DNA of 64,000 nucleotides, taken from the NCBI RefSeq assembly GCF_003628145.1, contig NZ_RBZV01000001.1:777558-841557 (forward strand). Direction: 5' to 3'. Of this stretch, positions 1 to 64,000 are shown piece after piece (the stretch's first letter is position 1; each line of letters opens with the position of its first letter). Both the position numbers and the translations under genes were made by a program. The DNA is from Trinickia fusca (lineage in GTDB: Bacteria; Pseudomonadota; Gammaproteobacteria; Burkholderiales; Burkholderiaceae). The notes under the pieces were generated by a model, which was given only the letters and a program-made list of their open reading frames with translations, was not told the DNA's origin and made no database searches.

Positions 1-3000
1 AGGCGCCTCACTGCTGACGGACGGCATGACGGCCGCTCAGATCGGCGCGATCTGGACGCAGTACGGCACGAGCTATACGTATGACGCCGCGGGCCGCCGC
101 ACGAGTGCGCTCGATGCCGCGGGCAACAAGACGCTGTTCTTCTACGATCAGGACGGGCGCCTGACGCATACCGTCAACGCACTGGGCGAAGTCGAGGAGC
201 GTCAATACGATGCGCTTGGCCAGCTCGTGGGCACGGTGCACTACGGCACGCGCATCGCGCTGCCGGGCTTGAGCGGTGGGCTCGAGAGCGCGGCGCTGGC
301 CAATGCGTTGAACGCGATCCGCAATCCGGCGCTCGATAGCCGCACGACCGTCACGTATACGTCCACGGGCTTGGTCGCTTCGTCGAAGGATGCGCTGGGC
401 AATGCGACCACGAACAGCTACGACGCGTTCGGCGACATACAGTCGAGCACGACGCCGATCGATGCGACGCATGCGCTGACACGCACGTTCACGTACGACC
501 ATCGCGGCTTGCAGACGAGCGCGACGTCGGACCCGCTGGGCACGGCTGCCGCAACGTCAACGCAATACGACGCCTTCGGCCGCGCGATCCGCTCGGTCGA
601 TGCGAATGGCAACGTCCGCACGCAGCGCTACGACCGCCTCGGTCGCGTGGTTCAAACCTTCGATCCGACGAACGCGAACGTCGTGACGACCTACGACGCG
701 TTCGATCGCGTGCTGACCAAGACCGATGCGTCGGGCACGGTCACGTACAACTACTCGACGGCGGGCCGTAGCCTGACCGTGAAAAGCGCCGAGGGCGTGA
801 GCGTCACGATGGTGCACACGCGCAACGGCCAGACCGCGAGCGTGACCGACGGCTTGGGCAACGTCACGCAGTACACGTACGACAAGAATGGCAATCTGAT
901 TCAAACGAGCACGCCGCTCACGCAGACGACGAGCCAGTACGACGCAGCGAACCGCCTGATCCAGACGACGGATGCGAACGGCAACGTCGTGAGCTACAGC
1001 TACGATGCGGCCAATCGGATGCTCACGCGCGTGGTGGACCCGACGGGGCTGAAGCTGACCACGACGTATCAATACGACGTGAAGGGCCAGCAGATCTCGG
1101 CGACGGACCCGAACGGGGTGATCACGCAGATCCGCTATGACGCGAAGGGCCAGAAGCTGAGTCAGACGGTCGACGCGGGCGGCTTGAATCTGGTCACGCA
1201 GTACAGCTACGACGCGCGCGGCAATACGCTGACGGTGACGAGCCCGGGCGGTACGGTGACGCAGTACGTCTACGACACGCTGGGTCGTCGCATCGAGCAG
1301 CACGTCGACCCGAGCGGCCTGAACCTCGTCACGCGTACGGCCTACGACAAGAGCGGCAACGCGGTGACGGTCACCGATCCGAACGGCAACGTGACGCGCA
1401 ACGTGTACGACGCCGATGATCGCCTGGTCTATACGATCGACGCTGCCGGCAACGTCACGCAGACGACATACGACGCAGCGGGCCATGTCGCGCAGATGAC
1501 GACCTATGCGACGCCGATCTCGCTGGCCAATCTCGCGCTGGCACCGGCGATCGCCGACGTGCAGGCGCGCGTAATCGCAAACGCAGCGACCGACGTCACG
1601 CAACTGCGCCGCTACGACCACGACGGCCGCCTGACGTGGACCGTCGACGGGGCGGGCGGCGTGGTGGGCTACGTCTACGACGCCAATGGCAACGTGACCA
1701 AGCGCACGGCCTACGCGAACCGCCTGTCGGCCAGCGATCTGGCCGCGCTCAAGCAATCGGGCGGCGTACCCGCACCGGTCGCGGACCCCGCACGCGATCT
1801 CGTCAAGCGGACGGTCTATGACGCGCTCAGCCGCGCGATCTATACGATCGACGGTACCGGCGCCGTGCTCGAGCAGCATTACGATGGCAACGGCAATGTG
1901 ATCGAGCGTATCGGCTACGCGGCGCGTATCGCCATCACGGAGCCCGTCACGGCGAAGGGCATCGCATCGCAGGTGCAGGCGAGCGCCGGCAATGCGAGCA
2001 CGCAATATCTGCGCAATACGTTCGACAAAGCCAATCGCCTTGCCTTCACGGTCAACGGTGTGGGTGCAGTCAAGCAGAACGTCTACGACGCCGATGGCAA
2101 TGTGATTCGCACGATCGCCTACGCAGCGCCGATCGACCTGAGTCAGTTGCGCACGGCCAATCTGGCGGCGGTAGCAGCGGGCGGCGACGATCGTGTGGCG
2201 ACGTTTGCCTACGATGCGCTCGGCCGCCAGGTCTACGCCGTCGACGCAATGGGCGGCGTGACGCAACAGGTGTTCGATGCCAACGGCAATGTCGTCGAAC
2301 GCATCGCGTATGCGAACCGCCTGGCAGCGACGGGCCTCGCCACGTCGACGGCACTGGCCGCACTGAAGGCGTCCATCGCACCCGACGCAGCCAATGATCG
2401 CACCGCACGCACCGTATTCGATAGCGCCAACCGGCAAGTGTTCGCGATCGATGCGCTCGGCCATGTCACACAGAACTGGTACGACGCGGCCGGCAATGTG
2501 CTCGTGACGCGCGCCTACGCGCATGCAATCGACACGAGCAAGCTGCCAGCCGTCGCGCTGCCGTCGAACGTAGCAGCGCTGCTGCAAGCCGATGCGCCGA
2601 ACGATCGCGCGCAGGCCTTCGCGTTCGATGCGGCCAACCGTCAGGTATATGCCACCGATGCGCTCGGCTACGTCAAGGAGACGCGCTACGACGGTACGGG
2701 ACGCATCGCCCGGACCACGCAATATGCGACCGCCATCGCGTCCAATACCGCGAGCACGAGCGCGTCGGCCGTGGCGGCGGCCCTCAAGCCGAACGCCGCG
2801 CTCGATCGCACCGACAGCTTCGTCTACGACGCCGCGGGCAATCTCGTGCGGAGCACCGACGCGTTGGGCGCGACGGAATCCTACGTGTTCAATGGCGCAG
2901 GCGATAAGGTTGCGTTCACGAACAAGAAGGGCGCGACCTGGAACTACGACTACGATGCGGCAGGACGCCTGATCCAGGAAGCCGGACCGGCGGTCCTGGT

Positions 3001-6000
3001 CGCGACGACGTTTGCCACGCCCAACGGCACGCTGATGGTCGACGAATCACGCAGCGGCGCCGTGCAGATCGTCACGCTCATGGCGTACGACGCGCTGGGC
3101 AATCTCACCTCGCGCACCGAGGCGGCGGGCCGGCCTGAACAGCGCGTGACCACCTACTCGTATGACGCGCTGGGGCGGCAGACGCGCACGGTTTCTCCGA
3201 CGACGGCAGTCTACGACCCGGCTGCCGACAACCTCGCGATCAACGGCGCGACCGGTCTCGCGAACCGGACCGAGAAGGCGACGCAGATCGAAAGCAGTGT
3301 CCGCTACGACGTCTTCGGCGAGGCCGTCGCGAACGTCGACGTTGCCGGCAATATCAGCTACAAGACCTATGACAAAGCCGGACACGTGGCCTACGACGTG
3401 GACGCAATGGGGTACGTCACGGGCTATACGCGCAACGCGTTCGGCGATACGACCGGCCTCGTCCGGTACGCGACCGCGACTGTGCTTGCCAGCTCGGCCG
3501 TCACGCCGCCCTCGACGGCGACCGTCGCCGCTGCGCTCGGCGCCGCGGGTGTCAACCACAGCGCCGACCGTCTGTTGACGACGAGCTACGACCAGCTCGG
3601 CCGCGTCGTGCAAGTCGTCGAGCCGACGGCGTTCACCTACGATTCGAGTGCCCCGGCCGGCCAGCAGTACTTCTCGGCGGGCAAGACCACGCGAACCGAA
3701 TACAACGCGTTCGGGCAAGTCGTGCGCACATCGGTGCTGACGAACCCGCTCACCCATGCGTGGAGCACCACAAGCACGCAGTATTACGACCAGCGCGGCA
3801 TGCAGACCGCGACGGTCGACGCGATGGGCTATCTGACGGCCAGCAGCTACGACGTCGCGGGCAACCTGATTTCGCGCACCGAATACGCGAATGCAGGCAC
3901 GGCCCCTGGCGCAAGCGCGAATGACCGTACGACGCAGTACGGCTACGACCTCTTGAACCGCAAGGTCAGCGAGACGCGCGTCAACGTCCAGTACAGCGAC
4001 ACAGTGGACGGCGTCAGCACGACCGGCAATCTGACGACCGCATACGGCTACGACGCGCTCGGCAATCAAACGCGCGTGACCGACGCGTACGGTGCGTCGA
4101 CCTATACCTACTACGACGCGCTGGGCCGCACGGTCGCCATTGCCGCACCGGCGCGTACGAGCGGGGTGGCCGGACAGACGCTGATACCGCTTACCGTCTT
4201 CAGGCGCGATGCCAATGGCAACGTCGTCGCCAGGATCGACTACGCGCACGGTGCCGCGAACGCCTCGGAAACGTCGTATGCGCTTGCTGGCTATGACGCC
4301 GCGGATCGCACGACTTTCACGCTCTACGACCATCATGGGGACGCCATCCAGGCCACCGATGCGACGGGCGTCACGCATTACGCGTCGTTCGACGCGGCGG
4401 GCCGGATGGTCAAGCAATGGCAGGCCGTGACCGGCAACGACGGCACGACGCAGACGCTGTTCGAGGTCTTCCAGTACGACAAGGACGGTCACCAGACCCA
4501 CGTGGTCGATCCGGCGTCCAATGCGAGCTTGCAGGGCGGCAATATCGCGACGATCTCGCAGGCGCAGGCCGGGCTCATCGATACGCGCACGGACTACAAC
4601 GCGTTCGGCGAAGTGGTCGCGAAGAACCTCAACGGCGCTCAGGTCGAATACACCGACTACGACGCGGCCGGTCACGTATGGCGCACGAATGCCGGCGACG
4701 GCGTCGACAAGGTCATGCTTTACGACCTGCAAGGGCACAACACGGCGACGATCGAAAGCTCGGGCGCGTGGATGGGCAACGTCAATCTGCACGATTTCGG
4801 TTCGCCGGATCAGGTCGCCCAACTGGGCGGTGCGCGCCGCACGGACGTCGTCTACGACGCACTCGGACGCGCCGTACAGCAGATCGGGCCGCAGCGCACC
4901 GACCCGCTGGGTGGCGCGTCGATCTTCAGCATGGGGAGCCATGCCGGCATCGCCTCGAGCGCTGCCCCCGTGATGAGCGAGGACGGCTTCGCAGCGATCG
5001 ACGAAGGCGGCCACGTAACGGGCTGGACGGGCACGAATCAGCTGGCGCTTTCGTGGACGTCGCTCGCCGCGCTGGGCCGAGGCGACGTGAAGGTGCACGT
5101 CGAATATGTCACGCAGAGCGCTGTGACGGCCGTCGACGAGAGCGGCCACCCGTCCGCGTGGCAGGCCGGTGTCGCGGGTTCGCGCGATGCGCTGTACACG
5201 GGGGATGCGGCGGCGCAAGCGGCAGGCGGCGTCACGCTGACCTGGCAAGATCCGCAGGGCTCGCCGAACGGTGGCGTCAGCAAGGTCACGCGCGTGACCG
5301 TCTACAAGAAGGATGTGGACGGCAACTGGCAGCTCGTGCTCGACCAGGGCCCGAGCGTGCCGAGCGATGCGATTCAAGTCGCGGCGCCGAGCGATCCGAC
5401 CACGCAGATCCAGGTGCAAGTCGCCGCAAACGGCACCAACGGCTGGTTCTCGCTGTCGACGATCAACTTCGGCGACTCGCTGCTGGCGATGACGAACGGG
5501 CTGCCGGCGGGCGGCTATCAATACCGCGTATTGAGCACGTCGCCGGGCCAGGCTACCAAGCAGATTCTCTCCGGCTCACTGAATGTCGGCGCGCTCACGC
5601 TGGCTCCCATCAACACGCCCGTCAGCTACGGCGCGGCGGGCGCGGGTGTGCTCGCGTGGCAATCGCCGGGCGCGGCCGTCGATCAGGTGTTGCACTATCG
5701 CGTGCACGGCACCTCGAACTGGAATACGTTGGCCATCGCCTCGCGCGGCCGTGGCATGGATGGCGCCGACACGTCGGTGCTGCCGGGCGGTACGTACGAC
5801 TTCGAACTGCTGTGGACGCATGCCGGCGACAGCACGCCGTACGCGCATGCGGCCGGCACGATCAATGTCGTCGACGCTGTGCCGCCGCGCTATGTGCCGC
5901 CCGTCAACCTGCCCAACATCACGGGTGTGACGGTGGGCACGGGCCAAGTTGGCGGCACGATCACGGGCTACGACGAATCGGGCGAACCGATCTACGCGAC

Positions 6001-9000
6001 GACCGAATCCGGCGAGATCATCGGCGCGACGCAATCGAACGTCATTCAATGGCCGTTGGCCGGCCGGGCCCAGCAGGTCCAGTTCCTCTATCGCGCGGCC
6101 GGCACGTCGGCATGGGCTGCGCTACCGGTCTACACCTATGGGGGCACCGACGAATCGGGCAACCCGACGGGTGTGCAGCGTGTCGATATCGGCCATCTCG
6201 CGCCGGGCAGCTATCAATACGAGGTGCTGCTCATCGGGGCGGGTGGTGCACCGGCCGCTCAGGCGACCGGCAATCTGACCGTCAACGCGCCGACGCCGGG
6301 GCACAACGAAACCCGCAATGTGCAGGTTCAGGTGCCCGTCACCATCACGCCCCCGAATGCGTCCAGCTACATCACGGGCTATACGCGCGCGAGCTACGGC
6401 TGGCCCGTCTTCGTGGGCGCGGACGAAAGTGGTAACCCGATCCTCGGCCAGCATTACCAATGGCAGGGTAACGCCGTGGTGGGCGTGCCCTATACGGTCA
6501 CGCAGCAGACCGGCACGCGCACCGAGACCTACCCCGTGCAGGTGCCGGTGCGCGGCGATCCGATCATCCTGCGCGACGCACGGGGCAATCCGCTTCGCGA
6601 CGAGTCGGGCAACATTCAGTACGCGCGCGACGAGTCCGGCAATATCCAATACACGACGAAGTACGTGACGCAGTACCAGACGCGTCAGGTACCCGTGTAC
6701 GGCAACGTCACCGTCTACCCCGATGATCCGAACCATCATCTGACGGCGCCGAGCAAGCCGATCTATGGCGCGCCCGTCGTCGTGGGCACGGACGAAAGCG
6801 GCAATCCGATTCTCGGCCAGCATTACCAGTGGCAGGGCAACGCCATCGTCGGCGTGCCGTACACCGTCATGCAGACCGAGACGCGGCAAGAGCAGGTCTG
6901 GGTGCCGGGCACGACGCCGCCGCCCTCGATCGCGACCACGACGCCGCCGTATACCCCTGGCTACACGATCCCTGGCGTGCCGAAGCAATATGGCGCTGGG
7001 GTCAACGCCGGCGCTACACAAGCGATCAGCGTGAATGGCCGGGACAGTCTGTCGGCAGCAGGCAGCGCCAGCTATGCCGAGAATACGCGGCCGGTCGTCA
7101 ATCACACGGTCGACCGCTGGGGCAACGTGCTGTCGATCAGCGATCCGCGCTCGGGCGCCTGGGTCACGACGTATCGCTACAACGCGAACAATCAGCTCAT
7201 CGAGCAAGACCAGCCGAACGGCGACGGCGTTCAAGGTGCAGGGCCGGTGCAACGTATCACCTACGACCGTCTCGGCAGACAAGCGGCCGTGGTCGATGCG
7301 AATGGCCACGTGAACGGCAAGCTCTACGACGCGGGGGGCAACGTCTCGGTGGAAGTGCACGCGGACGGCGGCGTGGTGCGGCACGCCTATGACGCCTTCG
7401 GCAGCGAAGTGCAGATGACCGACGCGATGGGCTACGTCACGACCTACTCGTACGACAAGCTGAGCAGGCTCGTGTCGACGATCCGTGGGGTGGTCGGCGT
7501 CTACACCGTCGACGGCAACAACAATCTGCAATCGCAGGGCGCGCGCAACCTCGTCGAGAGCACGGGTTACGACCAGGCGGGCCGCAAGCTGTGGACGTCG
7601 AACGGTAACGGCGAAGTCGTGCATTACGGCTACGACTTGCGCGGCAACCTCACGTCGACGACGCAGCCGCAGGGCCAGGTCACGCGCGATGCGTACGACA
7701 TGGACGGCCACAAGGTCGCCGAGGTCGACGCCAATGGCAGCGTCGCGACCTGGCGCTACGACCACTTTGGCCTGCTGCTCGCGCATACCGACATCGGCGG
7801 CGCGAATTACAGCTATGCGTACGACGGTGCGCGGCAACTGATCGCGCAGTGGAACTCGCGCGGCCAGAACCAGACGATGCAGTACGACGCCGCGGGCCAG
7901 GAGACGGCGATCATCGACAACGCGCTGGGCCAGGTCACGACCTACGCGTACAACGCCGCGGGCCAACGCGTGCGCGAGAAGACCGTACAAGGCGGCATCG
8001 TCTACCAGGACAGCCGCCTCGCCTACGACGCGCTGGGCCGGCTGCGCGACGTGGCCGATAGCCGCGTGCACTTGTCGATCGACTACGACAACGTGGGCAA
8101 CCGTCTGCACGAGCATACGCACGTGCTGAACAACCAGGACAGCGCGCGCGACAGCGACCTCTGGTACGCCTACGATTCGATGAATCGACAGACCTTGGTG
8201 GATGGGACGAATCCGCAGGGTGGCATCACTCAGGGGCAGGGTCACCTGGTCGGCTACGACCTGAACGGCAACCGTACGAGCGACACGACGATCGGCGCGC
8301 GCATCACGACGGGCGGCGGCAACAGCTACGTGGCCGGCTACACGATCGACGGCACGAATCAGACGCTGCTCGACGAATCGGGCCGCCCGATCCTGAACGT
8401 GTCGACCGATGCCCATGGACGCACGTATTACGGCATCGACGAATCGGGCCGCCCGGTCTACGTGAGCCCGATTCACTCGACGACGCCGATCACCTACAGC
8501 GCGAGCACGGGGGCGACGACCGAGCAGTACACGTACGACGCGGTGGGACGCATCAGCCAGATCTTCCGCGACGGCACGCTCGTCGACACGCGCTACTACG
8601 ACGGCGCGGGCCGCATGGTGCAAAGCGGGCCGGCGGGATCGCTGTCGCTGTCCTACACGAACCTGCTCGGCAGCAATTCGAACGTCCCGGGCGTGCGCAC
8701 GACGATCAACCGCTTCGATGCGAACGGACGTCTGCTGCATCAGCGCGTGCTGAAAGCCAATGGCGCGGCCGATCACGAGACGAACTACGACAGCTACGAC
8801 AACGTCGGCAACCTGCTGCAGTACCGCTTCTCGAATCAGGACGGCTCGTCCTATACGAACACGTACCAGACGACGCTCGTCAAGTACGAGGGCTACAAGG
8901 AAGGCACGGTGCACGGCACGAGCACGGTGCTGCAACCGGGCACGACGACCGATAGCTACGACGTGAACGGCAACCTCGTCGCCGTGACGGATGCGACGCA

Positions 9001-11839
9001 GGGTGCCAACAACCGCACGTTAGTGAACGACGCGCAGGGCCACGTGCTGTTCCGCAACCAAGGCGGGAACAAGGAGTTCTTCGTCTTCGCGAACGGACAG
9101 CAGGTCGGTGCGACGGGCATGGGGATCAACGAGTCGAACCAGAGCTCGAGCGGCCATCCGAACTTCGCGGAAGTCGAGAATTTCAACGTCGGTTATCAGT
9201 CGATCGACGCGAACTATCCGCAGGCGAGCGTGGGCAGCTACCGCGTGAATGCGGGCGACTCGCTGCAATCGATCGCGCAGAGCGCGTATGGCGACAACCA
9301 GCTCTGGTACTTGATCGCGGAAGCGAACAACCTGCACGGAGACGCGGATCTGAAGGTCGGTCAGACGATCACGATCCCGACGACGCCGGGCGGCATCCAC
9401 AACAACGGCACGAACTTCAAGCCGTACGACCCGAGCAAGGCCGTCGGCGACACGACGCCGAACCTCGCGCCGCCGCCGCCGCATGGCGGTGGTGGTGGGT
9501 GCGGCGTGTTCGGCATGATCGTCGTGGCGGTCGTGGCCGTGGTGGCGACGGTGTTCACGGCGGGCGCGCTGGCGGCACCGGCGGGTGCGACCTTGGGCAC
9601 GATCATGTCGACCGGGGCGAGTGTGATGCTGGGCGGAACGGTTGCCGGCGTCAGCGCGGCGGCCGGGATGGGCTACGCGGCGATCGGCGCGGCGGTGGGC
9701 TCGATCGCGAGCCAGGGCGTGTCCATGGCGATGGGCATGCAGAGCGGCTTCAACTGGGGCGCAGTGGGGATTTCCGCGTTGAGCGCGGGCATCACGGCAG
9801 GCGTCGGTTCGGAGGTCGCGCCTGCGCTCGGCGTCACGGGCAACGGGATACCGGCATTGGCCGAGAAGGCGGTTCTCGGCAGTGTGATGAGCCAGGGCAT
9901 CGAAGTCGCCACCGGCCTGCAGCACAGCTTCAATTGGGCGGGCGTGGCAGCCTCGGCGGCGGGTGCCGCTGCGGGCGGCGAGGTCGCGAACGGATTGCAG
10001 GGCAGTGCATTCATCAATGCGCTCGGCGGGGCGGGATCTGTCGTCAGCGGCACGCTCCAAGGGATCGCCAACGGAGCGACGGTGAGCCTCGTCGAGGGCG
10101 GTCGCGTGAACATGGAGCAGGTTGCGGCCGACGCCTTTGGCAACGCGCTGGGGCAAGACCTGGTGGCTCGCATGGGCAACACTGGGCAGCAGGAGCAGAC
10201 GCTGACCAAGAAGGTGACGGAGGTGCAGCAGTCGACGACGCCGGCCAATCCGGTGCCGAGCGGCCCGGCAAGCTTCAGCACGCTGTTTGGCCCGTATGGC
10301 GGCGCGCCTGCACAGCAGCCGGACTACACCGCTTTCCGTGATTGGGCTAGCGATCCGTCCGCCGCTCCGACAGCGGCAGACGCTCAACCGTCGCCGCAGA
10401 CCGTGCGCGCGGGTGACTACGGTGGCTCCTTGGAGCGGATTGCTCGCGCCCAACTGGGGCCGGACGCCGATCCGCATGCGATCAACAACTATGTGGGTCA
10501 GCTGGCCGAGATCAACGGCATCGCCAATCCGCGCCGGATTGGGGTAGACCAGCAGATTCAGTTGCCGGATAGCGGCACGCCGGCGGCCACGACGGGTCTC
10601 GGTGTCTACGGCAAGGACATTGCCTACGGCGAGCACTTGAAGGCGCTCGCTCAGGCGGAGCAGGCCAAGGCGGCAGCCGTTCAGGCCACCGCGGCGGGGA
10701 CGGCCAGTGTGTGTACGCCGAACAGTCCGCTGGGGATGATGGATAGTCCGCTGGCGGCGCTCGGGATTGCCGTACCGCACATTGAGAGTCAGACGGAAGC
10801 GCTGATGCATGCCGGCATCTTGGCGACTCCGGAAGCGACCGTGACGGCCTATCAGCCGACACCGCGCGAGAAAATTGTTGATTGGGTCGACGAGACAGTA
10901 GGCGGCCGGCCAGGGAAGGTACTGGCCGGGGCGGTGGAGAGCTGGCTCTATCTCCCGGACCACTTGTGGTCGGGAATCACGAACCTGCCTTCGGCAGTCG
11001 TATCGACAGGGAGTTCGTTGATCAACGATCCGCTGGGCACGATCGGTAATGGCGTAGGTGCTTTGCAGCACGGGTTCCACGAGGTGGCGTACGGCGATGG
11101 CCGTGCGGCCGGCGGCATGTTGTTCAACCTGGCGACGGCGCCGTTGCTGGGTGAGGCTGGCGCGGCGGGATGGGACGCAACGGCCGGTGTCCGCGGTGTC
11201 GTGGGATCGGGGATCCGGTCCGGCGTTTCGTCGCTGGCGCCTACGTTGGATGGCTTCATTCAACGGTCTATGCAACTGGGCGGCACTGGCCCGCTCTATA
11301 TCGTGCCGCCGCAAGACGTATCGTCGTTCGGGACATCCGGAGCGGTCGTTGACGCGGCACCCAATACGATAACTGCTACCGTCGGGCGAAACACTGCGAC
11401 TTGGACGATGGATGCATCAGGAAGTCCGCTGTCCGTGACTGGCTCGCTGCAAGAGTCATTCGCAAAGGCAACTAGAAGTGCGGCGGAAGTGCAAGCCCAA
11501 GCAGACGCCGCCGCGGCCGGTGTCGATGGCGATCAGGGTGGCCACCTAATTGGACACCGGTTTGTACTCGATCAGGGATCAAAGAACTTGTTCCCTCAAG
11601 AAGGCAACTTCAACATGTCTGCCTTCAAGACCATCGAGAACGACTACGCACGGTATACTGCGCAAGGGAATCAGGTTGATTTCACGCATACACTTGGTGA
11701 CTTCGACCCGATCACTGGCCGCCCAGGCTCGGTTTCGGTAAGGTTTGAAGTTACTGATCCGAACGGAAATCTAATCGACACCTTTGCCGACAAGTTCCGG
11801 AATCAGTCGGGACAGACTTACACGCGGAGAGCATACTGA
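1..11839 (+). CDS. Giant Rhs/YD-repeat polymorphic toxin with LysM modules and a C-terminal DNA/RNA non-specific nuclease tip (5' partial)
   Basis: The frame is open from base 2, with no stop before the first ATG at 26, so the N-terminus lies outside the window; 3937 residues follow that ATG. Residues 1 to about 1640 and 2350 to 3040 are dense YD repeats (Y-D-A-x-G-R/N), the shell that encapsulates Rhs toxins. Between them, about 1640-2350, lie three beta-rich fibronectin-like modules and DESG-containing repeats. A LysM domain follows (about 3070-3125), then a glycine/alanine-rich hydrophobic stretch (3160-3245) and a second LysM-like segment (3457-3522). The last ~165 residues carry G-D-Q-G-G-H-L-I-G (D3836, H3840) and N-L-F-P-Q, the pattern of Endonuclea_NS_2 nucleases. 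The usual Rhs-core D-P-x-G-L end was not seen. GC content falls in the last ~500 bases, as expected for an exchangeable tip. The gene overlaps the immunity gene by one base. Family is certain; nuclease activity is inferred. Confidence 0.93.
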   Translation, partial: GASLLTDGMTAAQIGAIWTQYGTSYTYDAAGRRTSALDAAGNKTLFFYDQDGRLTHTVNALGEVEERQYDALGQLVGTVHYGTRIALPGLSGGLESAALANALNAIRNPALDSRTTVTYTSTGLVASSKDALGNATTNSYDAFGDIQSSTTPIDATHALTRTFTYDHRGLQTSATSDPLGTAAATSTQYDAFGRAIRSVDANGNVRTQRYDRLGRVVQTFDPTNANVVTTYDAFDRVLTKTDASGTVTYNYSTAGRSLTVKSAEGVSVTMVHTRNGQTASVTDGLGNVTQYTYDKNGNLIQTSTPLTQTTSQYDAANRLIQTTDANGNVVSYSYDAANRMLTRVVDPTGLKLTTTYQYDVKGQQISATDPNGVITQIRYDAKGQKLSQTVDAGGLNLVTQYSYDARGNTLTVTSPGGTVTQYVYDTLGRRIEQHVDPSGLNLVTRTAYDKSGNAVTVTDPNGNVTRNVYDADDRLVYTIDAAGNVTQTTYDAAGHVAQMTTYATPISLANLALAPAIADVQARVIANAATDVTQLRRYDHDGRLTWTVDGAGGVVGYVYDANGNVTKRTAYANRLSASDLAALKQSGGVPAPVADPARDLVKRTVYDALSRAIYTIDGTGAVLEQHYDGNGNVIERIGYAARIAITEPVTAKGIASQVQASAGNASTQYLRNTFDKANRLAFTVNGVGAVKQNVYDADGNVIRTIAYAAPIDLSQLRTANLAAVAAGGDDRVATFAYDALGRQVYAVDAMGGVTQQVFDANGNVVERIAYANRLAATGLATSTALAALKASIAPDAANDRTARTVFDSANRQVFAIDALGHVTQNWYDAAGNVLVTRAYAHAIDTSKLPAVALPSNVAALLQADAPNDRAQAFAFDAANRQVYATDALGYVKETRYDGTGRIARTTQYATAIASNTASTSASAVAAALKPNAALDRTDSFVYDAAGNLVRSTDALGATESYVFNGAGDKVAFTNKKGATWNYDYDAAGRLIQEAGPAVLVATTFATPNGTLMVDESRSGAVQIVTLMAYDALGNLTSRTEAAGRPEQRVTTYSYDALGRQTRTVSPTTAVYDPAADNLAINGATGLANRTEKATQIESSVRYDVFGEAVANVDVAGNISYKTYDKAGHVAYDVDAMGYVTGYTRNAFGDTTGLVRYATATVLASSAVTPPSTATVAAALGAAGVNHSADRLLTTSYDQLGRVVQVVEPTAFTYDSSAPAGQQYFSAGKTTRTEYNAFGQVVRTSVLTNPLTHAWSTTSTQYYDQRGMQTATVDAMGYLTASSYDVAGNLISRTEYANAGTAPGASANDRTTQYGYDLLNRKVSETRVNVQYSDTVDGVSTTGNLTTAYGYDALGNQTRVTDAYGASTYTYYDALGRTVAIAAPARTSGVAGQTLIPLTVFRRDANGNVVARIDYAHGAANASETSYALAGYDAADRTTFTLYDHHGDAIQATDATGVTHYASFDAAGRMVKQWQAVTGNDGTTQTLFEVFQYDKDGHQTHVVDPASNASLQGGNIATISQAQAGLIDTRTDYNAFGEVVAKNLNGAQVEYTDYDAAGHVWRTNAGDGVDKVMLYDLQGHNTATIESSGAWMGNVNLHDFGSPDQVAQLGGARRTDVVYDALGRAVQQIGPQRTDPLGGASIFSMGSHAGIASSAAPVMSEDGFAAIDEGGHVTGWTGTNQLALSWTSLAALGRGDVKVHVEYVTQSAVTAVDESGHPSAWQAGVAGSRDALYTGDAAAQAAGGVTLTWQDPQGSPNGGVSKVTRVTVYKKDVDGNWQLVLDQGPSVPSDAIQVAAPSDPTTQIQVQVAANGTNGWFSLSTINFGDSLLAMTNGLPAGGYQYRVLSTSPGQATKQILSGSLNVGALTLAPINTPVSYGAAGAGVLAWQSPGAAVDQVLHYRVHGTSNWNTLAIASRGRGMDGADTSVLPGGTYDFELLWTHAGDSTPYAHAAGTINVVDAVPPRYVPPVNLPNITGVTVGTGQVGGTITGYDESGEPIYATTESGEIIGATQSNVIQWPLAGRAQQVQFLYRAAGTSAWAALPVYTYGGTDESGNPTGVQRVDIGHLAPGSYQYEVLLIGAGGAPAAQATGNLTVNAPTPGHNETRNVQVQVPVTITPPNASSYITGYTRASYGWPVFVGADESGNPILGQHYQWQGNAVVGVPYTVTQQTGTRTETYPVQVPVRGDPIILRDARGNPLRDESGNIQYARDESGNIQYTTKYVTQYQTRQVPVYGNVTVYPDDPNHHLTAPSKPIYGAPVVVGTDESGNPILGQHYQWQGNAIVGVPYTVMQTETRQEQVWVPGTTPPPSIATTTPPYTPGYTIPGVPKQYGAGVNAGATQAISVNGRDSLSAAGSASYAENTRPVVNHTVDRWGNVLSISDPRSGAWVTTYRYNANNQLIEQDQPNGDGVQGAGPVQRITYDRLGRQAAVVDANGHVNGKLYDAGGNVSVEVHADGGVVRHAYDAFGSEVQMTDAMGYVTTYSYDKLSRLVSTIRGVVGVYTVDGNNNLQSQGARNLVESTGYDQAGRKLWTSNGNGEVVHYGYDLRGNLTSTTQPQGQVTRDAYDMDGHKVAEVDANGSVATWRYDHFGLLLAHTDIGGANYSYAYDGARQLIAQWNSRGQNQTMQYDAAGQETAIIDNALGQVTTYAYNAAGQRVREKTVQGGIVYQDSRLAYDALGRLRDVADSRVHLSIDYDNVGNRLHEHTHVLNNQDSARDSDLWYAYDSMNRQTLVDGTNPQGGITQGQGHLVGYDLNGNRTSDTTIGARITTGGGNSYVAGYTIDGTNQTLLDESGRPILNVSTDAHGRTYYGIDESGRPVYVSPIHSTTPITYSASTGATTEQYTYDAVGRISQIFRDGTLVDTRYYDGAGRMVQSGPAGSLSLSYTNLLGSNSNVPGVRTTINRFDANGRLLHQRVLKANGAADHETNYDSYDNVGNLLQYRFSNQDGSSYTNTYQTTLVKYEGYKEGTVHGTSTVLQPGTTTDSYDVNGNLVAVTDATQGANNRTLVNDAQGHVLFRNQGGNKEFFVFANGQQVGATGMGINESNQSSSGHPNFAEVENFNVGYQSIDANYPQASVGSYRVNAGDSLQSIAQSAYGDNQLWYLIAEANNLHGDADLKVGQTITIPTTPGGIHNNGTNFKPYDPSKAVGDTTPNLAPPPPHGGGGGCGVFGMIVVAVVAVVATVFTAGALAAPAGATLGTIMSTGASVMLGGTVAGVSAAAGMGYAAIGAAVGSIASQGVSMAMGMQSGFNWGAVGISALSAGITAGVGSEVAPALGVTGNGIPALAEKAVLGSVMSQGIEVATGLQHSFNWAGVAASAAGAAAGGEVANGLQGSAFINALGGAGSVVSGTLQGIANGATVSLVEGGRVNMEQVAADAFGNALGQDLVARMGNTGQQEQTLTKKVTEVQQSTTPANPVPSGPASFSTLFGPYGGAPAQQPDYTAFRDWASDPSAAPTAADAQPSPQTVRAGDYGGSLERIARAQLGPDADPHAINNYVGQLAEINGIANPRRIGVDQQIQLPDSGTPAATTGLGVYGKDIAYGEHLKALAQAEQAKAAAVQATAAGTASVCTPNSPLGMMDSPLAALGIAVPHIESQTEALMHAGILATPEATVTAYQPTPREKIVDWVDETVGGRPGKVLAGAVESWLYLPDHLWSGITNLPSAVVSTGSSLINDPLGTIGNGVGALQHGFHEVAYGDGRAAGGMLFNLATAPLLGEAGAAGWDATAGVRGVVGSGIRSGVSSLAPTLDGFIQRSMQLGGTGPLYIVPPQDVSSFGTSGAVVDAAPNTITATVGRNTATWTMDASGSPLSVTGSLQESFAKATRSAAEVQAQADAAAAGVDGDQGGHLIGHRFVLDQGSKNLFPQEGNFNMSAFKTIENDYARYTAQGNQVDFTHTLGDFDPITGRPGSVSVRFEVTDPNGNLIDTFADKFRNQSGQTYTRRAY
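6407..6874 (+). repeat. Two ~99-bp direct repeats inside the Rhs gene (6407-6505 and 6776-6874)
   Basis: The two copies lie 369 bases (123 codons) apart and encode nearly the same peptide, containing D-E-S-G-N-P-I-L-G-Q-H-Y-Q-W-Q-G-N-A and then G-V-P-Y-T-V. Differences are mainly synonymous third-position changes, so the protein repeat is under selection. Between them are two more D-E-S-G-N-I-Q-Y units in tandem. The repeats fall in the non-YD insert of the shell. Confidence 0.85.
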
Positions 11840-12210
11840 TGAACGAGGTAGCAACGGCAATCGTGATCGAACTTGCCAAGGAGTTCATAGGGCTCATGCG
11901 GGAATTGGAACCGAAGTGGTCAAAAGCTTACTATCGGTTCCGATCAGAGGGAGCCAGGTATGGTTCAAACGCCTCTTACGTAAGCGATTCCAATGTTTCG
12001 CTCATTGGAGCCCTGAAGTGGGGGGACTTCTACGAACGCATGAATGAACACGGGGCGAAGCTCCTTGAAACCTTGGGGAAAACTCAAGGGGTGTTCCTCC
12101 TCACAGTAGACGCTGAGTTTAACTACGACGTCCAATTTGATTGGGAAGACTTGCGGCGTTGGGAGATCACCAAGCTAAACGGAGAGACGGGACTGCCTCG
12201 GGGAATTTAA
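11839..12210 (+). CDS. YezG-like (DUF600) immunity protein for the Rhs nuclease
   Basis: This is a 123-residue soluble protein whose ATG shares its A with the TGA of the toxin gene (TGATG), the tight coupling typical of toxin-immunity pairs. It has the N-terminal K-W-S-K-A-Y-Y-R-F pattern and acidic C-terminal half seen in the YezG/DUF600 family, whose members neutralise nuclease toxins of the YeeF type. It has no signal peptide or membrane segment, which fits a cytoplasmic partner of a nuclease. Base composition is as low in GC as the toxin tip and unlike the Rhs body, so tip and immunity gene probably moved together. The family call rests on pattern recognition; the immunity role is strongly suggested by position. 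Confidence 0.75.
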   Translation: MNEVATAIVIELAKEFIGLMRELEPKWSKAYYRFRSEGARYGSNASYVSDSNVSLIGALKWGDFYERMNEHGAKLLETLGKTQGVFLLTVDAEFNYDVQFDWEDLRRWEITKLNGETGLPRGI

Positions 12211-12218
12211 GCTTCTTC

Positions 12219-13478
12219 ATGGATGTTCTATATAACAACGAACCCGCACAGGAATCGAACGTACGCTCTTACAGCCGCGTATTTCCGGCAGTCTTCTCGC
12301 GCGCCCAGGGCGCCGTGCTGTGCGACGAAGCGGGCAACGAGTGGCTCGATTTCCTGAGCGGCGCCGGGGCGCTGAATTACGGACACAACCACCCAACGCT
12401 CAAGGCGGCGCTGCTGCGCTACATCGAGCAAGACGGGGTTGTCAGCTCGCTTGACCTTCACACCTCGGCCAAGCACGATTTCCTCGCCGCACTCGGCGAC
12501 ATCGTGCTGAAACCGCGAGGACTCGACTACCGTTGCCAGTTCTGCGGCCCCACCGGCACCAATACCGTGGAAGCCGCCATCAAGCTGGCCCGCAAGGCGA
12601 CGGGCCGTAAGGGCGTGATTTCGTTCTCCAATTCGTTCCATGGCATGAGCACGGGGGCGATGTCGGCGTCGGCCTCGTTTCGCCGCCGTAAGGAGCAGTA
12701 CCTCAATCCCGACTGGGTCACATTCCTGCCGTTTGACGGCTTCACCGGCATGGACGATGAGCTCAGCTTCGTCCGTGCCATGCTGACTTCGCAAGGCAGC
12801 GGCATCAACGCGCCGGCTGCGTTCATCGTTGAGCTGGTGCAAGGCGAGGGCGGCGTCAACATTGCGTCGACGCGTTGGGTGCAAGAGATCCGGCGCCTTG
12901 CCAAGGAGCTGGGGGCGGTCTTCATCGTCGACGAAATCCAGTCCGGCTGCGGGCGCACCGGTCGCTTCTTCAGCTTCGAGCATCATGACATCGTGCCGGA
13001 CCTCGTCTGCGTGTCGAAGTCCATTAGTGGCTTGGGACTGCCGATGGGCTTGCTCCTGATCAACCCCGAACTCGATGTCTGGGCGCCCGGCGAGCACAAC
13101 GGGACCTTCCGCGGTTTCAACTACGCGTTCGTCACCGCGGCTGAAGCGCTGCGACACTTCTGGGCCGATCCATCGTTCGTGGATACGCTGGCCGCACGCG
13201 GCAAGCAGCTCGATGGCTTGCTCAAGACATTGAAGCAAGCGTTTCCCCAATCGATCGCGAGCGTGAGCCACATGGGAATGATCGCCGGCGTGCGGCTTGC
13301 CGGTTCAGCCGTGGCCTCCACGGTGCAACAGCACTGCTTCGACAACGGCTTGATCGTGGAGACATGCGGGCCCGATGGCGCCACGCTCAAGCTCATGCCG
13401 CCCATCAACATCGGCGAGCCCGAATTGGAGCAGGGGCTGTCCATCCTGCACGCCGGCATTACCGCATCGGCGCCATAA
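12219..13478 (+). CDS. Class III PLP aminotransferase, EctB-like (diaminobutyrate--2-oxoglutarate aminotransferase family)
   Basis: The protein has 419 residues from the ATG at 12219, a normal EctB length. An in-frame upstream extension to 12141 would run into the immunity gene and is rejected. Features of class III aminotransferases include G-A-L-N-Y-G-H-N-H-P near residue 50, the P-T-G-T-N cofactor loop, D-E-I-Q-S-G-C-G-R-T-G, and a V-S-K-S-I-S-G segment where the Schiff-base lysine is expected. The best family match is EctB, which forms L-2,4-diaminobutyrate from aspartate semialdehyde. No ectA or ectC is present in the window, so ectoine synthesis here is not supported. It starts 9 bases after the immunity gene stop on the same strand and may be co-transcribed only by chance. 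Confidence 0.82.
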   Translation: MDVLYNNEPAQESNVRSYSRVFPAVFSRAQGAVLCDEAGNEWLDFLSGAGALNYGHNHPTLKAALLRYIEQDGVVSSLDLHTSAKHDFLAALGDIVLKPRGLDYRCQFCGPTGTNTVEAAIKLARKATGRKGVISFSNSFHGMSTGAMSASASFRRRKEQYLNPDWVTFLPFDGFTGMDDELSFVRAMLTSQGSGINAPAAFIVELVQGEGGVNIASTRWVQEIRRLAKELGAVFIVDEIQSGCGRTGRFFSFEHHDIVPDLVCVSKSISGLGLPMGLLLINPELDVWAPGEHNGTFRGFNYAFVTAAEALRHFWADPSFVDTLAARGKQLDGLLKTLKQAFPQSIASVSHMGMIAGVRLAGSAVASTVQQHCFDNGLIVETCGPDGATLKLMPPINIGEPELEQGLSILHAGITASAP

Positions 13479-13638
13479 ATTGTCAGCGCAGTGTGACGGC
13501 ATCCGTCGGATCTGAAGCGACTCGAGAGGGGGGAGTGGGGCAGGCATCGCAAAAGCGGCGCACGCCGTCCATAATGCTTAGTGCCTGCCATCGGCACGAA
13601 GACAGGCCCCGGCTACGGCCATCTCCGAGGAGCTTGTC

Positions 13639-14112
13639 ATGAGCTTGAGCTTGACTTCCTCCGCCTTCCTCCCAGGCGGAGAGATCCCCGAGCGTTATAC
13701 GTGTCAAGGCGCGGACGTTTCGCCGCCGCTTGCGTGGTCCGACATTCCCGCGGACGCGAAGAGTCTTGCGCTGATCGTCGACGACCCTGACGCCCCCGAT
13801 CCCACCGCCCCGAAAATGACCTGGGTGCATTGGGTTCTCTACAACCTTCCGCCCAGTGCCAGCGGGCTGGCCGAAGGCGTCGCGGCCGCGGCGCTCCCGA
13901 ACGGCACGCTCGAAGGCATCAACGACTGGCATCGCACGGGCTATGGCGGCCCCTGTCCGCCGATCGGTCGTCATCGGTACTTTCATAAGCTCTACGCGCT
14001 CGACGTGGTGCTGCCTGATCTTGGCAAGCTCAGCAAGGCGGCGCTCGAGGGGGCAATGCAAGGGCATGTGCTCGCTCAGGCCGAGTTGATAGGGGTCTAC
14101 CGCAAACGGTGA
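13639..14112 (+). CDS. PEBP-family protein (YbhB/YbcL type)
   Basis: A 157-residue protein of the phosphatidylethanolamine-binding/Raf-kinase-inhibitor-like superfamily. Visible family marks are the N-terminal S-S-A-F with P-E-R-Y-T-C-Q-G, the D-D-P-D-A-P anion-pocket motif near residue 50, W-V-H-W-V-L-Y-N near 63, and G-P-C-P-P-I-G-R-H-R-Y near 112. Bacterial YbhB-type proteins are cytosolic and their ligand is usually unknown. A purine-rich stretch (gaggagc) precedes the ATG. It lies 6 bases ahead of the oxygenase gene and is probably co-transcribed with it. Confidence 0.92.
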   Translation: MSLSLTSSAFLPGGEIPERYTCQGADVSPPLAWSDIPADAKSLALIVDDPDAPDPTAPKMTWVHWVLYNLPPSASGLAEGVAAAALPNGTLEGINDWHRTGYGGPCPPIGRHRYFHKLYALDVVLPDLGKLSKAALEGAMQGHVLAQAELIGVYRKR

Positions 14113-14118
14113 ACGGCG

Positions 14119-14754
14119 ATGGATAGCCCGAGCGCGGAAATCCTGCGGCTATTCCCGACGTTCCTGTGGCGCAAGTGTTTCGATCCGACGCAGGAAGCGC
14201 CCTTCGACCGCGACCTGCTGGCCTATGTCGAGGTACTGCGACGCGAGGGACACGGTACCCAGACGGGGGCCGCCTGGCAGTCGGGGCATCAACTCCAGCG
14301 CGAGCCGGAACTGGAGGCATTCGTCGCGCGCATCGATGGCGCTGTGCACGACGTGCTCGCTTTCCTCAAGATCGCTGATGTGCCATTCCGCGTCACGGGC
14401 TGCTGGGCGAACGTCTTGGGGCAGGGTGGCGTACACGCGATGCATAGCCACCCCAACAATTTCCTGAGTGGCGTGTATTACCTGCAAACGCAGGCGGGCG
14501 CGGACACGATCAATTTCCACGATCCACGGCCCCAAACGGCTGTCATCCGGCCGCCTGTCAGCGAGCTGACGGCTTACAACACCGATCAAGTCGTCGTGGC
14601 GGTCAGCGATGGCACGTTACTGGTGTTTCCCGCTTGGCTGACTCATTCGGTATCGCCCAACGCAAGCGAGCGCGAGCGGATCAGCCTGAGCTTCAACGTC
14701 ATGTTCACGGAGTACGAGGCGACCATGAGTTCGCCGCTCTGGGGGAACGACTGA
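14119..14754 (+). CDS. 2-oxoglutarate/Fe(II)-dependent oxygenase, TIGR02466-like
   Basis: A 211-residue protein beginning with the family's L-F-P-T-F-L-W start. The double-stranded beta-helix core is recognisable from H-S-H-P-N-N-F-L-S-G-V-Y-Y-L (first metal-binding region, around residue 112), a central I-N-F-H-D-P-R segment, and L-V-F-P-A-W-L-T-H-S-V with a downstream R-I-S-L-S-F-N (distal histidine and 2-oxoglutarate-binding arginine). Members are proposed hydroxylases with unknown substrates. It follows the PEBP gene by 6 bases. The TylF-type methyltransferase downstream could make a small tailoring set with it, but that is speculative. Confidence 0.85.
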   Translation: MDSPSAEILRLFPTFLWRKCFDPTQEAPFDRDLLAYVEVLRREGHGTQTGAAWQSGHQLQREPELEAFVARIDGAVHDVLAFLKIADVPFRVTGCWANVLGQGGVHAMHSHPNNFLSGVYYLQTQAGADTINFHDPRPQTAVIRPPVSELTAYNTDQVVVAVSDGTLLVFPAWLTHSVSPNASERERISLSFNVMFTEYEATMSSPLWGND

Positions 14755-14916
14755 GGTCGCCTTCGTGCGTGTCGACGACGGGTACACGGAGAAATCCGGT
14801 GATGTCCGATCCCGTTGCCGCTTCGGTGGCGTAGACCAATGTTCGCGCCGCAGGAAACCGGAGGCAAGGCTTGATTGCAACCTGAAGCCTGTTCAATTTT
14901 TACGACTTCAGCAGCC

Positions 14917-15837
14917 ATGACCTCAATCAAGCAGCCGGTCCCACCGATGGACTACCTGCGTGAGATCGCCCATTCGACCTACGGTGATGTGCACACCGAC
15001 GCCTACCTGCGTAGGGTGCGCAGCTACATCCGTGGGCAGGGTGGCGCGCGATCCGAGATACCCGCAATTACACCCGAGCACATCATCGCGTTGCTTGCAG
15101 ACGCCGATCGCGCATTTCAACGCTGGCTGTCTCCATTGCACACCTCGGCAGCCGAGGTCATCGGGGCCTCGCCGGAATCGATCGCCCGCGCACTGAACCA
15201 CATGCATCATCAGTCCAGCAAACTCACGATGAGCAACGACGCGCTGCTCGACAATGTGGTGGATCTGATGGGCGTGGCGCTCGACGAGGGAGTGCCTGGC
15301 GATTTCATTGAAACCGGAGCATGGCGCGGCGGGGTGACCATCCTGATGCGGGCGGTACTGAGCGCGTTCGGGCGCAGCGCTGCCGACGCCGAGCGCTCCG
15401 TATGGGTGGCGGATTCCTTTGCCGGGTTGCCGGTCCCTGACCCGCAGAGCGACCTGCGAGATGCGATCAGTCATCACCTGATGCACGCAGTCGACGACTT
15501 GCGAAGTGATCTTGAAAGCGTGCGACAAGCTTTCGCTCGCATAGGCCTGCTTGACGCGCGCGTGCACTTCTTACCGGGCTTTTTCAAGGACACCCTGCCG
15601 ACAGCGCCCATTGAACGGATCGCGCTGCTCCGACTGGATGGTGATTGGTACGACTCCACGCGGGACGCCATCGAGGCGCTTTATCCGCGCGTATCGCCAG
15701 GCGGCTTCGTGATCGTGGATGATTATGGGCTACCGACCGGCTGCGCGCGTGCGATTGACGAGTATCGGGCTTGGCATGGCATCGATGCACCGCTCAACGC
15801 GGTAGGAGGGCAGGCCGTGTGGTGGCGCAAACCATGA
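14917..15837 (+). CDS. TylF/MycF-family class I SAM-dependent O-methyltransferase
   Basis: The preferred start is the ATG at 14917 (306 residues); an in-frame start at 14875 would add 14 residues with no family counterpart. Family signatures are G-D-F-I-E-T-G-A-W-R-G-G (SAM-binding), V-W-V-A-D-S-F-A-G-L-P, L-P-G-F-F-K-D-T-L-P, and L-R-L-D-G-D-W-Y-D-S-T followed by I-V-D-D-Y-G, the metal-binding acidic residues of TylF-type macrocin O-methyltransferases. Such enzymes methylate sugar hydroxyls in antibiotics, but many stand-alone members have unknown substrates. No sugar or polyketide genes flank it. Confidence 0.88.
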   Translation: MTSIKQPVPPMDYLREIAHSTYGDVHTDAYLRRVRSYIRGQGGARSEIPAITPEHIIALLADADRAFQRWLSPLHTSAAEVIGASPESIARALNHMHHQSSKLTMSNDALLDNVVDLMGVALDEGVPGDFIETGAWRGGVTILMRAVLSAFGRSAADAERSVWVADSFAGLPVPDPQSDLRDAISHHLMHAVDDLRSDLESVRQAFARIGLLDARVHFLPGFFKDTLPTAPIERIALLRLDGDWYDSTRDAIEALYPRVSPGGFVIVDDYGLPTGCARAIDEYRAWHGIDAPLNAVGGQAVWWRKP

Positions 15838-16261
15838 GCATGAGCCACTGTCGGCAATGCAGCGCGGCGCTACACTTTAGGAATATTCACAAAGGGGCTG
15901 ATGCCTTGGACTACTGTAGTCGTCGATCTTCAATGGTCTCGCTGCCTGACTGACAGGACGTCTGTGCTTTCTTTTCCAGCCACCGTTCTGCCGGTAACAG
16001 GCAAACGGTGCGCGCCGGAACAACATCCTCCGTGCATCCCTGATTGGCGCCAATTGGGCGGGCGCCAAGCTTGCTTGCATACCTGGTGCACGGAGAAATA
16101 CGATGATGTTCGGTCTACTTATTTCCAAACTGCCGCACGTCAATGACGCGCGCGGCGCGTACGATGCGGCATTGTCGATACAGCCGCGCGCATCGCACTG
16201 TTTGGCTGCTTTCTGGCACGGCCTCAAAGTCCTCATTTCATAGGACTTTGATGAACAGCGC
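15838..16261. other. Intergenic stretch with a perfect 8-bp hairpin (16044-16068) and no convincing gene
   Basis: The stretch separates the TylF gene from the convergent GNAT gene. It holds an inverted repeat TTGGCGCC / GGCGCCAA (16044-16051 and 16061-16068, 9-base loop) that could help end transcription, although no T-run follows. Two short open frames, 15834-15953 (39 codons, ATGA-overlapping the methyltransferase stop) and 16103-16243 (46 codons, preceded by ggag), are possible but unsupported by family recognition. Confidence 0.5.
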
Positions 16262-16771
16262 TCAATCGGCAGACTGCCAAACGAACAGGGCTGTCGCGCT
16301 CCCATCAGCTTCGATTCGGTCCGTTATGCGTTGCATGCCGGCCTTGTATAAGACGTTATGCGAGGCCAAATTCTCTGGCGCTGCGGTGGCAATGATCTGT
16401 CGCAAGCTTTGCGCCTCGGCACCGTAGCGCAGCATGTTCGCCGCCGCTTCGGTGGCATAGCCATGGCCCCAATGTTCGCGGCGCAGGGCGTATTTCAATT
16501 CGGGCTCGGCCTGGCCGGATGGGTGGACCAATCCGCAGAAGCCGATCACCGTGCCGTCTGCGGCCAATTCGATGGCGGACATGCCGTAGCCGCGTTGCGT
16601 GTAGTTGCGCTCGGTCACCTCTACCCAGCGCGCGCAATCGGCTTCCGTCAGGGCAGCCCCGTCGCCTACCCAGCGCATGGCGTCTGCGTCGCCATAAACG
16701 TCAAGCAATGCGTCGAGGTCATAGGCGCTCAGGCGGCGGATTCGAAGCCGGGGGGTGTGGAACAGGTACAT
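16262..16771 (-). CDS. GNAT-family N-acetyltransferase (RimJ/RimL type)
   Basis: A 169-residue single-domain protein. It opens with L-F-H-T-P-R-L-R-I-R-R-L, the typical first strand of RimJ/RimL-like acetyltransferases. It then has W-V-G-D-G-A, an I-G-F-C-G-L strand, E-L-K-Y-A-L-R-R-E-H-W-G-H-G-Y-A-T-E-A (acetyl-CoA pyrophosphate-binding loop and helix), and N-L-A-S-H-N-V-L-Y-K-A-G-M near the C-terminus. Such enzymes acetylate amino groups of proteins, amino acids or antibiotics; the substrate cannot be told from sequence. It is transcribed alone and divergently from the HAD gene at 16977, with an AT-rich shared promoter region. Confidence 0.93.
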   Translation of the reverse strand: MYLFHTPRLRIRRLSAYDLDALLDVYGDADAMRWVGDGAALTEADCARWVEVTERNYTQRGYGMSAIELAADGTVIGFCGLVHPSGQAEPELKYALRREHWGHGYATEAAANMLRYGAEAQSLRQIIATAAPENLASHNVLYKAGMQRITDRIEADGSATALFVWQSAD

Positions 16772-16976
16772 GTCGATTATGGAAAGCGAGGTGTCTTGTG
16801 CGCCAAGAAAACTCTACGAATGCCGATTTGTTGATTCGCCATTAAACGAATAACGCTCCACTCAAGATTGGTCCGATATCGATTCTCGACGATTTCTTGC
16901 ACCGCAATTCGCTTGTCCCGATATGTATAAGTCCTATCATATAGAGAAAACATCGTAGCGGCGTTCGGGGTGAGAA

Positions 16977-18206
16977 ATGGCGCGAGACGATACGGTGGGC
17001 CCGGCGACGGGGGGAAGCCTGCGGGAACGGATGGACGAGGCTCATATCCAGCCGGGCGGCTGGTTGCTGGCCAGCGATGTGGAAGGCCCACTGTTCCTCG
17101 GAGATTTCATTGCCGAGGCGTTGTCAGCCTGCTTGAAGCCGTCCGGCGGAGTGGTGGAGGCCGTGCCGTCCTATGGCCAGATTCTTTACGGGGAAGGTTA
17201 TGCCGCCTTCAGCGCGGATACCGATGCGCTGCGGCGGCCGGAAGGGGCGAGATGCGGCAGGACGTCGCCCGAGGGTGGCTACACGCTGGCGCAGGAGGGC
17301 ACCGACACCATCTTCGCCTTGCCCCTACTGCTAGCGGCCGGAGCCGATTATTCCTATCTGGAACGGCTGGCACTGCGCTCGCCAGAGACGCCCGGCGCGG
17401 CGGAAATGGCACGGCGGCTCGACGAGATGGGCTGGCAGCGTGTGGGCATCACCACCGCGCCCCAGCAGCCGTATCGGTTGGTCGCCGAGCGTTGCGGCTG
17501 GTTAGCAGCAGGCCGGTTGTTGGGCTCTCCGTTTCCCCTGATGGAGGCTGAAGCCCTGCTGCGCCGGCTCGGCCGTTGGGACGTCGAGATTGACGGGGTG
17601 AGGGCGTATTTGCGCGATGCCTACGCGCTGATAGACCGGCACTCTGAGGTGTGGCTGGACGGTTCGACGTGGAGGCGGCATTTCTCGGAGGCCGGCAGGA
17701 AACTATTGCGGCAGCGTTTTCGGCGCTTCTATCGCGAGGAACTGGGCATTTCCTATTCGCATGGCGAGCGGGCGGGCCGTTCAGCTTCCACTGCGCTGGG
17801 TCGGGTCATCGAGGCCTGCGGCATGGTGGGCGACCGTGCCAAGGCGGCGCTGGCGCTGGGCTTGGCGCGCCGTGGGGGTGGCCTGGACAGGCTGGTGACG
17901 ATGGGCGACGGCGCCAACGATGCGCTGATGCTACGCCGCGCATGCTGGTCGATTGGCGTCAACGGGCCGGCCGCGGCGCGGGCGGCGGCTATTGGCCTGG
18001 TGACCGACGATATGCGGCATGTGCTGGTGCTGCTGCAGCTGATCGAACAAGGCGGCAACGATGTCGAGGATGTGATCGGCCGCGCGCAGGCGGAGTTGCG
18101 CGGCGCGGCGCTGGTTCATCGCGGCGGTGACGGCGTGTCGGCAAAAATCGCGGAAAAGCACCAGCTGATGAAGAGGCGCCTGCGTGGTGAGTTCGTCACC
18201 TACTGA
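16977..18206 (+). CDS. HAD-superfamily hydrolase-like protein with a D-x-E motif I (EhaR-like)
   Basis: A 409-residue protein. Motif I reads A-S-D-V-E-G-P-L (D34, E36), so the usual second catalytic aspartate is glutamate. Motif IV is V-T-M-G-D-G-A-N-D-A-L-M-L, typical of small-molecule HAD phosphatases. A large insertion between them would form the cap. The D-x-E-G-P pattern resembles the archaeal EhaR-type HAD group. The role is unknown. It overlaps the downstream EamA exporter gene by 23 bases, so the two are translationally coupled and may act on one metabolite, the HAD protein processing it and the exporter removing it (inference). Confidence 0.75.
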   Translation: MARDDTVGPATGGSLRERMDEAHIQPGGWLLASDVEGPLFLGDFIAEALSACLKPSGGVVEAVPSYGQILYGEGYAAFSADTDALRRPEGARCGRTSPEGGYTLAQEGTDTIFALPLLLAAGADYSYLERLALRSPETPGAAEMARRLDEMGWQRVGITTAPQQPYRLVAERCGWLAAGRLLGSPFPLMEAEALLRRLGRWDVEIDGVRAYLRDAYALIDRHSEVWLDGSTWRRHFSEAGRKLLRQRFRRFYREELGISYSHGERAGRSASTALGRVIEACGMVGDRAKAALALGLARRGGGLDRLVTMGDGANDALMLRRACWSIGVNGPAAARAAAIGLVTDDMRHVLVLLQLIEQGGNDVEDVIGRAQAELRGAALVHRGGDGVSAKIAEKHQLMKRRLRGEFVTY

Positions 18207-19068
18207 CCCCGACGGCGCGGCCGCCATCGGGCGATCGGGGAGGCCGGGCAGGAGCCGGCGGTGGTCGGGCGCCAGCCTGGCGTTGGTGTCGATGTGCTGC
18301 GTCCAGTTCGGCGCGGCACTGTCGGTACCGGCGATGCAGAGCGTGGGCCTGTTCCGCGGCGCTGCGCTGCGGCTGGCCTTTGCTGCGCTGATTTTGCTGT
18401 TGTGGCGGCGCCCACCGCTGGCGACGCTGCGGCGCGAGCCGGCGTTGATTCTGCTCGGCATGGCGATGGCAGGCATGCTGCTGGGTTTCTACGCGGCCTT
18501 GCGCACACTGCCCCAGGGCCTGGTCGTGGCCATCAGCCTGCTGGGGCCCCTGTTGTTGGCATGGCGGCAGGACCGCAGGGGCTGGAAGTGGCCGGTGCTG
18601 GCCCTGCTCGGCATTCTGGCACTGTCCCGGCATGGAGAGCTCTGGGTCATCGATGCGGCCGGCTTGGCCTGGGCCGCGGTGTCGGCTGGGTGCTGGGCCG
18701 CCTATATCGTCCTGCTTCGGCGCGCGGGCGAGGCCTGCCGGGGCGAGGAAGGCGTGGCGCTGGCCTTGCTGGTGGCCGCGTTGTCGGCGGCACCCTGGGC
18801 CTGGCTGGAGGGAGGCGCTTGGCCTGATTGGACGATTCTGCTGCAAGTCGCTGGCCTGTCGCTGTTGATGCCCGCGCTGCCTTATTTGCTGGAGCAGGCC
18901 GCGCTGCGCCGGATGCCATCCGCTTCGTTCGGTATGCTAATGAGCGTGGAGCCGGCCATCGCGGTCCTGGCCGGAGCCGCGCTGCTGGGCCAGACGCCGA
19001 CGTGGTCGCAACTGGCCGGAACGGCTCTTGTGATAGCGGCCAGTCTGGGTTCGCTGGCCGAATCCTAA
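18184..19068 (+). CDS. EamA/DMT-superfamily exporter (RhtA-like)
   Basis: A 294-residue inner-membrane protein with about ten hydrophobic segments in two EamA halves, for example I-L-L-G-M-A-M-A-G-M-L-L-G-F-Y-A-A-L in the first half and A-V-S-A-G-C-W-A-A-Y at the start of the second. RhtA-type members export threonine, homoserine or other amino acids. The GTG start at 18184 lies inside the end of the HAD gene; the first ~27 residues are polar and basic, so a later start is possible. The gene ends in ordinary sequence with no clear terminator. Confidence 0.88.
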   Translation: MVSSSPTDPDGAAAIGRSGRPGRSRRWSGASLALVSMCCVQFGAALSVPAMQSVGLFRGAALRLAFAALILLLWRRPPLATLRREPALILLGMAMAGMLLGFYAALRTLPQGLVVAISLLGPLLLAWRQDRRGWKWPVLALLGILALSRHGELWVIDAAGLAWAAVSAGCWAAYIVLLRRAGEACRGEEGVALALLVAALSAAPWAWLEGGAWPDWTILLQVAGLSLLMPALPYLLEQAALRRMPSASFGMLMSVEPAIAVLAGAALLGQTPTWSQLAGTALVIAASLGSLAES

Positions 19069-19605
19069 ACCGAACAAAGCCAGACTCAAATGTCCGCTCT
19101 CCGGCCAAATGGAAATGTCCGGATTTGAGGGGTTCAGACTATTTGTTCTCAGTGATTAATACACTGGAGGTAACCACCTATTTTTGGTGGGCAATACCTG
19201 TCATCACATCTAGGTCAGTCTATCTGTAAGGCCGAATAAAAATCAAGGGCCGCCAAGTGGCATGAAATTCTTTTCGATATCAAATTCATTAAAATAGCGA
19301 TTGAATCCTGATTTTCATGCTTACGCGTCCTTGATTTTTCAAAATATGCATGTAGAATCAATCGCCATAATTCGCAGTCAAAAATTCCGAGGTCGCATGC
19401 AATTTATTCAAGCTATTTGCTGTGATTTTTCAGGGCGCGTTGTGCGTCAGCGTTAGGTATGGCGCCATAAAACGCCATTCTTCGTCGGTTACGTCGCTCG
19501 GGTAGGGACGTACTTCCCACCCCCATTCTGAAGTGCGCCACATACGTGCAGAACATGCAGCGTAGGGGCGCGGCACATCAATCAATCAGCCGGAAGCGAG
19601 CGTAT
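19069..19605. other. AT-rich leader region of the biosynthetic operon, with an imperfect inverted repeat
   Basis: The region is clearly lower in GC than its surroundings and precedes the eight-gene operon on the plus strand, so it should hold its promoter. An 11-base near-perfect inverted repeat, GCGATTGAATC (19297-19307) and GAATCAATCGC (19355-19365, one mismatch), could be an operator. The right part contains the transposase remnant listed separately. No intact gene is seen. Confidence 0.45.
19430..19543 (-). pseudogene. N-terminal remnant of an IS5-family transposase
   Basis: On the minus strand an ATG at 19543 opens a 37-codon frame containing P-S-D-V-T-D-E-E-W-R-F-M-A-P-Y-L-T-L, the conserved start of IS5-group transposases, and then hits a stop at 19430. 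The rest of the element is gone. It sits directly upstream of the biosynthetic operon and marks its left edge. Confidence 0.8.
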
Positions 19606-20715
19606 ATGTTGAATATCGATCATATTGCCAAGCAGAGCCCTCCGCTTCAGTCCTGGGAATGGCCTCCTGTGGCCGTGGCGTCACAGGGAAAGCTTGATGC
19701 TGACTTTGACGCCTTCATGGCGATGTCGTCGGAGAAGCAGCGCGAATATCTGAAGCAGCTACGCAAAGACCCGAAAGAGCATTCTTTCCTGCTGCATGAA
19801 TTCCTCGGCATCGTCAGCGGCTACTTCTTCGGCTACCAGGACAGCCCGCTTTTTCTGGACGTCGACGACGACTTCGAGATCAATATTCAGAAGGCGAAGA
19901 TCGTTCTTGAGCGTGAAGCAAAGGATTACTGGCTTCAGCTGCCTGAAACGGAGGAGATCCCGGACGTCGAAACCGCCGTCCGACGCCTGCGTGAAATCGC
20001 GGCCAGCAACCCCAGCCTGTCCCATCCGCTGTTTCCGTACCTGCACAACCATGCCAGCGCCGAGGGGCTGCGAGTTTTTCTGTGGAACGAGGTCATCCGC
20101 AACGAAGTGGTCGACGACGAAGTCGCCATGCTGAGCGTCGGCATGCAAGGGCTGATGAAGGTCAGCACGGTGTCCAACCTCTGGGACGAGCTCGGCCACG
20201 GCACGCTGCGCAACCTGCACACCTACTGGCTGCGCCGCTTGCTCGACGGACTCGGAACGGTGGAAGACTTCATGCAGTACCGAACGACCAGCCGTCCCTG
20301 GTTCACCAAGATCACGACCAACATCTTCAACATCCTCCTGTCACGGCCTGGTCTGAAATTCATGAAGTACGGCTGGTTCCTGACCAACGAAGGCTGGGTC
20401 GAGCCGCACTTCCGAGACATTGTCGAGGGCATGAATCGGGTTGGTTTCGTCTCCGAGGATATCCAGGTCTACTTTACGGCCCACATCAGCATCGATCCGA
20501 TACATACCAGCGAGCTGATCGACGGCCTGCGGCTGCAAGTCCCGGCGCTCAGGCCCAAGGAGTTGGGGCAAATCGTCGCCGGCGCGCATATGGCGGTTGC
20601 GGCTGCCAAGGCCCAGTACGACTACGTGTACCAGTACATCAAGGAAATCACTGAAAAAAACACGCCCGCCCAGGCGATCAACGCCAACGATCCGCAACCT
20701 GTTGAGGAGGGTTGA
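19606..20715 (+). CDS. Heme-oxygenase-like diiron oxygenase (HDO family, Haem_oxygenas_2), first gene of the biosynthetic operon
   Basis: A 369-residue protein from the ATG at 19606 (ggaagcgag upstream); a GTG at 19546 is in frame but lies in the transposase remnant. Candidate ligands are the acidic helix around D-D-E-V, D194-E195-L-G-H198-G, and H293-I-S-I-D297-P-I-H300, matching the E/H and H-x3-D-x2-H pattern of HDO enzymes. HDO relatives carry out N-oxygenation, oxidative C-C cleavage or desaturation of amino acids and fatty acids. It lies 3 bases before the GHMP kinase gene. It is expected to act on the amino acid or peptide built by the downstream enzymes; its exact reaction is unknown. 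Confidence 0.8.
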   Translation: MLNIDHIAKQSPPLQSWEWPPVAVASQGKLDADFDAFMAMSSEKQREYLKQLRKDPKEHSFLLHEFLGIVSGYFFGYQDSPLFLDVDDDFEINIQKAKIVLEREAKDYWLQLPETEEIPDVETAVRRLREIAASNPSLSHPLFPYLHNHASAEGLRVFLWNEVIRNEVVDDEVAMLSVGMQGLMKVSTVSNLWDELGHGTLRNLHTYWLRRLLDGLGTVEDFMQYRTTSRPWFTKITTNIFNILLSRPGLKFMKYGWFLTNEGWVEPHFRDIVEGMNRVGFVSEDIQVYFTAHISIDPIHTSELIDGLRLQVPALRPKELGQIVAGAHMAVAAAKAQYDYVYQYIKEITEKNTPAQAINANDPQPVEEG

Positions 20716-20718
20716 GTC

Positions 20719-21720
20719 ATGGAGCAAGTCACGCTCATGCAGTCGGAGAGTTGGAGCCGCTACGACCAACGCGGCAGCGAAGCGCAGCGTACCCAGGCGA
20801 GGGCAGCGAGTCCGAAGGCAGGGCTGGGGGTTGGGGTTGGCGTTGCCATCGGTCACCACGGCGAAGTGTTGCAAGGTGGGATTGACCTCGACGGCAACGG
20901 TATTCGCCGCTTCCTGATCACCTTGCCGTGGCCGACCATCAAGTCACACGCCAAATTTCTCGCGCTTCGCAATAGCGAATTGATGGCGGACCCAGAGCGG
21001 AAAAGCAAATCGCTCGCGGCGGCGCGCCTCACCATGCTGCACCTGGGCATCGAGAATTACGGCGGGTTTCTCGAAGTCATGTCGGATGCCGGTGCAGGGT
21101 TGGGAATGGGTTCCTCGACCAGCGATGTCGTAGCGAGCATCCGCGCGGTGGCGAATGCGTTCGGTGAATACCTGAACCCGATGGAAGTGGCGAAGCTGGC
21201 CGTCATGTCAGAGGTCGCTTCGGACTCCATCATGTTCGAGGACCGTGCAGTGGTGTTCTGCCAGCGCGAAGGCGTCGTGCTCGAAGCCCTCGAAGGACGG
21301 CTTCCGCCGGCGTTCGTCATCGGATTCAACACCTGCCCGGAAGGTGGCGGCGTCTCCACCACGCACTTCCCGCTCCCGGACTATACGCAGAAGGAGCTCG
21401 AGGCCTTCCGGCCGTTGATCGGCGCATTGCGCGCTGCGGTCAGAACGCAGTCCGTGCAGCTGATGGGCAATGTGGCCACAGCAAGCGCGAAGATCAATCA
21501 GCGCTTCCTCAAAAAGAATCGCTTCGAGGAGCTGCTGGCCCTGGCCGATGCAAACGGCGCGTGCGGTTTGCAGGTCGCGCATAGCGGGACCGTTGCCGGC
21601 TTCCTGCTCGACCCCAGGGACAGGAACATCCCCAAGCACATCAGCGCCATCAAGCGCGGCTTGGCAGCGCTGGGCATCCATGAACTCTGGTATTTCGACT
21701 CCTCGTGGGAAACGCAATGA
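20719..21720 (+). CDS. GHMP-family amino-acid kinase, PduX-like (putative L-threonine O-kinase)
   Basis: A 333-residue protein. The N-terminus has G-H-H-G-E-V-L-Q-G, like the G-T-C-G-E-L-V-Q-G of PduX. The ATP-binding GHMP loop is G-A-G-L-G-M-G-S-S-T-S-D near residue 130, and a C-terminal G-T-V-A-G-F segment matches the third GHMP motif. PduX phosphorylates L-threonine on its side-chain oxygen. Here the phosphate would create a leaving group for the PLP enzyme encoded next, whose ATG overlaps this stop (ATGA). The same kinase/PLP-enzyme/lyase trio is proposed for 2,3-diaminobutyrate formation in friulimicin and uridyl-peptide antibiotics. Serine or homoserine remain alternative substrates. 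Confidence 0.8.
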   Translation: MEQVTLMQSESWSRYDQRGSEAQRTQARAASPKAGLGVGVGVAIGHHGEVLQGGIDLDGNGIRRFLITLPWPTIKSHAKFLALRNSELMADPERKSKSLAAARLTMLHLGIENYGGFLEVMSDAGAGLGMGSSTSDVVASIRAVANAFGEYLNPMEVAKLAVMSEVASDSIMFEDRAVVFCQREGVVLEALEGRLPPAFVIGFNTCPEGGGVSTTHFPLPDYTQKELEAFRPLIGALRAAVRTQSVQLMGNVATASAKINQRFLKKNRFEELLALADANGACGLQVAHSGTVAGFLLDPRDRNIPKHISAIKRGLAALGIHELWYFDSSWETQ

Positions 21721-22775
21721 ACAACTATCACCAGGCCATTTACCGGACGTACGAAGAGTCCGTGCTGTACCCGAAGATGTTCCAGTTGCAGGACAACCTG
21801 TATGCGGCGAGCTTTTTCCTGATGAAGCTGCTCCCGGCCAAATACATCCTGGACGCCGCGCGCCGGGAAGGACGGCTTCATCCAGGGTCCACGGTTGCCG
21901 AGACGACCTCCGGCACCTTTGGTCTTGCGCTCGCCATCCTGTGCAATCACTACGGGTACAAATGCATCCTTGTGAGCGACCCCGTGCTTGACCCGCTGCT
22001 GAAAAACCGCATCGAGAGCCTCGGCGCATCTGTCGATATCATCGAGCAGCCTGCCGCCGTGGGCGGTTACCAAAAGCCGCGGCTCGAACGCTTGATGCAG
22101 TACCTGGACCAGATCGAGGGCAGCTTCTGGCCCATGCAGTACGCGAACCGGAGCAATCCCGGCTCCTACGCTTTGCTGGCGGAGTATTTGTCCACCGTTA
22201 TCGGCAAGATCGATTGCCTGATCGGCACTGTCGGCTCGGGCGGCTCGATGTGCGGTACGAGTTCGTATCTCAGGGAAGTCAACCCGTCGATGCATGTGAT
22301 CGGGATCGATACCGTCAGAAGCGTCCTGTTCGGACAGCCGGACGGCAAGCGCCTGGTGCGGGGCCTCGGGAACAGCATCATGCCGGAAATTCTCGACCAT
22401 ACCGTGTTCGACGAGGTGCACTGGCTGACTGCTGCCGAGACGTTCTACGCGACGCGTGAGATCCACAACCGCCACGGACTGTTTGTCGGCGCAACCAGCG
22501 GTGCCGCATACCAGGTGGCCAAGCACTGGGCAGCCGCCCATCCCGACAAGACGACGGTATTCATTTGCCCGGATGAAGGCTACCGATACCTCGATAACGT
22601 CTTCGACGACCCCTGGCTGAGCAAGATGGGCATCGAGCTTCGCGCGTGTCCGGAAGCGCCCCGGGTGGTCGAGTCGCCACGCGTGGATATGCCGCAATGG
22701 TCGATGATGCATTGGAATCGCCGCACGCTTCAGGAGGTGCTTGACGCGGAATCGAGCCGGGAGCTCACGACATGA
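21717..22775 (+). CDS. PLP-dependent fold-type II enzyme, cysteine-synthase-like (putative beta-replacement enzyme)
   Basis: A 352-residue protein whose ATG overlaps the kinase stop. K37 (F-L-M-K-L-L) aligns with the Schiff-base lysine when counted from the conserved helix. T-T-S-G-T-F-G corresponds to the substrate loop T-S-G-N-T-G, and G-T-V-G-S-G-G-S-M to the phosphate cup G-T-G-T-G-G-T. The usual N-P-T-G-S before the lysine is replaced by A-A-S-F-F-L-M, so substrate specificity has probably changed. In context it would replace the phosphate of O-phosphothreonine with an amine donor, probably aspartate, giving the adduct split by the lyase encoded two genes on. It overlaps the next gene by 4 bases. 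Confidence 0.82.
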   Translation: MNNYHQAIYRTYEESVLYPKMFQLQDNLYAASFFLMKLLPAKYILDAARREGRLHPGSTVAETTSGTFGLALAILCNHYGYKCILVSDPVLDPLLKNRIESLGASVDIIEQPAAVGGYQKPRLERLMQYLDQIEGSFWPMQYANRSNPGSYALLAEYLSTVIGKIDCLIGTVGSGGSMCGTSSYLREVNPSMHVIGIDTVRSVLFGQPDGKRLVRGLGNSIMPEILDHTVFDEVHWLTAAETFYATREIHNRHGLFVGATSGAAYQVAKHWAAAHPDKTTVFICPDEGYRYLDNVFDDPWLSKMGIELRACPEAPRVVESPRVDMPQWSMMHWNRRTLQEVLDAESSRELTT

Positions 22776-23995
22776 GCACACCGCTTTTCGTTTTCATCGA
22801 AAGCAACACCAGTGGGACCGGCGTCTATTTCGTGGAGGAGGCAAAGCGTCAAGGGCTGCGCCCTGTCGTTCTGACTTCCAACCTCAAGACCTATCAGGGG
22901 CGGTTTGCGGAAGATGTCGCCCTCCATGAGGTGGACACCGCCGATGTGGACGCGATTCTTGACTGGATTCGCCGGTTCGGCGACGGCCAGATCAACGGAG
23001 TCTATTCCTCCTCGGATTATTTCGTGGGCACGGCGGCGCTGGTGGCCGAACGCCTCGGCTTGCCGGGGCCCAGCTCCCTCGCCATACGCGAATGCCGGGA
23101 AAAACTGACCCAGCGCAACCGACTGTCGGACGCGGGCCTGCTGATGCCCACCTCGATTCTGGTGACGGACAAGCAGCAGATCGCGACGGCATATGAAAAG
23201 GCCGGCCCTCGTGTGGTCATCAAGCCTCAGACCGGATCGGGCAGCTTTGGGGTGCGCTATGCGGATTCCCTGGACGATGCCCATGAGTGGGCTGCCAAGC
23301 TGCTCGAGATCGGAACCAACGAACGAGGACAGCCTTTCGGGGGCGTACTGATCGAGTCGTACTTGTCCGGAAGCGAATACTCGGTGGAGGTGTTCGACTC
23401 AGAGGCCGTCGTCGTCACCGAAAAGCACCTGAGCGAGATGCCCTTCTTCATTGAAGTAGGCCACGATATGCCGGCTGCGGTCACCGAGAGCACCGAAACC
23501 GCATTGATGGCTTGCGCACAGGCTGCCGTCAAGGCTTTGAACCTGGGTTGGGGCCCCGTCCATGTCGAACTGCGGAATACGGCCGACGGGCCCGTGATTA
23601 TCGAAGTCAATCCGCGCCTCGCGGGAGGTTTCATCCCTACGCTGGTCAAGCTGTGCACGGGTGTCGACCTCATTGCCGCCACGGTCGCAAAGGCGGCTGG
23701 CACCCCTATCGAAGCCAGGAAGACCTTGTCCCGTCATGCAGGTATCCGCTTCTTCAGGGTCGAGCGTGCCGGACGCCTGACGGACGTCGAGAACTGGATT
23801 CACGTCGAAGAGGATGGGGCGTTGGTGGAGGCCAAGCTCTACGCCAGGATTGGCGATGAGCGCCAAGTTCACCACGATTTTCGCGATCGAATCGGCCATG
23901 TCATCGCCAGTGGCGAAGACCGCGCGCGCATCGTGGAGCGGCTCGACCAGGCGATGAATCGCCCTCGATTCAAATGGGTGTCTGCTCATGAGTGA
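22772..23995 (+). CDS. ATP-grasp ligase 1 (amino-acid/peptide ligase type)
   Basis: A 407-residue ATP-grasp enzyme of the carboxylate-amine ligase group. The N-terminal domain has a Rossmann-like start and an S-S-S-D-Y-F segment. The ATP-grasp core shows V-V-I-K-P-Q-T-G-S-G-S-F-G-V, then a glycine-rich V-L-I-E-S-Y-L-S-G-S-E-Y-S-V-E-V segment, and V-I-I-E-V-N-P-R-L-A-G-G, the metal-binding acidic/N residues. Such ligases activate an amino-acid carboxylate as an acyl phosphate and couple it to an amine. It lies between the PLP enzyme and the lyase and overlaps both (ATGA and 8 bases). It probably forms one amide bond of the product. A role in activating the amine donor is the alternative. Confidence 0.85.
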   Translation: MSTPLFVFIESNTSGTGVYFVEEAKRQGLRPVVLTSNLKTYQGRFAEDVALHEVDTADVDAILDWIRRFGDGQINGVYSSSDYFVGTAALVAERLGLPGPSSLAIRECREKLTQRNRLSDAGLLMPTSILVTDKQQIATAYEKAGPRVVIKPQTGSGSFGVRYADSLDDAHEWAAKLLEIGTNERGQPFGGVLIESYLSGSEYSVEVFDSEAVVVTEKHLSEMPFFIEVGHDMPAAVTESTETALMACAQAAVKALNLGWGPVHVELRNTADGPVIIEVNPRLAGGFIPTLVKLCTGVDLIAATVAKAAGTPIEARKTLSRHAGIRFFRVERAGRLTDVENWIHVEEDGALVEAKLYARIGDERQVHHDFRDRIGHVIASGEDRARIVERLDQAMNRPRFKWVSAHE

Positions 23996-25466
23996 TACCG
24001 GACGCATCAAGAAGCACCTCGACCTCGACATGCAGGCACTGGTGTTCCGGCCGTTGGAGGATGAAGCCCTTGCGCAAGAGCTGGGCTACATCGCGATGGT
24101 CGATCAGGCGCACGTGCTCATGTTGATTGATAGAGGAATACTCCCGGAGAAGGACGGGGCCACCCTGTTGAAAGAAATCACGCGACTGATCGCCGAACGC
24201 TTTGCCTCCTTGCGGGGGAAAGCGCCGATCAGGGGGCTCTATCTCCTCTATGAAAACCATCTGATCGAGAAGACCGGGGACCGGATAGGCGGCATGTTGC
24301 AGGCCGGCCGGTCACGCAACGATCTCGGGGCCACCATTTCCAGGATCCGGGCGAGAAAGCCGTTGCGCGCCTGCGTGGAAAGTGGGCTCACGCTGATCGA
24401 GACACTGGGGGCAAAATCACGAGAGTTCGCATCCGTCGTCATGCCGGCGTACACGCATTACCAGCCTGCCATGCCCGTCACCCTTGGACACTATCTGGAT
24501 TCGATTGCGCAAGCTTTGCTGCGCGATGTGGACGGGTTGCTGCAGGCCTCCAGCTCCCTCGAGTGTTCCCCGCTGGGAGCCGGGGCGTGCGGCGGAACAA
24601 GCTTCCCGATCGCGCCCGAGGAAACGGCCGCTCTGTTGGGCTTTACGAGCGTTGCCGCGAATTCGATCGATGCTGTCGCGAGCCGCGATCACGTTTTGCG
24701 GTTGCTGGCCGCCGCGGCCATTCTCGGGTTGACGATCAGCCGGTGCGCCTCGGACCTCATGCTGTGGTCCACCTACGAATTCGGTTTCATCCATCTTCCG
24801 GATGAACTGATCGGCTCCAGTTCCATGATGCCCCAGAAGCGCAATCCATTCTTGCTCGAGCACGTCAAGGGCAGAAGCGGGTCGCCGCTGGCGTGCCTGC
24901 AACATGCAGCGATGGCCACCCATGCCGCTCCCTACGGTAATTCCGTCGCCGTCGGGACGGAGTCCGTACGCGGGTTCGAGGAGGCCATGGAGGAAGTCCG
25001 CTCCTGTCTCCTGATCCTGCAAAAGCATATCGCCCTCATGGAACCCCGGGCAGCGCGCATGGAGGAAGTAGCCAAGGCCGCAAACACGGCCGCGACCTTT
25101 GTCGCGGAAATGCTCGTGAGGGACGCGGGCATGAGCTTCCGCGATGCACACCACCAGGTGGGCGCAAAGATCCTGGAGGCAGAAAAGATCGGCGTGAACG
25201 GCGCAGTGCATGCCGCACAGTCGCTATTGACGCTCGAGCCCGAGTCGCGATCGACCATGGCCTCACCGGGCCTCGCGATGAGCGCTGCTCGATACGGGGC
25301 AGGGCCGGGACGCGAACCATCATCGGAGAACAGTATCGGGGATCGCTGCACGGCTCAACGGCAATTGCTTGAAGCCAGAATGACTCCATGGCGCACCGCG
25401 GAAACCACCCTGAGTGATCGCATCACGAAGTTGCTCGAAAAGCACGGTCACTTGCAGGCGGCGTAG
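23988..25466 (+). CDS. Argininosuccinate lyase/fumarase-superfamily lyase (putative diaminobutyrate-releasing lyase)
   Basis: A 492-residue ArgH-like enzyme. Family marks are G-G-M-L-Q-A-G-R-S-R-N-D, Y-T-H-Y-Q-P-A-M-P-V-T-L-G-H, and the catalytic-serine loop G276-S-S-S-M-M-P-Q-K-R-N-P287, the superfamily signature. The members use a serine anion to expel fumarate from aspartyl adducts. No arginine genes are adjacent, and the setting points to a specialised lyase that removes fumarate from an N-(diaminobutyryl)-type aspartate adduct, leaving a free amine. A true argH role is the alternative. It is the fifth gene of the operon and is followed by a 110-base gap. Confidence 0.87.
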   Translation: MSDTGRIKKHLDLDMQALVFRPLEDEALAQELGYIAMVDQAHVLMLIDRGILPEKDGATLLKEITRLIAERFASLRGKAPIRGLYLLYENHLIEKTGDRIGGMLQAGRSRNDLGATISRIRARKPLRACVESGLTLIETLGAKSREFASVVMPAYTHYQPAMPVTLGHYLDSIAQALLRDVDGLLQASSSLECSPLGAGACGGTSFPIAPEETAALLGFTSVAANSIDAVASRDHVLRLLAAAAILGLTISRCASDLMLWSTYEFGFIHLPDELIGSSSMMPQKRNPFLLEHVKGRSGSPLACLQHAAMATHAAPYGNSVAVGTESVRGFEEAMEEVRSCLLILQKHIALMEPRAARMEEVAKAANTAATFVAEMLVRDAGMSFRDAHHQVGAKILEAEKIGVNGAVHAAQSLLTLEPESRSTMASPGLAMSAARYGAGPGREPSSENSIGDRCTAQRQLLEARMTPWRTAETTLSDRITKLLEKHGHLQAA

Positions 25467-25576
25467 CGATTGACTCTTTCGTTTCGTTTCGCGTCGCCCC
25501 TCGCGACGCGAACGGCGAGATTGCATCTATCGAATCCAAGAGCGGTATTCCTTCCTGAATGAAGACGAGAGGTTTG

Positions 25577-26767
25577 ATGATCACCAAGAAGAGCACTGTC
25601 GACACCCAGGCCCGACCCATGTACTGGCTGACCCTTTCCAGCCTGCTGCTGGTGACAGGCGCCGTGAACTTGCAGGTGCCTCTTTACCAGCACTACGCTG
25701 AAATCAGCGGGGCGAGCCACACCATTTCGGCCCTTGCGTTCGCCGCCTATGTAGGAGGACTCGTTCCGATCCTGCTGTTATTTGCTGGTGCGTCTGATCG
25801 CCTCGGCCGCAAGCCGGTCGTGATGCTGGCGTTACTCGGCTCCCTGGCCGCGACTATTCTGATGTCGGTCTTTCCCTCGATGGGGTGTCTCTTCGTTGCG
25901 CGAGTGCTTCAGGGCATGGGAGTCGGTCTCGGCATGGGCACCGTGACGGCCTATCTCAGCGAGCAGCGCCCGGGAGCCGAGAAGACCGTTTCCGCCCACG
26001 TCGCCTTGGCTTCATCGCTGGGCTTCGGCGGTGGAGCGCTTTTCACGACGGTCAGCCTCATGCTGCTCGATACGTCTTTGCCTTTGAGTTTCGTGGTTGC
26101 CATGATCGCGATGGCGATTGTATTGGTCGCCATGCCGTTCGCACCGGCAACGGTCAGAAACAAGGACAGCGCGCTGACCCGCCTGCCGAAATTTCTTCCA
26201 GGAAGTGCGGCGCCGTATCTCGGCATTTGCGCGGCCTGGAGCGTTTCGGGCCTCGTGATCGCATTGCTGCCCGCGCAGCTGGCGAAGCATCAGCTGGCCA
26301 GTTGGGCAGGTCCTGCGCTCTTTCTGGTCAACGTCGTCGGCATCGTGTGCCAGCCAATGGCCCGCAAGCTCAGCCCCGGGATCAATCTCGCGATTGGCGC
26401 GCTGCTGATCCCGCTCGGCTACTTGATCATGATTCGTGGCGCCAGCGCGGGCAACGTGCCATGGCTATTGGTGGGCGCTTCCGTAGCGGGCGCGGCCTGT
26501 TATGGGTTCACCTATCTCGGAGGACTCACGCATATCGTCGAGCGTTCGGGTTCCGAAAAGGCGCGCTCCGTTTCAGGCTACTTTCTCTTTGCCTATTTCG
26601 GATTTGCGGCCCCCAGCATCATGATGGGGGTGGTGGCGGACAAAACCAGTATTTCCGCCGCACTGGAGGTGTTCGCGTACGGCATCGCGCTCGTTCACAT
26701 GCTGCTTCTACTGATGATCTTTGCGCCTGCCCGGTTGGCGCCACTGTTTAGAAGGGATGCGCAATGA
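25577..26767 (+). CDS. MFS transporter (probable exporter of the operon's product)
   Basis: The ATG at 25577 is preferred because gagagg lies just ahead of it; the ATG at 25559 has no comparable site. The 396-residue protein has about twelve hydrophobic segments and the MFS loop 2-3 pattern G-A-S-D-R-L-G-R-K-P-V. A glycine-rich G-M-G-V-G-L-G-M-G-T-V-T segment resembles motif C of drug exporters. It overlaps the PhzF gene by 4 bases, so it belongs to the operon and most likely provides export and self-protection. Confidence 0.9.
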   Translation: MITKKSTVDTQARPMYWLTLSSLLLVTGAVNLQVPLYQHYAEISGASHTISALAFAAYVGGLVPILLLFAGASDRLGRKPVVMLALLGSLAATILMSVFPSMGCLFVARVLQGMGVGLGMGTVTAYLSEQRPGAEKTVSAHVALASSLGFGGGALFTTVSLMLLDTSLPLSFVVAMIAMAIVLVAMPFAPATVRNKDSALTRLPKFLPGSAAPYLGICAAWSVSGLVIALLPAQLAKHQLASWAGPALFLVNVVGIVCQPMARKLSPGINLAIGALLIPLGYLIMIRGASAGNVPWLLVGASVAGAACYGFTYLGGLTHIVERSGSEKARSVSGYFLFAYFGFAAPSIMMGVVADKTSISAALEVFAYGIALVHMLLLLMIFAPARLAPLFRRDAQ

Positions 26768-27711
26768 ACTATCCATACATCCTTGCTGACGTCTTCACCT
26801 CGGAACCGTTCGGGGGTAATCCCTTGGCCGTGTTCCCGAGCGCTGACGGCCTCACGGCGGAAGAGATGCAGCTCATCGCCCGCGAGTTGAATCTTTCCGA
26901 GACGTCGTTCGTGTTTTCTCCAAACGAAGGGAAGGCCACACATACCGTGCGTATCTTCACCCCGTCGAAGGAGCTTCCCTTTGCCGGGCACCCGACGATA
27001 GGAACCGCGGTCGTCATCGCCGGGTTCGGGAGCCATGACAATGCGACCCAGCCCCTCGAGCTCGTGTTTGAGGAAGGGGTGGGCAACGTGCCGGTGAAGG
27101 TAACCCGGCTTGAGGATCAGTCATATTTCGCGACACTGAAAGCGCGAGCCGCGACCGTGGACTATGACGTCCCCTCGATCGCTGCGCTCGCGAAACTTTT
27201 GTGCCTTCCCGTCGAAGCGGTGCGAGCAGATGTGTTGAAGCCGGCCGCAGTGTCCTGTGGCGTTCCCTTTACGATGATCCCCTTGGCGAACCGGGATTAT
27301 CTTGCGGCTTGCACCCTCAACATGGAGGCATGGCAGGCGCTCCTTGCGGGGCGCGATGCCGCCCAGGTCTATCCGTTTGTCGTCGATCACGATCGACGCG
27401 AGGTGCACGTGCGGATGTTTGCTCCCGCGTTCGGGCAGCCGGAAGATGCGGCGACCGGAGCCGCTGCCGCGGCGCTGGGAAGCTTCCTCAGTCAGTCCTA
27501 CGATCTTCGAGATATATCCGAGTGGCGCATACATCAAGGAGCTTACATGGGAAGGAAGAGTGTGCTCAACGTTAAAGTCGTCCCCCACCTGCAGGACGCA
27601 GGAGCCGTCGAGCTGGGAGGCAGCGCGGTCGTCATCGGGGAAGGGAAGATCTATGGCCGTCTCCTAGCCCGCTTCCACAATTCTCACGACGAGGGAGCCT
27701 GCCATGCGTAA
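26764..27711 (+). CDS. PhzF-family isomerase/epimerase
   Basis: A 315-residue protein with the two-lobed DAP-epimerase-like PhzF fold signatures. They are V-F-T-S-E-P-F-G-G-N-P-L-A-V-F at the N-terminus, N-L-S-E-T-S-F-V carrying the catalytic glutamate (near residue 46), F-T-P-S-K-E-L-P-F-A-G-H-P-T-I-G, and the C-lobe D-A-A-T-G-A-A-A-A-A-L-G. PhzF enzymes use acid/base chemistry for isomerisation or racemisation. In D-cycloserine synthesis a related enzyme racemises an amino acid before an ATP-grasp enzyme acts, a plausible parallel here. The gene overlaps the MFS gene (ATGA) and the following ATP-grasp gene (8 bases). Confidence 0.9.
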   Translation: MNYPYILADVFTSEPFGGNPLAVFPSADGLTAEEMQLIARELNLSETSFVFSPNEGKATHTVRIFTPSKELPFAGHPTIGTAVVIAGFGSHDNATQPLELVFEEGVGNVPVKVTRLEDQSYFATLKARAATVDYDVPSIAALAKLLCLPVEAVRADVLKPAAVSCGVPFTMIPLANRDYLAACTLNMEAWQALLAGRDAAQVYPFVVDHDRREVHVRMFAPAFGQPEDAATGAAAAALGSFLSQSYDLRDISEWRIHQGAYMGRKSVLNVKVVPHLQDAGAVELGGSAVVIGEGKIYGRLLARFHNSHDEGACHA

Positions 27712-28966
27712 CCAGGCATTCATTCTATTCGGCGGGTACACGCGGTCGCTTTACCACCATTTCATCCCTTTGCTCATCAAGATGGGCATGAAGGTCCTGG
27801 TGATCGATCTTCCGGGAAGCGAGTCTCTTCGCAATGACGCAGGCTGGGAGCCCGGTATGGTGGAGGCCGTGTTCTGCGACGGTGAAGATTTGCCGACCAT
27901 TCTTGCCACTTGCAAGGGTTGGGAGGAAAGCTATCTCCTCCAAGGTGCGCTGAATACCATCGAGGAATTCACTTACAGCAGCGCGATCGCCATCGACTAT
28001 CTGAAGCTGAAGGGGCCGGGAATCAAGGCTTGCACGATAGCGAGCAACAAGGCGTTGCAGCGCGCGTACTTCGAGCAATGGAGCCCGGCCTATCGGTACA
28101 TTACCCAGCGTGAAGGCCTCCCGCAGGGATGCCCGTATCCTTCGATGCTGAAAGCGACCAACCGTCATGGCGGAAGCGGTGTCATTCGGGTCAACAGCGA
28201 GGCGGAGGCCCTTGTCGCCTTGTCGAGTTTCGAACCGGACGAGCGGCTCAATTTCGAAGAGTACGTGGTGGGTAGCGACTTTTCGATCGAGACGATCGTG
28301 AGCGACGGGGAGATCGTCTTCCAGAGCCTCACGGAGGAGGACAATCTGTACTCGAATGGGTATCACATGGAAATGGGATACAACATTCCGGCGGTCGGTT
28401 TTGAGCCTGCATTGATCGAAAAAGCGTATGACATCAACCGTCGCGTTCACGAAGGCATGGGCTTTCAGTACGGGACGTCGCATGCGGAATACCGCATCAC
28501 GCAAAGCGGCGAAATACGCCTGATCGAAATCGCGGCGCGGCCTCCTGGTGACGGGATCTTTGCCCTGTATCAGCTTTCTACCGGGAAGTTGATCGAGGAG
28601 TCCGTGCTGGCTTCCGTCATGGGAAGGGAGGCCAGTTATCCCTTGCCGCTACGCTATACGAAGCAGACCTGGCTACGGCATGAACCCGGCATCTTGCAGG
28701 GTATCGACCATCCTCATGAGGGTGTCGAGATCAACTATTTTCCGGAGAGCAAACGGCATCCACGGGAATACTCGTTCGACGCGGCACAACCGCCCACTTT
28801 GCGCGAAATCGTGCTCGAGCATCGCAAGGGAGAGCAGCTGGGCGAGATGGCCGGGCAGGGGTCGCGCCTGGGCTGGGTCATTATCGATGCGCCTTCGCCG
28901 CAGTTGCTTGCCCGGGGTACTGAGGAGTTTCTGGACACCATCAAGGTTTCAATGGGTGAGGCATAG
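27704..28966 (+). CDS. ATP-grasp ligase 2
   Basis: A 420-residue ATP-grasp protein, distinct from ligase 1. The core shows S-M-L-K-A-T-N-R-H-G-G-S-G-V, then L-N-F-E-E-Y-V-V-G-S-D-F-S-I-E-T, and a metal-binding end I-R-L-I-E-I-A-A-R-P-P-G-D-G, where the usual N-P-R is replaced by A-A-R. A C-terminal domain of ~110 residues follows. Two ATP-grasp ligases in one operon suggest two amide bonds, as in a tripeptide or an amidated dipeptide. It is the last gene of the operon and is followed within 25 bases by scrambled remnants, which mark the right edge of the cluster. Confidence 0.83.
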   Translation: MRNQAFILFGGYTRSLYHHFIPLLIKMGMKVLVIDLPGSESLRNDAGWEPGMVEAVFCDGEDLPTILATCKGWEESYLLQGALNTIEEFTYSSAIAIDYLKLKGPGIKACTIASNKALQRAYFEQWSPAYRYITQREGLPQGCPYPSMLKATNRHGGSGVIRVNSEAEALVALSSFEPDERLNFEEYVVGSDFSIETIVSDGEIVFQSLTEEDNLYSNGYHMEMGYNIPAVGFEPALIEKAYDINRRVHEGMGFQYGTSHAEYRITQSGEIRLIEIAARPPGDGIFALYQLSTGKLIEESVLASVMGREASYPLPLRYTKQTWLRHEPGILQGIDHPHEGVEINYFPESKRHPREYSFDAAQPPTLREIVLEHRKGEQLGEMAGQGSRLGWVIIDAPSPQLLARGTEEFLDTIKVSMGEA

Positions 28967-28987
28967 TCGGACGTCCAACGATCGACG

Positions 28988-29110
28988 TTATCGCCCACAT
29001 TGGCCCAGGCACTCCGCGAGGCAGTGCTGGGCCTTCTGTGACATATCGACGAACATCACTTCCCAGATGTGGCCGTCGTGGGCTTCGAAGCTGCGATCGT
29101 AGATGAAGCC
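28988..29110 (-). pseudogene. C-terminal remnant of a VOC/glyoxalase-family gene
   Basis: Read on the minus strand from 29110, the frame gives G-F-I-Y-D-R-S-F-E-A-H-D-G-H-I-W-E-V, the conserved last strand of VOC (glyoxalase/PhnB-like) proteins, and ends at a stop at 28988. Upstream on that strand the reading switches abruptly to transposase sequence. Only about 40 codons survive. Confidence 0.7.
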
Positions 29111-29172
29111 GGCCCAAGCCGCTCAGCCGCCCGCCACGGCATCAGTCGTCCTTCGACCATCGCTTGTTCGTT
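29111..29172 (-). pseudogene. Short ISNCY-type transposase N-terminal remnant fused to the VOC remnant
   Basis: The minus-strand frame reads E-Q-A-M-V-E-G-R-L-M-P-W-R-A-A-E-R-L-G. It matches the longer transposase remnant at 29536-29745 (Q-A-V-A-D-G-K-L-K-P-W-R-A-A-E-R-L-G) but is a diverged copy. The junction with VOC sequence is at 29110/29111, a recombination or deletion scar. Confidence 0.65.
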
Positions 29173-29206
29173 CACTGGATAAGGCTTACGGCACCGTCGA
29201 GGTCAA

Positions 29207-29482
29207 ATGAAGAAAGGACTTTTTATTCTTGTGGCGGTTCTGGTTGCTCTCATAGGTGGTTGGGAGATAGCAGCAGCTATCGCGCGGCTTCCGGGGGAGA
29301 TGCCTGACTTTTTGGATGACTTCATCCGTTGGTCTTTGAGGATGATTGGCGCCGTCCAGTTGGAGAACACGGACGATATTGAGGTGATCGCTTTTTTGCT
29401 GGCGTTTGCCGTTTGCGCGGTGCTTGTCGGTGTTGTTGAGGCGTCCTGTTGGGCCGTGATTCGGCGTCTTCGTCCCAGATAG
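29207..29482 (+). CDS. Small two-helix membrane protein, function unknown
   Basis: A 91-residue protein with gagg about 8 bases before the ATG. Residues 4-26 and 61-85 are strongly hydrophobic, separated by an acidic, probably extracytoplasmic loop with D-D-F and E-N-T-D-D-I-E. The C-terminus is basic (R-R-L-R-P-R), which predicts a cytoplasmic tail. It stands between two transposase remnants and is lower in GC than the nearby operon. I do not recognise a family. Confidence 0.6.
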   Translation: MKKGLFILVAVLVALIGGWEIAAAIARLPGEMPDFLDDFIRWSLRMIGAVQLENTDDIEVIAFLLAFAVCAVLVGVVEASCWAVIRRLRPR

Positions 29483-29535
29483 TAGAGTTGCCGGCCTTGG
29501 CGGCCGGCTGATGACGATTCGATCGGCGTAGCGAG

Positions 29536-29745
29536 ATTGCTGCTGGGCTTCGAGCGCCGACGCGACACGAGACCTTGTGGCCCGTGCTCACGCAGTTGAC
29601 CGACCAGCCGGCGAATCTGCCGTGTCGTCAGCCCGAGGCGCTCAGCCGCGCGCCACGGCTTGAGCTTGCCGTCCGCCACGGCCTGGATCACCTTCAAGCG
29701 GTCGAGTTCTCGCATGTTCAATGTCACCAGTGCAGTCGAATGCAT
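29536..29745 (-). pseudogene. Truncated ISNCY-type transposase (N-terminal helix-turn-helix part only)
   Basis: From an ATG at 29745 (or 29715) the minus strand encodes M-R-E-L-D-R-L-K-V-I-Q-A-V-A-D-G and then T-T-R-Q-I-R-R-L-V-G-Q-L, the helix-turn-helix start of ISNCY-group transposases. Homology ends near S-K-P-S-S-N (29536); the frame continues only as an antisense reading across the small membrane gene. No catalytic domain remains. Confidence 0.8.
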
Positions 29746-30137
29746 GGCCGGCTCCGTTGTCCCGCAGGGAGCTGCCAAGCATACCGAGGTCAAAACGCGA
29801 CATTTCTAAATAGCCAGAACACGACATTTGCATATAGCTCTAACATCAAAACCGTTGATAATTCATGTTATGTCAAATCATATGTCTTTCAACCACCACG
29901 GCAGGCACACACTCAGTGAGAACATCACACCCGGTTGGCCGCTGCGAGGGATGCTGGGGCCACCGGCACAGGAACGATCGATATCTCAGTGCGAGCCTCT
30001 CGCATGCTTCATGTGCGGCGCCCCAACCATCTCGGCCCGATCTTGCTCATGCTGATACCTGAAAATCAAAGCATGGACGCTCCCCGCTCATGTTCGATGA
30101 ACGTGAGCAGGTGTATCCGAGCGATTCAGTCGTTCAC
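29746..30137. other. AT-richer non-coding stretch between IS remnant and effector gene
   Basis: I see no recognisable gene or strong hairpin. Short open frames exist on the plus strand but lack ribosome-binding sites and family features. Base composition is poorer in GC than the core genes, in line with the surrounding acquired segment. Confidence 0.4.
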
Positions 30138-31238
30138 TCAGTGTTGCTCCGGCATCCTCTGCAGCGAGCGTGGAAGCTGGTTAATAAGTTGCGCCCCCGC
30201 CGAATTGCGCATCGCAATCTGCCGCACTCCATTCAATTCAGGCGGCCGCTGAGGCCCAATAACGAGGAAGTGACTGCTGGCCCCCGCGTTATGTTCAGAA
30301 TACTGGTGCCACGACATCTCGGTTTTTTCGTCAATTTTTACCGGTTTATCTTTATCGTCCGGAAAAATCAGTACATGCCCCCCGACATTGATTTGATTCA
30401 TCTTTTCGATGGCCTCCTCCTCGCTCATGCCCGCCGGGTAACCATTGCTGTTCTGCATCGTATGAAGCATAAAATTCTTTAGATCTTCGTTTCCACCAAC
30501 GGCCCTTCCGAGCATATTATTTGGTATTCTAAATCGAAGAACATCTCGAAATGGTTTTTCGGGTGATCCCCATTTTTTACTAATTTTACCTTGCGGCTCT
30601 GTTTCGTGACCGGTCGTGAGATAGAACCCATATCCGAATTCTCCTGGGCTGCGATTCACTTCCAACTCTTTTTGATTCATAACGCTTGAATTGGCTGTAA
30701 CATGGGCCAATTCCGTGTGCGTTGCGGGGATCAAATCAGCAGGGACTCGGTGCGGAGTTGCATTTGGTATGTCCCAATTGGCCAATTTCTTCCTTCCGGA
30801 AAGTATTCCGGGGATCGCAATTTCTTTGCCGGCTTCGTTCCATACATGCGGGCGTAGCTCGTTGTCATCTGCCTTCAATTTTTTGAGAAAAGATTCCGAA
30901 TCGTCGCAGGTTATTTCTTCGTTGCTATCCAAAAGAAATGCCAAAGTGTTTTTTAAATTCGGGTGCAGATCATTTCCACTCTTCTCTCTGTACCAATTCG
31001 ATATCGTATTGACTTTCTGCTCGGTCGTCCCATGAAGCAGCGGAGCGGAATTACGCCGTATCTGGTTGTGAGCAGCGGCGGACGAAGCCTGAGACGTGCT
31101 GGAACTCGGATTCAGCTCAGTGAAAGCTCCTCGCGCCAAAGACGTACTCGCATGCGTCGTACTTGCCGATGTCGTCTGCTCATTGCCCTCAGACGCATCC
31201 GTTGGCCTGTCGGTCACATGACCCAGTCCGTTCATCAT
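30138..31238 (-). CDS. Candidate type III secreted effector with an ART-like F-G-x-G-F-Y-L-T segment
   Basis: A 366-residue protein, markedly poorer in GC than the core genes. The first ~65 residues are rich in Ser, Thr, Ala and Asn with few hydrophobics, typical of a type III secretion signal region, and there is no Sec signal peptide. The centre has T-H-T-E-L-A-H and then R-S-P-G-E-F-G-Y-G-F-Y-L-T-T, which resembles the core strand of ADP-ribosyltransferase-fold toxins (G-x-G-F-Y-x-T), but a full catalytic triad cannot be assigned. A PIP-box promoter lies 65-126 bases upstream. The gene stands alone, with ATG-ATG at 31238/31235 and agg-ag ahead of it. The effector role is inferred from promoter, N-terminus and composition. 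Confidence 0.65.
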   Translation of the reverse strand: MMNGLGHVTDRPTDASEGNEQTTSASTTHASTSLARGAFTELNPSSSTSQASSAAAHNQIRRNSAPLLHGTTEQKVNTISNWYREKSGNDLHPNLKNTLAFLLDSNEEITCDDSESFLKKLKADDNELRPHVWNEAGKEIAIPGILSGRKKLANWDIPNATPHRVPADLIPATHTELAHVTANSSVMNQKELEVNRSPGEFGYGFYLTTGHETEPQGKISKKWGSPEKPFRDVLRFRIPNNMLGRAVGGNEDLKNFMLHTMQNSNGYPAGMSEEEAIEKMNQINVGGHVLIFPDDKDKPVKIDEKTEMSWHQYSEHNAGASSHFLVIGPQRPPELNGVRQIAMRNSAGAQLINQLPRSLQRMPEQH

Positions 31239-31302
31239 CTCTTTTTGCTCCTGAAAAATGGGGCGCCTCCGCGTGAGTCATGCATGTCGCCCTGGCATTT
31301 TC

Positions 31303-31364
31303 ACTATGAAGCGTTTGAAGACGCGGCCGAACTTGGGGTACGAAGTCCTGCGTCGATATGCGAA
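31303..31364 (-). promoter_or_regulatory. PIP box (hrpII box) with correctly spaced -10 element
   Basis: On the minus strand, TTCGC-N15-TTCGT occupies 31364 to 31340. It is followed after 31 bases by CATAGT (31308 to 31303), a YANNNT -10 element. PIP boxes (TTCGB-N15-TTCGB, 30-32 bases before YANNNT) are bound by HrpX/HrpB-type AraC regulators of type III secretion in Xanthomonas, Ralstonia and related plant-associated bacteria. The element points at the candidate effector gene, whose ATG is 64 bases past the -10. Confidence 0.75.
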
Positions 31365-31764
31365 CAGGATTTAACTTGCTCGCAGTATCGACATGAATGT
31401 GCTGCACTACAGCTTGCTTGTCCATTCTGCCTACGGCGCTCCGTCCTTTTGCGGTTGTACGCCTCATCGATCGTCAATGGCTAGGCTCGGCCGGGGCACG
31501 CTCGACGTGAAGCCCACTACTCTTCGGGGGTGTCTGCCAGAGATCATAGGCGGTCTACCCGGCCAGACAGGCCTCGGCGCGACCGATGCACCTCGTCACC
31601 AATCGGACTCATCAACAACGCGGCGCACCAACACTGTCAGCCAGGTTCGCTTTATCTCCGTAGCACCTCTCTCCTGAACACGAGCACTATCTACGAGATC
31701 CACGCATAGTGCTAAAACGGCGCGCGAAATATCCTTCGCCCATCTCATCGCAGACAGAGCGAAC
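31365..31764. other. Leader region of the RiPP locus; no gene recognised
   Basis: The stretch between the effector promoter and the radical SAM gene should hold the promoter of the RiPP operon on the plus strand. An open frame at 31393-31677 has no family resemblance and no ribosome-binding site, and I do not call it. No strong hairpin was found. Confidence 0.4.
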
Positions 31765-33012
31765 ATGGATACTGCCATCGCGTTTCCAGCCAATCCTGCG
31801 CCCGCACCAATCGATCTTCCGCGCGCTTACGAAACGCCTCCGCTCGAAATGCAGCTAGAAATTGTCTTCAAGCTCAGCGAACGTTGCAATCTGAACTGCG
31901 ACTATTGCTACTTCTTCCATGCTGGCGACGAGACATGGAAGCAGCATCCGCCCACCGCGAGCGTCGAGGTGTTTCAAGACGTTTTACGCTTTGCGGTCGA
32001 CGCCTCCCGGCAATACGGTATCCGTCATGTCAGCATCATTTTTCATGGCGGCGAGCCTCTGCTCATCAAGAAATCGCGGTTCGCCGAGATGTGCCGTGCG
32101 TTACGCGCACAAGAGCACGTCGATTTGCGATTCGACATCCGTTTGCAAACCAACGCGACGTTGATCGACGACGAGTGGGTCGCCCTGTTTTGCGAGTACG
32201 GCGTAAAAGTGGGCGTGAGCCTGGACGGACCGCGCGATATCAACGACGCGCATCGTCTCGATATGGCCGGCAACAGCAGCTACGACGCGACCGTGCGCGG
32301 CCTGAAGGCACTTCAGGCTGCCGCCGACGCCGGCAGGCTCAGGCAGCCTGGCGTCATCTGCGTGGCCGACGGCAAAATCGATGGCGCTCGCGTGTACCGA
32401 CATTTCGTCGATGACCTCGAGCTGAAATCGATCAGCCTCCTCACTCCCGATTTCACCCACGACACAGCCCCCGACGATGAAGCGATCGCCGGCGTCACGA
32501 ATTTCCTCATGGGTGCCCTCGCCGAATGGCTTCGCGACGACGACGCGACGATTCGCGTGCGTCTGTTCTCCGAAGTCCTGCAGGTCTTGCTCGACGACGA
32601 CCGCGCACAGCGCGCTTTGGCGCGTCATCAGGATCTTCGACATATCGTGTCCGTTTCGTCGAATGGGGAGCTGGGCCCGGAGGACACGTTGCGCACCACG
32701 CATCTGCGATTTTCGTCGATGGGGCTCAACGTCCGTACGCATGGCCTCGGCGACGTGCTCTCCTCCCCTGTCTGGGCCGAGCTGACAGCCGCGTCGCAGA
32801 CGATCCCCGCTGGCTGCCGCGGCTGCGAATGGTGGGCATGCTGCAAGGGAGGACGATTGATCAATCGGTATGCGTCGCAGAACGGCTTCGGCAACCCCTC
32901 TCTGTACTGCGGCGCCCTACAGGAGCTCTACAGCGCGATCGGCGCATCGTTGATCCGCTCCGGTGTTCCGGCCATGGCGATCTTTCAGCGCTTGGGGATA
33001 GCACACGCGTGA
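31765..33012 (+). CDS. Radical SAM/SPASM peptide maturase, FxsB-like (cyclophane-forming type)
   Basis: A 415-residue protein. The radical SAM 4Fe-4S motif is C41-N-L-N-C45-D-Y-C48, followed by F-H-G-G-E-P-L and a conserved Q-T-N-A-T-L-I strand. The C-terminal SPASM-like domain has C-R-G-C-E-W-W-A-C-C-K-G-G and a later Y-C, ligands for auxiliary clusters. This is the arrangement of anaerobic-sulfatase-maturase-like enzymes of the FxsB/XyeB group, which crosslink aromatic side chains in three-residue motifs of ribosomal peptides. The following gene overlaps its stop (GTGA) and encodes an HExxH modifying protein. A precursor with an F-x-S-x-x end lies downstream, completing an FxSxx-COOH system. 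Confidence 0.87.
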   Translation: MDTAIAFPANPAPAPIDLPRAYETPPLEMQLEIVFKLSERCNLNCDYCYFFHAGDETWKQHPPTASVEVFQDVLRFAVDASRQYGIRHVSIIFHGGEPLLIKKSRFAEMCRALRAQEHVDLRFDIRLQTNATLIDDEWVALFCEYGVKVGVSLDGPRDINDAHRLDMAGNSSYDATVRGLKALQAAADAGRLRQPGVICVADGKIDGARVYRHFVDDLELKSISLLTPDFTHDTAPDDEAIAGVTNFLMGALAEWLRDDDATIRVRLFSEVLQVLLDDDRAQRALARHQDLRHIVSVSSNGELGPEDTLRTTHLRFSSMGLNVRTHGLGDVLSSPVWAELTAASQTIPAGCRGCEWWACCKGGRLINRYASQNGFGNPSLYCGALQELYSAIGASLIRSGVPAMAIFQRLGIAHA

Positions 33013-34214
33013 GCACGTTCGATAGCGCTGATGTCGTCGAGGCTTTTGCGACGCCAGCCGGAAGCGTGGGAGCATCGCTCGCGGGCGCTCTTGCGTCCGC
33101 TTATCTCGACGCGATCCATGCGCAAGTCCGCGCTGCGCTCGAGCGCACGAATGTCACACCTGGGTGCCGGTTCGAAGTGCTGGACAGCGGCCTGCAGCGA
33201 CGCGGCAACGCTTGGCGGCCGGAATGCGGGCTGGTGCTCGAGGCATTGAAGCGGGGCCACACCGTACGAGCCGCGGCCCAATCGGCGCTCGCGCTGGCCG
33301 CGGTTGGCAGACAACTCCGGTTCGACGCCATCTTCGAGCAGCCCACCCGCCTCTTTATCGATGGGTATGTGTTCGAAGTATCAGGAAGGACGCACATCGC
33401 CACGTTGCACGATGCAATCGAAATAACGATCAACGACACGCAATACGTGCTGCGCTTCTCGTTTGACGCTGGCCGATGGCGCGCGACATCGGAAACCGCC
33501 CTATCCAGCGCTATCATCTTTGGTCCCATTGGCGACACCTTGGGCCACACACAAACCTATGCGCTCAAGCCATCGTCCGAAGCGGCTCAAGACGATCGGC
33601 TCTGGTCTCTATGTGAAAGTCGTTCGCATGCATGCGTGTCCAATCGCACTGGCACGCGCGCCGAACAGGACGATTTAGCCGGCCTGACCTTCGTCGATCA
33701 GTTCGCGCCAAGCTATGCGTCATGGAATCGGCCGGTTTCGTGTGGGGCACTGCTACAGCGCCCCGTCGCCGGAGAGGCCGCCCGATCGAGCAGCGCTTGC
33801 TCGCGCCCCGGGTTGATCTATCTGTCGGAAGGCACATCGGCATCCCTGCAGGGCGAACTCTTCGTTCACGAAAACGCCCATCAACATTTGATGCTTTACG
33901 GGCTGTTCGTCCCACTGACTCACAAGGGAGACACGAACGAATACTATTCGCCGATCAAAGGGCAGCGTCGAAATACCGAGCGCACATTGTTTGCCGTACA
34001 TGCGATCGGCAACATGCTTCTCTACTATCACGAAGCATTTCACCATGGCGCCGATCTGGTGAGCGACATGCCGCGCATCAAGCGGTACCTCGAATGGTTC
34101 GACCAGATAAAGCGCGCTTTGAGCGGCAGCTCCGGCTTGACTGCATCCGGCCACCGCCTTCTTGCATCGTTGGCGTGGGCCGTCGAGACGGCCGATGTTT
34201 CATGGGCAACATGA
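33009..34214 (+). CDS. HExxH-motif RiPP-modifying protein (putative 2-oxoglutarate-dependent peptide beta-hydroxylase)
   Basis: A 401-residue protein starting with a GTG that overlaps the radical SAM stop. H287-E-N-A-H291 sits in the context F-V-H-E-N-A-H-Q-H-L-M-L-Y, followed by N-E-Y-Y-S-P and a downstream H-A-I-G-N-M-L-L-Y-Y-H segment. This is the layout of the HExxH motif proteins found beside FxsB-type maturases and now described as alpha-ketoglutarate-HExxH peptide beta-hydroxylases. Despite the motif, a peptidase role is not the favoured reading. Its translational coupling to the maturase implies that both act on the downstream precursor. A diverged fragment of this gene recurs at 40803-40994. 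Confidence 0.8.
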   Translation: MSTFDSADVVEAFATPAGSVGASLAGALASAYLDAIHAQVRAALERTNVTPGCRFEVLDSGLQRRGNAWRPECGLVLEALKRGHTVRAAAQSALALAAVGRQLRFDAIFEQPTRLFIDGYVFEVSGRTHIATLHDAIEITINDTQYVLRFSFDAGRWRATSETALSSAIIFGPIGDTLGHTQTYALKPSSEAAQDDRLWSLCESRSHACVSNRTGTRAEQDDLAGLTFVDQFAPSYASWNRPVSCGALLQRPVAGEAARSSSACSRPGLIYLSEGTSASLQGELFVHENAHQHLMLYGLFVPLTHKGDTNEYYSPIKGQRRNTERTLFAVHAIGNMLLYYHEAFHHGADLVSDMPRIKRYLEWFDQIKRALSGSSGLTASGHRLLASLAWAVETADVSWAT

Positions 34215-34295
34215 AGATGACCTCGTCATCCGACATTGCATCGCTTCAATCGTCATTCAATGAACGCCGTAATTGGCCAACCATGGAGATTCGAA

Positions 34296-34457
34296 ATGCC
34301 GGAAGACCTGAAATCCCTCATCGAGAAAATTGAATCGAGCGATCAATTCATCGCCAGGCACAATCTCGAGCGATTGAATAAACTGATCGGTGCCCAGGTG
34401 CAGTCGCCCGGCCCGGACGACCTGCCGGACGAGCTTGGTTTCAATTCCTGCATCTAG
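34296..34457 (+). CDS. FxSxx-COOH RiPP precursor peptide
   Basis: A 53-residue peptide with ggaga ahead of the ATG at 34296. An upstream in-frame ATG at 34236 would add 20 residues without a good site. The first ~34 residues form a charged amphipathic leader (E-D-L-K-S-L-I-E-K-I, R-H-N-L-E-R-L-N-K-L-I-G). A proline/aspartate-rich hinge follows, then the C-terminus G-F49-N-S51-C-I53-stop. This meets the F-x-S-x-x-COOH rule of FxsA precursors, in which Phe and Ser are predicted crosslink positions. It lies 81 bases after the HExxH gene on the same strand. The relic at 40995-41065 preserves the leader of a second copy. Confidence 0.85.
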   Translation: MPEDLKSLIEKIESSDQFIARHNLERLNKLIGAQVQSPGPDDLPDELGFNSCI

Positions 34458-34604
34458 TTCGACGTCGCCTTGAGGCATAGGCGCTAGAACGAAACCGCCC
34501 CATGCCTCTCTGTGCCCTCCCCGCATCCCGGGGAAGGCACAGTTGCTGTCGCTGTTTTGCAGCGGCCGAGCGATCGACGACGACCATCCAGCTATCCGCG
34601 CGAA

Positions 34605-35783
34605 CTACCGCACGCCGGAAACCGAGTGGGCGATGTGCCGCAAAGTCAGCAAAGTAGCAATCTCATCTTGTTCGACACCGTATTCGCTGAGTTTGACGAT
34701 TATCGTTTGAGTCAATGGATTTACGTACACGTACTGTCCGTAAATGCCGATTGCTGAAAAATCTCCGTCACGCACATTGCCCGGCGGGAGCCACCAGCCA
34801 TCGCTGTATACTATAGTCGCCGATCGATTGGGTCGTGTAGCTGGAACGAGAGTCCATGATTTGCTGACAATACGGTTGCCACTTACCATCCCTTGCGCGA
34901 GGTAAAGAGTCCCGATTTTGGCAAAATCGCGCGCGGTTGCATTAAGGCAGCAAAATGCCTTCTCGACGTCATGCTCGCGACTGTCAACACTCCATGTCGC
35001 GTCATCACTCGCTCCAAGCGGATTCCAAATCTTCTGTTTGATATACTCAGCAAGCGACACGCCTGTAGCACGGGTCAAAACCTTTGCCAAAATAAGCGTG
35101 TCGATGCTTCGATACTCAAATCGCTGACCAGCAGGATATCGAAATCCTGACACGTTGGATATAAAGTAATTCAAGTCTGTAGTCAGATACATCTGCACAA
35201 CGGGCGACAAGGCTGAGTCGTATCGCTCATCGACGTCTATCCCTGATCGCATGGACAACAGCTGTCCAACCGTTACATTGCGGTACTGTGCCGGCACATC
35301 ATTCAGGGCAAGATAGTCTCCGATCGGGTCGTCTAACGAACGAATCTTCCCCTCCGACAGAGCTGCCCCGATCAACGTAGCAACGAAGGATTTTGCTACT
35401 GAGTAAGATGCAAATTTTGATGCCCGATTGTATCCATTCGAATATGTTTCGTAGGCAATCCTGCCATCTTGAACAATCAGGAATGCTCGGGTATTAGTTT
35501 CCTTCAAAAAATAATCAAAATTTGAGGCTTTGCCATTCCAAATGACAGAATCGTCAAATTTCTCATCCTTCACGCTAAAGTCGACCGGATTTTTTGATTT
35601 TTCAATCAACTTGTCGCCAAAAAATTTAAACGATTGACTTGTCGGGGTCCAGCCAAATTCGAGATCCAGAAGAACGATTGGGTTCGGCAATCGCAATACA
35701 GTCTGATAAAGATGCTGCGCAATATAAATAAACAAAAAAGCAAGCGCAGTGCCGATGAAGAGGAATAAGCGTCGATTACGCAT
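34605..35783 (-). CDS. Serine beta-lactamase-like hydrolase (class C/PBP4*-type), membrane-anchored
   Basis: A 392-residue protein. Residues 6-28 are a hydrophobic anchor or uncleaved signal. The catalytic S-x-x-K reads S-Y-S-V-A-K-S-F (about residue 130), and the second motif is Y-R-S in F-E-Y-R-S-I-D-T. Conserved Q-L-L-S-M-R-S-G-I and L-G-A-S-D-D-A-T segments mark the beta-lactamase/esterase family EstB-AmpC. Members are D-amino acid peptidases, esterases or amidases of the periplasm, rarely true beta-lactamases. GC is distinctly low, suggesting recent transfer. It converges on the RiPP precursor gene, and any role in leader removal is unproven. Confidence 0.87.
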   Translation of the reverse strand: MRNRRLFLFIGTALAFLFIYIAQHLYQTVLRLPNPIVLLDLEFGWTPTSQSFKFFGDKLIEKSKNPVDFSVKDEKFDDSVIWNGKASNFDYFLKETNTRAFLIVQDGRIAYETYSNGYNRASKFASYSVAKSFVATLIGAALSEGKIRSLDDPIGDYLALNDVPAQYRNVTVGQLLSMRSGIDVDERYDSALSPVVQMYLTTDLNYFISNVSGFRYPAGQRFEYRSIDTLILAKVLTRATGVSLAEYIKQKIWNPLGASDDATWSVDSREHDVEKAFCCLNATARDFAKIGTLYLAQGMVSGNRIVSKSWTLVPATRPNRSATIVYSDGWWLPPGNVRDGDFSAIGIYGQYVYVNPLTQTIIVKLSEYGVEQDEIATLLTLRHIAHSVSGVR

Positions 35784-35989
35784 GATTTGACTAGAGCGTG
35801 TTATACACTTCTATGGTCGCTACCGTCACGTTGCTGAGTAGTCAATTTCCGCGGGAAACGGCATAGAGCCGCCGGCCATCGGGTGCCGGGGTAGTTTTCC
35901 CAGGCGCACGAGGCACGACGGTTCAACCGCAGACAAAAACGTATCGGTTTGTTACCGGAGGCAAGCCGGCCCGACAAGCGGTGCAGACT

Positions 35990-36685
35990 TCATCGCGTCC
36001 CGTCAACGCGATCCAGGAATTCCGGCTTGCCCGAGAATTCCCTCAGATGATCCGGTAGCGGCTCTGCCGGAAACCGGCCATCGGCTACCGGCGATCGGAA
36101 GACCGTCGAGCATGGCAGGATGCCGGTCCATACCGGGGTTTCCGGCATGTGATCCTCCTGGTCCGGAAACTCGTTTCGCACCTTCGCTGCCACCTGCTCT
36201 AGCGACAGCCGAAACACGGTCATCGAGTCGAGCTCGTCTTCGCGGACGTTGCGCAGCGTTTCCCAGCGGCCGGGAAGCGTCCGGCGGAAGAACTCGCGCA
36301 TGGCGGCGCGCTTCTCCTCGCGGCCGTGGATTACTTCGGGTTGGCCGTGGACGATGACGGATCTGAAATTTACCGAGTGATTGATCGGGCTGTGGCCCAG
36401 GACGAGCCCATCCATCAGCGTCACCGACAGTGCAACGGGGCCGGATGCACAGGCATCGGCGAACCGTCCGCGCGCGGCGGAATGGAAGTAGACGTGCTCC
36501 CCGTTGCGCCAATAGGTCATCGGAATGATTTGTGGCAGGCCGGCGTCAACGAAGGAGATGTGGCAGACGTAACCCGCGTCGAGGATCGCGTGAACGACCT
36601 CGGGCGCATACGAAGCTCGGTAGGCAATTCGCTTCACGCGGTGCTGCTCCGTGGTCGGGTAGTTCTGTTGCGAATCTGCACTCAT
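35990..36685 (-). CDS. Pyridoxamine 5'-phosphate oxidase-like, flavin-binding split-barrel family protein
   Basis: The start at 36685 is chosen because it follows the DUF3419 stop by 19 bases; longer frames run inside that gene. The 231-residue protein has H-A-I-L-D-A-G-Y-V-C-H-I-S-F, I-P-M-T-Y-W-R-N-G-E-H-V-Y-F-H-S-A and S-V-I-V-H-G, the strands of NimA-like split barrels that bind FMN or F420. Members reduce nitro groups or small quinone-like compounds, or bind flavin without known activity. It is the last gene of the five-gene SAM-linked operon. An associated reduction or protection function is a guess from position. Confidence 0.85.
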   Translation of the reverse strand: MSADSQQNYPTTEQHRVKRIAYRASYAPEVVHAILDAGYVCHISFVDAGLPQIIPMTYWRNGEHVYFHSAARGRFADACASGPVALSVTLMDGLVLGHSPINHSVNFRSVIVHGQPEVIHGREEKRAAMREFFRRTLPGRWETLRNVREDELDSMTVFRLSLEQVAAKVRNEFPDQEDHMPETPVWTGILPCSTVFRSPVADGRFPAEPLPDHLREFSGKPEFLDRVDGTR

Positions 36686-36704
36686 TGATGGCAATCCAGT
36701 ACGG

Positions 36705-37781
36705 TTAGATGGCCTGGAAGGCATCGATGTGCCACAGGCCGGTGGTTTCGCGGGACACGACGTCGGCAAAGCGGAGCGAGTCGTCCTTGAACCCTTCCAG
36801 TAGCGGCTGAACGAGGCGCACATGGCCGCGGATGACGGCCAGCCCGCCCTTGCGCATATAAGGACGGGCCAGTTGCAGGCAACGTACGGCCGCCTCATCA
36901 GGCAGAAAAGACGGGACATCGGACAGCGACAGGTAGTCGATATCGCCACCGGTCACGCCGAACGCCCCCATCACGTCGCCCTCGACGAAATGTACGTCGC
37001 ACTCCTTCAGTCCCGCCTGCGCGCGCGCATAGACATCGGGGCGGCATTCGACGGGCAAACCTTGCTCGAACCGGATGGCACCGAGGAAGATCAACTGGAG
37101 GAAGAAGCTCGAACGTGCCGGGAACTGTGTCAGCAGACGTTCGAATATCTCCGAGTAGATACGCAGGTAGCTCTTGGGGATGTTCTTCTCGGGGAAATCG
37201 CCCTTGTACAGCAGCGAGTTGAGCGCCGTCGAGTTGCCCAGCAGCGTCAACACAAGCTTCCAACGAAGACGCGGGAAGCCGCGCCGGAAATAGGCTGCCT
37301 GTGCCTGGACATCGCCTTGCTCGAACAGTCGGTCGCAGGCGCTACCCAACGCTGCGCGGGTGACCTTCGACAGCGTGATCAGCATGCGCTCGAATTTCCC
37401 CTCATACACGAGCGGGCCCCAGTGGATCCGATGGAACATTTCCTCGAGCACGGTGCGATGCGGACTTTCCAGATCCAGGCCGGCGAACAGCGTTCGCCGC
37501 GCCTGCGGCGTCATCCCCTGGGTGTATCCCAGGAACTGGCAGTAGACGTCCCGGTCGACCTGCCGCAGGAGCGCGATGCGCAAGCGCGTAACAGCCAACT
37601 GATCGGGGCTGATATCGACGCAGGTCAGCTTGCGCGGCGCGCGGGCCAGCAGCGGGACAATGCGGCTACCGCAATCGGCAATCGCGAAGACATGCTCGCT
37701 TGCCTCCGCGAGCATGTCCATCTCGGTCTGCGCATCTTCGTCGCCGAGCGTGTAGTTGAGGTGCTTGAAATACGCTGCCAC
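36705..37781 (-). CDS. DUF3419/BtaA-like SAM:3-amino-3-carboxypropyl transferase
   Basis: A 358-residue protein. An atypical class I methyltransferase core is seen as I-A-D-C-G-S-R-I-V-P-L-L-A and C-V-D-I-S-P-D-Q-L at the N-terminus. The family's D-Y-L-S-L-S-D-V-P-S-F segment lies near residue 288. BtaA, the studied member, moves the aminocarboxypropyl chain of SAM to diacylglycerol to start betaine-lipid synthesis. No btaB-type N-methyltransferase is present. The gene is 8 bases downstream of the HDO gene. With a SpeD-type decarboxylase in the same operon, decarboxylated SAM and an aminopropyl transfer are a conceivable variation. Confidence 0.82.
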   Translation of the reverse strand: MAAYFKHLNYTLGDEDAQTEMDMLAEASEHVFAIADCGSRIVPLLARAPRKLTCVDISPDQLAVTRLRIALLRQVDRDVYCQFLGYTQGMTPQARRTLFAGLDLESPHRTVLEEMFHRIHWGPLVYEGKFERMLITLSKVTRAALGSACDRLFEQGDVQAQAAYFRRGFPRLRWKLVLTLLGNSTALNSLLYKGDFPEKNIPKSYLRIYSEIFERLLTQFPARSSFFLQLIFLGAIRFEQGLPVECRPDVYARAQAGLKECDVHFVEGDVMGAFGVTGGDIDYLSLSDVPSFLPDEAAVRCLQLARPYMRKGGLAVIRGHVRLVQPLLEGFKDDSLRFADVVSRETTGLWHIDAFQAI

Positions 37782-37789
37782 GGCCGTGC

Positions 37790-38521
37790 TCAGCGAGTCG
37801 GAAAGAGCGCGTCGCGCACGGACGCATAGCGGCTGGGCAAGCCAGCTACGAGCTTCTGGTATTCCGCGTGCACCTCGTCGAGCATGCGACCGGTCAGACG
37901 CAGACTCACTTCCGCGGTTTCACCGATGGCGTCCCAGTCCGATTGACTCTTGGCCACTCGCTCGATGACGTTGCAAACCTCCTTGGCATGTTCCTCGTCG
38001 ATTGCCGAGTGCGCGACAAAAAAGGTCAACTGGCTGTCTTTCAATCCAAGCTTTTCCTTGACCTTGCCGACCAGCGGGTTGATGTACTGGTAGGAACTCT
38101 CTGCCCAGAAGCTGTAGCCCAATCGGCGGAACGGATTGCCGTTCTTCGAAGCCCAGTAAAGGTAGGCGATGAGCGTTTCCGTCGACGGGAGCGGTGCCGG
38201 CAGCGTCAGATCGTCATCAACGTGGCCAAGCGAGCGCAGGTCGTGCAGCGCCATCATCTCGTGGCCGGCCTCGTCTGCCGCGTGGTCGAAGCAGAACTTC
38301 ATGTAGACCGGATTCTCAGGATGGGCAACGCCGGCCAGTGCCTGATTGCGCGCGTTGTGCGACGTATAGTGATACGTCTCGAGCATGTAAATCATGTACA
38401 GCTCCTTCGAGAACTCACCGGTCCGGATTGACCGGGCCAACGGCGAGTTGTCGAGAATCTCGGCCCAGGTGCCGCTGATGCGTTGCTCCAGTATCGCGAA
38501 CTGTTGGTCGATGTCGATCAT
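37790..38521 (-). CDS. TenA/PqqC-like heme-oxygenase-fold (HDO) iron oxygenase
   Basis: A 243-residue helical protein. Candidate iron ligands are E-T-Y-H-Y-T-S-H, D-H-A-A-D-E-A-G-H-E-M and H-S-A-I-D-E-E-H-A, the E-x-H / D-E-x-x-H / H-x3-D-x2-H arrangement of HDO diiron enzymes. It is shorter than the HDO protein at 19606 and belongs to a different subgroup, closer to PqqC/TenA. It lies 12 bases after the acyltransferase-like gene and 8 bases before DUF3419, firmly inside the operon. Likely reactions are oxidative C-C cleavage or N-oxygenation of an amino-acid-derived intermediate; the substrate is unknown. Confidence 0.8.
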   Translation of the reverse strand: MIDIDQQFAILEQRISGTWAEILDNSPLARSIRTGEFSKELYMIYMLETYHYTSHNARNQALAGVAHPENPVYMKFCFDHAADEAGHEMMALHDLRSLGHVDDDLTLPAPLPSTETLIAYLYWASKNGNPFRRLGYSFWAESSYQYINPLVGKVKEKLGLKDSQLTFFVAHSAIDEEHAKEVCNVIERVAKSQSDWDAIGETAEVSLRLTGRMLDEVHAEYQKLVAGLPSRYASVRDALFPTR

Positions 38522-38533
38522 GTGATTTGCTTC

Positions 38534-39187
38534 TCAAAAAGTAGAAGAAGGGGCAAGCAAGGGGACGGTGCTCTGCAATTGCTCGGTGTAGGCATGCGCG
38601 GCATCCACAACCGACGCAATCGGCGCTTCCAGGAACCAGTAGTCGCCGTCCTCACGGATGGGAACCTTCAGTGGCGACATATGGGTGGGTTTTAGGCCGA
38701 ACTTCGCGAATACACGTCGTTGTGGCGTGCGGGCGAGCGCCACCAAGCCGCGCGCGCCCATCGACCGTGCTTGCAACAAAGCGATGCCAAGCGCAAGCGC
38801 CGTGGGTAGGGTGCGAAATTCGCCGCCATACCAGGAAACTAAGCGGCTCAACTCAAAATGCCCACTGAAAGCGCCGGCATCTGCCTCGGGTGGCACCAGC
38901 CCCTCGCTTTCGAACGGATGCGGTGTGAGGCGCACTGTCGACACCAATTGGCCGGTGCGGTCTCTCACAGTCACGATCTTGCTGCGCTGGCTTACGCCCA
39001 GCCGCGCGTCGAGCGCATGATGCTCGACCGAGTTCAGGTACCCTCGGCCGCTGGACGAGTAGAAGCCAGCGAGGCGGCCATTCACTTCCTCCAGTTGGGC
39101 GGCACCCGGCTCCAAGACCATTGAGTGCAGGCTTGCGCTGCGGGCCGCAGTCTCGAGGAATTCCGCGATTGATTCAACTTGCCACAT
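38534..39187 (-). CDS. GNAT-like N-acyltransferase of the FeeM/LuxI-related group
   Basis: A 217-residue protein from the ATG at 39187 (M-W-Q-V-E-S); an upstream ATG at 39232 is possible. It has L-D-A-R-L-G, V-R-D-R-T-G-Q-L-V-S-T-V-R-L, F-E-L-S-R-L-V and A-L-L-Q-A-R-S-M-G-A-R-G-L with a terminal F-A-K-F-G-L. These follow the pattern of N-acyl amino acid synthase FeeM and acyl-homoserine-lactone synthases, which take acyl groups from acyl carrier protein. LuxI-type enzymes use SAM as co-substrate, notable because two operon neighbours act on SAM. Exact acyl donor and acceptor are unknown. Confidence 0.65.
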   Translation of the reverse strand: MWQVESIAEFLETAARSASLHSMVLEPGAAQLEEVNGRLAGFYSSSGRGYLNSVEHHALDARLGVSQRSKIVTVRDRTGQLVSTVRLTPHPFESEGLVPPEADAGAFSGHFELSRLVSWYGGEFRTLPTALALGIALLQARSMGARGLVALARTPQRRVFAKFGLKPTHMSPLKVPIREDGDYWFLEAPIASVVDAAHAYTEQLQSTVPLLAPSSTF

Positions 39188-39410
39188 GGTCAGCCCTTTT
39201 CGACAGTGCGTACTGGAGGAATGCGAGTTCATGTTCGGCCATCAATCGTGGGGGCCTCCGCACAGCGCAATGCGGCGAGAGGCGGGCACCCCCGGCGTGC
39301 CGGATCGTCTCGTTGTGCCTGTGGATGCAGCCTGGCTGGTTGGCGATCCGATCGACGCAAGTGCATCCGCATCCGCCGTCGTTGGACCAACGCTTCAGGG
39401 CGGACATCGC

Positions 39411-39800
39411 TCAGACCTCCACGCAATGCGCCTGGGGCTCCCCGTGTAATGCTCGAGGAATGGCGCACGTGCCTCGCCGCTGATAGCGAATGACGTGGTG
39501 TTCGCAATCGAGTGAGTCGATCAGCTTGGGAACGATCTCCGAGGGCTCTCTCCCGCAAGTGAAGACGTCGATCGCGATATAAGCCGACTCCGGATACGTG
39601 TGATAAGAACAATGGGACTCGGCCAGCAAAAATAGGCCGGTGACACCGCCGCCCTCCCCGAACTTGTGATCGACAAAATTGAGGACACTGAAGCCCTCCA
39701 AAGCCTCAGCAAATATGTTCTTCAGCCTGGAGGCATCCAACAGAAGAGTTGGATGCTTAACGTGGGCATCAATCAGATAGTGATATCCGGTGTCGTCCAT
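39411..39800 (-). CDS. speD: SpeD-like S-adenosylmethionine decarboxylase proenzyme
   Basis: A 129-residue class I prokaryotic AdoMet decarboxylase. The self-cleavage site is A-E61-S62-H, giving a pyruvoyl group at S62. H67 and C82 (V-F-T-C-G) match the processing histidine and catalytic cysteine of SpeD, with the expected spacing. The product, decarboxylated SAM, normally feeds spermidine synthesis, but no speE is nearby. It is instead the first gene of an operon with an acyltransferase, an HDO oxygenase and an aminocarboxypropyl transferase. The gap to the next gene is 223 bases. A housekeeping speD placed here by chance is the alternative. Confidence 0.88.
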   Translation of the reverse strand: MDDTGYHYLIDAHVKHPTLLLDASRLKNIFAEALEGFSVLNFVDHKFGEGGGVTGLFLLAESHCSYHTYPESAYIAIDVFTCGREPSEIVPKLIDSLDCEHHVIRYQRRGTCAIPRALHGEPQAHCVEV

Positions 39801-40802
39801 GACGAGTCTCTAGTAGTTTTTAGAGGATGGATTGAAATGGGTAGCCGCGATTTCGTTGTGCCTTGCCAAGCGCGCGTCAAAAGGTGGCAAGCCGTCTGAA
39901 ATTTCGACTTTCGCTGCAGTGCTCTTGCATATCCCGTCGCGCGACAAAAATCCGCGTGCGAAAAATACTTCCGAATCAACCGGCCTCGCCTTCCCCTGAT
40001 AGATCGGGAATTTTTATCAAAATGGCGCGCCAATTACTGCATTGCAATTTTATTCTCGCCAGCTTCGCTGCCTTAAATGCTTGGCGACTCGCAAGTCTCA
40101 CTATGACGCAACGTCATCGGAGACATGATTTGTGTAATTTAAAAAAGTCGAAAAAATCAAATTCCAGAGCTTGTAAGCCTGGCCCACATGCCCACGTATT
40201 GTTCAACGCTCTGGAAACCCCTCGTAGTCTGGGGGCCCATTTTGCAAGGGATTCCTAGTCCACACCCAAAAAATAGGCAAAAAGATGTGTATAACGATAT
40301 GGATCAGGGGGGCCTAATCTCTAGCGAAACGCGAGCCCGCGCGAATTCAGAAGATCCATTAGGTGCAATACTCGGCGCTTATCTGCGGGAACAAAAATCC
40401 GGAAGATGAAAAAAATCCGAGAGGCACACGTGCCGACCCGCAAGACAGAGGTAGCACCTGATTTCATCAAGGACAAGGAGACCCCGGTCGAATCAGCGCG
40501 ATAGTTCGACCCGGTCCTCTCCTGGAGAGCAGCTAAGAGCCACCCAACTGGTAAAATTGCACCACGCATCCATCCAGCAATGAATGATGCCTCCCAGCGT
40601 AATCTGGAAAACAGAATGGCTAATTGGTTGCGCGACACGGCCCACCTCGGAATTTGTTTGCTATTTTTTTAAGAGAGGAAACTTTATCACGCAGCCTTAT
40701 AAGCTGCAAGCGCTCACTTTTTAAATGCGTTTGATAATATATACGGATCGGTCTGGCTTTTATGTGCCAGCCGCCATTTCTGGCTCTATACAGTCCCCCT
40801 CG
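39801..40802. other. AT-rich control region upstream of the SAM operon; weak lux-box-like half site at 39994-40011
   Basis: About 1 kb with low GC and no convincing gene. CCTGATAGATCGGGAATT at 39994-40011 resembles the left half of a lux box, but its right half does not match. A 36-codon frame at 40299-40409 and a minus-strand frame at 40321-40638 show no family features. GCAGC-cttata-AGCTGC near 40693 is a small palindrome-like element. The promoter of the minus-strand SAM operon should lie near 39800-40100. Confidence 0.4.
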
Positions 40803-41065
40803 ATCCGCAATGCAATCGAAATAACAGTCGACGACACGGAATATGCACTACGCTTCTCGGCTAACGTCGGCAGATAGCGTGCGGCATCGGACACCAACTC
40901 ATGCAGCGCCATCATCTTGGTCCCATTGGCGACACCTCGAGCCACAGACAAACCTATACGGTCAAGCCATCGTCCGAAGCCGCCCAAGACGATCGATCAA
41001 GAAAATTGAATCGGGCGATCAATTCATCGCCAAGCACAATCTCGAGTAGTTGAATAAGCTGATCG
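40803..41065 (+). pseudogene. Decayed, internally deleted second copy of the RiPP locus (HExxH fragment joined to precursor leader)
   Basis: Bases 40803-40994 align with 33403-33598 of the HExxH gene (for example GCAATCGAAATAAC and GGTCCCATTGGCGACACCT are shared), with substitutions and small indels. One Trp codon has become TAG (agatag). At a gatcg junction the sequence jumps to the precursor leader: 40995-41065 aligns with 34319-34389, including GATCAATTCATCGCCA, and an Arg codon has become TAG. The ~720 bases between these points in the intact locus are missing. Confidence 0.85.
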
Positions 41066-41176
41066 TCTCCTCGACCTTTCCCGAAGGACCTCTTCGCACT
41101 ACGCTAAAACGGCGATACCGCGAACCGACTGCGCTCGCACCACGCGCGAGCACGACGCCCTACAGAGAGGTCCACC

Positions 41177-41665
41177 ATGCTGCAACTGCTTACCGTACCC
41201 ATCGACAACCCGGCAAACTTGAACCTCATCCTCGGCCAGACGCACTTCATCAAATCGGTCGACGATATTCACGAAGCGTTGGTCAGCGCCGTGCCCGGCA
41301 TCAAATTCGGCCTGGCATTTTGCGAGGCCTCGGGCAAGCGCCTTGTCCGCCGCTCCGGCACCGATACCGATCTCATCGAGCTAGCCTGCAAGAACGCGCT
41401 CGCGATCGGCGCGGGCCATAGCTTCATCGTGTTTCTGGCCGAGGGCTTCTTTCCGGTCAACGTGTTGAAGACCATCCAAGCCGTGCCGGAGGTCTGTCGG
41501 ATCTTCTGCGCGACGGCCAATCCGCTTGAAGTCGTCATCGGCGAAACGGGGCAAGGCCGCGGCATATTGGGCGTCGTCGACGGCATGCCGCCGCTCGGCA
41601 TAGAAACCGACGAAGACGTTCAGGTACGCAAGGATTTCCTGAAGCAGATCGGCTACAAAGCCTGA
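41177..41665 (+). CDS. Adenosine-specific kinase family protein (DUF355)
   Basis: A 162-residue protein with agagg before the ATG. It matches the small DUF355/Adenosine_kin family along its whole length: T-H-F-I-K-S-V-D-D-I-H-E-A-L, G-I-K-F-G-L-A-F-C-E-A-S-G, the C-terminal R-I-F-C-A-T-A-N-P-L-E-V, and G-R-G-I-L-G-V-V-D-G. The name comes from a structural-genomics assignment in archaea; the physiological role is unsettled. It is transcribed alone, 118 bases ahead of the oxygenase gene, and its GC content returns to the core level. Confidence 0.9.
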   Translation: MLQLLTVPIDNPANLNLILGQTHFIKSVDDIHEALVSAVPGIKFGLAFCEASGKRLVRRSGTDTDLIELACKNALAIGAGHSFIVFLAEGFFPVNVLKTIQAVPEVCRIFCATANPLEVVIGETGQGRGILGVVDGMPPLGIETDEDVQVRKDFLKQIGYKA

Positions 41666-41782
41666 TCAGACGAAACACGCCGCCCGAGCGCGGAGGAATG
41701 AAACAGCAAGCCGCGGAGTGTTCCCCGGCAAGCATTCCATTACAGTCGAAAGACAATCCCCACCCACAAACAGGAGTCCATA

Positions 41783-42556
41783 GTGAGTAGTCTCGCGCGC
41801 GCCGATGCGCCCCCCGCGACCGATGGTGCACTGGCATTGGCATCGGTCGACACGGCCGTCGCCCGCGTCGGCGCATACGATTGGCTCGACGCCGAGCAAG
41901 CACTCGATCAATACGGCTACGCTGTCTTGCCGGGACTGCTTTCGCCCTCTCAGTGCGACGAATTGGCCGCGTGCTACACGGACGAAGACCGTTACCGCAG
42001 CCGCGTCGTGATGAGCCGGCATGGCTTCGGCCGCGGCGAATACAAGTATTTTTCCTACCCGTTGCCTCGACTCATCGGCGCATTACGCTCCACGATCTAC
42101 CCCCATCTCGCGCCGATCGCCATCCGCTGGAATCGCGCGATGGGCCTCGATACCCGCTATCCGCCTACGCATGAGGCATTCGTGCGCCGCTGCCACCAGG
42201 CGGGCCAATTGCGCCCCACTCCGCTGATCCTCCAATACGGTCAGGACGACTACAATTGCCTGCATCAGGACCTGTACGGCGAGCATGTGTTTCCGCTGCA
42301 AGTGGCAATCTTGCTGTCGCAGCCCGGACGTGACTTCACGGGCGGCGAGTTCGTGTTGACGGAGCAGCGCCCTCGCATGCAGTCGCGCGCCGAGGTCGTG
42401 CCGCTCACGCAAGGCGATGCCGTCGTATTCGCCGTCAGCCAGCGGCCCGTGCAAGGCACGCGCGGCCCTTACCGCGTCAATTTGCGGCATGGCGTGAGCC
42501 GCGTGCGCTCGGGGCACCGGCATACCGTCGGCATCATCTTTCACGATGCGTTATAG
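41783..42556 (+). CDS. 2-oxoglutarate/Fe(II)-dependent oxygenase family protein
   Basis: A 257-residue protein started by GTG at 41783 with aggag 7 bases ahead. The iron-binding facial triad is suggested by C-L-H-Q-D-L-Y-G-E in the middle and the distal histidine in L-R-H-G-V-S-R, with a following H-R-H-T-V-G-I-I-F-H-D end. A G-G-E-F-V-L-T-E-Q-R-P segment is typical of this group. Relatives hydroxylate amino acids, peptides or nucleobases; the substrate here is unknown. No obvious partner gene is adjacent. Confidence 0.85.
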   Translation: MSSLARADAPPATDGALALASVDTAVARVGAYDWLDAEQALDQYGYAVLPGLLSPSQCDELAACYTDEDRYRSRVVMSRHGFGRGEYKYFSYPLPRLIGALRSTIYPHLAPIAIRWNRAMGLDTRYPPTHEAFVRRCHQAGQLRPTPLILQYGQDDYNCLHQDLYGEHVFPLQVAILLSQPGRDFTGGEFVLTEQRPRMQSRAEVVPLTQGDAVVFAVSQRPVQGTRGPYRVNLRHGVSRVRSGHRHTVGIIFHDAL

Positions 42557-42603
42557 CCAACCGCCGCCCAGGCCCGCCTGATCCGAATTGATTGGCGACG
42601 ACC

Positions 42604-43275
42604 ATGTTTCACTCACTGTTTCATGACCGAGTCGAGGCGGGGCGTCTTCTCGCCGAATGCCTGCGCGGCGAAGCCGGCGCGAACACGGTCGTGCTCGCCC
42701 TGCCACGCGGCGGCGTACCCGTCGCCTTCGAAGTGGCGATGGCGCTCGATGCCGAGCTCGACGTGCTGCCCGTGCGCAAGCTCGGCGTGCCGACCCAGCC
42801 CGAACTGGCGATGGGCGCGATCGCGCCTGGCGGCGCACGCTACGTCGACGAGCACACGGTGCGCGCAGCGCACGTCACCCAAGCGCAGTTCGACGCCGTG
42901 CTCGCCTACGAACAAGCAGAACTCGCGCGGCGCGAAACGCTGTATCGCGGCGAACTACCGCCGCTTGTCGTGGCGGGCCGGACGGTCATCCTCGTCGACG
43001 ACGGCATGGCCACAGGCGCGTCGATGCAAGCGGCCGTCCGTTCCTTGCGCGCGCTCCATCCTGCACGGATCGTCGTGGCGCTGCCGGTCGCACCGGCCGG
43101 TGCGGAAGCCGATTTTCATGGTGTCGCCGACGCGTTTATCGCCGTCGCACAGCCCGCGCTATTTTTCAGCGTCGGTCAACACTATGACGATTTCGACCAA
43201 ACCTCCGACGACGAAGTGCGCGTGCTGCTCGCGCGCGCGGCGGCACGGCCGCACGGGGCATCAGGCGACGCTTGA
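42604..43275 (+). CDS. Phosphoribosyltransferase-family protein
   Basis: The 223-residue protein starts at the ATG 42604; a TTG at 42592 would add four residues. The PRPP-binding loop is V-I-L-V-D-D-G-M-A-T-G-A-S-M near residue 130, preceded by L-A-L-P-R-G-G-V-P-V-A-F-E. This is the predicted phosphoribosyltransferase type (often fused to dienelactone hydrolases) of unknown substrate, not a known purine or pyrimidine salvage enzyme. It converges on the lipoprotein gene with a 41-base gap. Confidence 0.9.
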   Translation: MFHSLFHDRVEAGRLLAECLRGEAGANTVVLALPRGGVPVAFEVAMALDAELDVLPVRKLGVPTQPELAMGAIAPGGARYVDEHTVRAAHVTQAQFDAVLAYEQAELARRETLYRGELPPLVVAGRTVILVDDGMATGASMQAAVRSLRALHPARIVVALPVAPAGAEADFHGVADAFIAVAQPALFFSVGQHYDDFDQTSDDEVRVLLARAAARPHGASGDA

Positions 43276-43316
43276 TCGGAATGTGCGCGAGGCCTCGCCC
43301 TTGTTGAGCTATTACG

Positions 43317-44591
43317 TTACGGCAAGTCAGCAAACGCTGCGTACGCAGGCAGGTGGATCGCTACTCCGTTCAGCCACTCATAAAGCCCTGCCCCGCTCAC
43401 GTCATAGTGGGTGCCGGGGATTTGCGCGGGGTCGTCGTCGCCGTGCGATGGCAGGCAGACTGCTGGCGTGCAGTTCGCGGCCCATTGCGCCGTGGTCATC
43501 GGCGTGTCGCGGGCGGTGTAGTAGATGATGGGGCCGGCAAGGCCAGTGGGAGCGAGCTTCTGCCGTAGCAGATCGTAGGTCTGTGTCAGGTAAAGGGCCT
43601 TTTGCGCTTCGCCGGTGACGTTGATGCCCCAACCGGTGGTGAACCCGAATTCGGTCAGCCAGATCGGTTTGCCCCATTTTCGGAAGGTGGACAACACCAG
43701 ATCGAGGGACGCCGCAGCGTCGGTGGGGTTGTCGCCATAAGGGTGATAGGCGACGGCGTCGACATAACGGGCAGCATCGTCGCGGTCCAGTTCCTGAACG
43801 AAACACTTCGGCTGCCATTGCGAGAGGCCGCCCAGGATCACCACCGAATCAGGCCGTAGCGACTTGATTTCCCGATAGGTGTCGGCAAGCCACGAAACAT
43901 AGCTCGCCACGGCCGTGGAAAACTCGGTCATCGCCTTGCCGGTGGGGCAAACGCCGACTGGATCGTTCTGTGCGAAATCGCTGGCGTTGAAGCTCCAGCC
44001 GTAAGGAAAGCTGTCGCCGCCGTTGGTCCACCCTTCGGTGGAGTTGGCCAGATTTTCCTCGTTGCCGATTTCGAAGGCATAGGTGTCGGGCAGCGCTGCA
44101 AGAAGACCGTGGAGCCATTGCAGATACCGGGCGCGCAGACTCGGTGAATAGTGATAGCCGAGCACGACGAGGAGCGTCTGGGCGCCCGCGCTGTGGATGA
44201 CGGTGTCGAGATTCCTGATACCGGAATATGGGTCGGCACGCAGCGCACTGCTGGGGCAGCTGGAATATTGTGTGAGTCCGCTGACCGCTGTCATCGACGC
44301 TTCCACGCGTACCCACTTCGCGTGGGAGCCGGCAATCTGGGCCGCGTCGGGCAGTATTTGCGCGAGGTCGTAGCTGGAGCAGTTGAGCTGATCCATACCG
44401 AAGCCATCGACGTAATTGACTCCGCGCGTGCTCGCGAGGAGTCCGGCAATTGCACTGTCGCTGAGACCGGAAAAATTCTGGGCGGAAAGCGCGACTCCCC
44501 CACTATCGCTGCTACTGCCGCCGCACCCGCCCACGAGCGCTGCGATCAGCATCGAGCCCACCAGACGCCATACCGACATGCCTGAAACCAT
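43317..44591 (-). CDS. Lipoprotein with a clan-A-type glycoside hydrolase domain
   Basis: The start at 44591 has ggag ahead of it. The 424-residue protein has a signal peptide with lipobox V-G-G-C and a Ser/Gly-rich tether (G-G-S-S-S-D-S-G-G), so it is lipid-anchored. The domain is a TIM-barrel glycosidase by pattern. The acid/base glutamate is expected in F-E-I-G-N-E-E-N, the N-E motif of clan A, and the nucleophile in P-I-W-L-T-E-F-G-F-T. Substrate unknown; beta-glucanase- or beta-xylosidase-like action on exopolysaccharide or plant glycans is plausible. It is monocistronic. Confidence 0.8.
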   Translation of the reverse strand: MVSGMSVWRLVGSMLIAALVGGCGGSSSDSGGVALSAQNFSGLSDSAIAGLLASTRGVNYVDGFGMDQLNCSSYDLAQILPDAAQIAGSHAKWVRVEASMTAVSGLTQYSSCPSSALRADPYSGIRNLDTVIHSAGAQTLLVVLGYHYSPSLRARYLQWLHGLLAALPDTYAFEIGNEENLANSTEGWTNGGDSFPYGWSFNASDFAQNDPVGVCPTGKAMTEFSTAVASYVSWLADTYREIKSLRPDSVVILGGLSQWQPKCFVQELDRDDAARYVDAVAYHPYGDNPTDAAASLDLVLSTFRKWGKPIWLTEFGFTTGWGINVTGEAQKALYLTQTYDLLRQKLAPTGLAGPIIYYTARDTPMTTAQWAANCTPAVCLPSHGDDDPAQIPGTHYDVSGAGLYEWLNGVAIHLPAYAAFADLP

Positions 44592-44766
44592 GATGCACTC
44601 CGTATCCGAGGGTGTGGAATGCCAGGCAAGCAATGAGTCATGCAAATGGGTTCAATCGATAGCCGCTCCGGCGAACAGCAGCCTCGTCGTGACATGGAGT
44701 GGTCACTGCACGACGTGATCTGATAGTGAGGCGTGGGCCGGTGAGGATGCCGAGTCAAGCGGAAAG

Positions 44767-44791
44767 ATGGCCGGCGCGTTCCGCCGGCCAT
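44767..44791 (-). terminator. Terminator-like hairpin downstream of spoVR
   Basis: A perfect 10-bp inverted repeat, ATGGCCGGCG / CGCCGGCCAT with a 5-base loop, lies 32 bases past the spoVR stop. On the minus strand it is followed by CTTTCC, a modest T-stretch, so it probably ends the prkA-yeaH-spoVR transcript. Confidence 0.6.
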
Positions 44792-44822
44792 GCACTACAG
44801 AGCAGAAGACCCGGAGAAGACC

Positions 44823-46346
44823 TCAGAGCCGCAACATCGGTGCCGTGTAAGGGCACTCATAGCGCTTCCTGACGGTCCCCGCTTCGTCGACGCTTTCCAG
44901 ATACACGTCGAACTGCCAAAGCCGAGCCATGTGCTTGAGCACTTCCTCGCTGTCGCTCGAGAGGTGCCGGTTGTCGCTCATGAAGTGACGCAGCGTAAGG
45001 CTACGGTCGCCGCGCGTGTTGACCGACCACACCTGGATGTTCGGCTCCCGATGGTGCATGTCGTACTGGCGCGACAAGGACTGACGCACGTGCTGATAGC
45101 CGCTTTCGTCATGGATCGCCGACACTTCGAGCGCGTCGCGCGTATCGTCGTCGAGCACGGAAAAGAGCCGCATGTCACGGATCAGATGCGGCGACAGGTA
45201 CTGCGCGATGAAGCTCTCGTCCTTGAAGTTGCGCATCGCATAGTGCATCGTCTGTAGCCACGGCGAGCCCGCGATCTCGGGGAACCACCTGCGGTCTTCA
45301 TCGGTGGGTGATTCACAGATGCGGCGCAGGTCGCTCATCATCGAAAAGCCCAGCGCATACGGATTCATGCCACTGTAGTAAGGCTTCGTGACCGGCGGCT
45401 GATAGATGACGTTGCTGTGCGAATGCAGGAACTCCATCATGAAGCCGTCTTCGAGCAGCCCCTGGTTGTACAGGGTGTTGAGCAGCGTGTAATGCCAGAA
45501 CGTGGCCCAGCCCTCGTTCATGACCTGCGTCTGCCGCTGCGGGTAGAAGTACTGCCCGATCTTGCGCACGATGCGAATGACTTCACGCTCCCAGGGCTCG
45601 AGCAGCGGTGCGTTCTTTTCTGCGAAATAGAGCAGGTTCTCCTGCGGCTCGGGCGGAAAACGGCCCTCCTCCTCTTCCGCCGCGCGATGCTCGTGCGAGG
45701 GCAGCGTGCGCCACAGTTCGTTGACCTGCGATTGCAGATACGCCTCGCGCTCGCGCCGCAGCACCATCTCCTTGGCCAGCGACAGCTTTTGCGGCCGCTT
45801 ATAGCGATCGACGCCGTAATTCATCAACGCATGGCACGAATCCAGCAACTCCTCGACGCGATCGAGCCCATAGCGCTCTTCGCACTCGGCGATGTAATTC
45901 TTGCCGTAGACGAGGTAGTCGATGATCGCGTGCGCATCGGTCCACAGGCGAAACAGGTAGTTGCCCTTGAAGAACGAGTTGTGGCCGTACGCCGCATGCG
46001 CGATCACGAGCGCCTGCATCGTCATCGTGTTCTCTTCCATCAGATACGCGATGCAGGGGTTCGAGTTGATGACGATCTCGTAAGCCAGCCCCATCTGGCC
46101 GCGACGGTAGCTCTTCTCGGTCGACAGGAAATGCTTGCCGAACGACCAGTGTCGATAGTTGACGGGCATGCCGACCGACGCGTAGGCATCCATCATCTGC
46201 TCTGCACTGATGACTTCGAGCTGGATCGGGTAGACGTCGAGTTCGTACTGCTCGGCGACGTGCGAAATGTGTGTGTCGTACTCTTCGATGAGTTCGAAGG
46301 TCCAATCGGACGGCCACGGCAGAGGCCTGCGGTCGGCAACGGTCAT
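44823..46346 (-). CDS. SpoVR-family protein
   Basis: A 507-residue protein started at 46346 (aaaggg ahead of the ATG), the usual SpoVR length; an in-frame extension to 46511 is polar and unlike the family. It has the W-T-F-E-L-I-E-E-Y start, V-I-N-S-N-P-C-I-A-Y-L-M-E-E-N, and E-G-W-A-T-F-W-H-Y. SpoVR proteins, first seen in spore-cortex formation in Bacillus, are widespread in non-sporulating bacteria and are co-encoded with PrkA and YeaH, as here. The trio is linked to stationary-phase and starvation stress. Confidence 0.95.
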   Translation of the reverse strand: MTVADRRPLPWPSDWTFELIEEYDTHISHVAEQYELDVYPIQLEVISAEQMMDAYASVGMPVNYRHWSFGKHFLSTEKSYRRGQMGLAYEIVINSNPCIAYLMEENTMTMQALVIAHAAYGHNSFFKGNYLFRLWTDAHAIIDYLVYGKNYIAECEERYGLDRVEELLDSCHALMNYGVDRYKRPQKLSLAKEMVLRREREAYLQSQVNELWRTLPSHEHRAAEEEEGRFPPEPQENLLYFAEKNAPLLEPWEREVIRIVRKIGQYFYPQRQTQVMNEGWATFWHYTLLNTLYNQGLLEDGFMMEFLHSHSNVIYQPPVTKPYYSGMNPYALGFSMMSDLRRICESPTDEDRRWFPEIAGSPWLQTMHYAMRNFKDESFIAQYLSPHLIRDMRLFSVLDDDTRDALEVSAIHDESGYQHVRQSLSRQYDMHHREPNIQVWSVNTRGDRSLTLRHFMSDNRHLSSDSEEVLKHMARLWQFDVYLESVDEAGTVRKRYECPYTAPMLRL

Positions 46347-46507
46347 ACGGAGATCCCTTTGCCCCTCAACGGGTGCTTCGGTGTGGCCTCGCGTTTCGAT
46401 GTCGGCGTGCTTGCCGTGTTCGCGCGGCGCATCGTGTCCGCCGTGCGCGCCTCTTCGGCGCCGCTCGGGCTGGTACCCGCGCGACTCATTATGCAGGTGT
46501 TTCGTAG

Positions 46508-47782
46508 TCATGATGCCGCTATCTGTTTCTCGAACAACTCCCTGAACACAGGATAAATATCAGCGGCGGCATCAACCTTCTTCATCGCGAGATGCGGTTG
46601 CGTCATCGCGAGCTGTGCGTATTCCACCCAAAGATTTTGTTCTTCGGGCGCGACTTGAATATAGGCAAAATAACGCGTCTTTGTCAGGATGTCGTCCTGC
46701 AGGATGCGCCGGCATTTGGGGGAATCGTCAGTCCAATTGTCGCCATCCGACGCCTGAGCGCCGTAAATGTTCCATTCAGTGGGCGAATAGCGCTCTTCCA
46801 TGACCTTGCGCATGAGCTCGAGCGCGCTCGACACCACCGTACCGCCGCTTTCCGTCGAATGGAAGAACGTGTCCTCGTCGACCTCCTCGGCGCGCGTATG
46901 GTGCCGGATGAACACCACTTCGATCTTCTCGTAGTTGCGCTTCAGAAACAGGTACAGCAGGATGAAAAAGCGCTTGGACAGATCCTTGCGCTGCTCATCC
47001 ATCGAACCCGACACGTCCATCAGGCAGAACATGACGGCCTGACTCGACGGCTGCGGCTGCTTGATGCGGTTGATATAGCGCAGATCGAACGGATCGATGA
47101 ACGGAATGCGCCAGATGCGCCCGCGCAAATGGTGAATGTCTTCCTCGAGATGCTTGATGTCTTCGCAGCGGTCTTCCGGGTCGCGCTTGAGCGCTTCGAG
47201 CTGGATCTCGAGCTCGTGCAACTCGTTCACGAGCGGCGCGCCGAGCGCAATGCGCCGCCCGAGCGCGCTGCGCAGCGAGCGCACGACATCGATGTTGTTC
47301 GGGGTGCCTTCAGCGGCCCAGCCCGCGCGGACACTCTTCCACGTCGGCACGGCCAGCAGATGCGTTTTGACGAGCCGCGGCAATTCGAGGTCGTCGAAGA
47401 AGTACTGCATGAACTCTTCGCGGCTCAGTTCGAAGACGAAATCGTCCTGCCCCTCGCCCTCGTTGCTGGCCTGGCTGCCTCCACCGCCGCCTCCGCCCGT
47501 CGGGCGCGGGATCTTGTCGCCACGGACATAGTCTTCATTGCCCGGATGGACGATCTCACGCCGTCCACCCGGGCCATGGTGAAATTGCGGCTCGAAGATA
47601 TCCTTGCGCGGAATCGTGATGCTCTGCGTGCTTTGAATATCCTTGATGCTGCGATCACGCACCGCTTCCGAAACGGCACGACGAATGTAGCCCTTTACGC
47701 GGCGCAAGAAGCGCTCGCGATTCGCAATGCTCTTGTTCTTACCTGCCAGCCTGCGGTCGATGATTTGGTGAAGCACATCCAT
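46508..47782 (-). CDS. yeaH: YeaH/YhbH family protein (DUF444)
   Basis: The start at 47782 (M-D-V-L-H-Q-I-I-D-R-R) is the conserved one; longer frames add an Arg-rich stretch without homology. The 424-residue protein has a disordered G-G-G-G-G-G-S-Q segment near residue 110 and a VWA-like domain with the MIDAS motif L-M-D-V-S-G-S-M. The family always accompanies PrkA and probably works with the kinase in stress adaptation. It sits between prkA and spoVR on the same strand. Confidence 0.95.
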   Translation of the reverse strand: MDVLHQIIDRRLAGKNKSIANRERFLRRVKGYIRRAVSEAVRDRSIKDIQSTQSITIPRKDIFEPQFHHGPGGRREIVHPGNEDYVRGDKIPRPTGGGGGGGSQASNEGEGQDDFVFELSREEFMQYFFDDLELPRLVKTHLLAVPTWKSVRAGWAAEGTPNNIDVVRSLRSALGRRIALGAPLVNELHELEIQLEALKRDPEDRCEDIKHLEEDIHHLRGRIWRIPFIDPFDLRYINRIKQPQPSSQAVMFCLMDVSGSMDEQRKDLSKRFFILLYLFLKRNYEKIEVVFIRHHTRAEEVDEDTFFHSTESGGTVVSSALELMRKVMEERYSPTEWNIYGAQASDGDNWTDDSPKCRRILQDDILTKTRYFAYIQVAPEEQNLWVEYAQLAMTQPHLAMKKVDAAADIYPVFRELFEKQIAAS

Positions 47783-47903
47783 TCTCCCGCTTGTCATTCC
47801 CGAAAGCGACACGATGCGCCTTCGCGCAGGAGGGATGCCTGCGCACACCGCGCGTCGCGAAGCGCCCGCACGCAAGCTGCCGCGCGAGCGCGCGCCCCCT
47901 CCT

Positions 47904-49826
47904 TTACGACGACTTGCGCACGCGCAAGTACCAGTCGCACAACAGGCGCACTTGTTTTGGCGTGTACCCCTTAGACACCATCCTGTTCACGAAGTCCTCG
48001 TGCTTGCGCTGCTCTTCCGCCGACCCCTTTGCGTTGAACGAAATGACCGGCAGCAGTTCTTCGGTGTTCGAGAACATCTTCTTCTCGATCACGACGCGCA
48101 GCTTCTCGTAGCTGATCCACGCAGGATTCTTGCCACCGTTGGCCGCCCGAGCCCGCAACACGAAATTGACGATCTCGTTGCGGAAATCCTTCGGATTGCT
48201 GATTCCGGCAGGCTTCTCGATCTTCTCCAGTTCGGCGTTCAGCGCGGCACGGTCGAAGCTCTCGCCCGTGTCGTGGTCGCGGAACTCCTGATCCTGGATC
48301 CAGAAGTCGGCGTAGGTCACGTACCGATCGAAAATGTTTTGACCATACTCCGAGTACGACTCGAGATATGCGGTCTGGATCTCCTTGCCGATGAACTCGG
48401 CGTAGCGCGAGGCAAGCAGATCCTTCACGAACGACAGGTACTTCTGTTCGGTTTCCGGCGGGAACTGTTCGCGTTCGATTTGCTGCTCGAGCACGTACAT
48501 CAGGTGCACCGGGTTCGCGGCCACTTCGGTCGTGTCGAAGTTGAACACGCGCGACAGGATCTTGAACGCAAAGCGCGTCGAGACGCCGGTCATGCCCTCA
48601 TCGACGCCGGCGAAGTCGCGATACTCCTGATACGACTTCGCTTTCGGATCGGTGTCCTTGAGGTTCTCGCCGTCATAGACCTGCATCTTCGAGAACAGAT
48701 TCGAATTCTCGGGCTCCTGCAAGCGCGTGAGTGACGAGAACTGCGCCATCATCTTCAGCGTGCCCGGCGCGCAAACGGCCTGGGCAAGCGACGAGTTGCG
48801 GATCAGCTTCTCGTAGATCTTGATTTCTTCGGACACGCGCAGGCAGTACGGCACCTTCACGACGAAGATCCGGTCGAGCAGCGCTTCGTTGTTGCGGTTG
48901 TTCTTGAAGGCCTTCCATTCCGACTCGTTCGAGTGCGCGAGGATGATGCCGTCGAACGGTATGGCGCCGAAGCCCTCGGTGCCCTTGAAGTTGCCTTCCT
49001 GCGTGGCCGTCAGCAGCGGGTGCAGCACTTTGATCGGGGCCTTGAACATTTCCACGAACTCGAGCAGGCCCTGGTTGGCCAGGCACAGGCCGCCCGAATA
49101 GCTGTAGGCATCGGCATCGTCTTGCGCGTATTGCTCGAGCTTGCGGATGTCGACCTTGCCGACGAGCGAGGAGATGTCCTGGTTGTTCTCGTCGCCAGGC
49201 TCGGTCTTCGCGATACCGATCTGCCGCAGGATCGACGGATAGCGGCGCACGACGCGGAATTTGCGGATGTCGCCGTTGTACTCGTGCAGCCGCTTGACGG
49301 CCCACGGGCTCAGGATGTTCTTCAGGTAGCGCCGTGGTATGCCGTACTGCTCTTCGAGGATCGGGCCATCCTCATCGTAATCGAAGAGCCCGAGCGGCGA
49401 TTCGTTGACGGGCGAGCCCTTGATCGCATAGAACGGCACGCGCTCCATCAATTGCTTCAAGCGTTCGGCGATCGACGACTTGCCGCCGCCGACAGGGCCC
49501 AGCAAATAGAGAATTTGCTTTTTCTCTTCGAGCCCTTGTGCCGCATGCCGGAAATACGCGACCACTTGCTCGATCACGTCTTCCATTCCGTAGAACTCGC
49601 GGAACGCGGGGTAAACCTTGATGACCTTGTTCGCGAAGATCCTCGATAAACGAGGGTCGTTGCGCGTGTCGATCTGCTCGGGTTCGCCGATGGCTGTCAA
49701 CATGCGCTCACTGGCCGTAGCGTACGCGGCAGGATTGTCTTTGCAGAGCGCGAGGTATTCTTCCAGCGAGAGCTCTTCTTCTCGCGTCTTTTCGAAGCGG
49801 TTCGCGAAGCTGCTGTAGATATCCAT
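47904..49826 (-). CDS. prkA: PrkA/YeaG serine protein kinase with AAA+ domain
   Basis: A 640-residue protein. The AAA+ part contains the Walker A motif G-P-V-G-G-G-K-S-S near residue 107 and A-H-S-N-E-S-E-W. The C-terminal PrkA domain carries the kinase-like region. YeaG/PrkA phosphorylates itself and other proteins and supports survival under nitrogen limitation and stationary phase in enterobacteria. It is the first gene of the prkA-yeaH-spoVR operon; the 121-base gap to yeaH holds no gene. Confidence 0.96.
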   Translation of the reverse strand: MDIYSSFANRFEKTREEELSLEEYLALCKDNPAAYATASERMLTAIGEPEQIDTRNDPRLSRIFANKVIKVYPAFREFYGMEDVIEQVVAYFRHAAQGLEEKKQILYLLGPVGGGKSSIAERLKQLMERVPFYAIKGSPVNESPLGLFDYDEDGPILEEQYGIPRRYLKNILSPWAVKRLHEYNGDIRKFRVVRRYPSILRQIGIAKTEPGDENNQDISSLVGKVDIRKLEQYAQDDADAYSYSGGLCLANQGLLEFVEMFKAPIKVLHPLLTATQEGNFKGTEGFGAIPFDGIILAHSNESEWKAFKNNRNNEALLDRIFVVKVPYCLRVSEEIKIYEKLIRNSSLAQAVCAPGTLKMMAQFSSLTRLQEPENSNLFSKMQVYDGENLKDTDPKAKSYQEYRDFAGVDEGMTGVSTRFAFKILSRVFNFDTTEVAANPVHLMYVLEQQIEREQFPPETEQKYLSFVKDLLASRYAEFIGKEIQTAYLESYSEYGQNIFDRYVTYADFWIQDQEFRDHDTGESFDRAALNAELEKIEKPAGISNPKDFRNEIVNFVLRARAANGGKNPAWISYEKLRVVIEKKMFSNTEELLPVISFNAKGSAEEQRKHEDFVNRMVSKGYTPKQVRLLCDWYLRVRKSS

Positions 49827-50298
49827 GCTACCTCCTCGCCGAAGTCTGCGTTCGATGTCGTCTACGGAAGGTTATACCGGAACGACCTCGCTCGAATTCA
49901 TCCTAAACCCTTTTAAATTTTTTTTCACGGACTACGTTGTGCACGTGACTCCTAGCTTGGAGATGCGCCCACGCTCACCTAGAATAGTTTCCCGCCGTCC
50001 GCGAAGATGCGCCCCTGCTACGCTTCGCGTAGCCCACCGTGCACCATTCCGGCAACGTATTCGGTTGCGCTTTCTGTTGCGCGCCGTGCGCTTGCCCGCT
50101 ATTGCCTCGCCCCCGCTCATCTTCTGCACCGCATGCGGTGAACGCGGCAGGCGTCATGGCTGACTGATCGCAAGCAAGACCTTCTGCGCTTATCCGGTAT
50201 ACGCGCGACAGACGGTTTTTGACGACGCCTGTACGCGTCGGTTACAACTTTTTTGCGCGCCCTACGTGCGGTGCGCGTTGCCGCCCTAATTCAACGGC
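49827..50298. other. Promoter region of prkA, with a perfect 7-bp hairpin at 50017-50033
   Basis: The region holds an AT-rich island near 49910-49925 that could be part of the prkA promoter. The inverted repeat GCTACGC-TTC-GCGTAGC lies at 50017-50033. I looked for a sigma-54 type -24/-12 site and did not find a clear one. No gene is recognised. Confidence 0.4.
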
Positions 50299-50325
50299 AC
50301 GCGCAGCGCATTGCACGCTGCGCGT
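50299..50325 (-). terminator. Hairpin just past the chemoreceptor stop
   Basis: A perfect 10-bp inverted repeat ACGCGCAGCG / CGCTGCGCGT with a 7-base loop lies 14 bases after the chemoreceptor stop (minus strand). No T-run follows, so factor-independent termination is uncertain. Confidence 0.45.
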
Positions 50326-50338
50326 TCAGCACCCTACG

Positions 50339-52162
50339 TTAGAACGTTTCCCAATCGTCATCTGAAGCTGTTGCGCTCGGCGCTGCCGCCATCGGTTTGG
50401 GCGCTGCTGCGGCCGCTGTGCTACGCACCGGTGCGGCCTGCGCCGTGCGTGCCGGTGTGCGTGCCGGTGTGGCAGTCACGCGGGGCGTCTTGAGCGGGGC
50501 GGCTGCCACTGCTGGCTTCGGCGCGACAGCCGGCGCCTTGGCGGCAGGCGTCGCCACCGGTGCGGACGGTTTTACCGCCGGCAACGCGCGCGTGACAGCG
50601 GCCTGAGGTCGCATCGGCTCGTCGCTGAGCTGGAACACCCCCACGGTCGTGCGCAACTTGCCGGCTTGGTCCTCGAGCGATTGCGCCGCGGCAGAGGCCT
50701 CTTCGACGAGCGCCGCGTTTTGCTGAGTTACTTCATCCATTTGCGTGACGGCACGCGCAACCTGGTCGATACCCTTGCTCTGCTCTTCCGACGCAGCCGC
50801 GATCTCGCCCATGATGTCGGTCACGCGTTGCACCGCGCTCATGATTTCCGCCATCGTGCGGCCGGCTTCGTCGACGAGTGCCGAGCCCGAGCGCACGCGC
50901 TCGACGGACGTGTCGATCAGCTCCTTGATCTCCTTGGCCGCCGCCGACGAGCGCTGCGCGAGCCCGCGCACTTCGCCCGCCACCACGGCGAAGCCGCGGC
51001 CCTGCTCGCCCGCACGCGCCGCTTCGACGGCCGCGTTCAATGCGAGGATGTTGGTCTGGAACGCAATGCCTTCGATGATCGTGATAATGTCGCCGATCTT
51101 GGCAGAACTCTCGTTGATGTCGCCCATCGTGCCGACGACTTGCCCCACCACCGTGCTGCCCTTGTGGGCGATCTCCGAGGCGTTGGCGGCCAGCGAGCTC
51201 GCCTGACGCGCGTTGTCCGCGTTCTGCTTGACCGTCCCCGTGAGCTCTTCCATGCTCGCGGCCGTCTCCTCGAGCGAACTCGCCTGCTCTTCGGTGCGCG
51301 AGGACAGATCCAGGTTGCCCGCTGCAATCTGCTTGGCCGCCGAGGCGATCGATTCGCCGCCCGAACGCACACTGCGAACCGTGTCGACGAGGCTACGCTG
51401 CATCTTCGCAAGACCTTCGAGCAACAGGCCCATTTCATCGCGCGTCCGCACGACGATCGGCCGGCGCAGGTCGCCCGTCGCGATCGCATCGAAATGCGCC
51501 AGCGCTTCGCCGAGCGGCCGCGCAATCGCGCGGCGCAGGCTCAGGAACGACAGCAGCGCAGCCGTAAGACCCACGACGAGCGCCGCATACATCAGGTTGC
51601 GAAATGTGGCGTAGCTCGATTGAGTGTCGTTGAAAGCCGCTTGTGCCTGCTGCAGCTGGAAGGTGCTGAGCGCTTCGTCGCTCTTGGCCAGATCTGCGAA
51701 CGCCACCTGCAAATCATTGGCGCTACTGACGATCTTGTCGTGGTCGGTAGTACCGATCACGGCAGCGAACGATTCCAGCACCTGGTGCAGATGGTCACGT
51801 TTGGCGGAGACGTCCTGTGCAAGCCGGTCTTCGTCGGCTTCACGCGGCAGGTCGAGGTATTTCTTCCACCACATGTCCGACATCTTGCGCATTTCGCGCG
51901 AGCGGTCGAGCCCGGCTTGCGCCCCGGGCAGGCCGGCTTGGAATGCCGCCCGATCGAGGGCCAGCCGCTCGCGGGCCGCGTAGATCTCCGCGTTTTCGAT
52001 CGCCATCGCGCTCGGCATGTGGTTCGTGAAGATATCGCCCGTCGCGCGGTTCGCACTGCCCATGCCGGAAAGTCCGAGCGTGCCGATCGCCAGCAGCAAC
52101 GCCGACAAAAACGCCATCGCCACGCCAACGCGCGCTTTGATCGTCAGACCTTTGTTCAACAT
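50339..52162 (-). CDS. Methyl-accepting chemotaxis protein with 4HB sensor, HAMP and CheR-tether pentapeptide
   Basis: The start at 52162 has gaggaagagga just ahead of it. The 607-residue protein has TM1 at about residues 8-30, a four-helix-bundle periplasmic domain, and TM2 near 185-205 ([12 protein letters not shown]). A HAMP domain and the signalling hairpin follow, with [16 protein letters not shown] Pro/Ala-rich flexible linker of ~90 residues leads to the C-terminal D-W-E-T-F, the docking pentapeptide for CheR/CheB, which predicts a high-abundance, self-methylated receptor. The ligand is unknown; it lies next to the ribose operon, but that proximity alone does not show ribose sensing. 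Confidence 0.95.
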
Positions 52163-52343
52163 TCCTCTTCCTCTCACACTGCGGCCGAAATATTCGGGGT
52201 ACGAAGTACTCGAGCCACGCCGGCACCCCTATTGGCGCCGGCGAATGCGCTCGCTCTACATGTCGTTTACGGCCGCAGCGTAGAGGACTTGAGAAGTCCT
52301 TAGTGTCAGAACAAAGACGCCAGGGGGCGCGAAGGCCCTTAGC

Positions 52344-53303
52344 TTAGACGGCGAAGGCCTGGACTTCGTGGCGGGTCGGAATGGAGGGTTGCGCGCCGGC
52401 ACGCGTGACCGAGATGGCCGCCGCATGCTGCGCGAAGCGCACGGCCGTGTCGAAGCTCGAGCGTCGCGCGAGCTCGGCCGCAAAAGCGCCGATGAACGTG
52501 TCGCCGGCCGCCGTCGTGTCGACCGCGGTGACCTTCGGCGCCGGCAGGTGCATGGTGCCGTCCTCGGTTGCCGCGAGGATGCCGGCAGCGCCGAGCGTGA
52601 TCAGCACGTTGCGCGCGCCCTGTTCGCGCAGTGCGGCCGCGGCAGCGGCGGCCTCTTGCGGCGAGCCGATCGGCAAGCCTGTCAGCGCGGCCGCCTCGAC
52701 TTCGTTCGGAATCAGATAATCGACGAGCGCCAGCCATTCGCGTGGCACAGGGCCGGTGGCCGGCGCCGGGTTCAGGATGACGGTCTTGTTCAGGCGCCGG
52801 CCCGCGGCGAGCGCGGCGGCAACCGTCTCGGGCGGGGTCTCGAGCTGGCACACGACGACGTCGGCCGAGCCCAGCAGCGCTTCATGGCGCGCGATGTCTT
52901 CAGGGGTGAGCGCGCCGTTGCTGCCGGCGACGATGACGATCGAATTGCGCCCCGCTTCGTCGACGACGATCAGCGCGACGCCTGTGGCAGCCGATGCGCT
53001 TTCGCCGAGCGCTGCGCAATCGATGCCTTCGGCGAGCAGCCCCGCGCGCAGGCTGGCCCCGTTGGCATCGCGGCCGATGCAGCCGATCATCGCCACGCCT
53101 GCGCCCAGGCGCGCCGCGGCGACCGCCTGGTTGCCGCCCTTGCCGCCCGCCACTTGCGTGAACGTGTAGCCGGCCAGTGTTTCGCCGGCGACAGGCAGGC
53201 GCGGCACGCGCGCGACGAGGTCCATGTTCAGGCTCCCCACCACGACGACGCGCCCTTGCGCGCCGGTTGCCGTGTCAGGGTGTTGCGTGCTGCATTGCGT
53301 CAT
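52344..53303 (-). CDS. rbsK: Ribokinase
   Basis: A 319-residue PfkB-family sugar kinase started at 53303. The N-terminal motif is V-V-V-G-S-L-N-M-D-L-V, the substrate region has G-G-K-G-G-N-Q-A-V-A-A-A-R-L-G, and the C-terminal signature D-T-T-A-A-G-D-T-F-I-G-A contains the catalytic aspartate. It phosphorylates ribose at O5 for entry into the pentose phosphate pathway. Its 5' end overlaps the 3' end of the regulator gene by 29 bases. It is the last gene of the rbsB-A-C-R-K operon. Confidence 0.95.
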   Translation of the reverse strand: MTQCSTQHPDTATGAQGRVVVVGSLNMDLVARVPRLPVAGETLAGYTFTQVAGGKGGNQAVAAARLGAGVAMIGCIGRDANGASLRAGLLAEGIDCAALGESASAATGVALIVVDEAGRNSIVIVAGSNGALTPEDIARHEALLGSADVVVCQLETPPETVAAALAAGRRLNKTVILNPAPATGPVPREWLALVDYLIPNEVEAAALTGLPIGSPQEAAAAAAALREQGARNVLITLGAAGILAATEDGTMHLPAPKVTAVDTTAAGDTFIGAFAAELARRSSFDTAVRFAQHAAAISVTRAGAQPSIPTRHEVQAFAV

Positions 53304-54366
53304 AGTGCGTGTTCTCCGTGTTTGCACAGGCGATGCGCGACGTGCACGCCCGCACATGAGGCGGCTCGGCGTAGACGGCCGTTGATTCGCGCAACACGAG
53401 GCGCGGCGACACCACACGGCGCCGCGACGGTTCCGTCGCCGCGCCGCTGATACGCTCGATCAGCGTCTGCGCGGCGGCTTCGCCCAGTGCGCGCACGGAT
53501 TGGCCGACCGTCGACAGCGCCGGGTACGTATAGTTGGTGAGCTCGATGTCGTCAAAGCCGATGATCGAGCAGTCTTGCGGCACGCGAATGCCGCGTTCGG
53601 CCGCGACGCGCAAGGCGCCGATGCCCATCATGTCGTTGCATGCGAAGATCGCGCTCGGGCGCACCGTATCGAACAGTTGCGCAGCCGCCCGCTGTCCGCC
53701 GAGCCCTGAAAAATCGCCTTCGACGATCGCTTGCGGCTCGATTTCGATCCCGCGCTCGGCCATCGCCCGAATGAAACCGTGCACGCGCATCGCGCTGACC
53801 GCCGTCGATACCGGCCCTGTAATGCAACCGATACGGAAGTGTCCGAGCTCGAGCAGGTGCCGCGTGGCGAGATAGGCACCGCGCTCGTGGTCGATCTGCA
53901 CCAGATCGGCCGACAGCCCTTCGATATTGCGGTCGACGATGACGAGCGGCTCGCGCGCATCAGCCAGGCTATTGGCAAGCACCGCATCTTCGCCAGCCGA
54001 CGCGACGATCAGCCCGTCGATGCGCTTTTCCTGCAGGACCCGCAGATAGTTGCGCTGCTTGGCTGGATCATCGTCGGAATTGCACAAAAATACGCAGTAG
54101 CCCCCACGCGCGCATCCGTCCTCGATCCCGCGCGCGAGCTCGGCAAAGTACGGATCCGTGCTGTTCGGCAGCACGAGGCCGATCGTCGCCGTCGCGCGCG
54201 CCTTCAGCGAACGCGCCACCGCCGACGGCACATAGTGGAGCTGGCTGATCGCGCGCTCGACTTTCGCACGTACGTCGGCCGACACCGGCCGCGTGTTGTT
54301 GACCACGTGTGACACCGTGGTGAACGACACGCCTGCCATGGCCGCTACATCCTTGATCGTCGCCAT
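53275..54366 (-). CDS. rbsR: LacI-family transcriptional regulator of the ribose operon
   Basis: A 363-residue repressor-type protein. The N-terminal helix-turn-helix is T-I-K-D-V-A-A-M-A-G-V-S with a T-V-S-H-V-V-N-N recognition helix and a Y-V-P-S-A-V-A-R-S-L hinge. The periplasmic-binding-protein-like sensor follows. Position between rbsC and rbsK makes ribose or its phosphate the likely inducer. The palindromic 24-bp repeats upstream of rbsB are candidate operators. Confidence 0.93.
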   Translation of the reverse strand: MATIKDVAAMAGVSFTTVSHVVNNTRPVSADVRAKVERAISQLHYVPSAVARSLKARATATIGLVLPNSTDPYFAELARGIEDGCARGGYCVFLCNSDDDPAKQRNYLRVLQEKRIDGLIVASAGEDAVLANSLADAREPLVIVDRNIEGLSADLVQIDHERGAYLATRHLLELGHFRIGCITGPVSTAVSAMRVHGFIRAMAERGIEIEPQAIVEGDFSGLGGQRAAAQLFDTVRPSAIFACNDMMGIGALRVAAERGIRVPQDCSIIGFDDIELTNYTYPALSTVGQSVRALGEAAAQTLIERISGAATEPSRRRVVSPRLVLRESTAVYAEPPHVRACTSRIACANTENTHYDAMQHATP

Positions 54367-54498
54367 AACCCGATTTCTCTCTCGCTTGTTTTTCTTGGCC
54401 AGGACATGACGCCCGGCCCGTCCGTCTGGTCATCGCCCGCACTCGTTACCCCCCGGCCGCAGGCGCGTTCCCCGCGCAACCTGCAGCCGGTCCCGTTC

Positions 54499-55509
54499 TC
54501 AGCCGCGCTTGCGCCGGCTCCGGTAGGTATCGAGCACGACTGCGACGACGATGACTGCTCCAGTGATGATCCGTTTGGTCGGCTCGTTCGCGCCGATCTG
54601 CGCGAGCCCCGCCGCCAGCACGGAAATGATCAGCACGCCAAAGAACGTGCTGATGACCGACCCGCGTCCGCCCATGAGGCTCGTGCCGCCGATCACCACA
54701 GCGGCGATCACTTGCAGCTCGACCCCGACGCCGGCGTTCGGATCGGCCGCTTCGAGACGCGAAATCTGGAACAACGCAGCAAGGCCCGACAGCGCGCCCA
54801 TCAGCGCGAACACGGCGATCTTGTAGGGCCGCGGATCGACGCCCACGAGCCGCACGGCCTCTTCATTCGTGCCGATGCCGACCAGATGCCTGCCGAACAC
54901 GGTGCGCGTGAGCACGAGCTGCGCGGCGATCATGACGACGAGCGCGAGGAGAAACGCCGGCGAGATACCGGCCGCGATCGGGTTCGACAGAAAGTCGAAC
55001 GCGTCGCCGATGTAAGCGGTGCGCGAATTGGTCATCTGATAGGCCAGGCCGCGCGCCGCCTCGAGCACGCCCAGCGACACGATGAACGACGGAATGCGCC
55101 AGCCGACGGTCACGCTGCCCGTGAACGCGCCCGTCAGGGCAGCCGCTCCCATGCCGAGCAGCGCCGACGGCAGCGGCCCCCATCCCCACTTGAGCGCCGC
55201 CACGCTGACGACCGATGCGGCCAGCGCCAGCACGGACCCGACCGACAGGTCGATCCCCGCGACGATCAGCACGAACGTCATGCCGACCGACATCACGACG
55301 AGATCGGGAATCTGGTTCGCGATCGTGCTGAACGTGTCGTAGGTCAGAAAATGCGAGCTCAGCAGCGAAAACAACGCGATCATCGCGGCTAGCGCGCCGG
55401 CGAGCCCCAGGTAGTTCGAAATGCCGAGGCGCGTGCCGGTGGGCTTGGCGCTCGGCTTATCGGCGACGATGGCTTGCGGCCCATCGGGGCGCGCGGATTG
55501 ATCGGTCAT
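54499..55509 (-). CDS. rbsC: Ribose ABC transporter permease
   Basis: A 336-residue integral membrane protein from the ATG at 55509, which overlaps the rbsA stop by 4 bases. It has about eight to ten hydrophobic segments and the family motif G-I-D-L-S-V-G-S-V-L-A-L, then V-I-G-G-T-S-L-M-G-G-R-G, the EAA-like contact loop for the ATPase. An N-terminal soluble tail of ~30 residues is polar. Role: inner-membrane channel of the RbsABC importer. Confidence 0.95.
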   Translation of the reverse strand: MTDQSARPDGPQAIVADKPSAKPTGTRLGISNYLGLAGALAAMIALFSLLSSHFLTYDTFSTIANQIPDLVVMSVGMTFVLIVAGIDLSVGSVLALAASVVSVAALKWGWGPLPSALLGMGAAALTGAFTGSVTVGWRIPSFIVSLGVLEAARGLAYQMTNSRTAYIGDAFDFLSNPIAAGISPAFLLALVVMIAAQLVLTRTVFGRHLVGIGTNEEAVRLVGVDPRPYKIAVFALMGALSGLAALFQISRLEAADPNAGVGVELQVIAAVVIGGTSLMGGRGSVISTFFGVLIISVLAAGLAQIGANEPTKRIITGAVIVVAVVLDTYRSRRKRG

Positions 55510-57104
55510 GGCAGACTCCGTGCGTCGTGCGTGTGGGAGGACGAGGGCGTGGCACCGGACGCGTCGCGCGCGTCGCCCAGGTGCCCCGCGAACGCAGCGG
55601 CAAGCAGCGCATCCTGCGTCCATTCGTCCCGGTTGAAAATACCTGTGAGGCGGCCCGCCGACATCACGCCGATCCGGTCGCAGATCAGCATGAGCTCGCG
55701 CAGGTCGCTGGATACGACGACCAGCGCGCGCCCTTCGCGGGCCAGCGACCCCATCAGGGTGTAAATATCGAATTTGGCGCCGACGTCGATGCCGCGCGTG
55801 GGCTCGTCAAAGAGCAGCACGTCGGCGTCGCGCGCCAGCCAGCGGCCGATCACGACCTTTTGCTGGTTGCCGCCCGAGAGCTCGCCGACCGGCTGCTCGG
55901 GGCCGCGCGTCCGCACGCGCAGCGCGTCGATCTGCTGACGCGCGAGCGCGCTTTCGCGTTGCCCGTCGACGATGCCCCAACGCGCCACGCTGGCCAGATT
56001 GCCGAGCGACACGTTCGCGGCGATCGAGTGCGGCAGAAGCAGCCCCTCGCCTTTGCGGTCCTCGGTGATCAAGGCGATGCCGTGGCGCACCGCATCGGCC
56101 GGCGAAGCGATGGACACCGGCTGAAGCGGCCGACCGACCGACACGGTGCCGCGATCGAGCCGATCGGCGCCATAGATCAGCCGCATGAGCTCCGTGCGTC
56201 CCGCGCCGATCAGGCCGCTCACCCCGAAGATCTCGCCGGTTCGCACTTCGAACGACACGTCGCGCACGGCGTTGCCGCGCGAGAGCCCCTCGATTCTGAG
56301 CAGCGGCGCCCCCAGCGTGCGCTCGCCGAACTCGATGCGCTCGCCGATCTCGCGGCCCACCATCAGCGTCACGAGCCGATCGCTCGTGACATTGGCCATG
56401 CGGTCGACGTGGACGAGCCGGCCGTCGCGCAGCACCGCCACACGCTCGGCGATGCGTGCAAGCTCCTCGAGCCGGTGCGAAATATAGACGATTGCGACAC
56501 CGCTCGCCTTCAAGCGCGCAATCTGCTCGAACAGCAGTTCGACTTCGCGTGCGGTCAGCATGGCCGTCGGCTCGTCGAAGATCAGCACGCGCGTGTCGCC
56601 GATCAGATTGCGGGCGATTTCGACCATCTGCTGGTGACCGATGCCGAGTGTGCCGACGGGCGTATCGGGGTCAATGGCGTCGAGCCCGACTTGCGCCATG
56701 GCGGCGCGCGCGTCTTCGCGCAGCTGTTTGCGATCGATCCAGCCGAGCGCGCGCGGACCCCGTCGCGGCAGACGCTCGAAAAAAAGGTTCTCGGCGACCG
56801 ACAGGGTCGGCAGCAGGTTCAGCTCCTGCATCACCATGCGCACGCCGAGCGCCTCGGCTTCGCGCCGGCTGGCGGGCGCATACGGCTGACCGTTCAGGCG
56901 CATCGTGCCGGCGCTCGGCGTGACCAGGCCGCCGATGATTTTCGACAGCGTGCTCTTGCCGGCGCCGTTCTCGCCGGTCAGCGCAAGCACTTCCCCGGCG
57001 TTCAGCGCGAGCGTGACGTCGGCCAGCACGGGCTCGGCATAGGTCTTGCCGATGCCGTGTACGCTCAGCAGTGAGTGGGTTTCGTCGTGGTCAGTCAAGT
57101 CCAT
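55506..57104 (-). CDS. rbsA: Ribose ABC transporter ATP-binding protein (two nucleotide-binding domains)
   Basis: A 532-residue fused double ATPase. Domain 1 has Walker A G-E-N-G-A-G-K-S-T and Walker B L-I-F-D-E-P-T-A. In domain 2 the Walker A region is degenerate (G-L-I-G-A-G-R-T-E-L), with signature L-S-G-G-N-Q-Q-K-V and L-L-F-D-E-P-T-R-G-I-D-V-G, the normal asymmetry of sugar importers of the RbsA/MglA type. It powers ribose uptake with RbsC and RbsB. A 267-base gap with a large hairpin separates it from rbsB. Confidence 0.95.
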   Translation of the reverse strand: MDLTDHDETHSLLSVHGIGKTYAEPVLADVTLALNAGEVLALTGENGAGKSTLSKIIGGLVTPSAGTMRLNGQPYAPASRREAEALGVRMVMQELNLLPTLSVAENLFFERLPRRGPRALGWIDRKQLREDARAAMAQVGLDAIDPDTPVGTLGIGHQQMVEIARNLIGDTRVLIFDEPTAMLTAREVELLFEQIARLKASGVAIVYISHRLEELARIAERVAVLRDGRLVHVDRMANVTSDRLVTLMVGREIGERIEFGERTLGAPLLRIEGLSRGNAVRDVSFEVRTGEIFGVSGLIGAGRTELMRLIYGADRLDRGTVSVGRPLQPVSIASPADAVRHGIALITEDRKGEGLLLPHSIAANVSLGNLASVARWGIVDGQRESALARQQIDALRVRTRGPEQPVGELSGGNQQKVVIGRWLARDADVLLFDEPTRGIDVGAKFDIYTLMGSLAREGRALVVVSSDLRELMLICDRIGVMSAGRLTGIFNRDEWTQDALLAAAFAGHLGDARDASGATPSSSHTHDARSLP

Positions 57105-57285
57105 CGAGATCCTTTGTCGATCAGAGTTAGCGCTTTAGCCCTTACTCTGATCCCATGCAAAGCTGTCGGTGGGAGTTAGTGATTCAGCACGGCCTCTCAC
57201 CTCATGTCGGCAGGTCGCTTGGACGCCTATCCGGGATATAACGGCAGCGCCGGGCGTTTCTTGAGCACAAAAAGCCAAGACGCGA

Positions 57286-57346
57286 CTACGCGGCCGGCGT
57301 ACGTGATGCGCCAGCGAGGCGCACCGACCGCATGCCGGCCGCGTAG
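57286..57346 (-). promoter_or_regulatory. Long intercistronic hairpin between rbsB and rbsA
   Basis: A perfect 13-bp inverted repeat, CTACGCGGCCGGC (57286-57298) and GCCGGCCGCGTAG (57334-57346), encloses a second small hairpin GCGCC/GGCGC (57308-57312, 57318-57322). It lies 26 bases past the rbsB stop. A run of five T residues occurs ~15 bases later on the minus strand. It probably causes partial termination or protects the rbsB message, so that the binding protein is made in excess. Confidence 0.65.
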
Positions 57347-57371
57347 CAGCAGCCGTAGCAAGCGCAGCCGC

Positions 57372-58334
57372 TTACTTGGTCACGAGGTCGACCGGCGTCT
57401 CGACGACACCCGACAGCTCGGACTGCTTCTTGTGATCGGCCAGCGCCTTGAGCGAGACGTCGATGCCGAACACGGCCTGCTTGGCCGCGTACTGGTCTGC
57501 CGTCGCGAGCACGCGGCCATCCTTCAGCATCGGCTTGATCGCGGTGATGTCGTCATAGCCGACGACGGAGACCTTGCCCTGCTTGCCGGCCGCGCGCACG
57601 GCCGACACGGCGCCGATCGCCATGTTGTCGTTGCCCGCGAGCAGCGCCTTCAGGTTCGGATACTCGTTGAGCATGGCCGAAGCGACGGCGTTGCCCTTGT
57701 CGATCTCCCATTCGCCCGATTGCACCGACACGACCTTCGCGCCGGCCTTGGCCATCGCGTCCTTGAAGCCTGCCGTGCGCTGCTGCGCGTTGGTCGTCGT
57801 CGACACGCCCTCGATGATGCCGACCTCGTCGCCGGCCTTCAGCTTCTTGCCCAGAAAGTCGCCGACCTTCTCGGCACCCTTGCGGTTGTCGGGGCCGACG
57901 AACGGCACGTTCAGGTTCTTCGACTTGAGCACGTCCGGATCGAGGCGGTTGTCGATGTTGACCACGATGATGCCGGCATCGACGGCCTTCTTGACGACCG
58001 GCACGAGCGCCTTCGAGTCGGCCGGTGCCAGCACGATCGCGTCGACCTTCGAGACGATCATCTGCTCGACGATGCGAATCTGGTTGGCCGTATCGGTTTC
58101 ATCCTTGATGCCGTTGGTGATCAGATCGAACTGGCCGGCGTTGTGCTTCTGATAATCCTTCGCGCCGTTTTCCATCGTCAGGAAGAACTCGTTCGCGAGC
58201 GACTTCATCACGAGCGCCACTTTCGGCTTGTGGGCAGTGTCGGCACAAGCATCGGTCGCGCTGAACGAGGCCAGGCCGAACGCACAAACAGCGGCGAGCG
58301 CAGCCAGCAGACGACGACGGGGGCGATGATTCAT
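57372..58334 (-). CDS. rbsB: Periplasmic ribose-binding protein
   Basis: A 320-residue protein with aaggag ahead of the ATG. The signal peptide (basic start, L-L-A-A-L-A-A-V-C-A-F-G-L-A) ends near residue 30. The mature part is a type I sugar-binding fold with V-A-L-V-M-K-S-L-A-N-E-F-F, a hinge and N-I-D-N-R-L-D, and a C-terminal V-V-G-Y-D-D-I. It delivers ribose, or possibly a related pentose, to RbsAC. It is the first and promoter-proximal gene of the operon. Confidence 0.93.
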   Translation of the reverse strand: MNHRPRRRLLAALAAVCAFGLASFSATDACADTAHKPKVALVMKSLANEFFLTMENGAKDYQKHNAGQFDLITNGIKDETDTANQIRIVEQMIVSKVDAIVLAPADSKALVPVVKKAVDAGIIVVNIDNRLDPDVLKSKNLNVPFVGPDNRKGAEKVGDFLGKKLKAGDEVGIIEGVSTTTNAQQRTAGFKDAMAKAGAKVVSVQSGEWEIDKGNAVASAMLNEYPNLKALLAGNDNMAIGAVSAVRAAGKQGKVSVVGYDDITAIKPMLKDGRVLATADQYAAKQAVFGIDVSLKALADHKKQSELSGVVETPVDLVTK

Positions 58335-58359
58335 GGAGTTCTCCTTTTCCTTTCTTATT

Positions 58360-58446
58360 GGCTCTTGAAGAGCCGTGATTTTGGGCTCTTCAAGAGCCTT
58401 GATTTTTGGCCCGTGACGAGCCTTGATTTTTCATTCGAACGAGCAC
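58360..58446. repeat. Three to four 24-bp direct repeats, each with a 15-bp palindrome, upstream of rbsB
   Basis: GGCTCTTGAAGAGCC starts at 58360, GGCTCTTCAAGAGCC at 58384 and GGCCCGTGACGAGCC at 58408, exactly 24 bases apart. Each is followed by TGATTTT or TTGATTTTT. A degraded fourth unit starts near 58432. The first two are perfect palindromes around a central base and reverse complements of each other. They lie in the divergent region between rbsB and the TetR gene, so they could be regulator-binding sites; hairpin-plus-T structures reading on the plus strand are the alternative. Confidence 0.7.
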
Positions 58447-58590
58447 GTCAAACGCGGCGACGCGCTCCTTGCGCGCGGCACGCTGCCCACCCACACCGAA
58501 TGCGCATGCGGGCGGGACCGCCTATGCTGGACCGTTCTTGCTACGCGCGCAAGGGGCGTGCTACCGTCGCGTGCTTAAAGCGCACGGCGG

Positions 58591-59193
58591 ATGGCACGCC
58601 CATCATCGAGGTTCGAGGTGGCTACAGGCAAGCGTCGACAGATCATCGAAAAGGCGACTGAGCTCTTTTCCCAGTACGGGTTCCACCCGGTTGGGATCGA
58701 TCGCATCATCGATGAATCGGACATCGCCCGGATGACCTTGTATCGCCATTTCGCCGGCAAGGACGATCTCATCAGGGCGGTGCTCCAGCATCGTCATTCG
58801 GCGCTGATCAGCAGCATCGAGGCGCGCCTCGAGTCGCTCGAAACGCCGGAACAGAAAGTCAAGGGGATCTTCGACTGGTACCGTGACTGGTTCTCTACCG
58901 AGTCGTTCGCGGGTTGCCTGTTCGAGCGTGCACTCGCGGAATTCGGCACGTCTTGCCCCGGCATCTCGGACGTCGCGATCGGCTACAAGCAAACGCTGAT
59001 GAACATGCTGGAAAGCCTGCTGTGCGAGACCCTGCCCCGCAAGTCTGCGCGGCAGCTCGCAGAGGTGTTCGTCATGTTGTTGGATGGGGCAACGGTCGAT
59101 GCGCGTGCGTTCAATGATCCTGCGGCCGCCAAGCGCGCTTGGCAGGCGGCGGAAGTCTTGTTGAAGAGTGCGGCGACGGGTGACGGCGCCTAA
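58591..59193 (+). CDS. TetR-family transcriptional regulator
   Basis: A 200-residue protein. The N-terminal helix-turn-helix contains I-I-E-K-A-T-E-L-F-S-Q-Y-G-F-H-P-V-G-I-D-R-I and M-T-L-Y-R-H-F-A-G-K-D-D-L-I. The ligand domain has F-D-W-Y-R-D-W-F and an A-G-C-L-F-E-R-A pattern common in the YcdC/AcrR-like subgroup. It is divergent from rbsB with the 24-bp repeat array between. Its target and ligand are unknown. A short hairpin GTGCC-CCA-GGCAC follows its stop. Confidence 0.93.
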   Translation: MARPSSRFEVATGKRRQIIEKATELFSQYGFHPVGIDRIIDESDIARMTLYRHFAGKDDLIRAVLQHRHSALISSIEARLESLETPEQKVKGIFDWYRDWFSTESFAGCLFERALAEFGTSCPGISDVAIGYKQTLMNMLESLLCETLPRKSARQLAEVFVMLLDGATVDARAFNDPAAAKRAWQAAEVLLKSAATGDGA

Positions 59194-59254
59194 CCGTGCC
59201 CCAGGCACGCCGCCCGAGAGACACGCCAGGCGTTCCGGCTAACGGGCTGTTGCC

Positions 59255-59536
59255 CTACAGATGATCGACGGACGCGCCCTGCACTTTGCCGTCGATGATG
59301 TCGCACGCGTACTGCATGCCGATACGATGCGCCTCGAGTTGATCTTGCAGCGGCGCGTGCTCGGGCACGCCGAACATCTCGGCCTTGCCGCGCTCGCCGC
59401 TCGCCTTGCGAAAGATCGTCACGACGATGTCGAAGTGCCGTAACGCATCGACCGCCTCGTTGGGTTCCTTGGCGCGCCGCAACGCTTGCACACCAATTGC
59501 AAAGCCTTTGTACTGATCGGAAAACGGTAGCGACAT
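59255..59536 (-). CDS. Conserved small hypothetical protein
   Basis: A 93-residue soluble protein from the ATG at 59536 (M-S-L-P-F-S-D), with gaaggagca just upstream on its strand. It has a regular mix of charged helices, including A-V-D-A-L-R-H-F-D-I-V-V-T-I-F-R-K-A. I recall similar short proteins in Burkholderia genomes but know no function. It converges on the TetR gene. Confidence 0.65.
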   Translation of the reverse strand: MSLPFSDQYKGFAIGVQALRRAKEPNEAVDALRHFDIVVTIFRKASGERGKAEMFGVPEHAPLQDQLEAHRIGMQYACDIIDGKVQGASVDHL

Positions 59537-59909
59537 GGTTCGATGCTCCTTCTGCGAAGGACGAAGGAAGCTCGGCGACACCAGCGCCGATTTCAACGAT
59601 CGACGCCCCATGTGACCCTGCCCAGCCCGACGTGTCCGTCGCGACTCCTTCCCGGTGTCACGCAAGACGCATTCCCTGATGCCCCGGCATTAGGGCTTGA
59701 CCCGCCCTCGCACGAGCCGCGCAAGGCGCCGCACAGCGCGAAATGCCGGGGTCTTTGAAGAATTTACGCGACGTACCCAGCATTAAGGGCTGGCGACGCG
59801 ACGATTCGTCGCATTTCTTCTATGATGGCTGCCAAGACGGCCCGCTTATTACACAGAGCCATCGGGCCGCCGTCTCATCGTTGATGCGTGATGCATTGCG
59901 GAGGCAGGA
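59537..59909. other. Intergenic region with a 10-bp inverted repeat
   Basis: CCCCGGCATT (59682-59691) and AATGCCGGGG (59742-59751) form a perfect 10-bp inverted repeat 50 bases apart, the second arm followed by tcttt. It may be a transcription-ending or regulatory structure. No gene is recognised here. Confidence 0.4.
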
Positions 59910-60365
59910 ATGGCATGGAGACAACACCGCTGGATCAGGCGCTGGATCATCACCATCGTGATCTGGGCCATACCGGTGGCTATCGTGGCGCTGCGCGAAA
60001 TTCACGAAGAAATGTCGTACAACATCGTCGATCGTGATCGCGCGCTGACCACCTGGGAATTCACCGACGCGCAGCGTGCCGCCGGCGCGCCCGCGCGTTG
60101 CCACGGCAAGCCCGACGAGGCGCGCGCAGCAGGCTGCCCCGCCGACGTGCTGGCCGCCAACGCGCCACGCCAACAGGCCGCGCTCGACGAATTCGCGCTC
60201 CGGCGCAACACGCTCGCGAGCTACCTGTGGCATGCATTCGTCGGCTATTGGATCGTGCCCGCGGCATTCATTTTCGCAGTCGGTCTCGTCATCGCGGGCA
60301 TCCGCCGCGCCCTGCGGCGGCCGCCGGTCGTCAAAAACCGCGCACAGAGCACAGCCCATCGCTGA
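59910..60365 (+). CDS. Two-helix inner-membrane protein, function unknown
   Basis: A 151-residue protein with a basic N-terminus followed by a hydrophobic helix (residues ~11-28, I-I-T-I-V-I-W-A-I-P-V-A-I-V). A periplasmic loop of ~80 residues has two cysteines, C at about 63 and 75, that could pair. A second helix spans about 112-133. The C-terminal tail is basic. No family is recognised. A ggagg-containing site (gcggaggcagga) precedes the ATG. Confidence 0.7.
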   Translation: MAWRQHRWIRRWIITIVIWAIPVAIVALREIHEEMSYNIVDRDRALTTWEFTDAQRAAGAPARCHGKPDEARAAGCPADVLAANAPRQQAALDEFALRRNTLASYLWHAFVGYWIVPAAFIFAVGLVIAGIRRALRRPPVVKNRAQSTAHR

Positions 60366-60486
60366 ACGAATTCGGGCCGATTCCGGGCACGCACCATGCT
60401 AGAAGCCTTAGCGCGTGGTGTGAGATCACGCTTCGCCCAAACCTGCCGTCGAGGGTTTGACCGACGGATCCAAAACGGAGAGAGCC

Positions 60487-61086
60487 ATGCAAAAACCCTA
60501 TTGGATGCTCAAGGCTGCCGCGGCTGTCGTAGTCGGCAGCCTGACACTCGTGGGCTGTACCGCGACCACCAACAACGGCAGCCCAACGGCTACGAGCCCG
60601 GGCAGCGATGCTTCGAAGCGGCAAGAGATCAACGCGAGCGTCGACGCGACGCTCTCGCGCCTGTATGCGCAAGTGCCAGGCGCACGCGAGCTGGTCACCA
60701 AGGCGCACGGCGTGTTGGTGTTCCCGAAGGTGCTGCAGGCGGGGTTCGTCGTCGGCGGGCAATACGGCGAAGGCGCGCTGCGGGTGGGCGGACAGACCGT
60801 CGGCTACTACAACACCGTGTCGGGTTCGCTGGGCCTGCAGGCGGGCGCGCAGTCGAAGGCCGTCATCTTCCTGTTCATGACCGACGATTCGCTCAGCAAC
60901 TTCCGTTCGCGTGAGGGCTGGTCGGCAGGCGGCGACGCCTCGGTCGCCGTGTTGAAAATGGGCGCAAACGGCGCGCTCGACACCACGACCGCGACCAAGC
61001 CCGTGCAAGTGATCATCCTCACGAACGCCGGCTTGATGGGCGATCTGTCGGTCGAGGGCACGAAGGTCACACGCATGAACATCTGA
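60487..61086 (+). CDS. SYLF-domain lipoprotein (Ysc84-like)
   Basis: The start at 60487 has ggagaga ahead of it. The 199-residue protein begins with a lipoprotein signal and lipobox L-V-G-C. Its SYLF/Ysc84-type domain shows A-H-G-V-L-V-F-P-K-V-L-Q-A-G-F-V-V-G-G-Q-Y-G-E-G-A-L, then G-S-L-G-L-Q-A-G-A-Q-S-K-A-V-I-F-L-F-M. SYLF domains bind phosphoinositides in eukaryotes; the bacterial role is probably membrane-lipid binding at the cell envelope. Such lipoproteins are common in Burkholderia. It is monocistronic, with a strong hairpin right after its stop. Confidence 0.9.
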   Translation: MQKPYWMLKAAAAVVVGSLTLVGCTATTNNGSPTATSPGSDASKRQEINASVDATLSRLYAQVPGARELVTKAHGVLVFPKVLQAGFVVGGQYGEGALRVGGQTVGYYNTVSGSLGLQAGAQSKAVIFLFMTDDSLSNFRSREGWSAGGDASVAVLKMGANGALDTTTATKPVQVIILTNAGLMGDLSVEGTKVTRMNI

Positions 61087-61088
61087 CA

Positions 61089-61113
61089 GGCCGGATGCGC
61101 CGCGCATCCGGCC
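61089..61113. terminator. Terminator-like hairpin between convergent genes
   Basis: A perfect 11-bp inverted repeat, GGCCGGATGCG / CGCATCCGGCC with a 3-base loop, lies directly after the SYLF lipoprotein stop and 13 bases before the end of the convergent glycosyltransferase gene. It could serve both directions. A T-run is missing. Confidence 0.55.
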
Positions 61114-61125
61114 CCCGGTGCGCGG

Positions 61126-62193
61126 TCAGTTCGAGGCCGAATCGATGACCTTGAAGCGTGAGCGCTTCTGTGCGCGGATGACGGCCTGATACGCATCGAG
61201 GTACTGGCGCGCCATGTGGTGCGACGTGAAGCGTTCCTCGAAACGCTGACGCACGCGTGCACGCGGCAGCAGGTGCAGCCGATTCACGGCCGCCACCGCA
61301 CTGATCTCGTCTTCCACGATAAAGCCCGAGACACCTTCGTCGATGACCTCGGGCACCGACCCGCGGTTGAACGCGATCACCGGCGTGCCGCATGCCATGG
61401 CCTCGATCATCACGAGTCCGAACGGCTCGGGCCAGTCGATCGGGAACAGCAGTGCGTGCGCGCCCGACAGGAAGTCGGCCTTCTGATGATCGGCAATCTC
61501 GCCGATGTATTCGACGTGCGGCAGATCGAACAACGGCTTGATCTCGCGCTCGAAATACTCGCGGTCGGCCGCATCGATCTTGGCCGCGATGCGGATCGGC
61601 AGACCGCAGTGTGCGGCGATGCGAATCGCCGTATCGACGCGTTTCTCCGGCGAGATGCGGCCCAGGAACGCAAGGTAGCGCTGCTCGACGGGCTGCGGCG
61701 TGTAGAGCGCTTGCGGCAGGCCGTGATAGACCGTCTTGAGCCATTTGGCCTGCGGCAGCGGCTGGCGCTGCGAATTCGAGATCGAGATCACGGGCGCGGT
61801 GTCGAACGTGTCGAACACGGGCTGCTGCTCGGACAGATCGAGACGGCCGTGCATCGTCGTCACGAACGGCGTCTCTTGCCGCTTGAACAGTGAGAACGAG
61901 TAGTAGTCCATGTGAAAGTGCAGCACGTCGAACTCCTCGGCGCGGCGCCGCACGAGCTCCATCAACAGCATGTGCGGCGCGATGCGGTCGCGGATACCCG
62001 GATCGAGCCGCAACGCGCGTGGCCAGACGGCCTCCAGCTTGGCGCTCGTCTTCGAGTCGCCGCTCGCGAAGAGCGTCACGTCATGGCCGAGCTCGACGAG
62101 CGCCTCCGTGATGTACGACACGACACGCTCCGTGCCGCCGTACAGCTTCGGCGGCACCGATTCGGTCAACGGTGCGATCTGCGCAATCTTCAT
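61126..62193 (-). CDS. Glycosyltransferase family 4 protein
   Basis: A 355-residue GT-B fold enzyme. The N-terminus has A-P-L-T-E-S-V-P-P-K-L-Y-G-G-T-E-R-V-V-S-Y (sugar-acceptor side). The C-terminal domain has F-L-G-R-I-S-P-E-K-R-V-D-T-A and F-G-L-V-M-I-E-A-M-A-C-G-T-P-V-I-A, the E-x7-E nucleotide-sugar motif. It transfers a sugar, probably from UDP- or GDP-sugar, to an unknown acceptor. It follows otsA on the same strand after 251 bases. Confidence 0.92.
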   Translation of the reverse strand: MKIAQIAPLTESVPPKLYGGTERVVSYITEALVELGHDVTLFASGDSKTSAKLEAVWPRALRLDPGIRDRIAPHMLLMELVRRRAEEFDVLHFHMDYYSFSLFKRQETPFVTTMHGRLDLSEQQPVFDTFDTAPVISISNSQRQPLPQAKWLKTVYHGLPQALYTPQPVEQRYLAFLGRISPEKRVDTAIRIAAHCGLPIRIAAKIDAADREYFEREIKPLFDLPHVEYIGEIADHQKADFLSGAHALLFPIDWPEPFGLVMIEAMACGTPVIAFNRGSVPEVIDEGVSGFIVEDEISAVAAVNRLHLLPRARVRQRFEERFTSHHMARQYLDAYQAVIRAQKRSRFKVIDSASN

Positions 62194-62276
62194 TCGATGG
62201 CTCTCCAGGATGGATAGGGGCGCCGCGGCCCGATGCGCCCGTCAAATCGCGGGCCCTCCCCGCTCACGGACGCCTG

Positions 62277-62299
62277 GGCAGCGGCAACCTGCCGCTGCC
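62277..62299 (-). terminator. Hairpin between otsA and the glycosyltransferase gene
   Basis: A perfect 10-bp inverted repeat GGCAGCGGCA / TGCCGCTGCC with a 3-base loop lies 145 bases past the otsA stop and 84 bases before the glycosyltransferase start. No T-run follows. It may separate the two transcripts. Confidence 0.4.
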
Positions 62300-62444
62300 G
62301 CAGCGCACAATGCGTATCAACGCGTCATTATTCTGTACGGCGCGCCCGATTCACGCGCCTGCTTTCAATTGATGCCCGCTGTTACAGTCGCGAAACATCC
62401 AGATCCTGCTTCCTTCAACGGCGCCAAGCACCTCCTCGTCTCGT

Positions 62445-63830
62445 TCAGCCGTATGGCTCGCCGCGCAAGTCGGCCAGGAATCTGTCGCGCCAGGTGCCGA
62501 GGTCGTTCTTGCGCAGTGCGGCCATGTTGACCTCATGACGCTGCCTGCGCTCGGCCAACGGCATCGCCAGCGCGCGCTCGAGCGCTTCGGCCATGCCGGC
62601 GATGTCGTGCGGATTGACTAGCACGGCCGCGCACAATTCCGCCGCAGCCCCGGCGAATTCCGACAGCACGAGCACGCCGGGATCCTCCGGGTTTTGCGCG
62701 GCGACGTACTCTTTCGCCACCAGATTCATGCCGTCGCGCAGCGGCGTGACGAACCCCACCTGCGATTCGCGAAACAGCGACATCAGCTGTGAGCGCGCAT
62801 AGCGCTGGTTCAAATAGCGGATCGGCGTGTAGTCGAGCCCCGAGAAACGGCCATTGATGCGTCCGGCCTCATATTCGAGGTTGTGGCGGATCTCTTGATA
62901 ACTTTCGACGTCGGCCCGTGTAGGCGGCGCGATCTGCACGAGTGTGACGTTGCCGCGCCATTGCGGGGCGTTCTCGAGCAATCGCTCGAACGCCTTGAAA
63001 CGCTCGACGAGCCCCTTCGAATAATCGAGCCGATCGACGCTCATGACGAGCTCGCGCCCCTCCAGGCTTTGCTTGAGCTCGAGCACGTGCTGACGGCTTT
63101 CGTTGCGCTCGGCCTCCCGTGCGATCTCGTCGGGGAACACGCCGATCCGATACACATCGGTGCGCAGGCGCCGGCCGAACGCTTCGATTTCACCCTGCTC
63201 GCTGACCGTGCCATGCGCGTGGCGAACGAGGTAGTCGTGAAACGCGCCGCGGTCGGTGTCGGTCTGAAAGCCGACCACGTCGTAGCAGCACAGCGACTTG
63301 ATGAGCTCCTCATGCGGCGGCACGTTCAACAGCACTTGCGGCGCCGGAAACGGCGTGTGCAGGAAAAAGCCGATGCGATTGCCGATGCCCTCGCGACGCA
63401 ACGCATCGGCGAACGGGATCAAGTGGTAGTCGTGGACCCAGATGATGTCGTCGGGCGCAAGGAGCTTCACGAGCTTGTGCGCGAGCCACGCGTTGACACG
63501 CCGATAGCCCGCATAGTCATCGCGCTCGTAAGCGGCCAGGTCGTTGCGATAGTGAAACACGGGCCACAGCGTCGCGTTCGAAAAACCACGGTAGTACTGA
63601 TCGTAGTCGCGGCGCACGAGGCCCACGGTCGCGAACGTCACGGTGCCTTCCTCGACGAGCGTGGGCCCCGCGTGCGCCACCGCCTCGCTGACGACCTCGC
63701 CGCTCCAGCCGAACCAGACGCCGCCCGTGTCCTTGAGCGCACCGAAGATCGCGACCGCGAGCCCGCCTGCCGATCCCTTCGTTTCCGTCGGTTTGGCGAC
63801 ACGGTTGGAGACGACGATCAGGCGGCCCAT
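62445..63830 (-). CDS. otsA: Trehalose-6-phosphate synthase (GT20)
   Basis: A 461-residue enzyme that joins UDP-glucose and glucose-6-phosphate to trehalose 6-phosphate. Signature segments are R-L-I-V-V-S-N-R-V at the N-terminus, [18 protein letters not shown], and [10 protein letters not shown] with L-V-L-S-E-F-A-G. Length is normal. Trehalose protects against osmotic and desiccation stress. No otsB phosphatase is inside the window. Confidence 0.96.
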
Positions 63831-63839
63831 GGCGACTCC

Positions 63840-64000
63840 TCAGTCACCCACCTTGCAGGGGAACGCCTTGCCGAGCCCGAGCGAGATCACCGTGCTGGCG
63901 TTGTACTTGCCCGCCCCCGGGTTGTCGGCCACGTACTTGCGCACCGCATCGATCATCGACTCGGCCTTCGTCTCCGCGCGCAGGCAGAAGTATTGGCCGA
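63840..64000 (-). CDS. Rap1a/Tai-like small secreted protein (partial, N-terminus beyond the window)
   Basis: Fifty-three C-terminal residues are visible up to the TGA at 63840. The pattern Y-F-C-L-R-A-E-T-K-A-E-S-M-I-D-A-V, then V-A-D-N-P, and the terminal G-K-A-F-P-C-K resembles the end of Rap1a/Tai-type periplasmic proteins, with two cysteines likely bonded. These serve as immunity proteins to amidase effectors or have unknown envelope roles. It lies 9 bases upstream of otsA on the same strand. Confidence 0.5.
   Translation of the reverse strand, partial: GQYFCLRAETKAESMIDAVRKYVADNPGAGKYNASTVISLGLGKAFPCKVGD

Follow-up and report, generated by a model that had tools for sequence, protein, structure and literature searches.

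A Trinickia fusca operon predicted to join a 2,3-diamino acid cassette to ligase-based assembly of a short peptide

Closest described systems

Clusters of the friulimicin and pacidamycin type carry a kinase, a cysteine-synthase-like enzyme and an ArgH-like lyase for diaminobutyrate. The ArgH-like lyase Pac17 is reported to mediate diaminobutyrate formation. According to excerpts of published work, cysteine-synthase-like and argininosuccinate-lyase-like genes are found in a gausemycin-type cluster of Streptomyces sp. B188M101, which makes a 2,3-diaminobutyrate-containing compound (PMC12471526), and npsG was proposed to serve diaminobutyrate and an npsG homologue is required for mureidomycin-type activity (PMC4572928). 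Excerpts of another paper derive 2,3-diaminobutyrate from threonine and ammonia (PMC10714638), an origin that does not match the aspartate step proposed below. The passages of this literature that were covered yielded no gene-by-gene evidence.

Architecturally, the closest system is the mangotoxin operon mboABCDEF, which, in the excerpted text (PMC13185094), combines a haem-oxygenase-like diiron oxidase (HDO) with two ATP-grasp ligases and makes a small peptide with free-standing ligases rather than an NRPS. That source counts no fewer than 25 types of cluster that pair an HDO with ATP-grasp proteins (its Fig. S2C), and the Trinickia operon may therefore be among them. A literature search on HDO with ATP-grasp and PhzF proteins returned the mangotoxin paper and no recognised description of the eight-gene set reported here.

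Layout and conservation of the operon

Eight intact, closely packed open reading frames were confirmed on the + strand between 19606 and 28966 of the window (the whole stretch of DNA that was analysed, 64,000 nt), and the families of all eight proteins were confirmed by Pfam and NCBIfam. The first-pass annotation had described a tightly spaced eight-gene operon with a single 110-base gap, encoding an HDO, a kinase, a PLP enzyme, two ATP-grasp ligases, a lyase, an MFS protein and a PhzF protein; its reading frames and coordinates were verified and its family assignments agreed with the profiles. The features were as follows.

18184..19068, + strand: EamA exporter, RhtA-like, a possible associate 537 bases upstream of the operon
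19606..20715, + strand: HDO, haem-oxygenase-like diiron oxidase, HrmI-like (Haem_oxygenas_2, E 2e-25; ligands E195, H205, E262, H293, D297, H300)
20719..21720, + strand: KIN, PduX-like GHMP kinase, predicted and probably an L-threonine kinase (PF00288, E 1e-8)
21717..22775 (alternative GTG start 21705), + strand: PLP, SbnA/cysteine-synthase-like beta-replacement enzyme (PALP; SbnA model E 7e-69)
22772..23995, + strand: GRASP1, amino-acid ligase of the ATP-grasp type carrying LAL_C2, which completes the four-member diamino-acid cassette (PF13535 and PF18603)
23988..25466, + strand: ASL, ArgH-superfamily lyase, predicted and probably fumarate-releasing, not ArgH (PF00206; E 9e-83)
25467..25576, + strand: gap in which 25519-25569 is probably what remains of a TIM-barrel isomerase gene's 3' end, by similarity to the Sulfuriferula gene
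25577..26767, + strand: MFS, predicted exporter (PF07690; 64% to Sulfuriferula MFS)
26764..27711, + strand: PhzF-family isomerase (TIGR00654 E 2e-73, above cut-off)
27704..28966, + strand: GRASP2, second ATP-grasp ligase, predicted and probable peptide-bond former (PF13535; 54% to Sulfuriferula)

HDO and KIN were spaced by 3 b. Overlaps were of 4 b for KIN-PLP from the ATG at 21717 (16 b from the GTG at 21705), PLP-GRASP1 and MFS-PhzF, and of 8 b for GRASP1-ASL and PhzF-GRASP2; the ASL-MFS gap measured 110 b with the MFS start at 25577, or 92 b with an ATG at 25559. Promoter-like sites numbered 2, where shuffled sequences averaged 3.5, and terminator-like sites 5, where they averaged 9.1; one promoter-like site lay at 19331-19358. 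The upstream EamA protein scored 129.9 bits (E 1e-37) with the RhtA model, below the cut-off of 354. No such exporter was annotated in the Sulfuriferula operon, while in an Azospirillum cassette an EamA transporter gene lies between GRASP1 and ASL. The absence of an NRPS, as first annotated, holds for the whole window: comparison of its ORFs with two NRPS proteins gave no match at E 1e-15, the giant upstream ORF (26-11839) was rejected as an NRPS, being an RHS-repeat protein, and the other closed ORFs were all 640 aa or shorter.

All eight genes were recovered in the same order, with 52-73% protein identity, on Sulfuriferula nivalis plasmid NZ_AP021882.1, where the five overlaps (4, 4, 8, 4 and 8 b) are identical. 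A search for this gene order in other genomes had been suggested as a check on the initial annotation. Since both order and overlaps are conserved, the set is more than a chance assembly, and the possibility that it is unique to the Trinickia genome was rejected. The operon is known here from two bacteria of different families; a third copy was not found in searches that were non-exhaustive. Using GRASP2 against a draw of 369 genomes of the class, or HDO against a draw of 398 genomes of the phylum, the sole match was the window's own genome; Sulfuriferula would match both queries and evidently lay outside these draws. The scan of genome contigs relied on a pair of short motifs from the kinase; Sulfuriferula was absent from its output, so the scan can miss relatives. 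A DNA search of plasmids matched a transposase region downstream of the operon and nothing else.

The Sulfuriferula operon differs in having two additional genes, for a TIM-barrel isomerase and an AstE-like hydrolase, and an acyl-homoserine-lactone synthase gene lies close by on the opposite strand. The 110-base gap in Trinickia is probably where a gene that Sulfuriferula retains was lost, leaving a remnant. The remnant resembles the TIM-barrel isomerase over 17 aa at 53% identity; this match is not significant by itself (E 0.43, against 0.66 for the next one), but the remnant occupies the homologous place and is offset from the MFS start by 8 bases in both operons.

The four-gene cassette and its partners

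Against the KIN family profile, a protein annotated as L-threonine kinase and encoded next to cobD scored 89.5 bits and ThrB 22.5 bits (one protein each), and hhalign returned E 5e-21 to PduX against 3e-6 to ThrB. These scores bear out the original PduX-like assignment; a homoserine kinase was rejected on the same grounds, and KIN probably acts on L-threonine. PLP scored 232.2 bits against the SbnA equivalog TIGR03945, below its curated cut-off of 349.95, and its best PDB match was SbnA, with the catalytic lysine aligned. This residue, K37 from the ATG at 21717, had already been picked out as that of a cysteine-synthase-like enzyme; it aligned with the M-K of SbnA and was invariant in eight aligned PLP proteins. 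Threonine was also hinted at by a threonine synthase near the KIN-PLP pair in two Bosea plasmids, by an aldolase gene in 9 of 25 four-gene loci, and by the RhtA-like exporter upstream of the operon.

ASL keeps the SS-MPQK, SRND and TH-Q motifs and has lost QEDK, which presumably serves the arginine side in ArgH; QEDK was absent from all 25 cassette lyases and present in the Trinickia genome's own ArgH. With the ArgH model TIGR00838, ASL scored 278.7 bits, just below the cut-off of 279.5, while the separate ArgH of the same genome scored 606 bits and was 26% identical to ASL. A duplicate housekeeping ArgH was rejected accordingly. With the kinase PduX-like and the lyase not ArgH, neither of the two sequence findings that the first-pass annotation had named as counter-evidence was obtained. 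The ASL family profile aligned over its full length with 6g3d/6rx8, which we take to be EDDS lyase.

GRASP1 matched the N-terminal half of PRK02186, a model of an ATP-grasp-ASL fusion (above 625 bits). In Trinickia these are two separate genes, scoring 319.7 and 406.1 bits, while a GRASP1-ASL fusion in Catenulispora exceeded the cut-off at 721 bits; in Kitasatospora, GRASP1 was fused to PLP. GRASP1 accompanied ASL in 25 of 25 lyase-bearing loci, and ASL never occurred without it. The KIN-PLP pair lacked both in 43 of 89 loci, and was accompanied by GRASP1, with no ASL seen, in Neorhizobium, Pantoea and locus L076, whose contig ends 1.3 kb upstream of the kinase. By co-occurrence and fusion, then, the diamino-acid cassette is a quartet of KIN, PLP, GRASP1 and ASL. 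The trio originally proposed was largely correct in its three families (kinase, PLP enzyme and lyase), but not as a three-member set. The related suggestion that two ATP-grasp ligases build the peptide was probably wrong; since GRASP1 belongs to the cassette, one dedicated peptide ligase is left. An NRPS-like ORF was present in the stretch around 15 of the 25 four-gene loci, as expected if the cassette supplies a building block. GRASP2 had a sole PDB match at E 0.001, the L-amino acid ligase BL00235 (E 7e-6).

The six ligands of HDO were the same in all 11 HDOs aligned, and the protein had the expected helical fold. Among the matches listed, the solved protein closest to HDO in both sequence and structure was HrmI, which presumably has a role in hormaomycin; the two share a fold along 308 residues, their six ligand positions align, and identity is approximately 20%. 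HrmI of Streptomyces griseoflavus acts on lysine, the title of 9nh9 giving N6-hydroxy-L-lysine as product. Being nearest to this N-oxygenase, HDO may itself be an N-oxygenase. Its E-x9-H and H-x3-D-x2-H spacing is that of the SznF residues in excerpts of PMC11705231. A first structural model of HDO, built on three sequences, was of low quality (pLDDT 43). The PDB matches listed included neither MboA nor VarO, although MboA may not be in the PDB set searched.

Proposed pathway and alternatives

The families, metal ligands, catalytic motifs, four-gene cassette with its fusions and conserved operon are evident from sequence. They were interpreted as a pathway, complete in itself, in which a short peptide with an N-oxygenated 2,3-diamino acid is assembled by ligase action, at a probability of about 0.42. 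KIN would phosphorylate L-threonine, PLP would exchange the phosphate for the amine of L-aspartate, and ASL would release fumarate, leaving 2,3-diaminobutyrate as the putative product of the cassette. GRASP1 would work at a point after PLP and before ASL; in the simplest case it would attach an amino acid that carries or protects the intermediate. HDO would hydroxylate an amine, or oxidise it further, on either the diamino acid or the peptide containing it, PhzF would rearrange a product by proton transfer, GRASP2 would form the peptide bond, and the MFS protein would export the product, which could be antibiotic and is possibly a chemical weapon. A more specific proposal is distinctly improbable: GRASP1 would supply a carrier amino acid that holds the intermediate while the cassette builds 2,3-diaminobutyrate, HDO would then turn the beta-amine into a nitro or hydroxylamine group, and GRASP2 would package 2-amino-3-nitrobutyrate (or its hydroxylamino form) as the exported peptide. 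If true, the beta-nitro amino acid could mimic carbanion intermediates of aspartate- or methylaspartate-type lyases, making a Trojan-horse peptide with a new type of warhead.

It is unlikely that GRASP1 and ASL instead form an amidation pair like PurC/PurB, joining aspartate to a carboxylate and releasing fumarate to leave a primary amide, with KIN and PLP using ammonia or another nitrogen donor for the diamino acid. SAICAR provides the precedent. Amidation would also suit the confinement of ASL to loci with GRASP1 (25/25), the KIN-PLP pairs without either (43/89), the Catenulispora fusion, and ammonia as diaminobutyrate nitrogen donor in excerpts of PMC10714638. However, PLP is fused to GRASP1 in Kitasatospora, GRASP1 accompanies KIN-PLP with no ASL seen in three loci (Neorhizobium, Pantoea and the cut contig of L076), and a C-terminal amide is unsuited to an NRPS building block. 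A doubtful but credible alternative concerns HDO, which may be a desaturase, acetylenase, C-C lyase or ring-forming oxidase (compare MboA, BesC and PolF), the diamino acid being a ligation partner; HDO chemistry is diverse, and excerpts of PMC13185094 have MboA acting on the finished tripeptide.

It seems very improbable that the operon makes not an antibiotic peptide but a metal-binding aminopolycarboxylate similar to aspergillomarasmine or EDDS. The SbnA similarity of PLP and a Streptomyces melanogenes KIN-PLP pair with DUF364 and iron ABC transporter genes next to it agree with a chelator, but a fumarate-releasing lyase would destroy such a compound, no metal transporter or receptor is encoded among the eight genes, and the ligase, oxygenase and isomerase are left unexplained. 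There is a slim chance that the operon is a decaying import, inactive or with a different product after loss of the TIM-barrel and AstE genes: the former is apparently reduced to a scar, and tblastn found no AstE homologue in the window. Yet all eight genes are open, with overlaps and motifs conserved.

If the peptide pathway with an N-oxygenated 2,3-diamino acid is right, an NRPS-associated amino-acid supply line has been joined to a minimal ligase-built peptide pathway, one small enough for whole in vitro reconstitution, as done for mangotoxin. A 2,3-diamino acid as substrate would also broaden the known chemistry of HDOs. The five mangotoxin enzymes described in excerpts of PMC13185094 do not include a kinase, PLP enzyme, lyase or PhzF protein, and neither an MboB-type reductase nor an MboE deiminase family was found by Pfam or NCBIfam among the eight Trinickia proteins. 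A Pantoea agglomerans plasmid (NZ_CP099731.1) has KIN, PLP and GRASP1 homologues, a second ATP-grasp protein and an MFS protein in common with Trinickia, with no NRPS annotated in the stretch; it differs in that this stretch lacks a lyase, HDO and PhzF and has an M17 aminopeptidase and a methyltransferase. Likened by description, the diaminobutyrate genes of friulimicin and pacidamycin-type clusters belong to the same three families, but the Trinickia operon has no NRPS and has an ATP-grasp fourth member. This suggests that an ATP-grasp ligase has been overlooked as the fourth member of the supposed three-enzyme route; because it is fused to each of its two neighbours in different bacteria, its position in the pathway can be tested directly.

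Setting and rarity of the operon

The eight tightly spaced genes described in the first-pass annotation were all open, overlapping by 4–8 bases with single gaps of 3 and 110 bases, and the family given to each was borne out by Pfam and NCBIfam.

26-11839 (+): RHS-repeat protein of 3,937 aa, polymorphic-toxin-like in its architecture, carrying LysM and, at the C-terminus, a DNA/RNA non-specific endonuclease domain
19606-28966 (+): operon, in the order HDO (haem-oxygenase-like diiron oxidase), KIN (PduX-like GHMP kinase), PLP (SbnA-like PLP enzyme), GRASP1 (first ATP-grasp, 22772-23995), ASL (ArgH-superfamily lyase), MFS (exporter), PhzF (PhzF-family isomerase) and GRASP2 (second ATP-grasp, 27704-28966)
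29203-29878: helix-turn-helix transposase or ISNCY-like element remnant, directly 3' of the operon
31765-34214 (+): radical SAM protein gene overlapping a downstream gene without a Pfam match

The source genome measures 6.1 Mb, of which the window spans C1:777558-841557. The low G+C of the operon (~0.60, against ~0.66 in the first 10 kb of the window) and the transposase-like remnant that follows it fit horizontal acquisition.

When 61 genomes were searched for the kinase, only the genome of the window itself had it, against 0/60 of its relatives. Within the order, three of 399 genomes had an HDO match at E <=1e-30: that of the window, one whose match has the Sulfuriferula coordinates, and G319, whose 38% relative adjoined transporters with no such operon around it; at E <=1e-5 it occurred in 4 of 200, the two additional ones being distant. 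Only the window's own genome carried HDO among 398 of the phylum, or GRASP2 among 369 of the class. When GTDB species contigs were scanned with the kinase, 107 relatives were obtained; of these the best 80 were retained, none exceeding 50% identity. The scan rested on two short motifs and missed Sulfuriferula, so it was not exhaustive. In the kinase tree, the gene nearest those of the window and Sulfuriferula (100/99) was from Methylobacter luteus (L011, 9989-11605); it has no PLP gene, the next ORF resembles a transposase by eye, and the locus may represent a disrupted relative of this operon.

A second copy on a Sulfuriferula nivalis plasmid

The same gene order, which the annotation had proposed seeking elsewhere, was found when the kinase was compared with plasmids by tblastn. 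Of 100 records returned, the top match was a 45 kb Sulfuriferula nivalis plasmid (NZ_AP021882.1) with all eight genes in identical order, at 52–73% protein identity (HDO 72%, KIN 62%, PLP 73%, GRASP1 58%, ASL 52%, MFS 64%, PhzF 52%, GRASP2 54%). The PLP proteins of the two were sisters in a tree of 69 (support 100/100). Relative to the window, Sulfuriferula has two extra genes: one, lying between ASL and MFS, encodes a TIM barrel resembling xylose isomerase, and the other, last in the operon, an AstE/AspA-like hydrolase.

The 110-base gap of the window occupies the position of the TIM gene. Translation of 25519-25569 gave 17 residues, 53% identical to the C-terminus of the Sulfuriferula TIM protein, and the offset to the MFS start was 8 bases in both; the match was not significant alone (E 0.43; the next, unrelated match, 0.66). 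Since this stretch sits exactly at the homologous place, we read the gap as a putative deletion scar of the TIM gene.

An acyl-homoserine-lactone synthase gene lies close to the Sulfuriferula kinase-PLP genes (L003, 20114-20668), and another, with LuxR, close to a Bosea pair (L010, 11822-13246), hinting at quorum control.

Cassette composition and predicted chemistry

Profile searches covered 89 loci, made up of the window itself, 8 plasmid loci picked from the 100 records and the 80 loci retained from the scan; L001 and L002, truncated copies of the genome that holds the window, were left out (91 with them). With bit-score limits of 200 (KIN), 250 (PLP), 300 (GRASP1) and 200 (ASL), all four genes occurred in 25 loci, KIN and PLP only in 43, KIN, PLP and GRASP1 in 2, and KIN only in 19; the smaller classes are inflated by contig-end cuts and sub-limit PLP matches. 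ASL without GRASP1 was found in none of the 89, and HDO, PhzF and GRASP2 of the window type were confined to the window and Sulfuriferula. Gene order was common to 21 of the 25, with ASL ahead of GRASP1 in L031, L056, L066 and L090, and an NRPS-like ORF lay in the stretch of 15. On the PLP tree the four-gene label was clustered, rather than on a single branch (5 changes versus 20.7 in shuffles).

GRASP1 and ASL were fused into a single protein at two Catenulispora loci, the one scored reaching 721 bits, over the PRK02186 cut-off of 625. Kitasatospora sp. NBC_00039 has a PLP-GRASP1 fusion (PLP match 18-354, GRASP1 match 338-747) adjoining kinase, lyase and NRPS genes; its lyase scored 230 bits to the ASL profile and the SS-MPQK pattern was not seen. 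Because fusions are known to both neighbours, we place GRASP1 functionally between PLP and ASL. The three-enzyme set originally proposed is largely right, lacking GRASP1, a fourth member by its fusions and its constant presence beside ASL; of the two ATP-grasps proposed to build a peptide, probably one dedicated ligase remains.

The kinase was closer to PduX than to homoserine kinase, the grouping that would have spoken against the trio: its profile scored 89.5 bits with a Klebsiella protein annotated as L-threonine kinase, encoded beside cobD, and 22.5 bits with E. coli ThrB (one protein each), and hhalign agreed. The nearest solved structure to the PLP enzyme was SbnA, with the catalytic lysine aligned and a score well under the SbnA cut-off. 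The SRND, TH-Q and SS-MPQK motifs were kept in the 25 cassette lyases; QEDK was missing from them and present in the separate ArgH that this genome encodes on a different contig (606 bits), which sets the lyase apart from the housekeeping enzyme. The lyase family profile aligned lengthwise with PDB 6g3d/6rx8, which we take to be EDDS lyase. Neighbouring genes also suggest threonine as substrate: nine of the 25 four-gene loci include an aldolase gene, and threonine synthase genes lie near two Bosea KIN-PLP pairs. According to an excerpt of PMC12363623, EDDS lyase converts amines and fumarate to N-substituted aspartates; this likeness fits a route in which PLP would join phosphothreonine and aspartate, and ASL would then release fumarate.

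Alternative products and comparison with known systems

Against diaminobutyrate formation via aspartate, a passage of a mureidomycin paper says that pacidamycin diaminobutyrate comes from threonine and ammonia (PMC10714638). Gausemycin family products contain 2,3-diaminobutyrate, and one cluster has cysteine-synthase-like and argininosuccinate-lyase-like genes while a related cluster has neither (PMC12471526). Both passages count towards GRASP1 and ASL being an amidation pair, which we consider improbable, and lower the odds of the diaminobutyrate-type block and of the combined reading. Lyase-free KIN-PLP pairs also count against the aspartate route by requiring some other product; they may end at the aspartate adduct, possibly a metal chelator. 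One such pair, on Streptomyces melanogenes plasmid NZ_CP109020.1 (L126, 4118-9879), adjoins an iron ABC transporter and DUF364 (heavy-metal chelation), suggesting a metallophore pathway. Pairs of this lyase-free kind were met repeatedly on plasmids from root-nodule bacteria (Bradyrhizobium, Paraburkholderia and Bosea; L006, L007, L009, L010), the PLP protein of L007 having a long C-terminal extension. The conjugative Pantoea agglomerans plasmid NZ_CP099731.1 (L109, 6869-14287) carries KIN-PLP-GRASP1 with a second, glutathione-synthetase-like ATP-grasp, MFS, M17 aminopeptidase and methyltransferase genes, likely a second ligase-type small-peptide operon with these three genes; no lyase was seen in it, so GRASP1 may act without ASL.

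HDO genes also occurred elsewhere. In the window's own genome, an apparently separate biosynthetic cluster (L122, C12:493000-512999; 4676-12755) has a second SbnA-like PLP enzyme adjoining an HDO, together with desaturase, FAD oxidoreductase, metallo-beta-lactamase-fold, DUF3291 and PLP decarboxylase genes; at L123 (C40:208000-224000; 6397-11521) another HDO gene touches an MFS gene, an ATP-grasp gene is divergently placed, and the whole may be a very small HDO-ligase cluster. HDO genes at L094 (7665-10788) and L116 (3725-6465) lie close to LysE-type amino-acid exporter genes, suggesting a free, exported amino acid as the product of these HDOs.

The original interpretation is partly supported: its diaminobutyrate-type trio becomes a quartet, with one dedicated peptide ligase and a second natural copy. 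As a subjective judgement, a peptide product is quite probable and a building block of the diaminobutyrate type rather probable, while N-oxygenation by the HDO, which appears HrmI-like, is slightly favoured; the combined reading, of such a block, N-oxygenation and a ligase-built peptide, would have a probability of about 0.42.

No description of this gene set was recognised in a literature search, and the operon is not claimed as unseen since at least 25 kinds of HDO and ATP-grasp cluster are reported, without being listed, in the available portion of PMC13185094. The same portion describes the mangotoxin operon, in which HDO accompanies two ATP-grasp ligases and a tripeptide was made in vitro. 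The window operon is alike in outline, combining HDO with ATP-grasp ligases; it differs in lacking mboB- and mboE-type genes and in adding the diamino-acid cassette.
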